Positions 1 through 53,031 of a DNA stretch of 53,031 bases are shown here, one piece after another (position 1 is the stretch's first letter; the number at the start of each line of letters is the position of its first letter). The notes beneath the pieces were generated by a model that had not been told where the DNA came from, made no database searches, and saw nothing but the letters and a program-made list of their open reading frames with translations. The translations under genes were made by a program, and so were the position numbers. Source of the DNA: Candidatus Iainarchaeum sp. (GTDB lineage Archaea; Iainarchaeota; Iainarchaeia; Iainarchaeales; GCA-2688035); contig JAFCCO010000010.1 in the NCBI GenBank assembly GCA_017610175.1, positions 1-53,031 of the forward strand, written 5' to 3'.

Positions 1-114
1 AATTTGATGCCAAAAATTTGCTGATAAAAGGCAGTAAAGAAAACCAAAGCCTCAAAACACTGAAAATAAAAAAAGTAAAAGAAAACCTCTACGCATTCAA
101 ATCCCTGAAAGGAG
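1..114 (+). repeat. Terminal repeat, copy A (paralogous gene segment)
   Basis: These 114 bases match positions 52869-52982 on the same strand with only two adjacent mismatches. Both copies are in coding sequence and are read in the same frame. The copies diverge sharply right after the shared block. They therefore look like a conserved segment of two paralogous surface-protein genes rather than a plain circular overlap. Confidence 0.9.
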
Positions 115-3100
115 AGGTCATTGAAATCGGAAAAAAAGACTCAAAACCCTACGCAAAACTAAACAAATGGGGCGACGAAACATACATTCAACTAACACCA
201 ATAACACCCACCGCCAACACAAACCTAAGTCTCGACGGAGACAAACTCAAATGGATTGAAAACAAAACAGAAACCCACATCTACGCCCTGGAACCAAAAG
301 AAACCGAAAAAAAAGACAGCAAAGGCAAAACACACAAAATCAAAACAAACACCGAGGGCGGACTAGAATGGGAAACCATCTTAAAAGAAAAACCAGAAGA
401 TAACACCATAGCCTGGGGCCTGGAAACAAAAGGACTAACATTCTACTACCAACCACCCCTAAACCAAGAAAACCAAGGAGAAGGACTAACCTGCACAGAA
501 ACAACCTGCTGGAACGAGGGGGGGGACACAATCATTTTCAGGCCAGAACACATTGTCGGAAGCTATGCAGTCTTTAACACAACACAAATGAATGATTTCA
601 AAACAGAGGAAGACGATGCAAAATATGAATGGGGCAAAGCATTCAACATCTACAGGCCAAAAATTTATGAACAAAACAATGAAGATAACTGGGTTTGGGG
701 GGAACTGTACATAGACGAAGCAAGCGGAATAATGACAGTAACAGTAAACCAAGACTGGCTGGACAACGCCAACTACCCGGTTGTAATTGACCCAACTTTA
801 GGATTTGACGGAACCCCCGGGACTTCAGTAGATTTCTTCTGGAACTATTTAATAGCCAACGGCAGTACGGCGAACGGCTACAGTGCCGTTGAAGATGGAA
901 CACTTACCGGCATGTCAGTGTATGCCGCAGAAAAGTACAGCTCTGCGGTGGACATAACGCTTGGAATATATTCGGACGACACCGGGCCTGATGCAAATAT
1001 TGCCAGCACTGTCGGAGGGGCTATTCCAGATAATAGGGGGTGGACAAGCACTTTGACCGTTGACAATCCCGATGGAGGATATGTCATGAGCTACGGTGAG
1101 AAATTCTGGTTGGCTTTTCATAGGGATGAAACCATGGCATCTGCTACGTTTTATTACGACACAGTGGATGGATTTGTAACTAAAACTGGTTCTCCAGATT
1201 ATGTTGATGGGATGATGCCTGAGGCAGGTCCAAGTACCGCTGGCACAGCTGACCGTCAATATGGCATCCGCGCGACCTATGAACAATTTGAAAATCCTGA
1301 CTTGAACATCTGGCAGATTGATGGTCGGGATTTTAATGGTACGCTGCCAGCATTTTCTTATGCTGATGACCGCAATTTGACAATCAAATTCAGGGTTTCC
1401 GACACTGGAGGCGACGATTTGAATTTCAACATGTATTATGGCACCTCAGCCAAAGCGACAACAAACAAGATAATCGAAGACATCAACCTAAGCACAAATC
1501 CAGACGGGGGAAACTGCGACACAAACAGCAAAACAGGAATGGTTTGCACCTGGGACTTTAACACCGATGGCATAGCAGAAAACTTCTACTGGATAACAAT
1601 CGTAATAAACAATGAAGATGTTACAAAGAATATACCAAGCCCAAAAAGCTTCTATGTGAAATCGTTTATGACTTCTTGCGGCGACTACTCCTTGCTTGAA
1701 GACATAACTGTCAATACCACCTGGCTCACCGGATGCACTTACCTAGTAGCGAACACCATAAACGTCAAAAATTCCTCAACTTTAACGGTTCAGCCAGGCG
1801 CAGTGATTAAGTTCGCTGACGACACAGCCCTACAGATTAACGACAATGCCCTGCTCGAAATCGACATTGAAGGCTCAGACACACACAAGGTTCACTTTAC
1901 CTCCTGCAAAGATCAAACAAAGGGAGACGACACAAGCGCGATAGGCGGCTGCAGTGGCGAAGCAGCACCAGGAGACTACGACTACGCAATCTACTTGGAT
2001 AATGCGGCAGGAAACCACTCCAACATAAACTGGCACGATTTGAACATCAGCTTTGCCAAAACAGGGCTATACATTGGAGCTGATTTGAACTCAATCTACA
2101 ATTGCAACATTCAGGACAACAGAAACGCAACATTAAACAGTGGATACGGTGGGGGAATAAAAGTTGCTAATGCAGTGGATTTGTCCTCCATTTACAACAA
2201 CACCTTTGCAAACAACTACGCAAAGTATAACGGTGGAGGAATATCCTTCGGCGTAAAGTATGGTACTAAGCCTACCGTAACCAATTTGTACAACAACATC
2301 TTCACAAACAACACAGTAGACGAATTTCCAGCTTATGGCGGAGCGATTTACGCTTATGCTACAATAACCAATTTATACAACAACACCTTTGCAAACAACA
2401 ACACAGTTACTGGCGGAGCAGTTTCCCTTGACTGGGGCACAATAACCAATGTGTACAATAACACATTCACAAACAACACAGGCAGTGGGTTTGATACTGG
2501 ACAGCTTAGTACAGTAACCAATTTGTACAATAACACATTCACAAGCAACACGGCAAACTATGGCGCGGGAGTTAAAATAAGTAGTACAGTAACCAATTTG
2601 TACAATAACACATTCACAAGCAACATAGCAGGATACATGGGCGGAGCAATTTACGCTTATAATGGCGCAATAGGCAATTTGTACAATAACACATTCACAA
2701 GCAACATAGCAGACGGGCCTTCCACTTCTCAGAACAGGGGCGGGGCAATTTACAACAGAAAAACAAACATAGACAATTTGTACAACAATCTTTTCATAGG
2801 CAACACAGCAACCGAATATGGAGATGCGATTTCCAACAATACTGACGGAGAACTTTACAACGTTTTCAACAATGTTTTCGCGTTCCACCGCAGTACTGAG
2901 GCAATAGGGGATAAAAATACCACAAGCATGGCAAAATACCAGAACAACATATTTGTTGAAAACACTACTGCAATGGACATCGAGGGCAGTATCTTCACAG
3001 AAAACTACAACGCATTCTGGAGCAATGGGGTGAATTGTTCTGGTCAGACTTGTGGTGTGAATGATGTTAATTTTACCGCTTTTCCTTTTATAGGGGGTTA

Positions 3101-4706
3101 TGTTTCTGATGGTGATTTGAATTGGGCAATCATTGACAGCCAGACCAGTCTTGTAACCGATGCAGGAATAAACGTTGGCGCTAATTCATATTTTGTGAAT
3201 AAGACTGTAAGGCAGGACAACCTGCTTGATTTTAGTACGCGTGACATTGGCTACCACTATGACCAAAATGCAGTATACGTCCTTGTTGTTGTGCCAAATG
3301 GCGGGGGAACCTGGAGTGGAACCAACACAATTGACTTCAATGTAAGCACAGACTTCAATGCATGGGACGCCAAGGTGCAAATCAACTACAGTGCAACATC
3401 AGTACAAGGGAGCGGGACACCCATAATATCAGACCAAAACATGGCTGAAGTGATTTACTGCGATAACAACAGCTTGACAGAAGGAAGAACTTGTCACTAC
3501 GATTGGGACACATCAGAAGTACCAAACGGAGCATACTACATTCTAATAGACATAAACGCAAACGGACTAAGCGGGTTCGGTGCAAGCGACGCAACATTTG
3601 AAATACAATTCAACGACCCCTCCCAAGTAGACACAGGTTTAGGGCAAGCATACTGCGGAGACCGCGAATGCAACGGCAGAGAAACAGCTTCCACCTGTGC
3701 TCTAGACTGCCCACCCGTCTGCGGGGACGGAGCCTGCACAGGAAACGAATCCTTTTTTACCTGTCCGCTTGACTGCTTTGGATGTGGGGACGGAATCTGC
3801 TCTTCGACTGAAACACAGGCAACCTGCCCGCAAGACTGCAAACCAACATGCGGCGATAGCATTTGCGCCTCAACAGAAAACTGCCTAACCTGTCCAACCG
3901 ACTGCGGGCAATGCCCAGAAGAAACAACTGTTTTTGAGGAAACAATCGAAAATCAAGCAACAGAAACACAAATAGAAGAACTTACAAAACAAACCGGAAA
4001 ATCCAAACAAAACGCAATCGAAGCATTCAAAAAAGTATTTTTAACAAGAACAGTAAAAGTAACCCAAGCAAAAATCACCCCAACCCAAACAACCTACAAA
4101 ACCACAATAACAATAAACACAAAAAACAAAACAGGAAACAAACTCAAAAACGTGAAAATACTGGAAACAATTCCAAAAGCGGTTGCAGAAAACACTTCCC
4201 AAATCAAAAGCAACTTCGAGTTCAAAGTAATTCAAGAAGACCCAATAATCGAATTCACAATTCCAAACATTAACCCGGAACAAACAGCTGAAGTAACCTA
4301 CTTTGTGGAAAAGAAAATAGAACAAGCAACACTAAACCCGGAACAAACAGCTGAAGTAACCTACTTTGTGGAAAAGAAAATAGAACAAGCAACACTATCA
4401 GAATGGGTTGCACCAATCCCGGTGGCAGCAAAAGAAGTAATCCCAAAACCAACAACCTGCACAACAGACCAAGACTGCGACGACCAAGAACCCTGCACAA
4501 ACGAATTCTGCCTAAATGGGCAATGCAGCTTTATCTCACTTCCAAACGGGACAACCTGCGGCTACGGAAGGGAGTGCAAGGAAGCGGAATGCATTGAAAT
4601 AGAAAAAGTGCAAATTGCAGAAGAACAAGACTACAACACAATTTTGATTGCAGCCGCAGTGCTCCTAATCATTGCAGCAGCAGCATGGTACTACAAAAAG
4701 CAATGA
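3..4706 (+). CDS. Giant beta-helix surface protein, 5'-truncated
   Basis: The frame is open to the window edge, so the N-terminus is missing; the paralogue at 52601 suggests it would be a short N-region plus one membrane helix. After a Lys/Thr-rich domain there is a module ending near 800, and another at about 830-1280. A right-handed beta-helix-like array with Y-N-N-T-F repeats follows (about 2180-2890). Four Cys repeats of the form CGDxxCxxxExxxTCxxDC lie at 3650-3920, then a 21-residue tandem duplication, a second Cys module (about 4457-4590) and a C-terminal membrane helix ending in YYKKQ. This is a cell-surface anchored protein; adhesion is an inference. Coding-strand composition is unusual: A/C-rich at both ends and G/T-richer at about 830-1450 and 3030-3300, as if domains had been shuffled. 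Confidence 0.9.
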   Translation, partial: FDAKNLLIKGSKENQSLKTLKIKKVKENLYAFKSLKGEVIEIGKKDSKPYAKLNKWGDETYIQLTPITPTANTNLSLDGDKLKWIENKTETHIYALEPKETEKKDSKGKTHKIKTNTEGGLEWETILKEKPEDNTIAWGLETKGLTFYYQPPLNQENQGEGLTCTETTCWNEGGDTIIFRPEHIVGSYAVFNTTQMNDFKTEEDDAKYEWGKAFNIYRPKIYEQNNEDNWVWGELYIDEASGIMTVTVNQDWLDNANYPVVIDPTLGFDGTPGTSVDFFWNYLIANGSTANGYSAVEDGTLTGMSVYAAEKYSSAVDITLGIYSDDTGPDANIASTVGGAIPDNRGWTSTLTVDNPDGGYVMSYGEKFWLAFHRDETMASATFYYDTVDGFVTKTGSPDYVDGMMPEAGPSTAGTADRQYGIRATYEQFENPDLNIWQIDGRDFNGTLPAFSYADDRNLTIKFRVSDTGGDDLNFNMYYGTSAKATTNKIIEDINLSTNPDGGNCDTNSKTGMVCTWDFNTDGIAENFYWITIVINNEDVTKNIPSPKSFYVKSFMTSCGDYSLLEDITVNTTWLTGCTYLVANTINVKNSSTLTVQPGAVIKFADDTALQINDNALLEIDIEGSDTHKVHFTSCKDQTKGDDTSAIGGCSGEAAPGDYDYAIYLDNAAGNHSNINWHDLNISFAKTGLYIGADLNSIYNCNIQDNRNATLNSGYGGGIKVANAVDLSSIYNNTFANNYAKYNGGGISFGVKYGTKPTVTNLYNNIFTNNTVDEFPAYGGAIYAYATITNLYNNTFANNNTVTGGAVSLDWGTITNVYNNTFTNNTGSGFDTGQLSTVTNLYNNTFTSNTANYGAGVKISSTVTNLYNNTFTSNIAGYMGGAIYAYNGAIGNLYNNTFTSNIADGPSTSQNRGGAIYNRKTNIDNLYNNLFIGNTATEYGDAISNNTDGELYNVFNNVFAFHRSTEAIGDKNTTSMAKYQNNIFVENTTAMDIEGSIFTENYNAFWSNGVNCSGQTCGVNDVNFTAFPFIGGYVSDGDLNWAIIDSQTSLVTDAGINVGANSYFVNKTVRQDNLLDFSTRDIGYHYDQNAVYVLVVVPNGGGTWSGTNTIDFNVSTDFNAWDAKVQINYSATSVQGSGTPIISDQNMAEVIYCDNNSLTEGRTCHYDWDTSEVPNGAYYILIDINANGLSGFGASDATFEIQFNDPSQVDTGLGQAYCGDRECNGRETASTCALDCPPVCGDGACTGNESFFTCPLDCFGCGDGICSSTETQATCPQDCKPTCGDSICASTENCLTCPTDCGQCPEETTVFEETIENQATETQIEELTKQTGKSKQNAIEAFKKVFLTRTVKVTQAKITPTQTTYKTTITINTKNKTGNKLKNVKILETIPKAVAENTSQIKSNFEFKVIQEDPIIEFTIPNINPEQTAEVTYFVEKKIEQATLNPEQTAEVTYFVEKKIEQATLSEWVAPIPVAAKEVIPKPTTCTTDQDCDDQEPCTNEFCLNGQCSFISLPNGTTCGYGRECKEAECIEIEKVQIAEEQDYNTILIAAAVLLIIAAAAWYYKKQ
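2187..2810 (+). repeat. Beta-helix repeat array in DNA
   Basis: About eight units share a core close to AATTTGTACAATAACAC followed by TTCACAAGCAAC, at roughly 2187, 2280, 2368, 2446, 2517, 2590, 2671 and 2772. Spacing is irregular (about 70-90 bp). Several neighbouring units are nearly identical at DNA level, which points to recent duplication or conversion between units. Confidence 0.8.
4272..4397 (+). repeat. Perfect 63-bp tandem duplication
   Basis: Positions 4272-4334 and 4335-4397 are identical, 21 codons each, beginning N-P-E-Q-T-A-E-V. The duplication is in frame and lies just before the second Cys module of the surface protein. Perfect identity implies a very recent event or a slippage-prone, phase-variable length site; an assembly duplication is also possible. 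Confidence 0.95.
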
Positions 4707-4732
4707 ATCCTTCCGGTATTTCATGCCATATG

Positions 4733-4740
4733 TTTAAATT
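4733..4740 (+). promoter_or_regulatory. TATA-like box A for the 4764 gene
   Basis: TTTAAATT is centred about 28 bases ahead of the ATG at 4764. This spacing places the transcription start at or next to the start codon, so the mRNA is probably leaderless. Confidence 0.6.
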
Positions 4741-4763
4741 CGTTTAAGGCTTCTTTTCATCTT

Positions 4764-4955
4764 ATGAGGCGAAAGAAAAAACCGGTGACCGAGGGCTGCA
4801 TTGAGAAGTCCGAGGACAAAGCCTGGCAGGAATGGTTTAACAACCTCGATGTCAAAGAGCACGAAACGCACCTTGCCCAGCTTGGCCTGGACAAGGAAGA
4901 CATTGCGGACTGGGAAGAAGCCGAGGGCATCAAAAAACCAAAGAAGAAAAAATAG
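4764..4955 (+). CDS. Small acidic/basic hypothetical protein (63 aa)
   Basis: A 63-residue soluble protein with a basic N-terminus (MRRKKKP), an acidic central helix-like stretch and a Lys-rich tail. No catalytic motif, Cys cluster or membrane segment is visible. The box A 28 bases upstream supports the start and a short independent transcript. It sits between the giant surface gene and a convergent small membrane protein. I do not recognise the family; the mixed-charge layout would suit a nucleic-acid or ribosome-associated protein, but that is a guess. Confidence 0.7.
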   Translation: MRRKKKPVTEGCIEKSEDKAWQEWFNNLDVKEHETHLAQLGLDKEDIADWEEAEGIKKPKKKK

Positions 4956-4967
4956 GCATTAATAACC

Positions 4968-5195
4968 TTATTTTGATATTTTTGCGTAGTGCAAGGTGTA
5001 TTTGGCCTGGTAGTAAAGCACTACGCCGCCAACTCCCGCGAGAACGCTTGAAAAGTAGTAAATAAGTGAGACAAAAGGGTCAATTTCGTGGTTTGTAACC
5101 CCCTGAACAAGGCTCCAGATGAACAAAGTGAGGAAAACCGTGCCAACTATAAAAAAGAAGATTCCTTTAACAAAAATCTCGGTTACCTCATTCAT
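4968..5195 (-). CDS. Small two-helix membrane protein (75 aa)
   Basis: Two hydrophobic segments (about residues 9-30 and 42-62) are joined by a short polar loop, giving a hairpin membrane protein with a basic C-terminus. It has no recognisable motif. It is convergent with the 4764 gene, ending 13 bases away. An A/T-rich stretch at about 5213-5227 lies in promoter position on the minus strand. Function unknown; the frame is uninterrupted and no better reading exists on the other strand. Confidence 0.65.
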   Translation of the reverse strand: MNEVTEIFVKGIFFFIVGTVFLTLFIWSLVQGVTNHEIDPFVSLIYYFSSVLAGVGGVVLYYQAKYTLHYAKISK

Positions 5196-5296
5196 CAGCT
5201 ATTTAGTAAATCCAATATGTTTTTAAAGAGTTTAAGCACTATATATATTAGCAAAAAACCTAATTTTGCGCTTTTAAGAAAAAACTTTAATGGTAG

Positions 5297-5470
5297 GTGT
5301 TATCCTTGTTATCCCTAGATTCAAACGATGAAGAGGCAAGATTGAAATTGCTTGCAGAAGAGTTCAAGCTCAGGAAAAAGCAGCCTGAGGCATGGACAAA
5401 AACAAAGTACAGAAAATACGCCAACTTTGGCATGAACAGGAAGAAAAAGCAAGACGAAGGGAGCAACTAA
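5297..5470 (+). CDS. Very small basic protein (57 aa), GTG start
   Basis: The reading frame runs GTG 5297 to TAA 5468-5470 and encodes a Leu/Lys/Glu-rich protein ending with a Lys-rich patch and Gly-Ser-Asn. An in-frame TAG just upstream fixes the 5' limit; TTG at 5306 is the alternative start. An A/T box (CTTTTAAG, about 5272-5279) lies 20-25 bases ahead, consistent with a leaderless mRNA. The product is helix-prone and charged, with no known motif. Confidence 0.55.
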   Translation: MLSLLSLDSNDEEARLKLLAEEFKLRKKQPEAWTKTKYRKYANFGMNRKKKQDEGSN

Positions 5471-5597
5471 GCCACACGGCTTTTTCTCCCCTCAAAATAC
5501 ATTTTAAAAAAAAAGAAAGGTTCAAAGGTGAATAAAGGTTACAGAAAGAAAACCTGATTTTACGCGCTTAATTCAAAAAAGCTTACGCATGTTTATC

Positions 5598-5604
5598 GGA
5601 GGTG
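5598..5604 (+). promoter_or_regulatory. Strong Shine-Dalgarno site
   Basis: GGAGGTG lies 8 bases before the ATG at 5613 and decides that start. It is unusually strong compared with the leaderless genes around it. Confidence 0.8.
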
Positions 5605-5612
5605 CAAAATAA

Positions 5613-6089
5613 ATGGCTTTTGGAGACAACCAGCGACGCGGCTCATTCGGCCCGAAGCCGGTAGAAGAAGGAAATGAATACGATGTTGAAATTGAAGGCA
5701 TCGGAACAAAGGGAGACGGCATAGGCCGCATCAAAGGCTTTGTTGTAATTGTTCCAAACACAAAGGTTGGGGACAAGGTCAAAGTCAAAATCAGTGCGGT
5801 CAGAGGCAAAGTCGCATTCGGTGACGTAGTCGGCGCAGCAGAAACGGCCCCTGCAGAAGAAAAGGCAGAGGAAGCTGAAGAAGGAAAGGAAGAAGAAGCA
5901 ACCGAGGAAGCTGCAGAAGAAGAGGAAGAAGCAGAGCCTGAAGCGGAAGCTGACGAAGAAAAGAAAGAAGAAGCCCCCGCTGAAGAGGCAGAGCCGGCAG
6001 CCGAAGAAACCGAAGAGCCAAAGGAAGAAGCCCCTGCAGAAGAAGAAGCAGAGGACGCACCCGAAGCTGATGAAGAAAAGAAAGAGTAA
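5613..6089 (+). CDS. TRAM-domain RNA-binding protein with acidic tail
   Basis: Residues about 20-72 form a TRAM domain: a beta-rich fold with the pattern V-E-I-E-G-I-G, then G-D-G-I-G-R-I, a G-F-V-V-I-V-P strand and V-G-D-K-V-K-V-K-I. Archaeal stand-alone TRAM proteins bind RNA and act like cold-shock RNA chaperones. Here the domain is followed by about 85 residues made almost only of Glu, Ala, Pro, Asp and Lys. Such a tail is not needed for the fold and would strongly repel nucleic acid, so it may regulate RNA release or bind a basic partner. The strong ribosome site and clear terminator suggest a well-expressed single-gene unit. Confidence 0.88.
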   Translation: MAFGDNQRRGSFGPKPVEEGNEYDVEIEGIGTKGDGIGRIKGFVVIVPNTKVGDKVKVKISAVRGKVAFGDVVGAAETAPAEEKAEEAEEGKEEEATEEAAEEEEEAEPEAEADEEKKEEAPAEEAEPAAEETEEPKEEAPAEEEAEDAPEADEEKKE

Positions 6090-6120
6090 AGCCGATTTTA
6101 CCTTAAAACCGGCTTTTTTT
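6089..6120 (+). terminator. Hairpin plus T-tract terminator
   Basis: AAGCCG (6089-6094) pairs with CGGCTT (6110-6115), extended by an inner TTTTA/TAAAA stem, and runs into seven T residues. It begins inside the TRAM gene's stop codon. Confidence 0.75.
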
Positions 6121-6187
6121 CTATTTTTTTAAGGCAATCAATAGCCTTAAATTCACATTGTGTACTTATAACTCTTGAGGTGGGAAT

Positions 6188-6355
6188 ATGAGTGTGTCAC
6201 TCTTATCGCAGAGGGCAAAGAATTTTTCAGCAGCCCAAGAGGGAAAGTGCATGAACTGCGGCAGGCCAATCTGGCCAGGGCGCGGAATTTATGAAAAACG
6301 CTTTTGCTCGGTTGAATGCAAGGAAGAATACTGTGTTACCACGGTTTGCCGGTAA
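6188..6355 (+). CDS. Small zinc-ribbon protein (55 aa)
   Basis: The start is ATG 6188, with GAGGTG five bases upstream. The core reads C-M-N-C-G-R-P-I followed 17 residues later by F-C-S-V-E-C, the arrangement of the small archaeal zinc ribbons classed as DUF2116. One structural zinc is expected from the two Cys pairs. Two more Cys residues lie near the C-terminus. It is probably a cytoplasmic nucleic-acid- or ribosome-associated factor; no specific role is known. Confidence 0.75.
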   Translation: MSVSLLSQRAKNFSAAQEGKCMNCGRPIWPGRGIYEKRFCSVECKEEYCVTTVCR

Positions 6356-6396
6356 CATCCTTTATTTTTATTAATTTCCCGGCAAAAATTGCTTTA

Positions 6397-7038
6397 ATGA
6401 AAAAAGACATCGCGTTGATAATGCGGGAAATACTCAAATACTCAAACGATTTACCCTCAGTTTCACACAACACCCCCTTCAAAGTCCTGATTGCAACAGT
6501 TCTCTCCCAACGAACCAAGGATGCGGCCACGGAGAAAGCCGCGGCAAAACTCTTCTCAAAATACCCAAACGCAAAATCCCTTGCAAAAGCGCCAACAAGG
6601 GAGGTACAAAAGCTGATTAAGGGAGCAGGCTTCTACAAAACCAAGGCCGCGCGAATCAAAGAAATAAGCAAGGCGATTTTGGAGCAATTTAACGGAAAAG
6701 TTCCGGATTCAAGGAAGCAGTTAATGTCGCTTCCGGGTGTTGGCTCAAAAACCAGCGCATGCACCGTGGTTTATGCGTTCGGAAAGCCGGCAATTTGCGT
6801 GGATGTCCACGTTCACAGGATAAGCAACAGGATAGGGATTGTTGATACAAAAAAACCGGACGAAACAGAGGCAGAACTAAACAAAATTATCCCAAAAAAA
6901 TACTGGCTTAGCATAAACCATTCAATGGTGAGGTTTGGCCAAGAAACATGCAGGCCACGGAACCCAAAGCACCAAGAATGCGCCCTGCAAAAGCAATGCG
7001 ACTTTTTTAACAGAAAAGGCAAGTGGGCGCAGAGTTAA
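6397..7038 (+). CDS. nth: Endonuclease III-type DNA glycosylase/AP lyase
   Basis: Base-excision repair enzyme that removes oxidised pyrimidines and cleaves the abasic site. The helix-hairpin-helix motif is LPGVGSKTSA (residues 112-121) with catalytic Lys118, and the catalytic Asp136 lies in V-D-V-H-V-H. The C-terminal iron-sulfur loop is C185-x6-H192-x2-C195-x5-C201: the usual second Cys is His. Length (213 aa) is normal for the family. I start at ATG 6397 (MKKDIALIM) because the upstream in-frame extension is unrelated to the family and overlaps the zinc-ribbon gene. Confidence 0.93.
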   Translation: MKKDIALIMREILKYSNDLPSVSHNTPFKVLIATVLSQRTKDAATEKAAAKLFSKYPNAKSLAKAPTREVQKLIKGAGFYKTKAARIKEISKAILEQFNGKVPDSRKQLMSLPGVGSKTSACTVVYAFGKPAICVDVHVHRISNRIGIVDTKKPDETEAELNKIIPKKYWLSINHSMVRFGQETCRPRNPKHQECALQKQCDFFNRKGKWAQS

Positions 7039-7071
7039 GCTTTTATTGAACAAAAGCAGCAATTTATATGA

Positions 7072-7335
7072 ATGGGTTTTGTTTACAGAATCGCAAGCGG
7101 CATGAAACGAAGCATTCCGGCGCTTGTTGCAAAAGTGGGATCGGTTTTCTTGCTGATTTTTGCGGTAGGAATGGTGGTGGGATTTTGGTTCTCCTCCGCA
7201 GGCTACCCCTACTTTGTTTTGCTAATCCCTATTGCGGGCGTAGCCATAATGTGGCAAAAGCTTGACGAAGGGCTGCTGGTATTTATTGCATTAATGGCCA
7301 TAGCCCTTCTTTTTCCGGAATTTTTCCTGGTCTAA
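7072..7335 (+). CDS. Small multi-helix membrane protein (87 aa)
   Basis: The protein has three hydrophobic segments (about residues 20-41, 44-60 and 67-86) and a short basic N-terminus, suggesting an integral membrane protein with almost no soluble part. No transporter or enzyme motif is visible. It lies 33 bases after nth and may be co-transcribed, although AATTTATATG just ahead could be its own promoter. An overlapping ATG at 7068 opens a different, less plausible frame. Function unknown. Confidence 0.7.
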   Translation: MGFVYRIASGMKRSIPALVAKVGSVFLLIFAVGMVVGFWFSSAGYPYFVLLIPIAGVAIMWQKLDEGLLVFIALMAIALLFPEFFLV

Positions 7336-7348
7336 AGCAGAAACAGCT

Positions 7349-7639
7349 TTACTCTTCAATTTTTTCTATTTTTCCGAACTTTCCGGTTCCGAGTTGCCTT
7401 TCACCCTGGTATTCGCCGCACCAGCCGTTCTCAATCTTGACCTTGTCGCCTTCGTTGAACTGGGCGCACTGCTCGTTCCAAAAGGTAAGCTTGATTTCTC
7501 CGGTTTCATCCTTTCCGGCCGCGCTGCAAACCTTTCCCGAACCTCGGTCGTTTGCAAACTCTCGAACTTCGCTCTTACTGGTTATTTCAAGTACAATTTC
7601 AGGCACTGCGGCCTTTGCTTTAACTTCGTTCACTTTCAT
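7349..7639 (-). CDS. OB-fold single-strand nucleic acid-binding protein (RPA-like)
   Basis: A 96-residue protein with the sequence features of one OB-fold of the archaeal RPA/SSB type: a charged beta strand V-R-E-F, then D-E-T-G-E-I-K-L-T-F-W-N, a central N-E-G-D-K-V-K-I-E-N-G-W turn and a closing Y-Q-G-E-R-Q-L strand. The W and Y at these places normally stack on single-stranded DNA bases. ATG 7637-7639 is chosen because GGGAGGGTG lies directly upstream; an in-frame GTG three codons earlier falls inside that ribosome site. It is divergent from the 7714 gene. RNA rather than DNA could be the ligand. Confidence 0.82.
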   Translation of the reverse strand: MKVNEVKAKAAVPEIVLEITSKSEVREFANDRGSGKVCSAAGKDETGEIKLTFWNEQCAQFNEGDKVKIENGWCGEYQGERQLGTGKFGKIEKIEE

Positions 7640-7680
7640 AAAAAGCACCCTCCCTTTTTCAATATTCAGATTGCAAAAGC

Positions 7681-7686
7681 TTTAAA
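7681..7686. promoter_or_regulatory. Palindromic TATA box between divergent genes
   Basis: TTTAAA is its own reverse complement. It is centred 30 bases from the ATG at 7714 (plus) and 44 bases from the ATG at 7639 (minus), which would give a near-leaderless message on the plus strand and a roughly 20-base leader carrying the ribosome site on the minus strand. Confidence 0.5.
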
Positions 7687-7713
7687 TTAGGTTGCAAAAA
7701 ACCAATTCTACAG

Positions 7714-8088
7714 ATGAAGTACCAATACAGCGAAAAATGGACAGACTTTGCAAGGGAGATAGCAACAGTCCTCGAGCTAAAATACATTGAATTGGACAGA
7801 ATTGCGGTGGTTGAAAGCCAGGGGACAAAAACCAAGCGAACAATTGCCCGAATCCACACAATGGGAAAGGTAATGCAGCTTGGAATGGGGTCAAAGCCGT
7901 TTTACACAATAGAGCTGATAACCGAGAAATTCAACCAGCAAAATTACCCCAACCAAATCAAAACAATCATCCACGAACTCCTCCACATCCCCGTTGCCTT
8001 CGGGGGCGGGTTCAGGCACCACAAGCCCCACGTAAACGCAAGGACCGTTGAAATACAATACAATAAAATAAAACACCTGTATACATAA
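7714..8088 (+). CDS. Putative zinc metallopeptidase, HExxH type
   Basis: A 124-residue protein with H-E-L-L-H-I-P near residue 90, a canonical zincin active site (two His ligands and the catalytic Glu). G-G-G-F-R-H-H-K-P-H follows, whose His residues could supply the third ligand. The layout matches the compact 'putative phage metallopeptidase' family, which also occurs in archaeal genomes. It has no signal peptide or membrane helix, so it probably acts in the cytoplasm. The substrate is unknown. The short leader and TTTAAA box upstream support the start. Confidence 0.8.
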   Translation: MKYQYSEKWTDFAREIATVLELKYIELDRIAVVESQGTKTKRTIARIHTMGKVMQLGMGSKPFYTIELITEKFNQQNYPNQIKTIIHELLHIPVAFGGGFRHHKPHVNARTVEIQYNKIKHLYT

Positions 8089-8689
8089 CGTTTGGGGAAA
8101 CAAATACTTTCCTTCGAGTAAAATCTTTTTCCGAGAAAAAAATGCGTTTTTGGGCCTATTTTGCCCCAAAACCCCTAGTCTATTCACCTTAAACAGCAAA
8201 ACGGTTTCTTCTCCAAACAAAAAATACCCCTAAGCATTTGGAAAATTCACCAAGAATGGGGCAAAAAGTTCGGATTTTTATTTGAGGGCTCTTTGCGGCC
8301 CCCTCTGATTTTGCGGGCAGAGCCTGAAAATTTTGAAATTTTTGCGCCGATATATAGGTGGTTGGATGAAATCAAGACAAGCATGAGTGGTTATACTGCA
8401 AAAGCGGCGCAGCGCCTTATTTTTGTTCCGGTGATGCCACCACAAAGCTATTTTCAAGGCCATTGTGCCTGGCTTGGCCAGGGCAATTGGTTGGTTTTCC
8501 TGCTTTCTGCCTCTTTTGCCTTAAATCACCCCATACTCGACTTATACATAACAATATCGCCTTTTTTTTGGCTCTATTGCCCAGTAAACACAGTCATTTT
8601 CTTTAACCCCAGGGCGGCAATTATTATTAAAATTCAGCAATCGTCGAATTAGTTCTGCTTTTTTTAACCTTTTGTTGTCTGCATGATTT
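8089..8689. other. 600-bp stretch without a supported gene
   Basis: No convincing coding sequence is present. An open frame at 8293-8652 has unconvincing composition, no ribosome site and no known motif; an inner ATG at 8383 does lie about 30 bases after TATATA (8351-8356). Structure is present: TTTTGGG near 8146 pairs with CCCAAAA near 8162, GGCTCT near 8287 pairs with AGAGCC near 8321, and GGCG-CAG-CGCC near 8414 is followed by a T-rich stretch. These may mark a small RNA, a decayed gene or simple regulatory DNA. Confidence 0.4.
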
Positions 8690-9178
8690 ATGAAAAAGCT
8701 GCTTTTTGCCGCAATTGGGTTCCTGTTTGTTCTCTCTTTTGTGCTTTTTTTGGCTGAAGCCCAGCCTGTTCCCCAAAAAAAGGAATTTGTCCGCCGTGTA
8801 ATCGACGGCGACACGCTGGTTCTTGCGGACGGGAGAAGGGTGCGCCTGACTGGAATTGATTCTCCTGAGAAAGAAGAGCAATGTTTTGTGGAAGCGCAGG
8901 AGTTCCTTAAATATTTGGTTTCGGGAAAGGAAATTGAGCTTGAATTTGATGCTGAAAAGCGGGACAAGTATGCAAGGCTTCTTGCATATGTATTTGCTGA
9001 GGGAAAAAACGTGAATCTGGCGCTTGTTGAACAGGGTTATGCGGTTTCATTCCCTTTTGAGCCAAATATGGCTTTTGCTTCAGAATTTGCCGCCGCAGAG
9101 CGGTCTGCAAGGGAGCAGGGAAAAGGCTGTTTGTGGGAAAGGGCAAGCGAAACTAATAATTTGCAGTTTGAACAATAG
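8690..9178 (+). CDS. Secreted staphylococcal-type thermonuclease (SNase domain)
   Basis: Extracellular or surface nuclease that hydrolyses DNA and RNA with calcium. Residues 1-25 are a signal peptide ending near A-E-A-Q. The SNase core follows: V-I-D-G-D-T-L (Asp39, Asp41), V-R-L-T-G-I-D-S-P-E (Arg52, Asp57, Glu60) and D-K-Y-A-R-L-L-A-Y-V with the second catalytic Arg (about residue 96). All residues matching the S. aureus enzyme's active site are present. Length is standard. In a reduced-genome archaeon it may scavenge nucleotides from outside DNA (inference). The downstream gene starts six bases later, suggesting co-transcription. Confidence 0.93.
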   Translation: MKKLLFAAIGFLFVLSFVLFLAEAQPVPQKKEFVRRVIDGDTLVLADGRRVRLTGIDSPEKEEQCFVEAQEFLKYLVSGKEIELEFDAEKRDKYARLLAYVFAEGKNVNLALVEQGYAVSFPFEPNMAFASEFAAAERSAREQGKGCLWERASETNNLQFEQ

Positions 9179-9184
9179 TATTTA

Positions 9185-9904
9185 GTGAAAATTGGAATTT
9201 CAACAGGCGCGTGCTTTCCCTTTTTGTCTGCGAAAGGAAAGCAAGTCAAACTAATAAGCGAATTTCTTCCCGAAATTAACGGGCTTGAATTCATTTTCCC
9301 AAGGCCGCTGGACCTTATGATGTTTAAACCAAGGGGGCGGATTGCCAAAGCCCTGAAGCAATTTGAATTTGTTTCAATTCACTACCCTTTCTCCTGGCAC
9401 GTTGCCCACAGCGGGTTTTCGGAGCGGCAAATGCTTTCAAAAATCAAGGCAATAGACCGCGCGGTTGGGGTAAAGCACATAGTTGTTCACCCGCGCGCCG
9501 CAAAAAACTGGAAAAATTTCCAAAATTTGGGATTAGAGGTTCTTCTCGAGAACCAAACCCCTGTGTCGGGCGGGGAATTCAAAACCCCTGCCGGAATGAA
9601 GCGGCTTTTGAGGGAAACAGGGTTTGGAATGTGCCTTGATTTAAACCACGCGATTGGAAACGGAGTCGCTCCTGAAAATTTTTTGGGCCTGAAAAGCAAA
9701 ATAAAGCAGGTTCATGTGAATGCAACCGAAGGAACGGGGACCGAATCGCACAATTTTGTTCACTCTTCATCTTTGCGCATTAAGGGGCAGGCAAAGCGCG
9801 CGCTCAAGGGGTTGCGCAAATCTGTTTGGATGATTGAGCCAAAATCCAAAGTTAGCCCGCGCAGGAAGCTTGCCCGCGAAATCTCTTTCCTAAAGTCAAT
9901 CTGA
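9185..9904 (+). CDS. TIM-barrel protein of the endonuclease IV / xylose isomerase-like superfamily
   Basis: A 239-residue protein with the pattern of AP endonuclease family 2-like barrels: N-terminal strand K-I-G-I-S-T-G, then V-S-I-H-Y-P, I-V-V-H-P, L-L-E-N-Q, C-L-D-L-N-H and Q-V-H-V-N-A. The His, Glu and Asp at strand ends fit a metal site. It is shorter than true endonuclease IV and lacks its full set of zinc ligands as far as I can align, so it may be a sugar isomerase-like or repair enzyme; the substrate is unknown. The GTG start lies six bases after the nuclease stop. Confidence 0.78.
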   Translation: MKIGISTGACFPFLSAKGKQVKLISEFLPEINGLEFIFPRPLDLMMFKPRGRIAKALKQFEFVSIHYPFSWHVAHSGFSERQMLSKIKAIDRAVGVKHIVVHPRAAKNWKNFQNLGLEVLLENQTPVSGGEFKTPAGMKRLLRETGFGMCLDLNHAIGNGVAPENFLGLKSKIKQVHVNATEGTGTESHNFVHSSSLRIKGQAKRALKGLRKSVWMIEPKSKVSPRRKLAREISFLKSI

Positions 9905-9987
9905 TTAATTCAAAATCTGCTTTGCGGAAGAGCGGGGGTTGCTTGCAAAAAATTTCGGTTTGAAATTAGCGCGCGCGCCCAGCAAAG

Positions 9988-10014
9988 CGGTTGATTTTTC
10001 AAACCGGTTTTTTT
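9988..10014 (+). terminator. Hairpin plus T7 terminator
   Basis: CGGTT (9988-9992) pairs with AACCG (10002-10006) and is followed by seven T residues, 84 bases after the TIM-barrel gene. Confidence 0.55.
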
Positions 10015-10041
10015 GCCAAAACCGCGAATTGAAATCCAAAC

Positions 10042-10070
10042 CGCTCACTTCCCCTATTCGGGGGCGAGCG
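10042..10070. repeat. GC-rich inverted repeat next to a promoter
   Basis: CGCTC (10042-10046) pairs with GAGCG (10066-10070), and CCCC (10051-10054) pairs with GGGG (10060-10063). The repeat directly precedes a TATA-like CTTAAATTC box (about 10071-10079) that serves the zinc-finger gene at 10109. It could be an operator or a cruciform-forming site; a terminator is less likely because there is no T-tract. Confidence 0.45.
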
Positions 10071-10108
10071 CTTAAATTCCTTTCGCTCTTTTTCTACTTT
10101 TGATTCCA

Positions 10109-10318
10109 ATGAAGTGCGCAAAATGCGGCAAGTCCGCAACAAAACTCAATGCCCAGGGAATTCCTGTGTGCTCGCACCACACAAAGATTAAGATAAAGGC
10201 GCCAAGCTGCCCAAACTGCGGGCTTGAAATGAACATCCGCGAAAGCAAGTACGGCAAATTCTGGGGCTGCAAAGCATTTCCAATGTGCGATGGAATTCAA
10301 AGGCTTGGGTCAGCATAA
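10109..10318 (+). CDS. Zinc-ribbon protein with a topoisomerase-type C4 finger
   Basis: A 69-residue protein with two zinc modules. The first is C-A-K-C-G-K with a later C-S-H-H. The second is the C4 finger found at the C-terminus of type I topoisomerases: C-P-N-C-G, then R-E-S-K-Y-G-K-F-W-G-C-x4-P-M-C-D-G. Stand-alone copies are probably DNA-binding accessory proteins. ATG 10109 is preferred over an in-frame TTG at 10100 because of its spacing to the box A at about 10073. Confidence 0.8.
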   Translation: MKCAKCGKSATKLNAQGIPVCSHHTKIKIKAPSCPNCGLEMNIRESKYGKFWGCKAFPMCDGIQRLGSA

Positions 10319-10431
10319 GCTTAAACTCCACTTAAAACAAGTTTCTTACCATCCCCGCGCCTAAACCGGTAAAAATTCCCCTGTATCGGAAGCGGGCTGG
10401 AAAGCCGCGCAAAATAAAGAGTCCGACAGTT

Positions 10432-11230
10432 TTGTTGAAGGGGATTCGCAAGCTTCGGGAAGTTAGGGAAAAACTGCGCAAGCGCGAGTGGAGAAAGCTT
10501 GCAGAGCTCAAAAGGCAGAAAGGCGTTCCTGGCAAGGAGGAGCACATTTCAAGGCAGCTTCGAAGGATTCGCCCCCTTGACAGAAAGGCAGATTCCCTCC
10601 TGGACCTGCGGAGAAAAAGACTGCAGGAATTTGCAACACACGACCCTGAATTTCCGCGGCTTTTGAACAGAATGTTTTTTTTCGATAGGCTTGCCAAGAA
10701 ATTGCGCGCAAAGGGCGCGCACTCCTTGATTTACATTGACGTTGGCTATACCTCAAGCGCGTGAACAACAGGTTTGGGAGGCAGGAAGGGGGGGATGGGC
10801 TTGCTCAAAGCTTACTCTGAAGCAATAACCAAATCCATGGTTGGAAAAAAGGGCCTGGCCGGGCACATTGGGGGGCGGCGATGAATTTGTTCTTTACCTT
10901 CCGATAAATGCAAAGGATGCAAGGCAGTTTCTTACAGCAACATTCGCGTCCATTAGGGCTGAAGCTTTGAAGAAGTGGCCAAAGTATGGCGAGGCAGTTG
11001 CAACAAGGAAACTTAGCCGAAGAAGCCTGCTCCCCCTAACCTACAGCGCGGGCGTAATCCAGCTAAAGCCCGGCGAGGGCGTTGTGAGGGCGGAGCACGC
11101 AGCCGACATCCTGTGCAAGATGGCCAAGCACGGCGGTAAGGGCAGAGGGAGAACAACAAACACAATTTCCTCCAGAAGCAGCACAAGCAGGCTTGAAAGG
11201 CAGCTTGCAAAAAAGCAGACAAAAATTTAG
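10432..11230 (+). pseudogene. GGDEF-domain (diguanylate cyclase-like) gene broken by frameshifts
   Basis: Three successive frames together encode one GGDEF domain. The first (10432-10764) gives a basic helical N-region, then A-T-H-D-x4-R-L-L-N-R-M-F-F-F-D-R-L and S-L-I-Y-I-D-V. A shift near 10747 continues in another frame with Y-L-K-R-V-N-N-R-F-G. A shift near 10799 gives L-L-K-A-Y-S-E-A-I. A third shift in a run of six G (10870-10875) opens the frame with G-G-G-D-E-F-V-L-Y-L-P and the closing S-A-G-V and A-K-H-G-G motifs. The signature loop is intact, but no single frame spans the domain. Because the shifts cluster near G-runs, sequencing error is possible. A start upstream of TTG 10432 cannot be excluded. 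Confidence 0.8.
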
Positions 11231-11270
11231 CTTTAGAAAGGGTTAAATTGATTGAATCTGCAAACTTATT

Positions 11271-11756
11271 ATGCAACGCAAGCCGGTTAAGAAAAGGTTG
11301 ATTGTTGACATAGGTGCTGGTGCAGGGGACTTTTCCCAGGCCCTAAAACGCCGCAATCCAAATGCAAAGGTTATTGCAGTTGACCGCGAAGCCGCAGGCA
11401 AGGGAATTGTCCATGCTTCAATGGGCTCGTTTTTTCAGCACAGAATAAAGAATCCTGCGCGCGTGAAGAAAGTGTGGCTAAACCACGTTGACATAATTTC
11501 CTGCGAAGCATTAAAGGAATTCAAGGCAATGGTCAAACAACTTTCCCCCGGTGCAAGAGTAATGCTTACCATCCGGGCAGAGAGGCTTGCCCAGGTCAGG
11601 GCAGCAATTCAATCCGCCGGGCTTGAAATTAAAGCAGAGAGGGTGTGGAATCCAAAAATGGTTGGAAGCCAGTACACAAAAAAGTTTTACGCAGAGGCGC
11701 AGCGCGGCGTTTCAAAAGCAGCCCCTGTAAGGGTTGTTGCCGTTAAGCCACGCTGA
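11271..11756 (+). CDS. Class I SAM-dependent methyltransferase-like protein
   Basis: A 161-residue Rossmann protein. Motif I is V-D-I-G-A-G-A-G-D-F, the SAM-binding loop, followed by the acidic end of strand 2 in V-I-A-V-D-R. Later strands W-L-N-H-V-D and V-M-L-T-I fit the rest of the fold. The D/N-P-P-Y catalytic motif is absent, so the substrate is unclear. The size fits small archaeal orphan methyltransferases. Its 3' end overlaps the convergent MATE gene by 14 bases. Confidence 0.75.
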   Translation: MQRKPVKKRLIVDIGAGAGDFSQALKRRNPNAKVIAVDREAAGKGIVHASMGSFFQHRIKNPARVKKVWLNHVDIISCEALKEFKAMVKQLSPGARVMLTIRAERLAQVRAAIQSAGLEIKAERVWNPKMVGSQYTKKFYAEAQRGVSKAAPVRVVAVKPR

Positions 11757-13101
11757 CTTTTTTCTTTGGCTTAATTCCCCTGAGCCAGAATCCTGAGTAA
11801 AACAGGGCACTGACAAAAACCAGTTCAACAGCGGCGCCAATTACTAATGCAATCCAAATCCCGTCAAGCAAAAAAGTTTCCGAAAGGAAGAAAGCAAGTG
11901 CGATTGTGACAACCCAGTAAATAATGTTTGTTGCAAATGCAAGCTGTGTCTTTCCCGCACCCTGGAACGCGCTAATGAAAATGAAGTAAACAGCGTAAAG
12001 CGGGAACACAAAAGGAACAATTGAGAGATAGCTTTTTCCAATTCCAATCACTATAAAGTGTTGGGTGAAAACGCGCATCAGTTCCTCGGGAAACGCAAGC
12101 AAAACAAGCATTATGGCAATTGAGATGACAAGCGTGGCCCTGATTGCGATTACTGCAACGCGTTTGGCCCGTTCAAAGTTTCCGGCCCCGATATTTTGCC
12201 CGACAAAGCTTGCCACCGCCGAAGAAATTCCGACAATTGGCATTATTGCAACAGAGTTAAGCCTCATTCCAACACCGTAAGCAGCAATTGCGTAACTCCC
12301 GAAAGAACCAACCATGCCCATAAGCAGCATGAATCCGCCTGCTGTAAGTGTTTGTGAGGCTGAAGCAGGCAGGCCGACAAAAATCATTTGCTTTATGTAC
12401 TCGGGGTGCGGTTTGAATGCGCGGAGCGAAAGCGAAATTTTTGATTTGGGGGTGTAAATGTGCATAAAGTTTAGCACCATTGCAAGGAACCTTGAAAACA
12501 CGGTTGCAAGTGCCGCTCCTGCAAGCCCAAGTGCGGGAATTGGCCCGAAACCAAATATCAAAATTGGGTCAAGGATTATATTCAGCACAATTGAGGCTGC
12601 AAGGTTTTTCATGGGGGTTTTGCTGTCTCCCTGGGCCCTTAAAATCGAGTCCGAAATAAACCAGCCAAACATGAATATCATGCCTATGAAAATAAGTGTC
12701 GAATATTCAAGTGCAAGAGGGAGAACAAGCTCGTCTGCACCCATCAAGGCAAACAGGGGAGCAGAGAACAGTATGGCAAGTGTGGCAACCACTATTCCCA
12801 GGATTGCGGCAAAGATTAGTGCATGCTCTGAAAGATTGTTTGCTTCAGGGAGATTTTTTTTGCCTATTGCCTGCGCAATCAGCGCGTTTGCCCCAATGCC
12901 CAGTCCGCTTGCAACAGCAATGAACACAAACACAACAGGGAATGCAAGGGAGACGGCCGCAAGCTCCAGCGGCCCAAGCATTCCAATGAAAATTGTGTCA
13001 ATGATGTTGTATGCCGTGTGAAAAAACATTCCCGCAACAATTGGCAGCGAGAACAAAAGCAGTTTTTTGCCAATGCTTCCCTCGGTAAAATCGTGGACCA
13101 T
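11743..13101 (-). CDS. MATE-family multidrug/cation antiporter
   Basis: A 452-residue integral membrane protein with about 12 helices in two homologous halves, typical of MatE domains. Family marks include D-F-T-E-G-S-I at the N-terminus, N-I-I-D-T-I-F-I-G in helix 1-2, L-G-I-G-A-N-A-L-I-A-Q, and the second-half repeat A-V-A-S-F-V-G-Q-N-I-G-A. These transporters export drugs or metabolites in exchange for sodium or protons. The ATG at 13099-13101 is about 26 bases from a palindromic TTATAA box, so the mRNA is probably leaderless. Confidence 0.94.
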   Translation of the reverse strand: MVHDFTEGSIGKKLLLFSLPIVAGMFFHTAYNIIDTIFIGMLGPLELAAVSLAFPVVFVFIAVASGLGIGANALIAQAIGKKNLPEANNLSEHALIFAAILGIVVATLAILFSAPLFALMGADELVLPLALEYSTLIFIGMIFMFGWFISDSILRAQGDSKTPMKNLAASIVLNIILDPILIFGFGPIPALGLAGAALATVFSRFLAMVLNFMHIYTPKSKISLSLRAFKPHPEYIKQMIFVGLPASASQTLTAGGFMLLMGMVGSFGSYAIAAYGVGMRLNSVAIMPIVGISSAVASFVGQNIGAGNFERAKRVAVIAIRATLVISIAIMLVLLAFPEELMRVFTQHFIVIGIGKSYLSIVPFVFPLYAVYFIFISAFQGAGKTQLAFATNIIYWVVTIALAFFLSETFLLDGIWIALVIGAAVELVFVSALFYSGFWLRGIKPKKKVSVA

Positions 13102-13124
13102 GCAAATGAGTTGCTGGGAAATGC

Positions 13125-13130
13125 TTATAA
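13125..13130. promoter_or_regulatory. Shared palindromic TATA box (bidirectional promoter)
   Basis: TTATAA is centred 25.5 bases from the plus-strand ATG at 13153 and 26.5 bases from the minus-strand ATG at 13101. Only 51 bases separate the two start codons and no second A/T box is visible, so one box probably drives both leaderless genes. Confidence 0.6.
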
Positions 13131-13152
13131 TCGTGGGTTGCCTTGTTTTATT

Positions 13153-13407
13153 ATGGGGAAAAAAGATCCTGCTTCAAGAAAGGCTGAGCTAATAAAAAAA
13201 CTAAGGCTTGTTAAAGAGGGGAAGATGTCAATGTCCGCCCGCGCGCACTTAAATCTGCTTAATGAGCTTGTGCAAATGGGGGTAATTCATTCCTACACCC
13301 AAGACCTGGTCAGGAAAAACACCGCCCGCGCGATTGAAAAAGCAAAGCAAATGAAGGAAGCAAAAAGGCTTGCCCAAATCAAATTAATGAAGAGAAAGTC
13401 ACGCTAA
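13153..13407 (+). CDS. Small basic helical protein (84 aa)
   Basis: Strongly basic, mostly helical and without hydrophobic segments. It begins M-G-K-K-D-P and ends in a Lys/Arg-rich helix (K-L-M-K-R-K-S-R). The ATG at 13153 is chosen over upstream in-frame starts because those would overlap the MATE gene's start and the TATA box sits at the right distance for 13153. A nucleic-acid-binding role is likely from charge alone. I do not recognise the family. Confidence 0.7.
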   Translation: MGKKDPASRKAELIKKLRLVKEGKMSMSARAHLNLLNELVQMGVIHSYTQDLVRKNTARAIEKAKQMKEAKRLAQIKLMKRKSR

Positions 13408-13459
13408 CTTCTACATAACAGGGTTGTGTTTTTTAACCGCTATTAACCACTTTTTTTTA

Positions 13460-14380
13460 ATGCAATCAAAATTTTCAATCGGAAAAACAACCCCCAAAAA
13501 CAACCTTGTGCTTGCTCCGCTTGCTGCAATTTCCGATTTGCCTTTCAGGCTTTTGTGCAGGGACCAGGGGGCAGGGCTTTGCTTTACCGAGATGATTAAT
13601 TCCGAGGCCGTTGCCCGCAACAACAAGTCCGCTTTTTCGATTGCTTTGAGCCGTGCTGACGACAAGCCCTTGGGGCTGCAGCTTTTTGGGGCAAGGGTTG
13701 ATTCCATGAAAAAAGCGGGCACCGCTTTGGATAAGAAAGCGGATTTTGATTTTTTTGATTTAAATTTTGGCTGCCCGGACGAAAATGTTTTGAAGCAGGG
13801 AGCGGGCTCTGCTTTGCTTAAGAGGCCGGCTCGTGCGGCCGAGCTTGTGCGTGCGTTAAGGGAGACAGGAAGGGATGTCTCCGCAAAAATCAGGCTTAGC
13901 CCGAATGTTCTTTCCTCAATTAAGTTCTGCAGGGCACTTGAGGCCGCGGGAGTGAGCTGCATTTCGGTTCATGGGCGAATTGTTAAGCAAAAGTATTCCG
14001 GCGCGGTTGATTTTGTCGCAATTAAGAGAATTGCAAAGTCCGTTTCTGTGCCCGTTATTGCGAACGGGAATTTGCGCACTGCACACGATGTTGAGAAAAC
14101 TCTGCGCGAAACAAGGGCTTCTGCCGCAATGATTGGGAGGGCTGCAATCGGAAATCCCGGAATTTTTGCAGAGTTTCAGGGGAGAAGGGGAATTAGGCCT
14201 GTTGAAGCAATGTTTAAGTATGTTGAGTTAAGTGACGAGTTTGGCTTGAACCGGTTTGGCAAACTTAAAACCCAGATTATCAGGTTTCTTGCAAAGGAAA
14301 AGTTGGGCAATGCAATTTTTGATGTGCAGAAGGCAAGGGACAGGGAATCTGTTGATGCAGCCCTCTCCAAAATTGAGTAA
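13460..14380 (+). CDS. dus: tRNA-dihydrouridine synthase
   Basis: FMN enzyme that reduces uridine to dihydrouridine in the tRNA D-loop. A TIM barrel begins L-V-L-A-P-L-A, then F-T-E-M-I, the family signature D-F-F-D-L-N-F-G-C-P with the catalytic Cys region, A-K-I-R-L-S, I-S-V-H-G-R, V-I-A-N-G-N-L and M-I-G-R-A-A-I-G-N-P for FMN phosphate binding. Length (306 aa) is normal. Start ATG 13460 (MQSKFSIG) is chosen because the longer in-frame extension has no family support. The archaeal versus bacterial subtype cannot be settled by eye. Confidence 0.93.
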   Translation: MQSKFSIGKTTPKNNLVLAPLAAISDLPFRLLCRDQGAGLCFTEMINSEAVARNNKSAFSIALSRADDKPLGLQLFGARVDSMKKAGTALDKKADFDFFDLNFGCPDENVLKQGAGSALLKRPARAAELVRALRETGRDVSAKIRLSPNVLSSIKFCRALEAAGVSCISVHGRIVKQKYSGAVDFVAIKRIAKSVSVPVIANGNLRTAHDVEKTLRETRASAAMIGRAAIGNPGIFAEFQGRRGIRPVEAMFKYVELSDEFGLNRFGKLKTQIIRFLAKEKLGNAIFDVQKARDRESVDAALSKIE

Positions 14381-14493
14381 GCCCTAAACTTGTGCCCGCG
14401 CGGACTGCTCCAACCCTGCTTCTTTTTCCTAATTTATCTTATCGCCCTGCTCAAGGTTTTTAAAATGAAGGGGCATTATTGAATTTGAGGGTT

Positions 14494-15063
14494 ATGACTA
14501 ATGAAATAAACAATGCTAACCCTGCCCCGCTTGGGCTTATGGGTTTTGGTTTAACAACAATTCTTTTGAACCTGCACAATGCGGGCTTTTTCGGGTTGGG
14601 TGCGATGATTCTTGCAACCGGTCTTTTTTACGGGGGTATGGCGCAGGTTATTGCGGGAATTCTTGAATTCAAGAAGGGAAACACTTTTGGTTTGACAGCG
14701 TTCACTTCCTACGGCTTTTTTTGGATTTCACTTGTTGCATTGCTTGTTTTGCCTAAAATGGGGCTTGCAGAACCCGCTTCGGCGACGGCGATGGGTTTCT
14801 ATCTCCTAATGTGGGGGATTTTCACTTTCTTCATGTTCTTTGGAACCCTTAAGGCAAACCGCGTTCTGCAGTTTGTTTTCGGCTCGCTTACCCTGCTTTT
14901 TTTTCTGCTTGCAATCGGGGACTTTACCGGAATCGCATTGATTAAAACAATTGCCGGATTTGAGGGAATAATCTGCGGCGGGTCAGCAATTTACCTTGCA
15001 ATGGCAGAGGTTATAAATGGGGCACAGGGAAAGGAAATTCTTCCTGTCTTTTCCGTGAACTGA
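14494..15063 (+). CDS. GPR1/FUN34/YaaH-family acetate/succinate transporter
   Basis: A 189-residue, six-helix membrane protein. The family signature N-P-A-P-L-G-L is near the N-terminus (residues 8-14), followed by G-F-G-L-T-T, and the second mark is T-S-Y-G-F-F-W-I-S. Relatives (SatP/YaaH) carry acetate or succinate across the membrane, and some form ammonia-linked channels. A TTTTTAAAAT box lies about 30 bases ahead of ATG 14494; an in-frame TTG at 14479 is less likely. A single-gene unit by spacing. Confidence 0.9.
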
Positions 15064-15110
15064 GCTTTGGGAAAACAATTATTAAGCACAAAGCGCCTGA
15101 TTAATTCTGA

Positions 15111-16046
15111 ATGAAAAAGTTCGATGTTGTAAGCATTGGAAATGCCACCCTTGACGTTTTCATAAGCGTTCACGCAAAAAAAACAAGGGACAACTGCATT
15201 ATCCTTCCCTGCGGAAGCAAGCAGGAGGTTGAAAGTATTTTCTATTCAACCGGGGGGGGTGCGACAAACACGTCCGTTGCATTTTCCCGCCTTGGATTAA
15301 GGACAGGAATTCTTGCGGCCGTTGGAAAAGACGATCCGGCCAAAACAATTCTTTCAGAGCTCAAGGGAGAGGGGGTTGACACTTCCATGGTTGAGCGCAT
15401 TGAAAAGTTCAATACAGCCTACAGTGCAATAGTTACCGGTCGCGGTTTTGACCGCGTGATTTTTACTTATGGGGGCGCAACAACCCACCTCCAGGAAGAG
15501 AAGCAGATTAATTGGAGAAAACTTTCCAAGTCAAATTGGTTTTATGTAAGCAGTTTTCACAGCAGGCACTTGATTCTGGAAAAGGTTTTTGATTTCGCGC
15601 GCAAGAACAAAATCAATGTTGCCTGGAATCCAGGAAAGAGCGAGCTCAAGCAGGGAATCAACAAACTTAGACCCATACTTGGCTGCACAAACATTTTCTT
15701 TGTAAACGCAGAGGAGGCTGAAATGCTTACCCGCAAAAAGGGGATTAAGGCAAACCTCAGGGAACTGCAGAAACTCGTTCCACTTGTTGTAATCACAACC
15801 GGAAAAAAGGGCTGCATTGCGTTTGACGGGGTCCGCTTTTTTGAGGCAAAAACCCACAAGATAAACGTTGTTGATTCAACAGGAGCAGGGGACGCATTCA
15901 ACTCAGGTTTCTTAACCGGGATAATTTGGGGCAAGCCAATTCCTGGGGCACTGAAGCTTGGTGTTAGGGTTGCGGAATCAATCCTTGTTGCAATGGGCGC
16001 AAAGAACAATTTGCTTTCCAAAAAACAGGTGCGCAAGTTTGTTTAA
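15111..16046 (+). CDS. PfkB-family carbohydrate/nucleoside kinase
   Basis: Ribokinase-like fold, 311 residues. The N-terminal substrate motif is G-G-G-A-T-N-T-S-V-A-F-S-R-L-G, and the anion-hole/catalytic motif D-S-T-G-A-G-D-A-F spans residues 255-263 with catalytic base Asp261. It phosphorylates a sugar, nucleoside or sugar phosphate with ATP; the substrate cannot be assigned from sequence alone. Archaeal relatives include ribokinase-like and nucleoside kinases of nucleotide salvage. It overlaps the convergent Nudix gene by four bases. Confidence 0.9.
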   Translation: MKKFDVVSIGNATLDVFISVHAKKTRDNCIILPCGSKQEVESIFYSTGGGATNTSVAFSRLGLRTGILAAVGKDDPAKTILSELKGEGVDTSMVERIEKFNTAYSAIVTGRGFDRVIFTYGGATTHLQEEKQINWRKLSKSNWFYVSSFHSRHLILEKVFDFARKNKINVAWNPGKSELKQGINKLRPILGCTNIFFVNAEEAEMLTRKKGIKANLRELQKLVPLVVITTGKKGCIAFDGVRFFEAKTHKINVVDSTGAGDAFNSGFLTGIIWGKPIPGALKLGVRVAESILVAMGAKNNLLSKKQVRKFV

Positions 16047-16462
16047 TTTTCCTTGAGAAATTCGCCGGCTTTTTTCAAGAGCTCTTTTGCCGTTTTGTGC
16101 GTTGCCAATTCAATCCCCTGCTCCAGCGGCAGCCATTTGAATCCGGTGTGCTCGTGTGATAGCAAAACCTTTGTGTGCCTTGCCTCAACGAGAAAGAACG
16201 AAACTTCCTTGAAAATCTTTCCCCGATTTGAACTGAAGAAGTAGTGAATCCCTTCGCTGAATCCCTTCACAATGCTTGAATCGCTTTGCCCAAAACCTGT
16301 TTCCTCCCCAAGCTCGCGAAGCATTGCGGTTTCTTCAGTTTCATCCCCTTCAAGATGCCCTTTTGGAAAATCCCAGTGCCCTGCCCTGTACTGCAGCAGC
16401 AGGAACCTGTTTTTTGCTCCCGGAATGAAAACGATTGCGCCGGCACTTTTCTCCTTTGGCAT
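16043..16462 (-). CDS. Nudix hydrolase, Ap4A-hydrolase-like
   Basis: A 139-residue Nudix protein. The box G-x5-E-x7-R-E-L-x-E-E-T-G-F is complete (begins G-H-L-E-G-D-E). W-D-F-P-K-G-H before the box and I-H-Y-F-F after it are typical of asymmetric diadenosine tetraphosphate hydrolases, which clear Ap4A and related alarmones. Start ATG 16460-16462 (MPKEKSAG) is preferred over a TTG five codons upstream. A second, different Nudix protein lies at 50395. Confidence 0.88.
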   Translation of the reverse strand: MPKEKSAGAIVFIPGAKNRFLLLQYRAGHWDFPKGHLEGDETEETAMLRELGEETGFGQSDSSIVKGFSEGIHYFFSSNRGKIFKEVSFFLVEARHTKVLLSHEHTGFKWLPLEQGIELATHKTAKELLKKAGEFLKEN

Positions 16463-16541
16463 GGGAGTAATACGCAAAACCAGTGTTTAATTCTTTGCAT
16501 TTTGCATACCTTAAAATATAACGTTGCCCAAATTAGTTGTG

Positions 16542-16790
16542 ATGAAGAAACTTGCTTTAATTTTGCTCGCGATTTTTGCGCTCTCGATTCTAAGCGGATG
16601 CGTTGAGCCAGTTGGGGAAGAAAAGCCCCCTGCGCAGCCAACACCCGGCCCCAAGGTTTTAACCCCGGAGGAAGAGGAAGACATTAAGTGGCTTGATTTG
16701 GCGCATAAAGAAAATGACCCTTCTTATTGTGAAAATATTAAAGACCCTGGGGCAAAAGAATTTTGCCTTGACGCAATCCCGCTGGATTAA
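16542..16790 (+). CDS. Small secreted lipoprotein (82 aa)
   Basis: The signal peptide M-K-K-L-A-L-I-L-L-A-I-F-A-L-S-I ends in a lipobox L-S-G-C, so the Cys near residue 20 should be lipidated and anchor the protein outside the membrane. A Pro/Glu linker follows, then one unit of D-P-S-Y-C-x11-F-C, a Cys pair seen as repeats in larger archaeal lipoproteins. No enzyme motif. It is convergent with the pilin at 16799, eight bases apart, at the edge of the pilus locus. Confidence 0.8.
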   Translation: MKKLALILLAIFALSILSGCVEPVGEEKPPAQPTPGPKVLTPEEEEDIKWLDLAHKENDPSYCENIKDPGAKEFCLDAIPLD

Positions 16791-16798
16791 TTTCTCAA

Positions 16799-17710
16799 TT
16801 AGGTTCTGGTCTTTACTTCAAACTCTTTCATATTGCAGTAGGACCGGGCACAGTTTGTAATGTAAAAGCGCACATATCTTCCCTGGGTTTCGGTAAAACT
16901 TGTTTCAACCCAATCTATTGTTGACACAGTCCACCCGCTTTTTAGTGTGGACCATGCGCTTCCATCATCTGAAATATCAATATTCATCGTTTGCGGTACA
17001 TAACTGGAATTAAGGTTTGCCCTTACTGCGCTGACATATTTGTTTTCACCCAAGTCGCCGTATATCCATTTGGGTGGCCCTGTTCCCAAGCCAGCCCAAC
17101 CGAAGTCTGCTGCTGTGCCGTTTGATGCAAAGCTGCAGAAGTATGAACTGTTAAAATAGTCGCTGCAGTTTGAGGTCCCGGCGCCAATTGTCATTGTTTG
17201 CCATTCAGGTGTTCCTGTTGGCCCTGAGGGCGCGCCGTCCCCGCCGCCAAAGCTTCCCGTCCCTTCAATTGAAACTGTTTTTGCTATTCCGCTTCTTTTT
17301 TGGTAGGTTATGCTCACTCCGCCTCCAACTGTCCCGCTTGTTGGCGCGTCAATTCCCTCAATTAGAATGTCGCTTCCCGCTCCCACACTGACCGGAGCGG
17401 ATGCCGGGTCTTCGTTGTTTACTGTTATTGGAGCGCCCCCTGTGTTGGCAAAACTTCCTGTTCCTAAAATACCTGTTACTGAGATGCCTCCCCCTGTTGC
17501 ATTAAGCATTGCAAGGGTTACACTGTCTTCGCCTCCGCCTGCCACTATTGCCTGGTCTTTTAGAAGCATTTCGTTGTCTGTTGAGGTAAAAGAAACCTCG
17601 TTCGGCGGCTGTATGATAAACACAAGTGTTCCGACAACCATGGCAACAACTATGAGTGTCCAGCCATAGGTCATCAGGTATTCAAGTGCAGATTGCGCTT
17701 TTTTTTCCAT
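16799..17710 (-). CDS. Type IV pilin-like protein with discoidin-like C-terminal domain
   Basis: Class III signal peptide: M-E-K-K-A then Q-S-A-L-E-Y-L-M-T-Y-G-W, with Glu at +5 after the expected cleavage before Gln, and a hydrophobic helix to about residue 33. The middle is Gly/Thr/Val-rich beta structure as in archaeal pilins. The last about 110 residues resemble an F5/8 type C (discoidin) carbohydrate-binding domain, with D-D-G-S-A-W-S-T-L and G-R-Y-V-R-F-Y-I as marks. At 303 aa it is long for a pilin and is probably a minor, ligand-binding subunit. It shares its N-terminus with the pilin at 34487. Confidence 0.85.
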   Translation of the reverse strand: MEKKAQSALEYLMTYGWTLIVVAMVVGTLVFIIQPPNEVSFTSTDNEMLLKDQAIVAGGGEDSVTLAMLNATGGGISVTGILGTGSFANTGGAPITVNNEDPASAPVSVGAGSDILIEGIDAPTSGTVGGGVSITYQKRSGIAKTVSIEGTGSFGGGDGAPSGPTGTPEWQTMTIGAGTSNCSDYFNSSYFCSFASNGTAADFGWAGLGTGPPKWIYGDLGENKYVSAVRANLNSSYVPQTMNIDISDDGSAWSTLKSGWTVSTIDWVETSFTETQGRYVRFYITNCARSYCNMKEFEVKTRT

Positions 17711-17754
17711 TAGAATTCAGTAGTATTGAATGCATTCCAGGTATTTATTAATTC

Positions 17755-18387
17755 CTACATGAACTGTTCGTAGACTTCGCTGTTGAATTTGTACAGGAAT
17801 CTTTTGATTTTTGCGCCCTGGAATTTGTACCTGCCAAGGATTTCCTCCATTTCCCCGTGGAACTGCTTGAACTCGTGTTTCTGGCTTGGGTCAAGCAGCA
17901 GAAATTTCCCGTTGAGTTCTGTTGTCACAACAGCGTGTGTTTTCAGGTTCTCAAGTTCGCAGATTATTATTGCCGCCTTCTTGTCTTTGAGGGCAAGAAG
18001 AATTGTGCTTAGGAAAACGGCAAGATCCTCGTCGTCCGCAACCTTTGCCGAAAAAATTTCTGTGGGGGAAAGCCAGTAGTTTACGTTAATTTCAGGGTCC
18101 ACAAATGCTATTTCTGTTGTCACAAACTTGAACGCTTTTTCGGCAGCTTCCTCGTACTTGCTTTCAAAGCTGTAATCCGACGGTTTCAAGTCACCAAGGA
18201 TTGACTGGATTGTCAGGTCCTCGGCGTCAACCAATGCCTTTATTTCCCCAATTGTCCGTTTTTCGCCGTCGTTAATGAGTTCTGCGTACTTTTCCAAAAG
18301 CAGTTTGTAGAGCCTGCATTTCAGGGCAGTTTCACCCGAATTTCCCTGTTTTTGCACAGGGCCCTCATTTTCCTCCATAACACTCAT
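17755..18387 (-). CDS. Degenerate transglutaminase-like protein, catalytic Cys replaced by Asp
   Basis: A 210-residue soluble protein. Residues 116-170 match the transglutaminase/protease core: A-D-D-E-D-L-A-V aligns with the usual G-D-C-E-D-L-A-V, so the nucleophile Cys is Asp119; T-H-A-V-V keeps the catalytic His151 and L-L-L-D-P-S keeps Asp166. With His and Asp kept but Cys lost, it is probably a non-catalytic binding or regulatory protein. It lies within the pilus locus, divergent from the pilin at 18478. The fold assignment is from pattern only. Confidence 0.65.
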   Translation of the reverse strand: MSVMEENEGPVQKQGNSGETALKCRLYKLLLEKYAELINDGEKRTIGEIKALVDAEDLTIQSILGDLKPSDYSFESKYEEAAEKAFKFVTTEIAFVDPEINVNYWLSPTEIFSAKVADDEDLAVFLSTILLALKDKKAAIIICELENLKTHAVVTTELNGKFLLLDPSQKHEFKQFHGEMEEILGRYKFQGAKIKRFLYKFNSEVYEQFM

Positions 18388-18436
18388 TTTTAGCTGAAAA
18401 ATGCTTTAAAAATGATGTTGCATTTTGAAAGCAATT

Positions 18437-18445
18437 CTTTTATAG
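18437..18445 (+). promoter_or_regulatory. Box A of the pilus operon
   Basis: CTTTTATAG lies about 36 bases ahead of ATG 18478, giving a leader of roughly 10 bases that includes AGGTG. It is the only clear promoter found ahead of the plus-strand cluster before 27885. Confidence 0.5.
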
Positions 18446-18477
18446 CATAAAGGCGCATATTAAACAAAGGTGCATTA

Positions 18478-19020
18478 ATGGGGAAAAAAGCGCAGGTTGC
18501 GGTAGAATATATGATTCTCACCGGATTCATTTTGGTGATTGTCACAATAACGTTTGGCGCGTCATACGTAAGCTTTGATTTAAACACAAAGATTGCGCAA
18601 ACAAACAAATTTGTTGATTCGCTTGTTAACAGCATTGACGGAATTTACGTTCTTGGGCCCGGCAACATTGCTTTGGTGAACACAACAATTCCGATGGGAA
18701 CGGAATCAATTTCTGCGGAGTATGTATGCACGGATTCAATAAGCCAGACAATTGCAGGATGCGGTGGGCCAAGCGATGTGAATTTCACAGAAATTTCTCT
18801 TGATATTTCGCTTGTGACCGGTACGACCTCAATAAAGTCTGTAGCTAGGGCGCCGATGGAATTTTTGGACGATGCCGAGGGAAAATCTTTCCCCTGCACC
18901 ACAAATTCAGAGTTCTGCAGCGGGGTATACAACTTGTTTATTTGCTGGGAGCCAGCGGAGGCAGGAGTGCAGGCCTGCACAGGCTGCACAGACGGGGTAA
19001 TCTGTGTGAAAAAAGTATAG
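18478..19020 (+). CDS. Type IV pilin-like protein 1 of the cluster
   Basis: Class III signal peptide M-G-K-K-A then Q-V-A-V-E-Y-M-I, with Glu at +5 and a hydrophobic helix to about residue 32. The 180-residue protein then has a compact beta domain with Cys pairs, the last cluster being C-T-G-C near the C-terminus. It heads a run of plus-strand pilin-like genes with short gaps or overlaps. Likely a minor or structural pilin assembled by the ATPase at 30674. The prepilin peptidase is not in the window. Confidence 0.85.
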   Translation: MGKKAQVAVEYMILTGFILVIVTITFGASYVSFDLNTKIAQTNKFVDSLVNSIDGIYVLGPGNIALVNTTIPMGTESISAEYVCTDSISQTIAGCGGPSDVNFTEISLDISLVTGTTSIKSVARAPMEFLDDAEGKSFPCTTNSEFCSGVYNLFICWEPAEAGVQACTGCTDGVICVKKV

Positions 19021-19074
19021 GCAGGTAAAACGCACTATTATTAAGAATATAAACCATAATGAGTTTTGGATTCT

Positions 19075-19560
19075 ATGCACTCTTACAAAGGCCAGATTGC
19101 CATTGAACAGATGATTTTAACGGTGTTTGTTCTCGGGACAGTTTCAATAATTTTTGCATATGCGCTAGTAAGTTTTGAGCAGAGCGGACGGGCGGCAGAG
19201 GCAAACGATGCCGTAAACAGGATGGTTGCAAAAGCCAATTCAATCCACGCCCTTGGAAAATCACACTCGGACTTTATTCAGGTGAGTTTTCCCACAGGCT
19301 CTCAGTCAGTATTCCTTCTGCACAAATGCGTTTCGGATTCAAGCATTGGCGCGGCATGCCCTTTGGGGGATTCAGACATTGACTTTAGCTATCTGCTGCT
19401 TACAGTGGAAATAGGGGGGTCAACGCAGGAAATAGCAAGGCACTCCAACGCAGTCCTTTTGCTTCAGGAATTTCCATCCGGAAGTGAGCTTGGGGGAAGC
19501 AGGCAAACAATCAGGGTTTCTTGGACAGACACCGGCAAGATAAAATTAAGGAGGGTGTGA
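19075..19560 (+). CDS. Type IV pilin-like protein 2
   Basis: Signal region M-H-S-Y-K-G then Q-I-A-I-E-Q-M-I, with Glu at +5, and a membrane helix to about residue 33. The mature domain is about 125 residues with two Cys. ATG 19075 is chosen; an in-frame TTG lies three codons upstream. The gene ends one base before the next start. The fairly short, simple head suggests a minor pilin. Confidence 0.82.
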   Translation: MHSYKGQIAIEQMILTVFVLGTVSIIFAYALVSFEQSGRAAEANDAVNRMVAKANSIHALGKSHSDFIQVSFPTGSQSVFLLHKCVSDSSIGAACPLGDSDIDFSYLLLTVEIGGSTQEIARHSNAVLLLQEFPSGSELGGSRQTIRVSWTDTGKIKLRRV

Positions 19561-19561
19561 A

Positions 19562-19996
19562 TTGAATTCAAAAGCGCAAACCAGTATTGAAATTTTTCTT
19601 GTGGTTGCAACAATTCTTGCTCTTCTCCTTCTTGTTTCGGTCATTTCCATGCAGCGAAACATTTCAATTCAGGCAAGGGATGAGCTCAATCGCAATGCAC
19701 AAATTTGCGGGGTTCTTTCACAGCATATTTCAACATTCCAACTAAACCAGGGGTACAGCGAAACAATATTTGAGCCAGAGGGCGACATACACCTTGAAAA
19801 AAACAATATTGTGGTTGGCGGCACATCCTGCTACTTTTCCAACCGCACACAGTTTCAAACCGCCCAATCAACCTTTACAAGCGATCTGGATGCCGGAGGC
19901 TTTGACTTGGAGCAGGGCAAACGCTATGCTGTAAAAAAAACAAACGGCGAGGTGACATTCTGTGAAATTAAGGAAACTCCGGACCCTTGGTGTTAG
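19562..19996 (+). CDS. Type IV pilin-like protein 3 (TTG start)
   Basis: Starts M-N-S-K-A then Q-T-S-I-E-I-F, a class III signal with Glu at +5, and a strongly hydrophobic helix (A-T-I-L-A-L-L-L-L-V). The mature part is about 115 residues with four Cys. The TTG start is supported by GGAGGGTG placed across the stop codon of the gene before, so translation is probably coupled. The 3' end overlaps the next gene by 35 bases. Confidence 0.8.
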   Translation: MNSKAQTSIEIFLVVATILALLLLVSVISMQRNISIQARDELNRNAQICGVLSQHISTFQLNQGYSETIFEPEGDIHLEKNNIVVGGTSCYFSNRTQFQTAQSTFTSDLDAGGFDLEQGKRYAVKKTNGEVTFCEIKETPDPWC

Positions 19997-21107
19997 GGGG
20001 CAGAGCATGGGCATAGACCTGCTTTTTGCGGTAACCATGTTTCTCCTGATTATAGGGGTTGTTTTCACAATCTGGTCAAACAGCACTGCCGTTGCGGACA
20101 AGCAGCTTTCCGAAATACAAATGAGGCGCATGGCCGAGCGCGCCCTAAACCAGCTTGTCACAAGCAAGGGCTCGCCCGACACTTGGGATTCAAGTTACTG
20201 CGGAATAAGCATTGATGGTCTTGGCCTGGCAAAACGAAACCTTGTGCTTGACGAAAACAAACTTAACCAGTTCATCTGGAGAAACCGCGGCCTGACACGC
20301 GGTCTTGTGGGCAGATGGAACTTTGAAGGGAACCTGCGTGACTCAAGCGGGAACATCAACCACGGAACAGAAAATCCACCCGTAGTTTATGACTCAGGCC
20401 TTTGGGGGACACAATCAGTAAATTTCCAGCCAAACGGATATGGTTCGGTTTCGTATGACCCGGAACTTGGGTCTGACGAGTTAACCGCAAGTTTTTGGGT
20501 AAAGTTTGATGACCTAACAGGGATTCAGGCTCCGCTTGTAATGGTTGGGCCCATCGGCGGGTATCTTTTCATATTGCTTACCGATAAAATGGCTTGGCGC
20601 ACAACTGATGGAGCAGTATGGGAAACTTTAGAAAGCACCGTGCCCCTTGATACAATCAACTGGTTCTTTGTTGCAGCAACAATAGATTCCACTGGCAGAA
20701 AAATATATGTTAACGAAACAATGGACCGTGATTCCTCACAGGTATATTCTACCACAGGAGATGTTGAGTTGTTATTGGGAAGTGGATTACCCCCCCACGG
20801 GGTAATGGATGACATTCGCATCTACAACCGCGCTCTTGCTTCAAACGAAATCCTGTCCCTCTGTGATTGGAACGATATTTACCTAAAGGAAAAGCTTTTA
20901 ATTGCGGACAACAATTTCTTTTTTAGATTGATAGAGCCAGGGACGGGAATGACTTTGACAAACGATTTTGGTGATTTAATAGAGGCGGGCCTTGCGACCG
21001 AGGACAGCAGAGAACCTGAAAACCTTTTGGTTACCAGCGTCTCAAGAATAATAACTTACAAGGAGAGCGAAGCAATTGCGGAATTTACACTTCATCGCAT
21101 CAGGTAA
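19962..21107 (+). CDS. Pilin-like protein carrying a LamG-type domain
   Basis: N-terminus R-G-Q-S-M-G-I-D-L-L-F-A-V resembles a pilin signal, with Asp in place of the usual Glu and one residue out of register, followed by a hydrophobic helix. Residues about 115-301 form a concanavalin/LamG-type domain: G-L-V-G-R-W-N-F-E-G start, D-S-S-G-N, and the closing M-D-D-I-R-I-Y-N-R-A-L hallmark. The flanking sequence resumes after it, so the LamG module is inserted in a pilin-like protein. LamG modules bind glycans or proteins; adhesion is the likely role. GTG start; overlaps both neighbours. Confidence 0.82.
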   Translation: MKLRKLRTLGVRGQSMGIDLLFAVTMFLLIIGVVFTIWSNSTAVADKQLSEIQMRRMAERALNQLVTSKGSPDTWDSSYCGISIDGLGLAKRNLVLDENKLNQFIWRNRGLTRGLVGRWNFEGNLRDSSGNINHGTENPPVVYDSGLWGTQSVNFQPNGYGSVSYDPELGSDELTASFWVKFDDLTGIQAPLVMVGPIGGYLFILLTDKMAWRTTDGAVWETLESTVPLDTINWFFVAATIDSTGRKIYVNETMDRDSSQVYSTTGDVELLLGSGLPPHGVMDDIRIYNRALASNEILSLCDWNDIYLKEKLLIADNNFFFRLIEPGTGMTLTNDFGDLIEAGLATEDSREPENLLVTSVSRIITYKESEAIAEFTLHRIR

Positions 21108-24100
21108 GGGGTTTGCAATATCGGTCGATGCATTGCTCGCAATGCTCCTGACAATTGCATTCCTCGGCTTTATTGGGATGGGGATTCAGGAAGAAGAGCT
21201 TGCGGTAACCGAAGCAACAATAAGCATAAAGCAAACAGTGGACGATGTTTTCAACGCGCTGGACAACTCAGGTCTGCTTGCAAAAAAACTTGCCAACGCA
21301 GAGCTTCGCATGGATCTCATAACCAATCCATCGGACCCGACAAATCCGGGAATATACGATGCCGCAAAGAAACTGCTTTCAGAGGAACAGTCCCTCAAAA
21401 TTGTTGTAAACGAATATCGTGCAGTAGACAATCTTGGCCCCTGCAGAAGCGAGTATGATGATTATCTTAGTGGAAGCTCAACACTAGATGAAGTTTTTGA
21501 TGCATGCTTTTCAACCCCGTACGCAACCATGGAACACTCTGAAAGCACTCTCCCCTTGGATGAGGCGGTAATTCATGGAAGAAAGCTTGCGATAATGCGC
21601 CAGCCGGTGAGCGAAAAAACAGGTGAAAACAGGTGCATTTTAACGTCCGATGCAGAGCTCAAGCAGGAGGCAAAAGAGAAATACATCAAAGCCCTTTTTG
21701 CGGAACCCCTTGGGGCGGATGTTGAAACAGAGGTCATTGTTGTTCCAAGTGATGAAATCTCCTGCGACGAGGAAGTAACTGTTGTACTAAAAGCGCGGAA
21801 TGCAACACGCGGCCCGATTGCGATAATGCTTGCCGTGGACGAAAGCGGAAGCATGGAAACCCTGGACATGCTTTCACAGGAATCAACAGGCTCGTTCAAT
21901 GCAGGGACCTGCGAAAACGAACCCAAGTGGGTTTCGGGTTATGCCGGAAATGCAATTCAGTTCAACGGACTTACGTCTTATATAAACTGCGGAAACAACC
22001 CCCCCATGCAGTTGGACGGGGACCTGACAATTCTTTTCTGGGCAAAACCGTTTGATGTTGATTCCCCAAGCAGGCAGAATCCGATTTGCAAATCATACGG
22101 CGCGGAATTTTGCGTAAATATGGAAGCAGATGGGGAACTAAGAATTTATCACGGGTCGGCAGGAAGCAATACGTCACCTTACACAAGCTTTGGCACAGAG
22201 GGTGTTTTCCAGGACAATGTATGGGTCCACGCCGCAATCACAAGAGACGTTTCCACCAGAACATGGAGATCGTACAAAAACGGAGCATATACCGGAGTAA
22301 CCAGAACATGGACAAGCGGCTACGACCCCGTGACAAGCGCGGGATACAATATGCTAATTGGAGACGGCTATGTGAATAACTTTAATGGGATAATTGACGA
22401 GGTCAGAATTTACGACCGCGTTCTGGATGATTCTGAGGTAAACCAGGTTGCATCCGGAACAAACATAACAAACGGACTTGTCGCATACTGGAGCATGAAC
22501 CAAACAACCGGAAATTCCCTGACAGACAATTCGGGAAACGGGAACAACTGCGCGCTCTGGAACTGGGCCAGTGCCGGAAGTGAAGCCAAGTGGGTTTCAG
22601 GTGAAATAAGCAACGCGCTTTCATTAAACGGAATAAACCAGTATGTTAAAGTCGACAACGATTCTGCTCTCGATATTACAGGCCCGATTTCAGTTTCTGC
22701 GTGGATAAAAGTAAACGACACAGAGCAAAGCGAATACATGCGGATTGTTTCAAAGGGAATTTGCTGCAGCACAGGATACGAACTTGAGTACAGGCCAAGC
22801 GATGGCCGCATAGCCTTCCAGGGCAACGGCCAGTTAGACGCCGACGGCCAAACCATTGATCTGGGCTGGCACCACATTGTAGGGGTAATAGATGGAACAG
22901 GAACAGGGCAGATTTATTTGGACGGGGCGGACGTAACAACCGACACTTCCGCAAATGTTCCAACATCCACCAGCTACGATTTAGAAATAGGCAGGCGAGT
23001 TGATGACGATTATTACTTCAATGGCTCAGTTGATGACGTGAGAATATACAATACGGCACTCGACCAAGGGAATGTGGATACCCTTTTTGCCCACGGCAAT
23101 GTTGCAACAGGCCTTGTCGGCCACTGGGCATTTAACGAAGCCGCGGGAGACATTGCTAGCGATTCGTCAGGACAGGGAAACAGCGGAGACCTCATTGGCT
23201 GGGCCGGCGTGGCAGGATGCATTTACAATCCAGGGGTTAATGAACAGGTAACTTCAAACTGTCCGGCAAACAAAACCTTCTTTTCACAGTTTACCGGAAA
23301 CAAGCCAATGGTTGCAACCTATGACACAACACCAATATACGACGATCTTGTTTCAGCAAGTTACCTTGATTTCATCGCAAGCACAACAAGCTACCTTGGG
23401 GTTTGCCGCGATCCATACGCATATATGCGCCTTTGGATGGAGTACCCAAGTGGGTATATAGACGGCACCACCTCCAGTGCATACTATGAAACAGATTATA
23501 GCCCTGAGTTGGGAACTTACAAAACCCATGTTTGGAGTGACACCCTGATAAACTACTACATTTACGGCAGGCAACGTTTTTACAGCATAAACGATCCAAT
23601 GTTTAGAGTAGAAAAACTTTTGTCTGGTTCAGGCACGCATTCGGGAATTTATGCCCCGCCGGAACAGGACTGCTCCAACTTTTGGAACTGGGAAAAAGTC
23701 GGGGAATTCACAATAAGGCCGGACTACAACACTTTTTCAGACGCATGGTGGAGGCCGTATTATTACGGCTATGACTCAAACTCCGGCGCATGCAAAGGCC
23801 CGAAGTTCCAAATAATAGGTGTAAACAACGAGGTCACAAGCCATGTTCCCGGAAAGGAGGGAAACGCAATAAGCTTTGACGGAGCCGCAACATACGGCAA
23901 AATTGAGGAGCAAGAAGGTTATGATTTTGGGTTTGAGGACCAGACCGGCTCAATTTCAATGTGGTACAAGACAAGCCGTACATCAAGGCAATCTTTATTG
24001 AGCAGGTGGGGAACAGGAGCATACACAGGGTGGAACATTTACACAAGCAGCGATGATGTCTGCTTTGATGTTGTAACCCAAAACCCAACCCAGGGAAACA

Positions 24101-26727
24101 TTCCCTGCCAAACAACTGGGGCGACAGACGGAAAATGGCACAATGTTGTGGGGGTCTGGGAAGACAACCAAGTCAGGCTTTACTTTGACGGGGTTGCGGT
24201 TGCGCCAAAGACAATTCCCGCAGGATTTACATACAACCCAGGGACACAGCCAGTTTGGCTCGGCAGAAACAATTATGGCAGCATGGTGGAATGGTTTTCA
24301 GGTGAAATTGATGAGGTTCGCGTTTACAACCGCGCGCTAACGGCTGCTGAAGCACTGGACCTTAACAATTGGGGAACAAATCCCGCAACACACATTTTTA
24401 CAGAAGATGTGTCTAGCGGATTAATTTCACACCTTAAATTCAACGAGGCAAGCGGAAACAACGCAGCAGACTCATCTGGAAACGGAAATGTTGCAACAAT
24501 AAATCCAGGCCCTGTTTGGCCAATCGGAAGACAGGATCTTGTAAATTACTGCGGTGACGGAGACGATGGGGATTACTGTGAATTCAGGTATGACAAAAGC
24601 ATAATAAGCGGCCCGTTTCTTCCGACCGGAACATACGAGGTTTGGGCCTGGAGTGATGTCCCAATTTTTGTAAGATTCCAAACAAACAGAATTGACCGCG
24701 CTCTTGGAGTACTGTTTGGCAACACATCAAGAACAGATACTCTGGACGGAGGAACATGCAACGGAAGTACCTGTGGAACAACAACAGTTGTTGAAGTGCC
24801 TCCTGAAACAAACTGCCCTGTGGGCACAGGAGACAAAAGAAGCATCCTGCTTGGTGCCGCAAACACCCAAACAGTGGAATCTTATTCAGTTTCCTCAGAT
24901 ATTGAAGCACTGAGGGTTAGCAGCAAATTTGATTACAGCTCAGCCCCAACCGCAATTTGCGGAGGTGCGGCAATGGGATTCCAAAATCCAGTGGACGGGC
25001 CCTCAGACCCCAATTGGTACAACTGGGATCCAACTGCAGGCAGCATAAGAACAAACACATTCGGAGTAAACGATTCTACCATATCTTCAACATACAAGTG
25101 GACATCTGGCCCGCCGATAGCCCAAGGAGACTACAACATCCTTGGTTGGGCAGAAGACAGCGTTGACTACGAGCTCAAATGGTACTTGCAAAGGCTTGAC
25201 TCCGCAAAGAACGCGGTGCGCACGTTTATTGATGATGCTCAGTGGAAATTAAATGATGAAATTGGGCTGATTGGGTTCTCAACAAGCGCAAACACACTGC
25301 AGGGGCTTACAGACGTCATTGAATACGGCGACGACATAAAAACAGCACTTGACCTGCTTGAGCCAAGCGGCGAAACAGGAATGGCTGACGCAATAGACGC
25401 CGCGGTTACAGAGCTTGGAAATGCAAGAAGCGGCGCCGGAAAGTTCATTGTCCTGTTAACAGACGGGCGCGCAAATGTATGCCGCGGTGGGGATTTATGC
25501 TATAATGAAACCCAAGCAGGGCTGGATGCTGTTGCTGCAGCAAACGCCGCAAGAACACAGGGCATAACTGTTTACGTGATTGGATTTGCCGATGCCTCAA
25601 TAATTGGTGCGTACGAAAACACCCTTAAGACAATTGCAAAAGACAAGGATGACTCAATAATCTGTCCCAATCCGGAATCAGGATACAATTGCGGAAAATA
25701 CTATTACGCCGCCGACCAGGATGCGCTCGCAGAAATGTACAGCCTGATTGCGTTCGAAATCGCCAGAACAATGGGGGTAGCTGATTTGGAAATTCCAATT
25801 CCCGAGGGCATGGAATTAAGTGAATACGGGACCAGAACCTGCGGGGTATGGAAGGATTCAGTCGGAGCAATAATCACCGAAGTGGACAGCTGCGGAGTAT
25901 GCAGCTCCGGCCAGGACACCTGTGAAGACGGTGAACTATTGCTCTACTTTGACCAGCCAATAAGCTACTCGGGGGATGAATGGTGGGCTGCCGAATTCAA
26001 AACAGTTATTCCCTGCAGTGCAAATTCCTGTTATTCCGATTTTGTTCTCTTTCCCCCTGCTGGAACAGGGATAACGGACAACAACAGCGAGGATGTAATA
26101 AGCTGGGACAACGAAGACAACAATACTGTAATATGTGAGGGAGGCGCAACAACCCGCTGCCACCAAAAAATCCCGCTAAAATATGCGGACCTGAACGTGT
26201 TTTTCGTGGACGGGGAAATTGACTCAAGCAAGCAGTGGATTGACGTAAGCTTTGAAATTGACAACAACGGATTCAGGGACATCATAATCGGCAACTCAGG
26301 GGTTGACAGGCTAAAAATAGCATTTTACCAGAATGACCTGTCAAAGCCACTGGATGTTTCAGGCGCCCCTGCACCCACAATATACTTTGGCCAGGGGGCG
26401 GGAGAGGAAGTTCTCATAAGTGACTATAACATTGATGTGGACGGGAACCTAAATATTGCCCTTCCAACACCTGCAACCACCGGAAATCTTTGCGCCCCGC
26501 TTGAAGAGGCCTGTGAACAGCCAAGTTACTGGAAGTTAAGGCTAAGCAGTGTAAGATTACACAATTGTTACGGAGCAGGGGGGGACTGCACAGGAACAAT
26601 TCTTGCTGCAATAAATCCCAACAAAGCGGTTGGGGAATGCGAATTGCACAACCTGGCTGAAATGTACTGCCTGGGCGAAGCAGACTTAAGATTTTATACA
26701 GTAGACTATTATGTATGGGAGGACTAA
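21076..26727 (+). CDS. Giant pilin-like adhesin: VWA domain split by LamG insertions
   Basis: 1,883 residues. The N-terminus (G-F-A-I-S-V-D-A-L-L-A-M-L-L) resembles a pilin signal plus helix. A VWA domain begins near residue 245 with the metal site D255-x-S257-x-S259, then stops. About 1,100 residues follow, with three LamG-like modules (about 282-456, 468-673, 678-1099, each closing near V-R-I-Y or V-R-V-Y) and Cys-rich sequence. VWA resumes near 1370 with Thr1434 and D1463-G, completing the metal site, then an F-V-type C-terminal region (about 1560-1883) rich in Cys pairs. The TTG start follows AAGGAGAG and overlaps the previous gene by 32 bases. By analogy with bacterial PilY1-like VWA proteins it may be the pilus tip adhesin (inference). 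Confidence 0.85.
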   Translation: MRNLHFIASGKGFAISVDALLAMLLTIAFLGFIGMGIQEEELAVTEATISIKQTVDDVFNALDNSGLLAKKLANAELRMDLITNPSDPTNPGIYDAAKKLLSEEQSLKIVVNEYRAVDNLGPCRSEYDDYLSGSSTLDEVFDACFSTPYATMEHSESTLPLDEAVIHGRKLAIMRQPVSEKTGENRCILTSDAELKQEAKEKYIKALFAEPLGADVETEVIVVPSDEISCDEEVTVVLKARNATRGPIAIMLAVDESGSMETLDMLSQESTGSFNAGTCENEPKWVSGYAGNAIQFNGLTSYINCGNNPPMQLDGDLTILFWAKPFDVDSPSRQNPICKSYGAEFCVNMEADGELRIYHGSAGSNTSPYTSFGTEGVFQDNVWVHAAITRDVSTRTWRSYKNGAYTGVTRTWTSGYDPVTSAGYNMLIGDGYVNNFNGIIDEVRIYDRVLDDSEVNQVASGTNITNGLVAYWSMNQTTGNSLTDNSGNGNNCALWNWASAGSEAKWVSGEISNALSLNGINQYVKVDNDSALDITGPISVSAWIKVNDTEQSEYMRIVSKGICCSTGYELEYRPSDGRIAFQGNGQLDADGQTIDLGWHHIVGVIDGTGTGQIYLDGADVTTDTSANVPTSTSYDLEIGRRVDDDYYFNGSVDDVRIYNTALDQGNVDTLFAHGNVATGLVGHWAFNEAAGDIASDSSGQGNSGDLIGWAGVAGCIYNPGVNEQVTSNCPANKTFFSQFTGNKPMVATYDTTPIYDDLVSASYLDFIASTTSYLGVCRDPYAYMRLWMEYPSGYIDGTTSSAYYETDYSPELGTYKTHVWSDTLINYYIYGRQRFYSINDPMFRVEKLLSGSGTHSGIYAPPEQDCSNFWNWEKVGEFTIRPDYNTFSDAWWRPYYYGYDSNSGACKGPKFQIIGVNNEVTSHVPGKEGNAISFDGAATYGKIEEQEGYDFGFEDQTGSISMWYKTSRTSRQSLLSRWGTGAYTGWNIYTSSDDVCFDVVTQNPTQGNIPCQTTGATDGKWHNVVGVWEDNQVRLYFDGVAVAPKTIPAGFTYNPGTQPVWLGRNNYGSMVEWFSGEIDEVRVYNRALTAAEALDLNNWGTNPATHIFTEDVSSGLISHLKFNEASGNNAADSSGNGNVATINPGPVWPIGRQDLVNYCGDGDDGDYCEFRYDKSIISGPFLPTGTYEVWAWSDVPIFVRFQTNRIDRALGVLFGNTSRTDTLDGGTCNGSTCGTTTVVEVPPETNCPVGTGDKRSILLGAANTQTVESYSVSSDIEALRVSSKFDYSSAPTAICGGAAMGFQNPVDGPSDPNWYNWDPTAGSIRTNTFGVNDSTISSTYKWTSGPPIAQGDYNILGWAEDSVDYELKWYLQRLDSAKNAVRTFIDDAQWKLNDEIGLIGFSTSANTLQGLTDVIEYGDDIKTALDLLEPSGETGMADAIDAAVTELGNARSGAGKFIVLLTDGRANVCRGGDLCYNETQAGLDAVAAANAARTQGITVYVIGFADASIIGAYENTLKTIAKDKDDSIICPNPESGYNCGKYYYAADQDALAEMYSLIAFEIARTMGVADLEIPIPEGMELSEYGTRTCGVWKDSVGAIITEVDSCGVCSSGQDTCEDGELLLYFDQPISYSGDEWWAAEFKTVIPCSANSCYSDFVLFPPAGTGITDNNSEDVISWDNEDNNTVICEGGATTRCHQKIPLKYADLNVFFVDGEIDSSKQWIDVSFEIDNNGFRDIIIGNSGVDRLKIAFYQNDLSKPLDVSGAPAPTIYFGQGAGEEVLISDYNIDVDGNLNIALPTPATTGNLCAPLEEACEQPSYWKLRLSSVRLHNCYGAGGDCTGTILAAINPNKAVGECELHNLAEMYCLGEADLRFYTVDYYVWED
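26717..26722 (+). promoter_or_regulatory. Ribosome-binding site setting the 26729 start
   Basis: GGGAGG lies six bases before ATG 26729 and inside the end of the previous gene. It favours this start over in-frame codons upstream. Confidence 0.7.
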
Positions 26728-26728
26728 C

Positions 26729-27877
26729 ATGCGCAAAAACGGTTTTTTTCTAACATTCATGGCGTTGATTCTCATAGGAAGTGTTCTGGCCCTTCAAACA
26801 TCAACCACCCAGTTTACGCTTCGCGACGAAAGAAGTAGGATAGATCAAACGGCATTTGAGGAAATAAACCAAACATTCACAAACATCTACAACCAGATTC
26901 TTGTTTCAAAAGAAGGATACGCCGGAAAAGTGCAGGGGCGAATAATTCCATTGAAAAATTATGAAAAGGGGCAAAACTGGTTTGAAATAACCCAGGAATT
27001 TCCCGCAGAACAGGAAACGCTTGACGAGACATATGATGCACTGAACCTTTTCTCAATATTTTCAAGCGCAAAAAACTCCCGCAGCGACCTCCATGTAAAT
27101 GTGTTTGCATTAAGGAACGACGACTGGGGTGGAAGTGAAGAAAACCCGCCATTTACATACATAATAGAGCCACAGTGCGTAAAATCAAGTATTGGGACAC
27201 AAGACGGGGGCACAGGGAACACAGTTGATGTGATGCAATTTTTTGAAGGGGATTCTCTGGAGGGGGACCCATGCGATTTTCCGGATCCAACGTCAGAAAC
27301 ATTGGGTGACATTAACTCTTTTATTGTGCGAGCGGAGATAGCGCTCTTGGGGATCTGTGATGTGAAAAGTTCCATATCCAATACAATCACTTGCAGTGGC
27401 GGATTGGCGGAACCCCCAAAAGACGGAGAAAATGGGTGCGCGATGGAAGTGTATGATTCCTCTGAAACCCAGCCGTTTGCTTTTGTCCACATAGTGTTTA
27501 CTGACTGTTTTGACGGCACCAGTCCCGAATGTGCTTCAGTTTTTCACTCAAGCAACCCCGATTTCCCGGCAGGTTTCCCAGACGGAGAATACTTTATCTA
27601 TGGGCACTTTAATCCTTTGGATGCAACTGAATCCCTATTTAAATTTACTGGCTGCGGAACAGGGCAAGGGTTGAGCATAGATTTTGTGCCAGATGACGGC
27701 CTTCTTTTTAGAACCAACCAAAAAGACATGGATTCTGACCTAATGGAAATAGACATCACAAACCGCATAACATTCAATTCCCCAATAGAATTCATACAAT
27801 TTAGCGGAGTAGACCTTTCCATAAAAAAGAAGAATTTTGACTACTGCAGGGCCACCTATGAACAGCTCTGCGACTAG
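26729..27877 (+). CDS. Secreted or membrane-anchored protein of the pilus locus
   Basis: A 382-residue protein with an N-terminal hydrophobic segment (F-F-L-T-F-M-A-L-I-L-I-G-S-V-L-A) that is either a signal peptide or an anchor. The remainder is soluble, acidic and Cys-containing, with no domain I recognise. It follows the giant adhesin by one base after its stop, so it is surely co-transcribed and may be its chaperone, partner or anchor (inference). Confidence 0.8.
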   Translation: MRKNGFFLTFMALILIGSVLALQTSTTQFTLRDERSRIDQTAFEEINQTFTNIYNQILVSKEGYAGKVQGRIIPLKNYEKGQNWFEITQEFPAEQETLDETYDALNLFSIFSSAKNSRSDLHVNVFALRNDDWGGSEENPPFTYIIEPQCVKSSIGTQDGGTGNTVDVMQFFEGDSLEGDPCDFPDPTSETLGDINSFIVRAEIALLGICDVKSSISNTITCSGGLAEPPKDGENGCAMEVYDSSETQPFAFVHIVFTDCFDGTSPECASVFHSSNPDFPAGFPDGEYFIYGHFNPLDATESLFKFTGCGTGQGLSIDFVPDDGLLFRTNQKDMDSDLMEIDITNRITFNSPIEFIQFSGVDLSIKKKNFDYCRATYEQLCD

Positions 27878-27884
27878 TGTAAAT

Positions 27885-27894
27885 GTTTATTAAA
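27885..27894 (+). promoter_or_regulatory. Possible internal promoter for the motor genes
   Basis: GTTTATTAAA lies in the 63-base gap before the gene at 27941. It would start a transcript with a leader of about 25 bases, letting the linker, ATPase and platform genes be made apart from the pilins. Confidence 0.45.
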
Positions 27895-27940
27895 AAAGAC
27901 GTTCTTAATGAATAGAAGAAAAATAATAGAGTTGTGTTAA

Positions 27941-30661
27941 ATGCCAAACCGCGCCCCTGAAAATGAAACGCAAGCCAATGCAAAGAAAAAGGGAGGCATT
28001 GGCAGCATTTTTAGCAGGCTCAAATTCTGGGGCAAGAAAAAGGAAAAAAAGCCAGAAGTGGAACAGGTTCTTGAAGAAATAAGAATCGCAATGAAAATAG
28101 AGGATGTGGCTGAAAAGAAACCCCCTGTGGGCCATGCATTTAAAGTAAAGCCAGAGGACATTGCAATTGCAGTCGCAGGCAAAGAACCGGTGCCAAAGCC
28201 AACACCCAAACCTGTTGCAAAGCCAAAGCCGGTTGCTGCACCAAAACCGGTTGTAGTGCCAAAGCCTGTTGCTAAACCTGCTAAATTGGAGCACGCATTT
28301 AAGCCAGGTGAGGAAGTTGCTGTAGCGGGCGCAAGCCTGGATAAAAAGCAAATTGAGCGCCTTGCAAAACTTAAGGCTGAGGCTGCCGCAAAACTGGTGG
28401 CTGCAAAAAAGCCGGTTGTTAAGCCGGTTGCTGCACCAAAACCGGTTGCTGCACCAAAACTGGTTGAAAAACCAAAACCGGTTCCCAAACCTGTGAAGTT
28501 GGAGCATGCATTTAAGCCAGGTGAAGATGTTGCTGTTGCGGTGGGAGTTGTAAAGAAAAAACCAAAGCCCATTGCAAAGCTCAAGATTTCAAAGAAACCA
28601 GCTCCCAAGCCAAAACTTGTTTCAAAACTAAGACCAAAACCAACACCCAAACCAAAAGTTCGCATTCCAAAAAAGATTGCCGCAATGCCAAAGGCTGAAA
28701 AAATTGTAAAAATGCCAAAACCAGTTCCAAAGCTAAAACCAAGGCCAGAAGTTAAGCCAAAAATTCCAAAAAAGATTGCTGCAATGCCAAAGGCTAAAAA
28801 GGTTGTTGAAATGAAGAAGCCGGCTATAAAAGCACTGCTCCCAAAGAAGATTGCTGCAATGCCAAAGGCTGCACCAAAGCCACGCATAAAACCAAAACCA
28901 ATTGCAAAGCCCAAACCGGGCGCAAAGCCCGTGGTTAAACCCGCCGAGAAAGCGAAGCCTGCTGCGAAGGTTTCCAAGGAAAAAGCCAAGGCAAGAGTAC
29001 TTTCTCCCGAAATTAAGAGGGCTGCAAAAATTGTGAAGATTGCCGAAAGGACAGGCGGCTGGTTTGGCGACAAGATACAGCACAAGAAGGCAAGCCTTGA
29101 GGGCTGGCGCATAAGGAAAAAAGTCCATCTCTACAGGCTCAAGAAAAAGTCGAAGGAAGGAAAGATTAATTCTCTTGAAAAGAGAACACTTGCAAGGCTT
29201 GCGGCGGATGAAGCAGAGATTGTAAAGAAGATTAAGGGCCTGGATGCAGAAATAAAGGCAATACATCAGGTTGACAAAAAAATTAAGGAACAGGAACAAG
29301 TGCTTCGCCAGCATGTTGGGGACCCGCTTCCAAAAGAACTTTCCCCAATTGCAAGCGGGAGGATTAAGTTCAGAAATTCCCAGGATTTCAAGGACGCGGT
29401 TGAAGCGGTAAAGGCTGTTGCAGAGGAGTTTGCAGGGGCGGTTTCAAAAATGCCGGCGGCACCAATCACAATAACGGAAGGCACCGGAATAAGTATTGAC
29501 AGCCAGATAACAACAACTGAAAATCTCATCAAAAATCTTGAAAAGGCATTCTACAAACGAAAGGTAAGCTTTGACCAGTTTAGGGAAAAGCTCTTCTCCT
29601 ATCAATCAAGTCTCAGCGAGCTTAAAATGAAGAAGAGCGTAATTGCCAAAGAACGCGGAAAGCAACCAGCCCCAAGGGAAATCAAGGCAAAAATAGTGAG
29701 GGAAGTGGTGGAGAAGCCGGAAGGAATAAAGAAATGGGTTAAGGAAGCGATTAAGGAGGCTGCAAAGGAAACCGCGAAACAACAGTTTGCGCAGCAGCCA
29801 AAAACAGTTTATGTGCAGGCTCCGCCTCAGCAACTGCCGGCGGGGGCCCAAGTGATTCAGGCAGTTCGGCCACAGAGGCCGATTGCACAGCCTCTCCCGC
29901 AGGCGCCGATAAGGGAGCGTGTGATTGAAAGAATTATTGAAAGGCCTGTTGAAATAAAAAGAGTTCCGACGGTTGCACCGGTTGAGCCCACAACAATGAA
30001 GGCTCCAAAATCCATAACTCCTGTTTCCAAACCACCTGTAAAACCCGCGCCGGCACCTGCCGCGCGCGCAGCCGCCCCCAGGCCCCTGCAAAAAATAAGT
30101 CCGCGCGTTCAAACAGCGGTGAGCAAAAAAGCACGCGGAGTTTTATCACAGGGCCAGATAAACCAGATTGAGGAAAGTCTCGGTGCATTGCTTGAAAAAC
30201 ACCGCATCTCAGAACAGCAGCTCTCTGTGAAAATAGAGGCACTCAATCCGGCCGCCTTACTTGGGGATTTTCACAAGCTTATAGGAATGGCCGGCGGAGG
30301 CGGAAGCTATGGCGGAGGCGATTTATTAAAACCCCTTCCCAGGGAAACAGGTTCGCTGGCAGCAGGCGGAGTTACGGGCAAGGAGAAAAAGAAGTTTACC
30401 GCAAAAGAAAGGGAGATTGTAAAGCACAAAATAATTACAGATTTTGACAAGATTGTTAATTATGTGCAGGAAAAAGGAAAGGCCAACGAGGTTCAGGCAA
30501 TGAAGGACCTTAAAATAAGCAAAAAGCGCTTTGAGGAATGCTGCAAGATCCTTGAAGAAAACAGGATAATTAACGTAGAATATCCTGCAATAGGTGCGAT
30601 GAAAATTGCAGATGTAAACTATAAAGAACCTTCAAAAAAGAAGGGAAAAGGTAAAAAATAA
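27941..30661 (+). CDS. Large Lys/Pro/Ala repeat protein with C-terminal winged-helix-like domain
   Basis: 906 residues with no signal peptide, so cytoplasmic. Residues about 60-350 are low-complexity K-P/A-P repeats holding two recurrent motifs: H-A-F-K-x-G-E-(E/D)-V-A-V-A (three versions) and I-P-K-K-I-A-A-M-P-K-A (three copies). Coiled-coil helices follow (about 370-560), then a second Pro/Ala-rich linker, a Gly-rich patch, and a final roughly 90-residue domain (K-I-I-T-D-F-D-K-I-V-N-Y-V then K-I-S-K-K-R-F-E-E-C-C) that looks like a winged helix. It sits between the adhesin and the motor ATPase. A flexible scaffold linking the motor to other parts is my inference. Confidence 0.8.
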   Translation: MPNRAPENETQANAKKKGGIGSIFSRLKFWGKKKEKKPEVEQVLEEIRIAMKIEDVAEKKPPVGHAFKVKPEDIAIAVAGKEPVPKPTPKPVAKPKPVAAPKPVVVPKPVAKPAKLEHAFKPGEEVAVAGASLDKKQIERLAKLKAEAAAKLVAAKKPVVKPVAAPKPVAAPKLVEKPKPVPKPVKLEHAFKPGEDVAVAVGVVKKKPKPIAKLKISKKPAPKPKLVSKLRPKPTPKPKVRIPKKIAAMPKAEKIVKMPKPVPKLKPRPEVKPKIPKKIAAMPKAKKVVEMKKPAIKALLPKKIAAMPKAAPKPRIKPKPIAKPKPGAKPVVKPAEKAKPAAKVSKEKAKARVLSPEIKRAAKIVKIAERTGGWFGDKIQHKKASLEGWRIRKKVHLYRLKKKSKEGKINSLEKRTLARLAADEAEIVKKIKGLDAEIKAIHQVDKKIKEQEQVLRQHVGDPLPKELSPIASGRIKFRNSQDFKDAVEAVKAVAEEFAGAVSKMPAAPITITEGTGISIDSQITTTENLIKNLEKAFYKRKVSFDQFREKLFSYQSSLSELKMKKSVIAKERGKQPAPREIKAKIVREVVEKPEGIKKWVKEAIKEAAKETAKQQFAQQPKTVYVQAPPQQLPAGAQVIQAVRPQRPIAQPLPQAPIRERVIERIIERPVEIKRVPTVAPVEPTTMKAPKSITPVSKPPVKPAPAPAARAAAPRPLQKISPRVQTAVSKKARGVLSQGQINQIEESLGALLEKHRISEQQLSVKIEALNPAALLGDFHKLIGMAGGGGSYGGGDLLKPLPRETGSLAAGGVTGKEKKKFTAKEREIVKHKIITDFDKIVNYVQEKGKANEVQAMKDLKISKKRFEECCKILEENRIINVEYPAIGAMKIADVNYKEPSKKKGKGKK

Positions 30662-30673
30662 GGAAACACTTAA

Positions 30674-32407
30674 GTGATAACAATGTTTGGACTAAAGAAG
30701 AAGAAACCAAAGCCGGCTGCTGAAGCAAAAGACGCGTCAAAAGCAGATTCTGTCCCCAAAGCAGATTCTGTCCCCGCCAATTCTGGGCAAGCCACTCCGA
30801 CACAGTCTGCTCCGAATCCAATGCCTAAAGCGCCACCGGTTGCCGCAAGGCCAGTGGCTCCAAATGTAACAGTTTCAAACGAGCTTGAGGTAGAGAAAGC
30901 AAATGTTGTTGAAACATATGAAATCGAGTCTAACGAAGTCACGATTGAAATAAACATTGTTGAAAAGCCGGGAGTTTTTGTAAGAATTTACCACATGAAC
31001 TTCCCGTCATACGGCCCCGGGACAACGGCACTGCTTGCGGATTTAAAGAACACAATTGTTGCCGAGAGCGCAATCCAAAGCGACAAACTTCTTGACCCAA
31101 AGTTTGTCAAAGAGATGACAATGCGGTTCAAGCAAAAGGCAGTAAATCTCCTGAAAAATGAGGCACCAAGCCTTAATGATGAAACACGCAATACACTTGC
31201 GGGAATGCTGCTGCACGACATGCTTGGGTTGGGCAAAATAGAGTTTATTCTTGCAGACGGGAATCTTGAGGAAATTGTCGTAAACGACAGCAAGAACCCG
31301 ATTTGGATTTACCACAAAAAATACGGCTGGCTGCGCACAAATGTCTGGATTAAAACAGAGGAAGAAATAGAAAACTACGCAAACATAATTGCAAGGCGGG
31401 TGGGAAAACAGATAACAACGCTAAACCCGCTTCTCGATGCACACCTGATTACAGGGGACAGGGCAAATGCAACCCTTTTCCCAATAAGCAGCAAGGGAAA
31501 CACAATAACAATCAGGCGATTCAGAAGAGAGCCCTGGACCGTTGTTGACCTGATTGAAAACAACACCGTAAGCAGCGAACTCATGGCGCTTATTTGGGAA
31601 ACAATGGAATATGAGCTGAATATTATATTCAGTGGAGGCACGGCATCCGGAAAAACAACAATGATGGGAATTTGCCTGCCGTTCATTCCGCCAAACCAGC
31701 GTGTAATAAGCATTGAGGACACGCGTGAGCTGCAGGCTCCGGCATATCTGCACTGGGTTCCGATGACAACCCGTGAGCCAAACCCTGAGGGAAAGGGAGG
31801 GGTTTCAATGCTTGATTTGCTTGTAAACAGCCTGAGAATGAGGCCTGACAGGATACTTGTCGGGGAAATAAGGCGAAGCCGTGAAGCAGAGGTAATGTTT
31901 GAAGCAATGCACACAGGCCACAGTGTTTACACAACAGTGCACGCCAACACCGCGGAGGAAACCGTAAGGCGCCTTACAAATCCACCAATCGCAATTCCGC
32001 CCGGTTTGCTTGACGCCGTTCATCTTAATGTTGTAATGTTCAGGAACAGGCGCTTGGGGGTAAGAAGGGCGCTGCAGGCAGCCGAATACATTGTGGAAAG
32101 AAGGGCAAGCGGCGGGGAAAGCATTAAGACAAACGTGCTATACCGCTGGAGAGGCTCGGACGACAGCATTGTGCAGCACAATCCAAGCATAAAGTTCTTT
32201 GATGAATTAAGTCTGCACACAGGATTAAGCAAAAACGAGCTGCAGCAAGAGCTCAAAAACAAGAAGATGATTCTTGACTGGATGGTAAAATATAAGTTTA
32301 CCAAGGTTGAAAATGTGGGAAAAGTAATAGCAAGGTACTATATGGACTCGGATTTAGTGACAAGGGCCGCAGAAGCAGGCAAACATCCGGGGGAATCTTT
32401 TGGCTAA
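30674..32407 (+). CDS. Type IV pilus/secretion motor ATPase (TadA/FlaI/GspE family)
   Basis: 577 residues. After a Lys/Pro/Ala-rich N-region of about 75 residues come the N-terminal domain and the RecA-like ATPase core. Walker A is G-G-T-A-S-G-K-T-T (321-329, Lys327), followed by the Asp box (V-I-S-I-E-D-T-R-E-L), Walker B R-I-L-V-G-E-I (Glu398), and the His box G-H-S-V-Y-T-T-V-H-A. It powers pilin assembly at the cytoplasmic face of the membrane. GTG 30674 and ATG 30683 are alternative starts. It overlaps the next gene by eight bases. Confidence 0.95.
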   Translation: MITMFGLKKKKPKPAAEAKDASKADSVPKADSVPANSGQATPTQSAPNPMPKAPPVAARPVAPNVTVSNELEVEKANVVETYEIESNEVTIEINIVEKPGVFVRIYHMNFPSYGPGTTALLADLKNTIVAESAIQSDKLLDPKFVKEMTMRFKQKAVNLLKNEAPSLNDETRNTLAGMLLHDMLGLGKIEFILADGNLEEIVVNDSKNPIWIYHKKYGWLRTNVWIKTEEEIENYANIIARRVGKQITTLNPLLDAHLITGDRANATLFPISSKGNTITIRRFRREPWTVVDLIENNTVSSELMALIWETMEYELNIIFSGGTASGKTTMMGICLPFIPPNQRVISIEDTRELQAPAYLHWVPMTTREPNPEGKGGVSMLDLLVNSLRMRPDRILVGEIRRSREAEVMFEAMHTGHSVYTTVHANTAEETVRRLTNPPIAIPPGLLDAVHLNVVMFRNRRLGVRRALQAAEYIVERRASGGESIKTNVLYRWRGSDDSIVQHNPSIKFFDELSLHTGLSKNELQQELKNKKMILDWMVKYKFTKVENVGKVIARYYMDSDLVTRAAEAGKHPGESFG

Positions 32408-33317
32408 AACAATCCCGTTCAGCATTCTGCCTCCTTTGGTGATGTTAAGGCTTTCCACTCCGTTCAGGGGAATAGGTTACAAAATAAGCAAGGCATTTCC
32501 ATACATGAAGCTTGAGCTAAGGCAGGCTGAAATGGACTTTGAGGCAGAGGAATATGCCGCAATAATGTCGCTGAGCTTTGTAATGTACTTAATTCTGCTG
32601 ACTGGCTTTTCTTGGGTGATGCTTTCAAGGTTCAGGCCGCAAAAATTCATAGTGGGCGGCTTTAAGGTTCCTGAAGCAATACCGATTGCAATTACTATTG
32701 GATTAATTGGCGCATTCTTAATTTTTATCCAAATGTCAATGTACCCAAATCTCCAGATAAAGAAAAAAATCAGAGGCATTGAATCAAACCTTGTGTTTGC
32801 TTTAAGGACAATGCTTGTTCAGATAAAAAGCGGAATAAGCCTGTTTGCGGCACTTGACATGATTGCAAAGGGGGGTTTTGGGCAGCTGAGCAAGGAATTC
32901 GGCAAGGCAGTGGATATGATAAACACAGGGTCATCCCAAACAGTTGCCCTGCAAAACATTGCAACAAACAACCCAAGCCCGTACGTAAGAAAAGTTATTT
33001 GGCAGGTTGTTAACGGAATGAAGGCAGGCGGAGACATTTCAGACATTTTGAGCGAAAGTGTTTCATCCATGACCAGGGAACAGGAAATTGAAATCCAAAG
33101 ATACGGAAACAGCCTAAGGGTTCTCTCCCTAATGTACCTTATGGTCGGCATAATAATGCCTGCATTGGGCATCACATTTCTCATCGTTTTGGGCTCTTTC
33201 CCAAAAATTGTGATAACCCAAATAATGTTTTGGGGCCTGCTGGGTCTTGTGGTGGTAATGGAATTCATGCTGGTAGGCATGATTAAGTCAAAAAGGCCAA
33301 ATCTGATAAGTGCGTAA
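32400..33317 (+). CDS. Pilus platform membrane protein 1 (TadB/TadC/GspF type)
   Basis: A 305-residue membrane protein with the T2SSF layout: two helices near residues 55-110, a cytoplasmic helical domain with F-A-L-R-T-M-L-V-Q-I-K-S-G and G-M-K-A-G-G-D-I, and two C-terminal helices. It forms the membrane base on which the ATPase acts. The TTG start overlaps the ATPase gene by eight bases. Archaeal archaellum platforms (FlaJ) are usually one longer chain; here a second gene of the same type follows. Confidence 0.9.
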   Translation: MAKTIPFSILPPLVMLRLSTPFRGIGYKISKAFPYMKLELRQAEMDFEAEEYAAIMSLSFVMYLILLTGFSWVMLSRFRPQKFIVGGFKVPEAIPIAITIGLIGAFLIFIQMSMYPNLQIKKKIRGIESNLVFALRTMLVQIKSGISLFAALDMIAKGGFGQLSKEFGKAVDMINTGSSQTVALQNIATNNPSPYVRKVIWQVVNGMKAGGDISDILSESVSSMTREQEIEIQRYGNSLRVLSLMYLMVGIIMPALGITFLIVLGSFPKIVITQIMFWGLLGLVVVMEFMLVGMIKSKRPNLISA

Positions 33318-33319
33318 CC

Positions 33320-34345
33320 ATGGTTTACAAAAGAATTGCAGCACTCTTTCCCAAAGGGCTTACCAAATGGGTTGCCCGTCAATTTGAGTACGTTGGAATA
33401 GACCTTAATGCGCAGCGCTTTGTGGGATTTATCCTGATGTTTGGCTTTGGGCTAAGTATTGCGGTAGCACTAAATATATACATAATTTTCAAGATGCCTT
33501 TGGATGCAACAATCGGAAGCTTTGCAATCTCCTTTGTCGTGTTTGCGGGCGGAACCTTTTTCTGGCTCAACAGCACGGCTTCAAGCAAGGGAAAGTTTGT
33601 TGAAAAAATAATGCCTGACGCGCTTCAATTAATCTCGTCAAACATGAAAGCAGGCCTAACCACCGAGCGAGCCCTCTTTGTAAGCGCAAGGCCTGAATTC
33701 GGGCCGCTTTCACTGGAGCTCAAAGCAACAAGCAAACGCATTCTAAGCGGTGAACGGCTTTCAGTTGCATTAATGGGAATAACGCGCAAAATCAAAAGCA
33801 ATATTTTGGACAGAACAATCTGGCTTCTTACTCAGGGAATCAAAAGCGGGGGCCAGATTTCCGGACTATTAGTTGAATTAAGCGACGACCTTAGGGAAGA
33901 GAACGCGCTCAAGGAAGAGGTCAAAGCAAATGTAAGCATGTATGTAATGCTTATCTTCTTCTCCGCCGCGATAGGTGCCCCCATGCTTTTTGGGGTAAGC
34001 AGCTACATTGTAGGGGTTCTCTCAGGCCAGGGTCCGGAGGACATGGGCGGTGCGGCAGCAGGCGGAGGAATGTCAATGGGGTCAGGGGGATTAATCGGCG
34101 GATTTATAGAGGGGGATTCGGCGAAAAGCGAAATTTCCGAGGACTTTGTTGTGTTCTTTGCTGAAATAGCCCTTCTTGTGACCTCACTTTTTGCAGGCCT
34201 TGTGCTTGGAGCAATTAATACTGGCAAGGAACTTGACGGCGTGCGCTACATGCCGCTAATTGGGATAGTGGGCTTTGCGGTCTTCTTCATCACGCGGGGA
34301 ATGATGGACTCACTAATGGGAAGCTTTGTTACCACAATGATTTAA
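33320..34345 (+). CDS. Pilus platform membrane protein 2 (TadC/GspF type)
   Basis: 341 residues with the same helix-cytoplasmic domain-helix layout as its neighbour. Family marks are L-Q-L-I-S-S-N-M-K-A-G-L-T and W-L-L-T-Q-G-I-K-S-G-G-Q-I. A Gly/Met-rich loop (about residues 235-265) is inserted before the last helices. It starts two bases after the first platform gene and ends the plus-strand pilus operon. The two proteins probably form a heteromer, as TadB/TadC do. Confidence 0.9.
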   Translation: MVYKRIAALFPKGLTKWVARQFEYVGIDLNAQRFVGFILMFGFGLSIAVALNIYIIFKMPLDATIGSFAISFVVFAGGTFFWLNSTASSKGKFVEKIMPDALQLISSNMKAGLTTERALFVSARPEFGPLSLELKATSKRILSGERLSVALMGITRKIKSNILDRTIWLLTQGIKSGGQISGLLVELSDDLREENALKEEVKANVSMYVMLIFFSAAIGAPMLFGVSSYIVGVLSGQGPEDMGGAAAGGGMSMGSGGLIGGFIEGDSAKSEISEDFVVFFAEIALLVTSLFAGLVLGAINTGKELDGVRYMPLIGIVGFAVFFITRGMMDSLMGSFVTTMI

Positions 34346-34425
34346 GCGGCAGGCAAAAAGCGTGCTTAAGCATTGCCAGGATTTTATAACAAACTAATTC
34401 AAAATTATACAACAAACTGACTTCG

Positions 34426-34439
34426 CAGCCTTGCGGCTG
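34426..34439. terminator. Small hairpin between convergent pilus units
   Basis: CAGCC (34426-34430), loop TTGC, GGCTG (34435-34439), lies 80 bases after the platform gene. On the minus strand it follows the pilin's T-rich stretch. It could help end transcription on either strand. Confidence 0.4.
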
Positions 34440-34447
34440 AACCCTGC

Positions 34448-34477
34448 TAAAAAAATAAAGAAAAAGAAGGAAAAAAG
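34448..34477 (-). terminator. T-rich terminator of the major pilin
   Basis: The plus strand shows several A-runs here, so the minus-strand transcript of the pilin at 34487 runs through repeated T-tracts just after its stop codon, the usual archaeal termination signal. Confidence 0.55.
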
Positions 34478-34486
34478 ACCCTATCC

Positions 34487-34903
34487 TTAGACAGAGCCTG
34501 TGCATGTAATGTTAGCGTCTTTGATTAATCCACCGACACTAGTATATGTGAAGCCGTAAGTTCCATTAAAGCTTCCTTCCAATGTGCCTGGAAGAGTTAT
34601 TGTGTTTTCAGACCCAGAAGTCATTTTTCCTGATCCTGTAGGACTTCCTGAAAAAATGCCTCCAAGAACTTCTACGTCAGGCGTAATGGTTGTTCCTGTT
34701 GCGTTTTGTATTACTATCTGAACACCAGTTTCGCTGGCAACTTGATCCTTTACAATGATCTCTGTTGTATCGCTAGTGCACTTGGTTGCGCCTGTTGAAG
34801 ATCCCATAATGTACACCAAAACACCTACAACGATGGCTATGACAATTAGTGCCCAACCGTATGTCATGAGGTATTCCAATGCTGATTGTCCTCGCTTATC
34901 CAT
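34487..34903 (-). CDS. Probable major type IV pilin
   Basis: 138 residues, the shortest pilin here. Class III signal M-D-K-R-G then Q-S-A-L-E-Y-L-M-T-Y-G-W with Glu at +5, and a helix rich in Ile/Val to about residue 33. The mature domain is Gly/Thr/Ser-rich beta structure with two Cys (C-T-S-D and a C near the end) likely forming a disulfide. A single-gene unit with a strong ribosome site and T-tract terminator suggests high expression, so I call it the main subunit (inference). Confidence 0.88.
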   Translation of the reverse strand: MDKRGQSALEYLMTYGWALIVIAIVVGVLVYIMGSSTGATKCTSDTTEIIVKDQVASETGVQIVIQNATGTTITPDVEVLGGIFSGSPTGSGKMTSGSENTITLPGTLEGSFNGTYGFTYTSVGGLIKDANITCTGSV

Positions 34904-34912
34904 TTTGGTTTT

Positions 34913-34920
34913 CCCTCCTT
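34913..34920 (-). promoter_or_regulatory. Strong ribosome-binding site of the pilin
   Basis: AAGGAGGG on the minus strand lies nine bases ahead of the ATG at 34903. This is among the strongest ribosome sites in the window. Confidence 0.75.
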
Positions 34921-35053
34921 TTAAATTTTTAAATCACCCAATATGTCCAACAAACTTAATTCTGTGTGTTGGGGATTTTATTTCTAACATATAAACCAGT
35001 TTGTTCTTTAAAAAGCTTTCTGTGGACGGGCTGCAAACGCAGGCAAAAGCAGG

Positions 35054-35536
35054 TTATTTGCCGAATTTTCCCTTCAGCGCAGCAGAAACGTTTTCCGGAA
35101 CAAAGCAGTCTACGTTTCCCTGCAGTGAAGCAAGTTCCTTTACAACCGTGCTGTTGAGGTAAAAGTACTTTGCTGATGTCATCACAAAAACGGTTTCAAT
35201 TTCAGGGTGAAGCTTTCTGTTAACGGTTGCCTGCTGGAACTCGCCGGCAAAATCACTCAACTCCCTCAGGCCCCGAAGCAGAACAGTGCAGTTTTTTCCC
35301 TTTGCATAGTCAACAAGCAATCCGTCAAACGAATCAACCTCGACATTAAGCCCCTTAACCGCGCCCTCCACAAGCTTAACCCTTTCATCGATTGGGAAAA
35401 GGGGCTTTTTCTTTGGGTTTGTTGTAACCGCAATAATTACCTTGTCAAACAACTTTGTTGCGCGCTTAATCACGTCCACGTGCCCAAGCGTAATCGGGTC
35501 AAATGTTCCGGGATAAATTACAGTTCTTTCAGCCAT
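35054..35536 (-). CDS. coaD: Phosphopantetheine adenylyltransferase, bacterial type
   Basis: Fourth step of coenzyme A synthesis: ATP plus 4'-phosphopantetheine gives dephospho-CoA. The 160 residues match bacterial CoaD from end to end: Y-P-G-T-F-D-P-I-T-L-G-H (the T/H-x-G-H nucleotidyl-transfer motif), R-G-L-R-E-L-S-D-F near residue 90, and the C-terminal S-T-V-V-K-E-L-A. Archaea normally carry a different, eukaryote-like PPAT. It overlaps coaE by 19 bases on the same strand. Confidence 0.94.
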   Translation of the reverse strand: MAERTVIYPGTFDPITLGHVDVIKRATKLFDKVIIAVTTNPKKKPLFPIDERVKLVEGAVKGLNVEVDSFDGLLVDYAKGKNCTVLLRGLRELSDFAGEFQQATVNRKLHPEIETVFVMTSAKYFYLNSTVVKELASLQGNVDCFVPENVSAALKGKFGK

Positions 35537-36096
35537 TTTAGTTCACCTAAAATCTTTTCTGCCTGCCTGAACAATTCATCCAAGCCCTGGCTATTATCTA
35601 ATGTGAAATCCGCTTTTTTAACCTTTTCATTGGACGGCAATTGCGATTTGATGCGCTTTAGCGCCTGCTCTTCCCCCAAGCTCTGCTTGCCCACCAGCCT
35701 TTCAGTCTGTTGCTCTTCACTGCAGTGAACGGCAATCACCTTGTCAAACATTTTCTCCAACCCGGTTTCAAATAAAAGTGGAACCTCAACCACAACAAGT
35801 TTTGCGCCCTGGTTTTCAAGCTCTGCAAAGCGCAATTCAATTTCCTTAACAACAAGCGGGTGCAAAATTTTTTCAAGTGACTTTCTTTTTTCAGAATCCC
35901 CAAACACGATTTCTGCAATTTTTTTCCTTTCAATTGATCCAAATTCCTGCCTGATTTTTTCCTGCACTTTCCTTTGCCTGTAAAGTTCTGCAACTATTTT
36001 GTCCGAGTCGATTGTTGCAACCCCCCTGCTTTTGAAAAAATCCAAAACAGTGGATTTTCCGCTTGCAATCGAACCGGTCAGTGCGGCTTTAAGCAT
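35518..36096 (-). CDS. coaE: Dephospho-CoA kinase, bacterial type
   Basis: Last step of coenzyme A synthesis: ATP phosphorylates the 3'-OH of dephospho-CoA. The P-loop is G-S-I-A-S-G-K-S (residues 8-15), followed by D-S-D-K-I, H-P-L-V and V-V-V-E-V-P-L-L-F-E-T-G, all of the bacterial CoaE family. Length 192 aa is normal. ATG 36094-36096 (MLKAALTG) is chosen; the longer in-frame reading adds 33 residues with no family match. It precedes coaD with overlapping ends, so the two CoaA-pathway steps are made together. Confidence 0.93.
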   Translation of the reverse strand: MLKAALTGSIASGKSTVLDFFKSRGVATIDSDKIVAELYRQRKVQEKIRQEFGSIERKKIAEIVFGDSEKRKSLEKILHPLVVKEIELRFAELENQGAKLVVVEVPLLFETGLEKMFDKVIAVHCSEEQQTERLVGKQSLGEEQALKRIKSQLPSNEKVKKADFTLDNSQGLDELFRQAEKILGELKWLKEL

Positions 36097-36226
36097 GTTA
36101 ACAACTTGTGTTCGAACAATTTTAAACACGCGCGCCCGCGCACGGGTCGAACATAGGTTTTTAATATCCTGTTGGCTATCAATTATCAGGGGCAAGGTTG
36201 AGAGGCGATTTTTTACGGCTGATAAA

Positions 36227-37381
36227 GTGATTGAATTTGTAAGTACCTATCCCCCTCGCGCATGCGGAATTGCTACTTTTTGTCAGGACCTAATGACCTG
36301 GACCCAAAAGGCGGCCGGCACATCATTCAAATGCAAGGTTGCTGCGCTGAGCAACAATGGCTCATATGATTATCCCAAAGAAGTGAATATGGAGATCCAG
36401 CAGGACGAGCTTGAGGAATATCTCTGGGCTGCGGATGAAATCAACGCAAACGACAAAATCAAGGCTGTTTGCGTACAGCACGAGTTTGGGATTTTTGGGG
36501 GCGAGATGGGCCAGTACATAATCCCGTTCCTTGAGGAACTCAAGAAGCCTGTTGTAACAACATTCCACTCTGTTTTGCCCGGCGATCCATTGCCTTCGCG
36601 TGACCGCCTTTACATGGTTAAAAAGATTTGTGAGAACAGCGACAAGGTTGTTGTCATAAGCGGGTTTGGCCAGGACATTTTGCACGACAAGTACAGGATT
36701 CCAAGGCACAGGGTTATTCCGATTCCGCACGGCGTCCCGGAAATTCCATTTGGCACAACTGAAAAGGCAAAGAAAAGGATTGGCTTCGAGGGCAGAACAG
36801 TAATAAGCACCTTTGGCCTGATGAGCAAGCGCAAGGGACTCCAGTATGTTATTCGCGCGCTTCCAAAGGTTGTAAAGGAGCACCCGGAAGTTTTGTATCT
36901 TATAATCGGAAAGACCCACCCTGTTGTGAAGAAGAAAGAGGGCGAGGTTTACAGGAAAAGCCTGATTAAAGAGGTTAGGGACCTTGGCCTAAAGAACAAT
37001 GTGATGTTCTTTGATGAATTCCTGCCGCTCAAAAAACTCTGTGCGCTGCTTGAAGCGACCGACATTTACATAACCCCCTATTATGACCCGCAGCAAATCA
37101 GCAGCGGAACCCTGGCTTATGCAATCGGGGCGGGAAAGGCATGCATTTCAACACCATACTTATATGCCGAGGACGCATTGCGTGACAACCGCGGGCTTTT
37201 CTCAAGGTTCAAAAGCCATAAGGACATGTCTGACAACATAAACACCATTTTGGACAACAAGGAATTAAGGCAAAGCCTCGAATTTAATGCATACAGCTAT
37301 AGCAGGGCGTGGAAATGGGCAAGCATTGGTGGTACCTATCTTGAGCTTTTCAAGAGCCTTATAAGAAACAAGAAAAACTAA
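36227..37381 (+). CDS. GT4-type glycosyltransferase
   Basis: About 384 residues, GT-B fold. The N-terminal F-V-S-T-Y-P-P-R-A-C-G-I-A-T-F is typical of group 1 transferases that bind a donor sugar nucleotide. V-T-T-F-H-S-V, I-P-I-P-H-G-V, S-T-F-G-L-M-S-K-R-K-G and L-Y-L-I-I-G-K-T-H-P mark the C-terminal domain, with the Y-D-P-Q-Q-I-S-S-G-T donor site near the end. It builds glycans for lipid, surface polymer or protein glycosylation. GTG 36227 is chosen; no ATG fits, and an upstream start at about 36180 cannot be ruled out. Confidence 0.88.
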   Translation: MIEFVSTYPPRACGIATFCQDLMTWTQKAAGTSFKCKVAALSNNGSYDYPKEVNMEIQQDELEEYLWAADEINANDKIKAVCVQHEFGIFGGEMGQYIIPFLEELKKPVVTTFHSVLPGDPLPSRDRLYMVKKICENSDKVVVISGFGQDILHDKYRIPRHRVIPIPHGVPEIPFGTTEKAKKRIGFEGRTVISTFGLMSKRKGLQYVIRALPKVVKEHPEVLYLIIGKTHPVVKKKEGEVYRKSLIKEVRDLGLKNNVMFFDEFLPLKKLCALLEATDIYITPYYDPQQISSGTLAYAIGAGKACISTPYLYAEDALRDNRGLFSRFKSHKDMSDNINTILDNKELRQSLEFNAYSYSRAWKWASIGGTYLELFKSLIRNKKN

Positions 37382-37420
37382 TTTTTTTAGCAAAAAGGGT
37401 TTGATTTTTGAAAAGCCAAT

Positions 37421-37430
37421 TATTTTATTA
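37421..37430 (+). promoter_or_regulatory. Box A of the candidate small RNA
   Basis: TATTTTATTA lies 22-31 bases ahead of 37452, exactly where a TATA box should be for a transcript starting at the first base of the RNA's closing stem. Confidence 0.6.
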
Positions 37431-37451
37431 ACCAAAGGCCCCAAGTTAACC

Positions 37452-37550
37452 GGTGTGGTTGGGGGCTTGAGTTGTTGCCGCAAGGCATTCCAAGAGAGTT
37501 CTTCGGACTCTAACTTGAGTTACGATCACACCACTCAAACTATTTTTTTT
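37452..37550 (+). ncRNA. Candidate structured small RNA, about 95 nt
   Basis: A 10-bp closing stem joins 37452-37461 with 37523-37532. Inside are two hairpins: T-G-C-C/G-G-C-A with a GCAA tetraloop (37476-37487) and A-G-A-G-T/A-C-T-C-T with a C(UUCG)G loop (37495-37511). TTGAGT occurs twice (37467 and 37515) and can pair with ACTCAA at 37533, ahead of a run of eight T (37543-37550) that ends the unit. There is no reading frame. Box A, closing stem, stable tetraloops and terminator together argue for a real transcript. It is not a tRNA, 5S RNA or an H/ACA RNA that I recognise. Confidence 0.65.
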
Positions 37551-37590
37551 AAGCCCAATACCGCGTTTTTTTAACCTTAATGCCGAGAAG

Positions 37591-37620
37591 TCTATAACCT
37601 GAACTATGTTAGGTTATAGA
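37591..37620. repeat. Left-end palindrome of the insertion sequence
   Basis: TCTATAACCT (37591-37600) is the reverse complement of AGGTTATAGA (37611-37620), with a ten-base loop. This is the type of hairpin that TnpA recognises at the left end. Confidence 0.85.
37607..37617 (+). repeat. 11-bp direct repeat, left copy
   Basis: TGTTAGGTTAT is identical to 39249-39259 at the right end. It may hold the cleavage tetranucleotides or the guide bases used for target choice. Confidence 0.7.
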
Positions 37621-37669
37621 TGAATTGGCACACCTAATAAACCTTTCGGAACACAATATTAGTGGTAAT

Positions 37670-38077
37670 ATGGCTTATAAATTTGATAAAAATGCCCACT
37701 CAGTATATGCGTTGCACTACCATTTTGTGCAATGTATAAAATACAGAAAAAAAGTCTTGGACTTTCCTGAAATAATAAATGAGTTGAAAGAAAGAACCCA
37801 CAAAATATCTGAAAGTTATGGCGTGGAGATAACCACTATGGAAACAGATTTAGACCACATCCATATTTTGTTCAAAGCAAAACCACAAACAGACCTTATA
37901 AAATTTATCAATAACTGGAAAAGTGCAACATCAAAAGTCCTGCAAAACAGATTTTCCAAAAGAATAAAGAGCAAACTATGGAAAGGGGTTTTTTGGAGTG
38001 GAAGTTATTGCCTGATAACAACAGGACAAACAACACTCGAACAAGTAAAAAAATATGTAGAGGGACAAGGAAAATGA
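37670..38077 (+). CDS. tnpA: IS200-type Y1 transposase TnpA
   Basis: 135 residues. The HUH metal motif is H63-I-H65 in D-L-D-H-I-H-I-L, and the catalytic Tyr129 lies in K-K-Y-V-E-G-Q, the usual Y-x3-Q context. The N-terminal H-Y-H-F-V-Q-C-I-K-Y-R-K-K-V-L is typical of the family. It cuts and joins single-stranded DNA at end hairpins. ATG 37670 is chosen over the longer TTG reading, which covers part of the left end. The stop overlaps the tnpB start (ATGA). Confidence 0.95.
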   Translation: MAYKFDKNAHSVYALHYHFVQCIKYRKKVLDFPEIINELKERTHKISESYGVEITTMETDLDHIHILFKAKPQTDLIKFINNWKSATSKVLQNRFSKRIKSKLWKGVFWSGSYCLITTGQTTLEQVKKYVEGQGK

Positions 38078-39246
38078 AAGCCTACAAATACCGTATCTAT
38101 CCAACCAAAAACCAAGCGATTGAGATAGACCTACAAACAGAAAAATGCAGACAATTATACAACAAACTCCTTGCCTTGAAAAAAGACACTTATAAAGACA
38201 AAGGCGTAACTCTGTCAAGAAAAGACTTGTATAGGGAAGTAAAAGGAAATAAAGAAGCCTATTCTCAAGTCAGCCAGAATGTTGCAGACAGAATAAACAA
38301 AGCCTACGGAAACTTCTTTGCAAGAGTAAAGCGTGGCGAAAGAAAAAAAGGCTTTCCAAGGTTCAAAAAATACGGCAAATACGCCAGTATCACTTTCCCA
38401 CAAATAGTAAATCCAGAAAAGATTGGCAAAAAAACAAACTTTCCAAAAATAGGGTGGCTGAACACAATATATCATCGCCCAATAACTGGAACGCCAAAAA
38501 CACTCACAATCAAAAAAGCCAAAAGCGGAAAATACTTCATCACAATCTCCTGTGCCAATCCAAAAACAGAAACGCTAAAACATGGCAAAGGCGAAATTGG
38601 AATAGACCTTGGACTAAATCATTTTGTTGCAACAAGCGATGGCGAGTTCTTCGACCATCCAAAACCAATGAAAGGAATAGCAAAGAAAAGAAAAGCACTG
38701 GCAAAACAATTCAGCAAAACACACAAACGAAGCAACAACAGAAACAAAGCAAGGGTTAGGCTGGCAAGAACAGATGAAAAAATAGCCAACATTCGAAACG
38801 ACTACGGCTGGAAACTATGCAAAACACTTATCCAAAAACACGAAACAATATACCTAGAAAACCTAAATGCCCGAGGAATGGTCAAAAACCATCAACTCGC
38901 AGGGGCAATCACAGATGTATCTTGGAGTGATTTCACAAACAAACACCCCTACAAGGCTGAAAGTGCCGGTGGAAAAGTATTGAAAGTGAACCCAAAAAAC
39001 ACATCACAAATGTGTAGCGGTTGTGGGGATATTGTCAAAAAAACACTGGCAATAAGAACACACAACTGCCCCAACTGCGGTCTAAAAATAGACAGGGATA
39101 TAAACGCATCAATAAACATTCTTACAAAAGGTAAGATAGGGCTGGGACAGCCCGAATGCAAGCCTGAAAGAGATGAAGCCAATACTGACGGCATAAGCCC
39201 GAAGCAAGCCTTGTCAATGAAACAGGAAGCCATAATCTCAACATAA
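38074..39246 (+). CDS. tnpB: RNA-guided nuclease TnpB
   Basis: 390 residues. RuvC catalytic residues are Asp178 (G-I-D-L-G-L-N), Glu262 (Y-L-E-N-L-N) and Asp342 (D-R-D-I-N-A-S). The zinc finger between the last two is C314-x2-C317 and C332-x2-C335. The N-terminal M-K-A-Y-K-Y-R-I-Y-P and C-terminal S-M-K-Q-E-A are typical. TnpB, with an omega RNA from the element's 3' end, cuts donor DNA and favours retention of the element. All catalytic residues are present, so it is predicted active. Likely produced by coupled translation with TnpA. Confidence 0.95.
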   Translation: MKAYKYRIYPTKNQAIEIDLQTEKCRQLYNKLLALKKDTYKDKGVTLSRKDLYREVKGNKEAYSQVSQNVADRINKAYGNFFARVKRGERKKGFPRFKKYGKYASITFPQIVNPEKIGKKTNFPKIGWLNTIYHRPITGTPKTLTIKKAKSGKYFITISCANPKTETLKHGKGEIGIDLGLNHFVATSDGEFFDHPKPMKGIAKKRKALAKQFSKTHKRSNNRNKARVRLARTDEKIANIRNDYGWKLCKTLIQKHETIYLENLNARGMVKNHQLAGAITDVSWSDFTNKHPYKAESAGGKVLKVNPKNTSQMCSGCGDIVKKTLAIRTHNCPNCGLKIDRDINASINILTKGKIGLGQPECKPERDEANTDGISPKQALSMKQEAIIST

Positions 39247-39290
39247 GGTGTTAGGTTATGAGTAGTTCACACTCTTGGGTTTTTATATGA
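39131..39290 (+). ncRNA. Candidate omega RNA region at the right end
   Basis: TnpB guide RNAs normally derive from the 3' part of tnpB and the right end. Here GGGCTG/CAGCCC (39139-39153) forms a tight hairpin inside tnpB, and further short stems (GAGT/ACTC at about 39260-39274) lie past the stop codon. The guide would be the flanking sequence after the right end. The limits are not known. Confidence 0.4.
39249..39259 (+). repeat. 11-bp direct repeat, right copy
   Basis: TGTTAGGTTAT starts two bases after the tnpB stop and matches the left copy at 37607-37617. Confidence 0.7.
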
Positions 39291-39336
39291 GTTTGGCATA
39301 TATTAAATAGTCCGCATTTTGGCGACTGCAAAACAA

Positions 39337-39342
39337 GGAGGG
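39337..39342 (+). promoter_or_regulatory. Ribosome-binding site deciding the KaiC-1 start
   Basis: GGAGGG lies six bases ahead of TTG 39349. This favours TTG 39349 over an in-frame TTG at 39319 that would give ten extra residues. Confidence 0.65.
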
Positions 39343-39348
39343 ACTGGA

Positions 39349-40062
39349 TTGGCGCAGAAGAGAAAGTTGAAAATTGAAAGGGTTCCGACAGGAATCAAGG
39401 GATTTGATGAGCTGATTGAGGGAGGAATCCCCAAAAAAGCACTTGTTTTGCTTTCAGGAAGCACGGGAACAGGAAAAAGCACTTTTGCGATGAGCTATCT
39501 TGTGGCAGGCGCAATGCGGGGCGAGTCCTGTGTTTATGTTTCACTTGAGGAAGCCGACGAAGGAAACGAGCTTCAGATGCGTGCATTTAACTGGCCGCTT
39601 GACGAGATGAAGAAAAAGGGCCTGCTCCATGTGGTGCGCCCTGAAATGTACGACTTCAACAGCCTTCTTGCGGAAATTCAGGAAACAATCACAAAGTACA
39701 AGGCAAAAAGGCTTGTGATTGACAGCATCTCACTTATTGGAATGTACTTTAAGGACGAGTTTAAGGTCCGCAGGTCAATTCTTGAGCTTGGGCGCATTCT
39801 CAAACAAGCAGGCTGCACAACACTTGCAACAACCGAGGTTAAAGAGGGGCAGAAAGGGGTCTCACTTTACGGGGTTGAAGAGTTTGTTGCGGACGGGGTA
39901 ATAACAATGCATTTTTTACAGAAGGAAAATGTCTTTAACAGGGCAATCGCGATTAGAAAACTTAGGGCAACAAATCACAGCCTTAGGATCCATCCAATGA
40001 GGATTGCGAAGCCGGACGGAATAATAGTTTACCCTGGCGAAGAGGTTTTCAGCGAAGAATAA
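39349..40062 (+). CDS. KaiC/RadA-like ATPase 1 (single domain)
   Basis: 237 residues. Begins with the KaiC pattern V-P-T-G-I-K-G-F-D-E-L-I-E-G-G-I-P, then Walker A G-S-T-G-T-G-K-S-T (37-45, Lys43), Y-V-S-L-E-E after the second strand, and Walker B R-L-V-I-D-S-I. Single-domain KaiC-like proteins are common in archaea, where they act as ATP-driven switches or signal relays; the partner is unknown. It is the first of three tandem genes. Confidence 0.9.
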   Translation: MAQKRKLKIERVPTGIKGFDELIEGGIPKKALVLLSGSTGTGKSTFAMSYLVAGAMRGESCVYVSLEEADEGNELQMRAFNWPLDEMKKKGLLHVVRPEMYDFNSLLAEIQETITKYKAKRLVIDSISLIGMYFKDEFKVRRSILELGRILKQAGCTTLATTEVKEGQKGVSLYGVEEFVADGVITMHFLQKENVFNRAIAIRKLRATNHSLRIHPMRIAKPDGIIVYPGEEVFSEE

Positions 40063-40085
40063 TCCGCTTATGGATGTGTTGATTA

Positions 40086-40781
40086 ATGGCAGAGCCGGAG
40101 AGAACAAAGACAGGAGTACCGGGCTTGGACGAGATTATAGGCGGCGGGATACCGCGCGAAAACCTTGTTGTTGTAAGCGGGGATCCCGGAAGCGGAAAAA
40201 CAGGCCTCTGCCTTGAATACCTCTACTTTGGCGCGTTAACTTACGGCGAAACAGGGGTATTTATTTCACTTGAGGAAAGTGAAAAGGAACTTGTCAAACT
40301 TGCGTCATATTTTGGATGGGACTTCCAAAGCCTAATTGACCAAAACAAGGTTGTTTTCATTGCAGTTGAGCTCTACGATTTTGACAAACTCAGGAACACA
40401 ATTGAGGACGCAATAACCAGAATCGGCGCAAAGCGCCTTGTGATTGATCCAGGCGTTGTTTTCAGGCTTTACTTTGAGAGGGAGCTTGATGCAAGAAAAA
40501 GAATCCTTAGCCTGGGGAGAATGCTTAAAAAAAGCGGATGCACTGCAATAATCACAAACGAAATTTCGCTGGACAAGGCAACCAGCCTGTTTGGGCTGGA
40601 GGAATATGTTGCCGACGGCGTAATTCTTTTGTACCACACAAAGCTTGAGGACAGGTTTATCCGAAGCATTGGTGTTCTCAAAATGAGAAGCACAGTCATA
40701 AGCGAAAAACTGCATCCAATAACAATCACAGCGGACGGGTTAAAGGTGCTTGCAAAGCAGGAACTCTTTGAGGACGTGTAA
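40086..40781 (+). CDS. KaiC/RadA-like ATPase 2 (single domain)
   Basis: 231 residues, clearly paralogous to the gene before. Starts T-G-V-P-G-L-D-E-I-I-G-G-G-I-P with Walker A G-D-P-G-S-G-K-T (Lys38), F-I-S-L-E-E-S-E, and a Walker B region R-L-V-I-D-P-G. The C-terminal V-L-K-M-R-S-T matches KaiC family ends. It follows gene 1 by 23 bases and precedes gene 3 by four, so the three form an operon. Confidence 0.9.
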   Translation: MAEPERTKTGVPGLDEIIGGGIPRENLVVVSGDPGSGKTGLCLEYLYFGALTYGETGVFISLEESEKELVKLASYFGWDFQSLIDQNKVVFIAVELYDFDKLRNTIEDAITRIGAKRLVIDPGVVFRLYFERELDARKRILSLGRMLKKSGCTAIITNEISLDKATSLFGLEEYVADGVILLYHTKLEDRFIRSIGVLKMRSTVISEKLHPITITADGLKVLAKQELFEDV

Positions 40782-40785
40782 AAAA

Positions 40786-41409
40786 ATGGTTGAGGGAAGG
40801 AAAAAGGAAAGTATTGACGATTTGATGAAGCTTCTTGACCCGAAGAGAAAGCTCGATGTACTGGTAACAAAAACATTTGAACTTTTGCCCAAAGGATTCT
40901 GCATAATCCTTGTTGAAAACATGTCAAACTACAACACAATCAATACGCGTGTTGCAAAATACTTTGTTGACAAGGGAATGCACGGAATCTATGTGACCGT
41001 AAACAAGAACATAGATGAGCTTGTTAACGCCCTTGAACAGGAAAAAGTTAATATTGAGGGAATTCAGTTCATTGACACGGTGACAAAGATGGCAAGTGAC
41101 AATGAACGGGAGGGCCCGAATTTTTATTACCTTGACTCCCCAAAAGACATGCTTGGCTTAAGTGTGACGGTTGAAAAGGCAATGGCTGCCGTTAAGTCAA
41201 AGGAAAAATTTCTCATTCTTGATTCATTAACAACACTTCTTGTGTACAACAAAGAGGGTTCGGTTGACAAGTTTGTGCACTCGCTTGCAAGCAAGGTTAA
41301 GGCCTGGAATGCAAACGGGGTGTTCATTTTGATGGACACAGCAGACAAGCAAACAATAAGCACTCTTGCGCAGTTTTGTGACGAGGTTGTAAAATTCAGG
41401 ACAACTTGA
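40786..41409 (+). CDS. KaiC-like protein 3, lacking the P-loop
   Basis: 207 residues. The strand order matches KaiC-like proteins (G-F-C-I-I-L-V-E-N, I-Y-V-T-V-N-K, F-L-I-L-D-S-L, G-V-F-I-L-M-D-T), but the Walker A position reads E-N-M-S-N-Y-N and has no Gly-Lys-Ser/Thr. It is therefore predicted not to hydrolyse ATP, and may act as a subunit or receptor for the two active paralogues. ATG 40786 is chosen. The 3' end overlaps the convergent coiled-coil gene by 14 bases. Confidence 0.75.
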   Translation: MVEGRKKESIDDLMKLLDPKRKLDVLVTKTFELLPKGFCIILVENMSNYNTINTRVAKYFVDKGMHGIYVTVNKNIDELVNALEQEKVNIEGIQFIDTVTKMASDNEREGPNFYYLDSPKDMLGLSVTVEKAMAAVKSKEKFLILDSLTTLLVYNKEGSVDKFVHSLASKVKAWNANGVFILMDTADKQTISTLAQFCDEVVKFRTT

Positions 41410-42688
41410 TTTTGACTTCCTGCCCCGATATTTTTGAAAGCAGGTTCTCCGACTCATTCAAAAATTCAGAAAGCTCTTTATCCCGCTCTTTTAGCAAACT
41501 ATTGCCTCGCTCCGCTGCTTTCCCAATGGGTTCTCGTTCCCTTTCCTTGCCCAAAATAATTTTTTCAAGGGCGTTTGCCTCTGCAACGGCTTTGTTTGCA
41601 TGGATTTCACGGTCGATTGCGTTAATTGCGGCATCAATTTCATTGAACTCCCAAAAAACCTTTGAAAAAAAGTTGAATGCAAGCAGCTCATTTATTGCCG
41701 CAATTTTTTTCTCCCGTTCCTTTTCCTTCAGCTCAACCGCGCCACTTTCAACAGCACTCTTAAGCTCCTGCAAAAGCTCCTTAATCAATTCTCCCTTTGG
41801 GTCTTTTTTGAGCAGCTGCAGGGGGTTTCTTTCAAGCTGCTCTAACGCCTGCTTTAACTCTGCCCTGATTATGATGCGTTTGCTTGAAACAGCCCCCAAA
41901 AAGCGCTTAAGCGGCTTGTCGATTGCGGAAATAAGCGAAACAAGCTCTGTTTTTTTTCCCTGCCTTGAGTTTGCAAGCTCTGCCTTCTTTTCCTCAAGCA
42001 AGTCAAGCTCTCTGAATTTGTCTGATTCCCTAAGTTCCGCAAGCTTTTTTGCAAGCGACTTTTCCTCAGCCCCAACCTTTTCAAGCGCCTTTTTTGAATC
42101 TGCCTTTGCCTTCTCGGATTCCGCAATTTTTGCCCGCGATTCATTGATTTCCTTTGCAAGCTCTTTGATGCGTGTTTCCGCAAAAACAGATTCAGAGTGC
42201 TCCAGAATTTCACCAAGCTGCTTTAGCTCTTCATTAAGTTCCTTGAACAGCTTGCCCATTTTCTTCATATTTTCCTTCAGGTAAATTCCTGTGTAAGCAA
42301 TGCTTTTTCCGCCCCGCGAAACTTCCTTTGTTATCTCATTCCTTGCCCTTTCAGTGTATTTCTTTGCGGAAGCGGCATCAATTGAGGCAGGCGGAGCGAT
42401 TTTGTCAAAAAGGGTTGACAGCTTTGAAACAGCCTGTTCCTTTGAGGTTCCCACAATTTTCTTAAGCCTTACATTTCCCCCGTCAACACTGCTTTGCTTA
42501 ATCTGCTTGATTTCCTGCCTTGCCTCGCCAATTATGTGCTTTATCTGGCTGAAGCTGTTTGCAATAGCCCTTTCCGCATTTTCCCTGCTTTTGGCCGCAT
42601 TCTTCTCCGCAAATTCAGGCATGTCTTCAAGGGCAATTTCCTTCTTTGCCCTCTTCTTTTCCCCTAAAAGCTTGCTCCAAAAACCCAT
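41396..42688 (-). CDS. Long coiled-coil protein (430 aa)
   Basis: Almost entirely helical and rich in Glu, Lys, Ala and Leu with heptad spacing, strongest at about residues 150-260 and 300-430. The N-terminus begins M-G-F-W-S-K-L-L-G-E-K-K, an amphipathic basic stretch that might touch the membrane. No enzyme motif. Such proteins serve as cytoskeletal, chromosome or membrane scaffolds; here the function is unknown. Its antisense strand carries a long false frame because of the Glu/Lys bias. Confidence 0.85.
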   Translation of the reverse strand: MGFWSKLLGEKKRAKKEIALEDMPEFAEKNAAKSRENAERAIANSFSQIKHIIGEARQEIKQIKQSSVDGGNVRLKKIVGTSKEQAVSKLSTLFDKIAPPASIDAASAKKYTERARNEITKEVSRGGKSIAYTGIYLKENMKKMGKLFKELNEELKQLGEILEHSESVFAETRIKELAKEINESRAKIAESEKAKADSKKALEKVGAEEKSLAKKLAELRESDKFRELDLLEEKKAELANSRQGKKTELVSLISAIDKPLKRFLGAVSSKRIIIRAELKQALEQLERNPLQLLKKDPKGELIKELLQELKSAVESGAVELKEKEREKKIAAINELLAFNFFSKVFWEFNEIDAAINAIDREIHANKAVAEANALEKIILGKEREREPIGKAAERGNSLLKERDKELSEFLNESENLLSKISGQEVKIKLS

Positions 42689-42785
42689 GTTTAAATTAAT
42701 GCAGCCAGATTATTTAAACAAATGGATTAGTGGAAAACAGCACTATGCAAAGTGCTTTAAATATCTCGGAGCCCAATCAATTTGA

Positions 42786-43445
42786 ATGATTGACTTTGAC
42801 AAAATGATTGACAACCACATTGCGCGCGAATTCCGCGCAAAAACTGTGGGGCGGTACTACCCGAGCGAGATTGGGGGCTGCATTAGAAAGGTCTGGTACG
42901 GCTACAAGCACCCGCTGCAGGTAAAGCCGGATTTGGCAAAAATATTCAGGCTCGGCGACATAATGCACGATTTTGTCGTGGATGTTTTAAAAAGTGAGAA
43001 AAATACAAATGTTGAGCTGCTTAAAAGCGAGTTCCCCTTCAAGCTTGAGGGAGACGGTTTCCTAATTTCAGGCAGGGTGGACGACTTAATTATTGTGAAC
43101 GAAAGCGGAAAAAGCTGGATTGTGGAGGTTAAAAGCACAAAGAGCGTTGATTACATAAAAGAACCCGACCCAAAATATGTTACACAACTGCAGCTTTACC
43201 TGCATGCGACAGGAATCCACAACGGAATGATTCTCTACGTTGACAAAACAAACCTGAAAAGCAAGATATTTGTGGAAAACTATGATCCTGCAAAGGCCGC
43301 AGATGCGCTTGAAAGGTTTTCACAGCTTCACCAGCTCTTAACCCAAAATCTTTTGCCTGTTGCCGAGGCAAAGAAGAAGGACTCAACCGCCTGGCTATGC
43401 AACTACTGTGAGTATTCAGATAAATGCGGCAAAAACGAAGAGTAA
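42786..43445 (+). CDS. Cas4-like PD-(D/E)XK nuclease
   Basis: 219 residues. The nuclease core has G-R-V-D-D (Asp99), E114-V-K116 and Q-L-Q-L-Y-L-H-A (the QxxxY motif). Four Cys ligands fit the Cas4 [4Fe-4S] cluster: Cys32 in G-G-C-I-R-K and three in L-C-N-Y-C-E-Y-S-D-K-C. It resembles archaeal Cas4/RecB-like exonucleases. No cas genes or CRISPR repeats are nearby, so a DNA repair or replication role is more likely than adaptation. Confidence 0.88.
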   Translation: MIDFDKMIDNHIAREFRAKTVGRYYPSEIGGCIRKVWYGYKHPLQVKPDLAKIFRLGDIMHDFVVDVLKSEKNTNVELLKSEFPFKLEGDGFLISGRVDDLIIVNESGKSWIVEVKSTKSVDYIKEPDPKYVTQLQLYLHATGIHNGMILYVDKTNLKSKIFVENYDPAKAADALERFSQLHQLLTQNLLPVAEAKKKDSTAWLCNYCEYSDKCGKNEE

Positions 43446-43505
43446 CTTCTACATAATCCTTTTGTTTTTAAAACACATTTCCCCCTATTTAAATCAGGTG
43501 CTTCA

Positions 43506-44570
43506 ATGGAAATAAAGCAATTTTTGAAGGAAAAAAAGCCGCTCATAGATGCGGAAATGGAGAAGGTCTTTCCCCGAAAAGCATCCAGGGGATGGCTTGA
43601 TTTTGCGCTTGGAACGGCAGCTTATGCCTATGATTCGGAAACAATCACAAAAAGCATGTCTGAACCCATCTGGGAGTACCTTGATCGGGGCGGAAAAAGA
43701 TGGCGCCCAGGGCTTTGCCTGCTTGCGTGCGCAGCAGTTTCAGGTTCTGAAGAAAAAGCACTTCCCTTCTCAACAATTGTTGAGCTTGTTCACACTGGAA
43801 CGCTTTGCTGTGACGACGTGGAAGACGACAGCAAGCTTAGGCGGGGGAAACCGTGCATGCACCTTATTCACGGAGTGGACATTGCAGTAAACAACGGATG
43901 CGCACTTTATTTTATCCCGCTAACAATTCTTTACAGAAACACCGAAAACATTTCTCAGGAGCAGATTGTAAAAATTTACAACCTCTACGGCGAGGAAATG
44001 CTTCGCGTTTCAACAGGCCAGGCAATGGATATACTCTGGCACAAGGGAAACAAGGAAGACATTTCCGAACAGGAGTATTTGCAGATGGTTGCCTACAAAA
44101 CAGGCGTTCTAGCGCGCTTTGCCGCAAGGCTTGGGGCAATAATCGGAAACGCTTCCCCTGAACAAATCGAAGCGCTTGGAAAGTTTGGGGAGGCAATCGG
44201 AGTTGGTTTCCAAATTCAGGACGACCTCCTTGAATTGACCGGAGAGGAATTCAAGAAGGGAAAGGGATCAGCGGGCGGGGACATTCACGAGGGCAAGCGA
44301 AGCCTTCTGGTAATAAAAACACTTGCCACAGCAGTACCTGTTGACAAAAAAAGGCTTCTTGAAATCCTCAACAGGCACACAACCGATGAGAAAGAAATTG
44401 TAGAGGCAGTTGAACTTATTAAAAAGTACGGCGCAATAGAGTACGCTGCAAAGAGGGCTAAGGAAATTGTTGAAGCCTCCTGGAAAGAGCTTGACAAGGC
44501 ACTGCCTGAATCGGGCGCAAAAGCCACTCTGAAAAGCCTTGCAGACTACTGCACCGAAAGGCAGATTTGA
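43506..44570 (+). CDS. Prenyl diphosphate synthase (GGPP/FPP type)
   Basis: 354 residues, all-alpha fold. It condenses isopentenyl units to make the C15-C20 chains of archaeal lipids. The first Asp-rich motif is D103-D-V-E-D107, followed by R-R-G-K-P. The second is D239-D-L-L-E, with Glu in place of the usual final Asp. G-G-K-R-W-R-P binds diphosphate near the N-terminus. An A/T box (CCTATTTAAAT) about 25 bases ahead supports the ATG. Product length cannot be told by eye. Confidence 0.92.
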   Translation: MEIKQFLKEKKPLIDAEMEKVFPRKASRGWLDFALGTAAYAYDSETITKSMSEPIWEYLDRGGKRWRPGLCLLACAAVSGSEEKALPFSTIVELVHTGTLCCDDVEDDSKLRRGKPCMHLIHGVDIAVNNGCALYFIPLTILYRNTENISQEQIVKIYNLYGEEMLRVSTGQAMDILWHKGNKEDISEQEYLQMVAYKTGVLARFAARLGAIIGNASPEQIEALGKFGEAIGVGFQIQDDLLELTGEEFKKGKGSAGGDIHEGKRSLLVIKTLATAVPVDKKRLLEILNRHTTDEKEIVEAVELIKKYGAIEYAAKRAKEIVEASWKELDKALPESGAKATLKSLADYCTERQI

Positions 44571-44625
44571 AGGCGTCTGGAGGAATTAAAACAAAAAAGC
44601 GCTTGCGCGAAAGCCAAGCAAAATT

Positions 44626-44630
44626 GGAGG
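44626..44630 (+). promoter_or_regulatory. Ribosome-binding site for the 44639 start
   Basis: GGAGG lies eight bases ahead of ATG 44639 and decides that start against an in-frame TTG at 44567. Confidence 0.7.
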
Positions 44631-44638
44631 AAAAGAAC

Positions 44639-45037
44639 ATGAAAATTCCCGAAAACATCCAGAAAACAATTTCAACGCAGGACCTGCATCTCATTGCGAC
44701 AGCCGATTTGGCCGGAAAGCCAAATTTGATTTATGTAAAGTTTCTCAAGGTTTACAACGACCGGCAATTGCTGATTGCAAACAACAAGTTTTTCAAAACC
44801 CAGAAAAATCTTGCCGCAAACCCTAAAATGTCAGTCCTTGTTTTGGACAAGGAAACCGGAAAATCATACCAGCTAAAGGGCGGTACCGAAACCCACGGGG
44901 ACGGCAGTGTTTTTGAAGACTGCGCAAAATGGGTTGGGGAAGAGAGGATTAAGGAATCCAAGCCCGAAATGGTCCCAAAGGCAGCAGTGGTTTTGAGCGT
45001 TGAAGAAATCTACTGCGGTGCAAAAAAAATAGAATAA
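44639..45037 (+). CDS. Pyridoxamine 5'-phosphate oxidase-like FMN-binding protein
   Basis: 132 residues, a split-barrel flavin fold. The order of strands T-A-D-L-A-G-K-P-N, F-L-K-V-Y-N-D-R-Q-L-L-I-A-N, and K-T-Q-K-N-L-A-A-N-P-K-M-S-V-L-V is characteristic of this superfamily. True PdxH residues for the vitamin B6 product are not obvious, so it may be a general flavin reductase or F420/heme-type relative. It starts 68 bases after the prenyl synthase and may be co-transcribed. Confidence 0.82.
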   Translation: MKIPENIQKTISTQDLHLIATADLAGKPNLIYVKFLKVYNDRQLLIANNKFFKTQKNLAANPKMSVLVLDKETGKSYQLKGGTETHGDGSVFEDCAKWVGEERIKESKPEMVPKAAVVLSVEEIYCGAKKIE

Positions 45038-45080
45038 AATTAAAAAAAAAGAAATAAAAGAAAAGGGAATTTTTTCCCCT
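45038..45080. terminator. Bidirectional terminator between convergent genes
   Basis: AAAGGG and CCCTTT (about 45062-45082) form a hairpin with an A/T loop, flanked by long A-runs on the plus strand that read as T-tracts for the ppdK transcript on the minus strand. Confidence 0.55.
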
Positions 45081-47726
45081 TTACTTTTTCTGCTTGTCCT
45101 TGATTGCCGCCTGCGCTGCCGCAAGCCTTGCAATTGGAACCCTGTATGGTGAGCAGGAAACTTCGTTGAGACCAATTCTGTGGCAGAATTCAACCGACCT
45201 TGGCTCTCCGCCATGCTCTCCGCAAATTCCAATCTCTATGTCTTTGTTGGTCTTTCTTGCCTTCTCAATGCAGATTTGCATCAGCTTTCCCACGCCTTCC
45301 TGATCAATGCTCTGGAACGGGTCCCTTGCATAAATTCCCATTTCAACGTATGGTGCAAGGAACTTTCCTGCGTCGTCCCTTGAGAAACCACAGGTCATCT
45401 GTGTCAGGTCGTTTGTTCCGAATGAGAGGAACTCAGCTTCCTTTGCGATTTCGTCGGCTGTGAGCGCTGCCCTTGGAACCTCAATCATTGTTCCAACGCG
45501 GTAGTGCACTTTTCCCTCTGCCCCGGTTTCCTTTGCCATCTTTCCAACAAGGGCCTTTATTTTTGTGAATTCCTCAAGCTTCCCGATTAGTGGAACCTCG
45601 ATTTCAGGAATCGGCTTCTTGCCCGCTTCCTTAACTTCGAGTGCTGCTTCAAAGATTGCCCTTATCTGCATCTCGTTGATTTCAGGGAACACGACTCCGA
45701 GCCTGCATCCCCTAAATCCAAGCATTGGGTTGAATTCGTGAAGCTCTGCGATTTTCGCCTTGAGCTTGTCAACGGCAACACCCATGTCTTTTGAGAGTGC
45801 CTCAATTTCCTCGTTTTCCTTTGGCAGGAATTCGTGGAGTGGCGGGTCAAGCAGCCTTATAATGACCGGAAGGCCGTCCATTGCCTCGAAAATTCCCTTG
45901 AAGTCGCTCTTCTGGAATGGAAGCAGCTTGTCCAAAGCCTTCTTTCTGCCCTCGAGGTTTTCTGAGAGAATCATTTCCCTTACGGCCATGATTCTTTCCC
46001 CTTCAAAGAACATGTGCTCTGTTCTGCAAAGCCCAATTCCTTCAGCCCCAAACCCTCTTGCAAGTTTTGCGTCCTTTGGGGTGTCTGCGTTTGTTTTCAC
46101 TTTAAGGGTTCTGAAACCGTCTGCCCAGCCCATGAGCTTTGAAAAGTCTCCGCTAAGTTCTGCCTCAACAAGCGGTATTTCTCCCTGGAAAACCTGTCCT
46201 GTTCCACCATCAAGTGAAATCTTGTCCATCTCTTTGAATACAAGCCCGTCTTTTGTCTTCATTTCTCCGGCCTTTTCATCAATTGAGATGTCTCCTGCTC
46301 CTGCAACACAGGGCTTTCCCATTCCTCTTGCAACAACAGCCGCGTGCGAAGTTGCTCCGCCTCTTGCGGTGAGAATTCCCTTTGCTGCGTGCATTCCCTC
46401 AATGTCGTCAGGGCTTGTTTCAAGCCTTACGAGGATGAGTTTTTCCTTTGGGTTTTCCTCAATCATTGCCTTTGCCTTTTCAGCCGTGAAAACGATTTTT
46501 CCAACTGCTGCTCCGGGGCTTGCGTTGATTCCCTTTGTTATAACATGTGCTGCCTTTACTGCGACCTGGTCAAGCTGCTTGTGGAGAAGCTGGTCAAGCT
46601 GTTCAGGCTTTACCTTGAGAACGGCCTCTTCCTTTGAAATAAGCCCCTCTTTCTCCATGTCAACCGCAATCTTTATGGCTGCCTGAGCTGTTCTCTTTCC
46701 GTTTCTTGTCTGCAGCAGGTAAAGCTTTTTGTCCTCGATTGTGAACTCAAAGTCCTGCAAATCCTTGTAGTGGTTTTCAAGCGTGTCGTATATTTTGAGA
46801 AGTTCCTCGTACACGTCAGGCAGAACATCTTTCATGCTGTCAACAGGTTTAGGGGTCCTAATTCCTGCAACAACGTCTTCTCCCTGTGCGTCAATCAAGA
46901 ATTCCCCATAGTGCTCTTTCTTTCCTGTTGCGGGGTTTCTTGTAAATGAGACTCCTGTTCCAGAGTCCTGGCCCATGTTTCCAAAAACCATTGCCTGAAC
47001 GTTGACTCCTGTTCCGGCGTCTTTCCTCAAATTGTTGATTCTTCTGTATGCAATAGCCCTTGGGGTGTTCCAGCTTCCGAAAACGGCGTCAATTGACATA
47101 ACAAGCTGTTCCCATGGGTCCTGCGGGAAGTCCTTTCCTGCTTCGCTCATTATAAGTTCCTTGTACTTTGGAATCAAGGCTTTTAGGTCTTCGGCATCAA
47201 GCTCTGTGTCAAACTTTACGCCCTTTGTGTCCTTTGCGTTGTCCAAAATTTCCTCAAACTTTGAGTGCGCAACTTCCATCACGACGTTTCCGAACATTGT
47301 GATAAATCTTCTGTAAGAGTCCCACGCCGCCCTGTCGTTTTTTGTTTTCTTTGCAAATGCAAGAACGCTTTCATCATTCATTCCCAGGTTGAGGATTGTG
47401 TCCATCATTCCCGGCATTGAAACATAGGAACCGGACCTAACCGATACAAAGAGTGGGTTTTCCCCTGCTCCAAGCTTTTTTCCCTGTTCTTTTTCAAGTT
47501 TTTCAAGTTTTGATTTAACCTGTGTTTCAAGTCCCTTGGGCCATTTCTTGCCCTCGTCGTAGAACTCGTTGCAGGCTTCGGTTGAAATAGTGAATCCCTG
47601 TGGAACAGGCAGTCCTGCTTCGGTCATCTCAGCAAGCTGTGCTCCCTTGTTTCCTAGCTTAAACACCCATTCCTGTGTGTTTGCTCCCTTTACTTCGTCA
47701 AATGAGTATACGTATTCCTTTGTCAA
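45081..47726 (-). CDS. ppdK: Pyruvate, phosphate dikinase
   Basis: 881 residues. It reversibly converts pyruvate, ATP and phosphate to PEP, AMP and pyrophosphate, linking glycolysis and gluconeogenesis. N-terminal ATP-grasp domain (V-R-S-G-S near residue 95), the swivelling phosphohistidine domain with G-G-A-T-S-H-A-A-V-V-A-R-G-M-G, and the C-terminal PEP barrel with G-E-H-G-G-E-P-R and S-C-S-P-Y-R-V-P. Length is standard. The TTG start at 47724-47726 follows GAGGTGAG. One-gene unit with a terminator. Common in anaerobes with pyrophosphate-based glycolysis. Confidence 0.96.
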   Translation of the reverse strand: MTKEYVYSFDEVKGANTQEWVFKLGNKGAQLAEMTEAGLPVPQGFTISTEACNEFYDEGKKWPKGLETQVKSKLEKLEKEQGKKLGAGENPLFVSVRSGSYVSMPGMMDTILNLGMNDESVLAFAKKTKNDRAAWDSYRRFITMFGNVVMEVAHSKFEEILDNAKDTKGVKFDTELDAEDLKALIPKYKELIMSEAGKDFPQDPWEQLVMSIDAVFGSWNTPRAIAYRRINNLRKDAGTGVNVQAMVFGNMGQDSGTGVSFTRNPATGKKEHYGEFLIDAQGEDVVAGIRTPKPVDSMKDVLPDVYEELLKIYDTLENHYKDLQDFEFTIEDKKLYLLQTRNGKRTAQAAIKIAVDMEKEGLISKEEAVLKVKPEQLDQLLHKQLDQVAVKAAHVITKGINASPGAAVGKIVFTAEKAKAMIEENPKEKLILVRLETSPDDIEGMHAAKGILTARGGATSHAAVVARGMGKPCVAGAGDISIDEKAGEMKTKDGLVFKEMDKISLDGGTGQVFQGEIPLVEAELSGDFSKLMGWADGFRTLKVKTNADTPKDAKLARGFGAEGIGLCRTEHMFFEGERIMAVREMILSENLEGRKKALDKLLPFQKSDFKGIFEAMDGLPVIIRLLDPPLHEFLPKENEEIEALSKDMGVAVDKLKAKIAELHEFNPMLGFRGCRLGVVFPEINEMQIRAIFEAALEVKEAGKKPIPEIEVPLIGKLEEFTKIKALVGKMAKETGAEGKVHYRVGTMIEVPRAALTADEIAKEAEFLSFGTNDLTQMTCGFSRDDAGKFLAPYVEMGIYARDPFQSIDQEGVGKLMQICIEKARKTNKDIEIGICGEHGGEPRSVEFCHRIGLNEVSCSPYRVPIARLAAAQAAIKDKQKK

Positions 47727-47821
47727 AAAAGCTCACCTCTTGTTTTATAGAAAAAAATCGTATTTTCTAATATCAGAATCTGCCCCAGAAAGTGTTTTAA
47801 AACCAACTGAAACCCTTTGAA

Positions 47822-48358
47822 TTAGCGAATCCTGTGCCTTTTAAGTGGCTTTGCCTTCTTTCCGGTATCCCGAAAACCGCTCCAGGACCCTTTCCGCTTT
47901 ACAAACTCCAGTTCCCCGCCTTTCCTAAGCCTTTCAAGAAAGCGCTTTCCTGGCTCAAGAGGCCTGTCGGCAACAATAATTGCGTTTTTTCCGGCCTTTC
48001 TCTTCATCCATCTGAAAAGCTGCAGCGCAGGGCTCACTCCCTTCAATCTTGTATATTTGTGGGTTAATCCCTTTCTTGTCTTAAAATGGAACTCAACAAT
48101 CGGCTCCCCGCCTGGAATTGCCAGCTTTTTGAAGAAAAGCGCACTCATTGGCTCCCCGTTTGCAAGCAAAACCAGCAAATGCCGCTTGGAAGCCTTTCTT
48201 TGCCTAAGGTGCCTTTTTTGAACGGGTGAAACTTCGCTTATTGTTTTCAAAGAGGTTTCAAGAATCCGCTTTTTCTCGGCATCGCTTGCCTTAAAATCCA
48301 GCCCGCCAGGAGTTTTCCATGTTGCAACATCAACAAGCCTGAACTTAACTTCAGCCAT
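47822..48358 (-). CDS. Basic hypothetical protein (178 aa)
   Basis: A soluble protein rich in Lys and Arg, with no Cys cluster or membrane helix. Alternating beta/alpha pattern with H-L-L-V-L-L-A-N-G-E near residue 60 and N-A-I-I-V-A-D-R-P near residue 125. The last 20 residues are strongly basic (K-P-L-K-R-H-R-I-R). It ends 95 bases ahead of the ppdK start and follows thyX by eight bases, so it probably belongs to the thyX transcript. Family unknown; RNA or DNA binding is suggested by charge. Confidence 0.7.
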   Translation of the reverse strand: MAEVKFRLVDVATWKTPGGLDFKASDAEKKRILETSLKTISEVSPVQKRHLRQRKASKRHLLVLLANGEPMSALFFKKLAIPGGEPIVEFHFKTRKGLTHKYTRLKGVSPALQLFRWMKRKAGKNAIIVADRPLEPGKRFLERLRKGGELEFVKRKGSWSGFRDTGKKAKPLKRHRIR

Positions 48359-48365
48359 AATAGAA

Positions 48366-49070
48366 TTAGTTATCTTCCTTTATAATGTCTTTCCTGAGCG
48401 GGTATTTTCCGCAGGACTCCTTTTCAGGGCAGTAGCCAAGCTTTGCGCACTTTGCCCCCGTCTTTCCAAACAGTTCGGGAGCCTCTTTTTTGCAGAGCCT
48501 GAGCATTTCCTGCGCCAGCGCGCGAATTTCCCACTGCGCCCTAGTGCAAAGCCTGTGCTCAAAGAAATTGTACAAGGCCCGCACATTCATTGTGGCAATA
48601 ATCCTTGTCTCGCACGCGTTCGGAAGCAGAAAGCGGGCGTCCTCGGCCGGAACAGCCTTCAGCAGTTCATCGTAAGCCTTCCTTGACTCCTCAATTCCTG
48701 CAAGGAAATTACTGTACGCCTTTTCATCGGCTTTGATTTTTGGCGGGACAACAAAGTTGAATCCCCCCTCTTTAACATACCGTTGGCTTTGCTGGCTGAA
48801 TGATGAAATTCTGTGCCTGACAAGCTGGTGCGAGCAGGCGCGGGAAATTCCCTCAATTGCAAAGGTAAAAGAAGCGTGCTCCAGCGGAGACAAGTGCCCT
48901 GCGTCAACAAGGTGCTTTATCAGCCGCTTTGCATACTCGTCCGAAACCTTTTCCCTCAGTGCCTCAACATCAACCCCTGCATAGCACATGTGCGCCGCAG
49001 TTGCTGCCGTTTTCGCAGGATTCGGAGTGTGCGAAATCAGTTCAACCCTTAATTTTGCTTCCCCCAACAA
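48366..49070 (-). CDS. thyX: Flavin-dependent thymidylate synthase
   Basis: Makes dTMP from dUMP using methylene-folate, FAD and NADPH. The ThyX signature R-H-R-x2-S-x4-S-x-R is at residues 85-97. H-L-S-P-L-E-H-A and N-A-C-E-T-R-I flank it as expected. Length 234 aa includes a C-terminal Cys-rich tail (C-A-K-L-G-Y-C-P-E-K-E-S-C-G-K), seen in some ThyX. The TTG start (49070, or TTG 49067) lies about 30 bases from a palindromic A/T box shared with the next gene. Confidence 0.95.
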   Translation of the reverse strand: MLGEAKLRVELISHTPNPAKTAATAAHMCYAGVDVEALREKVSDEYAKRLIKHLVDAGHLSPLEHASFTFAIEGISRACSHQLVRHRISSFSQQSQRYVKEGGFNFVVPPKIKADEKAYSNFLAGIEESRKAYDELLKAVPAEDARFLLPNACETRIIATMNVRALYNFFEHRLCTRAQWEIRALAQEMLRLCKKEAPELFGKTGAKCAKLGYCPEKESCGKYPLRKDIIKEDN

Positions 49071-49094
49071 ATCACCAGTAAAAAGAAGCTGGAA

Positions 49095-49104
49095 TTTAAT
49101 TAAA
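49095..49104. promoter_or_regulatory. Shared palindromic A/T box (bidirectional promoter)
   Basis: TTTAATTAAA is its own reverse complement. Its centre is 29-30 bases from both the thyX TTG (49070, minus) and ATG 49130 (plus), a spacing that fits leaderless or very short-leader transcripts on both strands. Confidence 0.6.
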
Positions 49105-49129
49105 TACCTTTCTCTGCGCTATTTAATTC

Positions 49130-49792
49130 ATGCCAAGGCCGTCAAAGAAGCCATTGCCTGCAAAGAAGCTACCGCGCACAAAGAAGCCATTGCCTGCAAA
49201 GGGAAGAAAACCCGTTTCCGGCAAGAGGCCGGTGGCTCTAAGCAAGATTGGAAGGCACCAGGTTGGGGTTACGGGAAAGGTAAAGCATTATGTGGCGAAG
49301 TTTTCCGGAAGCCCGCTTGCAAGGGTGGAAAAAATTGTTGCCGACATAGCGGGATTCAATTCAATTGAGCTGCCTGTTGCGGAGGCCGGCAAATTCTGGG
49401 CAAAGAGAAGCGCGGAGGAAATTATTGAAACAAAAAGCGTTGTTGTTGCAAAACAGCCGGTTCCGAACGGCGCACCCGAAATAAGCGGCTGCACAGACCA
49501 CGCCTGTGCCATCTGTTCGGCGGTAAGGGCAATCGGGCTGAATGCGGTGTTTGTCAGGATGGGAAACCACAGCCATGTAGAGTTTTCATTCAGGGGAAAT
49601 GCCTATATTGCCGATCCAACAAAGGAAAGAAGGCCAATTGTGAGGAGAAAAATAGCGGCAGACTACCGAAACGAAAGGTTCTTTGAGAAAAAAGGGGCGT
49701 ATGCAAAGGGCGCAAGCCCGGCAAAAATAGGGCTCACGAAGGCGGCCAACTTCTACAAGTACAGTGCCGGCCCCGTGACCCAGGGGAAGTGA
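49130..49792 (+). CDS. Transglutaminase-like cysteine protein with basic N-terminal tail
   Basis: 220 residues. The first about 35 are Lys/Pro repeats (K-K-P-L-P-A-K). A transglutaminase/protease-like core follows: S-G-C121-T-D-H-A at the helix start, H-S-H149-V-E-F and Y-I-A-D162-P-T, giving a complete Cys-His-Asp triad. This contrasts with the degenerate relative at 17755. It may cleave or cross-link amide bonds; the substrate is unknown. No signal peptide. It leads an operon with a HAD phosphatase and a Nudix protein. Confidence 0.75.
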   Translation: MPRPSKKPLPAKKLPRTKKPLPAKGRKPVSGKRPVALSKIGRHQVGVTGKVKHYVAKFSGSPLARVEKIVADIAGFNSIELPVAEAGKFWAKRSAEEIIETKSVVVAKQPVPNGAPEISGCTDHACAICSAVRAIGLNAVFVRMGNHSHVEFSFRGNAYIADPTKERRPIVRRKIAADYRNERFFEKKGAYAKGASPAKIGLTKAANFYKYSAGPVTQGK

Positions 49793-49796
49793 CCAA

Positions 49797-50393
49797 ATGG
49801 TTGAGGCAATTATCTTTGACGCAGGCGGTGTGCTGTTAAAAGGGTCAATCAAGCGATTCCTTGATCGCTGCAGGGAAGAGTTGGGGCTTTCCCCAATAAA
49901 AAACATTGAGCAGGACGGCGGCGCAGTATTCGGCTTTGAAATGCAAACAGGCGTGAAAAGCCCTGCCGAAACGTTCAGCGAGCTGTTTGGAAACCCCGAA
50001 AAAGAACTCCTTAAAAAAGTGCTGAAGCTGAATGAAGCAGAGTGGCCGCAGGATCCTGAAATGGTTGAGTTTGCAAAAAGCCTGAAACCAAGGTACAAAA
50101 TTGGCCTGTTGAGCAATACAGACGAACTCCATTCAACACTCTGGAGGAAAAACGGTTTCACCAACCTGTTTGACGCCGTTGTCCTAAGCAACGAGGTTCA
50201 CCTTGTGAAACCGGACAAAAGAATATACCTGCTAATGCTTGAGAAAATCGGGCTGAAAGCAGGACAGTGCGTGTTTGTTGATGACATAAAAGACTGCATT
50301 GAGGCCGCCAAAAAGCTTGGCTTCAAAACCGTTCGCTTCAGTGGAAAAAGCCAGCTTGAAAACGAATTAAAAGGCTTGGGGGTGGAATTTTAA
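49797..50393 (+). CDS. HAD-superfamily hydrolase
   Basis: 198 residues, subfamily IA. Motif I is F-D-A-G-G-V-L with nucleophile Asp8, and the second residue of the pair is Gly rather than Asp. Motif II is L-L-S-N-T-D, motif III is the Lys in V-K-P-D-K-R-I, and motif IV is F-V-D-D. Such proteins are phosphatases for sugar phosphates, nucleotides or similar. The gene starts four bases after the previous stop and ends one base before the next ATG. Confidence 0.87.
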   Translation: MVEAIIFDAGGVLLKGSIKRFLDRCREELGLSPIKNIEQDGGAVFGFEMQTGVKSPAETFSELFGNPEKELLKKVLKLNEAEWPQDPEMVEFAKSLKPRYKIGLLSNTDELHSTLWRKNGFTNLFDAVVLSNEVHLVKPDKRIYLLMLEKIGLKAGQCVFVDDIKDCIEAAKKLGFKTVRFSGKSQLENELKGLGVEF

Positions 50394-50394
50394 T

Positions 50395-50859
50395 ATGGCC
50401 AACCTTCCCAAGGACTTTGTTGTGACCGCAATAATTGTCAAAGAGCAGTCCGTTCTTCTTGTAAAACACAGAAAGCTTGGCCTATGGCTTCCAATCGGCG
50501 GACACATTGACGAGGGAGAGGATCCGATTCAGGCCCTAGAGCGGGAAATTGCCGAGGAGTCAGGGGTGAGCGTTGAACTTGTTGCCGAAAAGCACAGCGA
50601 TGCAGAGTGGGGTGAAGTTCGCGCCCTGCCTGTTCCTGCACAGCTGCAGGTGGAGTACATTGACGGAAAGCACGAGCACATCGACCTAATTTACTTTGCA
50701 AAATACCTTGAGGGGAAGGCAAGGCTTGCAGAAGGCGAGCACCACGACATCAAGTGGTTTTCAATAGACGAAATTGAATCCGACAAAACAGGCTTTATTT
50801 CACAGGACGTCAAGTTCCTTGCAAGAAAGGCAGTTGAGGCAGTAAACCCAACAGAATAA
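50395..50859 (+). CDS. Nudix hydrolase 2
   Basis: 154 residues. Nudix box G-G-H-I-D-E-G-E-D-P then R-E-I-A-E-E-S-G-V is complete. The first strand V-V-T-A-I-I-V-K-E and L-W-L-P-I-G-G-H are typical of general Nudix pyrophosphatases; the substrate is unknown. Last gene of the 49130-50859 operon. It is distinct from the Ap4A-like Nudix protein at 16043. Confidence 0.88.
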   Translation: MANLPKDFVVTAIIVKEQSVLLVKHRKLGLWLPIGGHIDEGEDPIQALEREIAEESGVSVELVAEKHSDAEWGEVRALPVPAQLQVEYIDGKHEHIDLIYFAKYLEGKARLAEGEHHDIKWFSIDEIESDKTGFISQDVKFLARKAVEAVNPTE

Positions 50860-50932
50860 TGAACCCTGTACAAATGACGAATAACGCACCATTGAGTTCT
50901 TTTTTAATTACTTTTCGCAGGGGTTTTCCTTT

Positions 50933-52300
50933 ATGGCAGAGAGAACGGTAATGAAGTTTGGCGGAAGCATTCTAAGCAGTTCAGCTGACCTGCAGAGAAT
51001 TGCATCACTTGTCAAAAAAAGACGCGAAAGCGAGGAAATCTGCATAGTTGTTTCAGCCCTCAAAGGGGTAACGGATTCACTGATTGAGGCAAGCGAGAAT
51101 GCGCTTGAGGACAACAAGTCAATTAACTCATTTCTCAAGGAATTAAGGGAGAAGCACTTTTCGCTCGTTGAGGGGCTTGAAACAGAAAAGGCAAAACAGG
51201 TTGCAACAGAAAAGCTCAACCAAAAATTTGAGGTGCTTGAAAGGGTTTTGTTTGGAATAAACTACCTTGCCGAACTGAGCGAGAGAAGCAAGGCCCTTGC
51301 ATACACCTTTGGGGAAAGGCTGAGCGCAATTCTCGTCGAAGCATACCTGCTTGATGCAGGGCTTGAGGCGGAATCAATGGACGCAAGCAAGGCGATTGTA
51401 ACAGACGGCAACTTTGCGGCCGCATCCCCCCTGATGGACAAGACCGCAAAAAAATCACAACAGCTTGGCAAAATGCTCCCGGAAAAAGTTGTTGTTGTAA
51501 CAGGGTACCTTGGAGCCGACTCCAAGGGGAACACAACCTGCTTTGGCAGAGGGGGCTCTGATTTCTCGGCAGGAATTCTTGCAAACGTTTTAAACGCCGG
51601 CTCGCTTGAGCTGTGGAAGGACGTGGACGGCTTTATGAGCGCAGACCCAAAGGCAGTTCCTAAAGCAAAGCTTCTCAAACTGCTAAGTTATGAGGAGGCA
51701 GAGGAACTCGGATACTTTGGCGCAAAAATACTGCACCCGAGAACAATTGTCTCAATAAGGGAGCGGGAAATAAGGGCGGTTGTGAAAAACATTCACTCCC
51801 CTGAAAAAGAGGGAACTGTGATTTCGGCAGAAAAGGAACGGCACGAGAACGTTGTAAAAAGCATTGCAACCCGAAAGCAGATTGCCTCGGTCTGCGTGCG
51901 AAGTGCTGCCATGGTCGGGGTTTCAGGCGCACTGGCCCAAATGTTTGACGCACTCTCAAAGGCAGGGATAAGCGTTGACACTGTGGCAACCTCGGAAACA
52001 GGGGTTTCAATTACGGTAAACGAATCAGACGCAGACGCCGCAAAGAAAGCGCTTGAAGCCTGCCCAATCCAGTTTGACTCAATCGAGGTTGAAAAGGACG
52101 TTGCCGCAATCGGCCTTATTGGAGAGGGGATGAAGGGAGTGCACAGCCTCTCAGGAAGGCTTTTCTCAGCCCTCGGAAACAGCAACATAAACATTGAAAT
52201 GATTTCACAGGGCGGAAGCGAAATAAACATCTCATTCCTCGTAAAGCAAAAAGACCTCGGCAACGCGGTAAAAGCAATTCACTGCGAATTTATGGAATGA
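50933..52300 (+). CDS. Aspartate kinase with C-terminal ACT domains
   Basis: First step of lysine, threonine and methionine synthesis: ATP phosphorylates aspartate. 455 residues. K-F-G-G-S near the N-terminus, T-F-G-E-R-L-S and G-R-G-G-S-D-F-S mark the kinase domain. Two C-terminal ACT domains (about 315-455), including S-I-N-I-E-M-I-S-Q-G-G-S-E-I-N-I in part, point to feedback control by an end-product amino acid. Single-gene unit. No homoserine dehydrogenase is fused or adjacent. Confidence 0.95.
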   Translation: MAERTVMKFGGSILSSSADLQRIASLVKKRRESEEICIVVSALKGVTDSLIEASENALEDNKSINSFLKELREKHFSLVEGLETEKAKQVATEKLNQKFEVLERVLFGINYLAELSERSKALAYTFGERLSAILVEAYLLDAGLEAESMDASKAIVTDGNFAAASPLMDKTAKKSQQLGKMLPEKVVVVTGYLGADSKGNTTCFGRGGSDFSAGILANVLNAGSLELWKDVDGFMSADPKAVPKAKLLKLLSYEEAEELGYFGAKILHPRTIVSIREREIRAVVKNIHSPEKEGTVISAEKERHENVVKSIATRKQIASVCVRSAAMVGVSGALAQMFDALSKAGISVDTVATSETGVSITVNESDADAAKKALEACPIQFDSIEVEKDVAAIGLIGEGMKGVHSLSGRLFSALGNSNINIEMISQGGSEINISFLVKQKDLGNAVKAIHCEFME

Positions 52301-52600
52301 GGCCAAAACGGTTTGTAAACAAAGCTTCCGCCCAAAATCCAACCCGCACACCGAACAGCAGCCGTTTCCAACACGCAAACAACCAGCTTTTACCACCCAC
52401 TCCCCCTCAACAGGGCAAAGGTTTATTTAGGGGGGAGTTATTGTATTGATAGTGTAATCGCGTATTGGTTTGGTTGTGTTTTTGGGATGTTGGGGGGTAG
52501 GGTTGTGTTGTTTTTTCTCCCGCTTTTTTTCCCTGCGGTAAAATTAGTTTATTGTTATTCAAAGATTCTACTTATGGGAGAAAGTAGTTTATTACTTTTA

Positions 52601-53031
52601 ATGAAAAGGTTATATGCAAAAACACAGTTATTTGGTACTGGTTTTGGAGCCGTAGCCATAATGGCAATTGCAATAGTGGGGGTACTCTCAGTTCTGCTGT
52701 TGATGCAAACAACCGCAACACCCTCTACAATAAACACGCCCTACGAAACAAAAGCAAATGAATTAGGGGAATACGCCCGCCTTGCAGAAGAGCCTAGTAG
52801 GGGGGTTATTTTAGACAACCAGAATCCCGCAACCAAAGCATCCTTCAAAGAAGCCGACAAAAACTTGAAATTTGATGCCAAAAATTTGCTGATAAAAGGC
52901 AGTAAAGAAAACCAAGCCCTCAAAACACTGAAAATAAAAAAAGTAAAAGAAAACCTCTACGCATTCAAATCCCTGAAAGGAGCTGTTATTGAGATAGGGA
53001 GCGAAAGGCACTCGGCACCAACACCCTACCT
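52601..53031 (+). CDS. Surface-protein paralogue, truncated by the window end
   Basis: Open from ATG 52601 (or ATG 52574) to the window edge. The N-terminus M-K-R-L-Y-A-K-T-Q is followed by a hydrophobic helix (about residues 15-36), so the protein is exported or anchored. Residues 90-127 are nearly identical to the first residues of the gene at position 3. The stretch after that differs, so these are two members of one family. The 273 bases between aspartokinase and this gene hold no further gene; they are T/G-rich near 52450-52540. Confidence 0.8.
   Translation, partial: MKRLYAKTQLFGTGFGAVAIMAIAIVGVLSVLLLMQTTATPSTINTPYETKANELGEYARLAEEPSRGVILDNQNPATKASFKEADKNLKFDAKNLLIKGSKENQALKTLKIKKVKENLYAFKSLKGAVIEIGSERHSAPTPY
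52869..52982 (+). repeat. Terminal repeat, copy B
   Basis: Matches positions 1-114 with two adjacent mismatches and in the same orientation. It lies 90 codons inside the paralogue at 52601. Confidence 0.9.

Follow-up and report, generated by a model that had tools for sequence, protein, structure and literature searches.

The VWA domain of a large pilin-like protein was found to be split at its metal site (MIDAS) by an insert of about 1,100 residues, placed directly after the DxSxS motif in the loop between strand beta-1 and helix alpha-1. The gene lies within the window, i.e., the whole stretch of 53,031 nucleotides from Candidatus Iainarchaeum sp. that was analysed. The split VWA is a family-wide trait of Candidatus Diapherotrites and is encoded in a conserved type IV pilus operon; the MIDAS residues are conserved on both sides of the break, and the inserts are modular and, in several members, nested. 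That the two pieces make up a single VWA fold is strongly supported, short of proof, by profile scores and by models of homologues. We think it likely that a Diapherotrites type IV pilus contains the protein as a modular minor pilin, most likely tip-exposed, with a VWA loop that would display swappable modules.

Results

Layout of the VWA gene product

The open reading frame at 21076–26727 (forward strand, as are all window features given here) encodes 1,883 residues and is uninterrupted by stops. A class III (prepilin-like) leader, residues 1–12 (21076–21111), ends in SGKG ahead of FAISVDALLAML and is followed by a pilin-like N-terminal module, residues 13–242 (21112–21801; 55% identity to a paralogue in the same genome), which formed helices and a small sheet in AF2 models of homologues. 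The insert, residues 263–1368 (21862–25179), separates VWA strand beta-1 and the first MIDAS motif, residues 243–262 (21802–21861), from the remaining VWA, alpha-1 to alpha-6, residues 1369–1567 (25180–25776). The C-terminal domain, residues 1568–1883 plus the stop codon (25777–26727), is beta-rich, has conserved Cys and was kept throughout the family; identity to the paralogue was 49% over residues 1183–1882.

The Pfam VWA match covered residues 1373–1526 and profile positions 16–156 only; since it began at position 16, strand 1 and DxSxS were absent from the second half of the protein. Both were present upstream in the stretch IAIMLAVDESGSM, which carries D255 (at 21838), S257 and S259. This motif, DESGS, is the sole DxSxS anywhere in the window protein and lies 1,118 residues ahead of helix alpha-1; T1434 (25375) and D1463 (25462) follow the insert. 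A sequence-only reading of the window had assigned the divided metal site to these five residues, and all were confirmed in the translated product. An assembly or reading-frame artefact was ruled out by the open reading frame, by the same layout in the paralogue and about 40 homologues, which come from separate assemblies, and by the conserved operon.

A probable single VWA fold from two segments

When residues 243–262 were spliced onto the second half of the window protein, the Pfam scores rose from 57.6 to 71.1 bits for VWA and from 45.9 to 61.0 bits for VWA_2, and profile coverage then ran from positions 2 and 1, respectively; another 20-mer of this protein, used as control, gave 58.7 and 47.5 bits, a gain of 1.1 and 1.6 bits. 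The splice likewise raised the score of the paralogue from 54.1 to 68.6, and that of the homologue L050 from 80.7 to 97.6. The control splice, the sole occurrence of the motif in the protein and its family-wide conservation ruled out a chance DxSxS. With a profile built from the spliced sequences, matches at E<=1e-5 were obtained to 108 distinct sequences of solved structure; in the alignments shown, the match extends across the junction.

AF2 models were made for two homologues, L050 (762 aa) and the paralogue (1,155 aa), each with a pTM of 0.44. Strand 1 was modelled at residues 226–233 in L050 and 240–247 in the paralogue, and alpha-1, after the insert, at 368–382 and 646–660; from there both models continued with beta-2, beta-3, alpha-2, alpha-3, beta-4, alpha-4, beta-5, alpha-5, beta-6 and alpha-6, the canonical VWA order. 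Block pLDDT over the VWA was mostly 83–95 for L050, and for the paralogue was about 92 at beta-1 and 77–94 over most of the rest. The best Foldseek matches included the pilus tip adhesins SpaC, PitA, Mfa5, PilB and RrgA, together with integrin beta chains. The splice scores and the modelled homologues support the earlier placement of the break between the first VWA strand and the first helix, and the models, as judged by element order, gave no indication of two independent partial domains.

Modules of the insert

The Pfam family Laminin_G_3 scored 229.7 bits over three stretches of the window protein (curated cut-off 27.6). LamG 1 (residues 280–461; 21913–22458) and LamG 2 (residues 502–676; 22579–23103) precede Cys beta module 1 (residues 721–833; 23236–23574), which matched positions 5–119 of the module model. 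LamG 3 (residues 923–1101; 23842–24378) is nested in Cys beta module 2 and divides it into a first part (residues 852–931; 23629–23868; model positions 7–81) and a second part (residues 1152–1206; 24529–24693; model positions 74–120), so that LamG lies within a Cys module and the Cys module within the VWA. Cys beta module 3 (residues 1224–1371; 24745–25188) runs straight into helix alpha-1. The sequence-only reading had described the insert as three LamG-like modules plus Cys-rich sequence; the LamG count agrees with Pfam, whereas the remainder is not plain Cys-rich sequence and holds three modules of about 120 residues, the second split by LamG. Simple pairwise alignment to the insert of the paralogue gave too many gaps for interpretation, and the layout was resolved by the module HMM.

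The shortest members of the family hold one Cys beta module of about 120 residues as their insert, and by the module HMM related members hold from 1 to 5 or more copies. Other members have instead an LVIVD beta-propeller of about 290 residues that fills the gap almost exactly; in L056 the propeller occupies residues 276–569, between D268 and alpha-1 at 572. LamG domains are added to the insert in some members only. A similar LamG split of a Cys module was seen in L040 and L038, and less cleanly in L042. The propeller is itself interrupted in L155 (model positions 1–123, then 116–293), and in a second paralogue group, L039 (375–5405) and L042 (complement 7338–12470), LamG domains separate two LVIVD propeller-like parts, and all of this is housed in the VWA loop.

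Insert types switch repeatedly on the tree of the VWA halves, which requires 11 changes among the four insert classes against a minimum of 3; many of its deeper forks are weak. In this tree the paralogue, which has no LamG, was sister to the window protein (support 100/98), and LamG was therefore gained or lost after that duplication.

The pilus operon

The VWA gene is encoded together with assembly ATPase and TadC platform genes, in the order pilins, pilin with LamG, VWA, 388-aa protein, Lys/Pro-rich protein, ATPase, TadC, TadC, and this order recurs in most loci long enough to display it. Three pilin-like genes lie at 18478–19020 (MGKKAQVAVEYMIL), 19066–19560 (KGQIAIEQMIL) and 19562–19996 (KAQTSIEIFLV), followed at 19962–21107 by a pilin-like protein with its own LamG (Laminin_G_3, E=2e-16). 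Homologues of the latter occupy the same operon place in relatives, some with LamG and some without; those with LamG include homologues in some same-family genomes, one of which has a Fib_succ_major domain, and the one homologue checked from beyond that genome family (L050) had no Pfam match. Overlapping the VWA gene, and following it in nearly all relatives, is the gene for a 388-aa protein with a hydrophobic N-terminus (26711–27877), which matched no Pfam or NCBIfam family; as a partner of the VWA protein it is a strong candidate. A conserved Lys/Pro/Ala-rich protein of 906 aa (27941–30661), with no confident Pfam match, precedes the PilB-type ATPase in nearly all relatives. The PilB/TadA-type assembly ATPase (30674–32407; T2SSE, E=3e-33) and two TadC-type platform proteins (32400–33317; T2SSF, E=7e-16; and 33320–34345; T2SSF, E=6e-16) complete the set. 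Elsewhere in the window, a 1,562-aa open reading frame at 18–4706 gave a weak beta-helix match only.

The N-terminus of the window protein, SGKG followed by FAISVDALLAMLL, fits a class III leader ahead of a hydrophobic helix. The leader pattern KGFxxSxDA was seen in most family members, and the genome has three prepilin-peptidase-family genes. The pilin-like N-terminus and the place beside the pilus motor, both proposed from sequence, are well supported by the class-III-signal-like start and the pilus operon.

Occurrence in Candidatus Diapherotrites

Of the 75 genomes of the order, 49 gave a match; a few of these matches were incomplete or fell on VWA proteins of another kind. The same arrangement was found in the paralogue, where the gap is 399 residues and LamG is absent, and in about 40 homologues; among the complete members the distance from DxSxS to alpha-1 ranged from 125 residues (L051) to 1,120, as compared with roughly ten in an ordinary VWA, and the window protein is the longest of them. 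All five MIDAS residues were kept in 41 of 43 scorable rows. Two divergent members, L064 and L153, were not fully scorable, and their MIDAS also looks degenerate. The sole natural member without an insert, L147 (662 aa; complement 4971–6956, G062:C60), has a contiguous VWA and a degenerate MIDAS (DRSRP, SDAAD). Insert-less homologues with no MIDAS at all in the second half were not encountered, the MIDAS of L147 being lost in part, and the pairing of a missing insert with a partly lost MIDAS hints that the two are kept together.

One family member, L061 (G049:C17), is spread over two open reading frames with one in-frame TGA. A contig scan for homologues with the paralogue alone as query gave no match, and tblastn of the window protein against plasmids gave only low-identity partial matches, which among those listed fell in the LamG part.

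Outside the family, two Micrarchaeota proteins (L071 and L073), encoded next to ATPase and TadC genes, have a VWA with an insert of about 120 residues at the same point. A Parvarchaeota protein (L118), also encoded next to pilus motor genes, carries a very Cys-rich insert of about 60 residues there. The N-terminal regions of the Micrarchaeota proteins differ from those of the window family, and none of the three inserts matched the Cys-module or LVIVD models.

Discussion

Comparison with known systems

Among the closest published systems is the TadG-like minor pilin CpaL of Caulobacter, which also joins a pilin module to one vWA in two segments, 148–203 and 384–626, that flank beta-rich domains. 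Its predicted MIDAS is complete and its predicted location is the pilus tip; beyond adhesion, CpaL may have a part in regulating surface sensing (PMC12607857). Its insert comprises 180 residues (204–383) forming two beta-barrels and begins about 40 residues past its DxTxS motif (D160) (PMC12607857), a position that the window protein does not match: in the window family the insert follows directly after DxSxS, has a length of 125–1,120 residues and is built of modules, with nesting in some members. The sequence-only reading had called an interrupted VWA unusual; CpaL, a published split vWA, qualifies this, whereas the insertion point, size, modularity and nesting appear to be new.

The bimodular type IV pilins PilB (a vWA with a MIDAS and two flanking arms) and PilC (a ConA-like lectin) of S. 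sanguinis are proposed to form a joint tip complex (PMC8179133, PMC9934059). The window operon resembles this pair in that a VWA pilin adjoins a LamG pilin of PilC-like layout (19962–21107), but the arms of PilB are small and its lectin is on a separate protein, whereas in the window protein LamG lies inside the VWA loop. Small arms near the MIDAS are known from RrgA, GBS104, Mfa5 and PilB (PMC7893114, PMC7835359, PMC8179133). The tip adhesins RrgA, GBS104 and Mfa5 share with the present family a vWA with subdomains inserted around the MIDAS (PMC7893114, PMC7835359); their arms, however, are of 38–123 residues, arise at strand C (ARM1) or beta-4/alpha-4 (ARM2), and belong to unrelated pilus types. 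A census of archaeal type IV pili names vWA proteins as regulators and, in the passages found, makes no mention of a split-VWA layout (PMC4858521). As far as the literature was searched, an insertion of up to 1,100 residues directly after DxSxS is new, as are the exchange of cargo and its nesting at several levels throughout a group of archaea.

Alternative explanations

The VWA could instead comprise two independent partial domains, with DxSxS belonging to the N-terminal module and a truncated VWA using as its first strand the one that AF2 places right before alpha-1 (E638–644 in the paralogue, E358–366 in L050). That strand is real in the models, but it is the final strand of the Cys module, and its equivalent in the internal copies leads to another module rather than to a helix. 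The profile match regained from position 2 on splicing, the invariance of DxSxS along with the T and D in family alignment A1, and the contiguity of L147 and L080 at the insertion point likewise argue against two domains, and we regard this explanation as highly improbable.

Alternatively, the protein might be a membrane-held, TadG- or CpaL-like regulator or anchor of the pilus with no role as a tip adhesin, its inserts being spacers or sensors. Loss of the split-vWA minor pilin CpaL stimulates surface sensing (PMC12607857), and TadG is thought to anchor the pilus (PMC4858521); on the other hand, the type and number of cargo modules vary strongly among close relatives, and lectin-type domains are added, the neighbouring pilin included, which looks like ligand-driven diversification. 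We consider a regulator or anchor unlikely. More improbable still is a large cell-surface or S-layer-associated protein that shares the operon only and stays outside the filament. Its size might suggest this, being far bigger than known pilins with a 1,800-residue head that could hinder assembly, but the KGFxxSxDA leader pattern speaks for a pilin, as does the position of the gene alongside pilin genes and the assembly ATPase, which is kept throughout the order.

Proposed function

As a modular minor pilin, the VWA protein would be placed in the filament by its N-terminal pilin module, after which comes the single VWA with a complete metal site. The loop right after DxSxS, from beta-1 to alpha-1, would serve as a display slot for independently folded modules; it holds Cys beta modules or an LVIVD beta-propeller, in which LamG domains can nest. 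The modules would bind ligands on a partner cell or surface, probably glycans in the LamG-bearing members, and the VWA may add a second, metal-dependent contact. Because the slot belongs to the MIDAS loop, a pulling force on the modules, or binding to them, could change the metal site, as in integrin-type domains, and such a coupling of cargo to metal site is plausible. Analogy with PilB/PilC of S. sanguinis and CpaL of Caulobacter makes a tip location, glycan binding and force sensing each plausible; for carbohydrate binding by LamG, the one analogy that suggests it is that with PilC. A bolder version is that the MIDAS loop is a general recombining cargo slot in DPANN pili, in which unrelated folds are swapped and nested at several levels, and that the metal site is under direct control of ligand binding or pull at the cargo, which would make the protein a force-gated two-site adhesin; we offer this tentatively and think it rather doubtful.

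Known vWA pilus adhesins carry small arms by the metal site, whereas in this archaeal lineage the metal-site loop has become an exchangeable slot with room for binding-type domains totalling up to 1,100 residues, and the metal site stays intact. The natural series of members with no insert, one module, several modules and nested modules is suited to testing the effect of MIDAS-loop cargo on VWA function. An exchangeable slot of this kind would explain how small, possibly partner-dependent archaea vary the binding of their pili.
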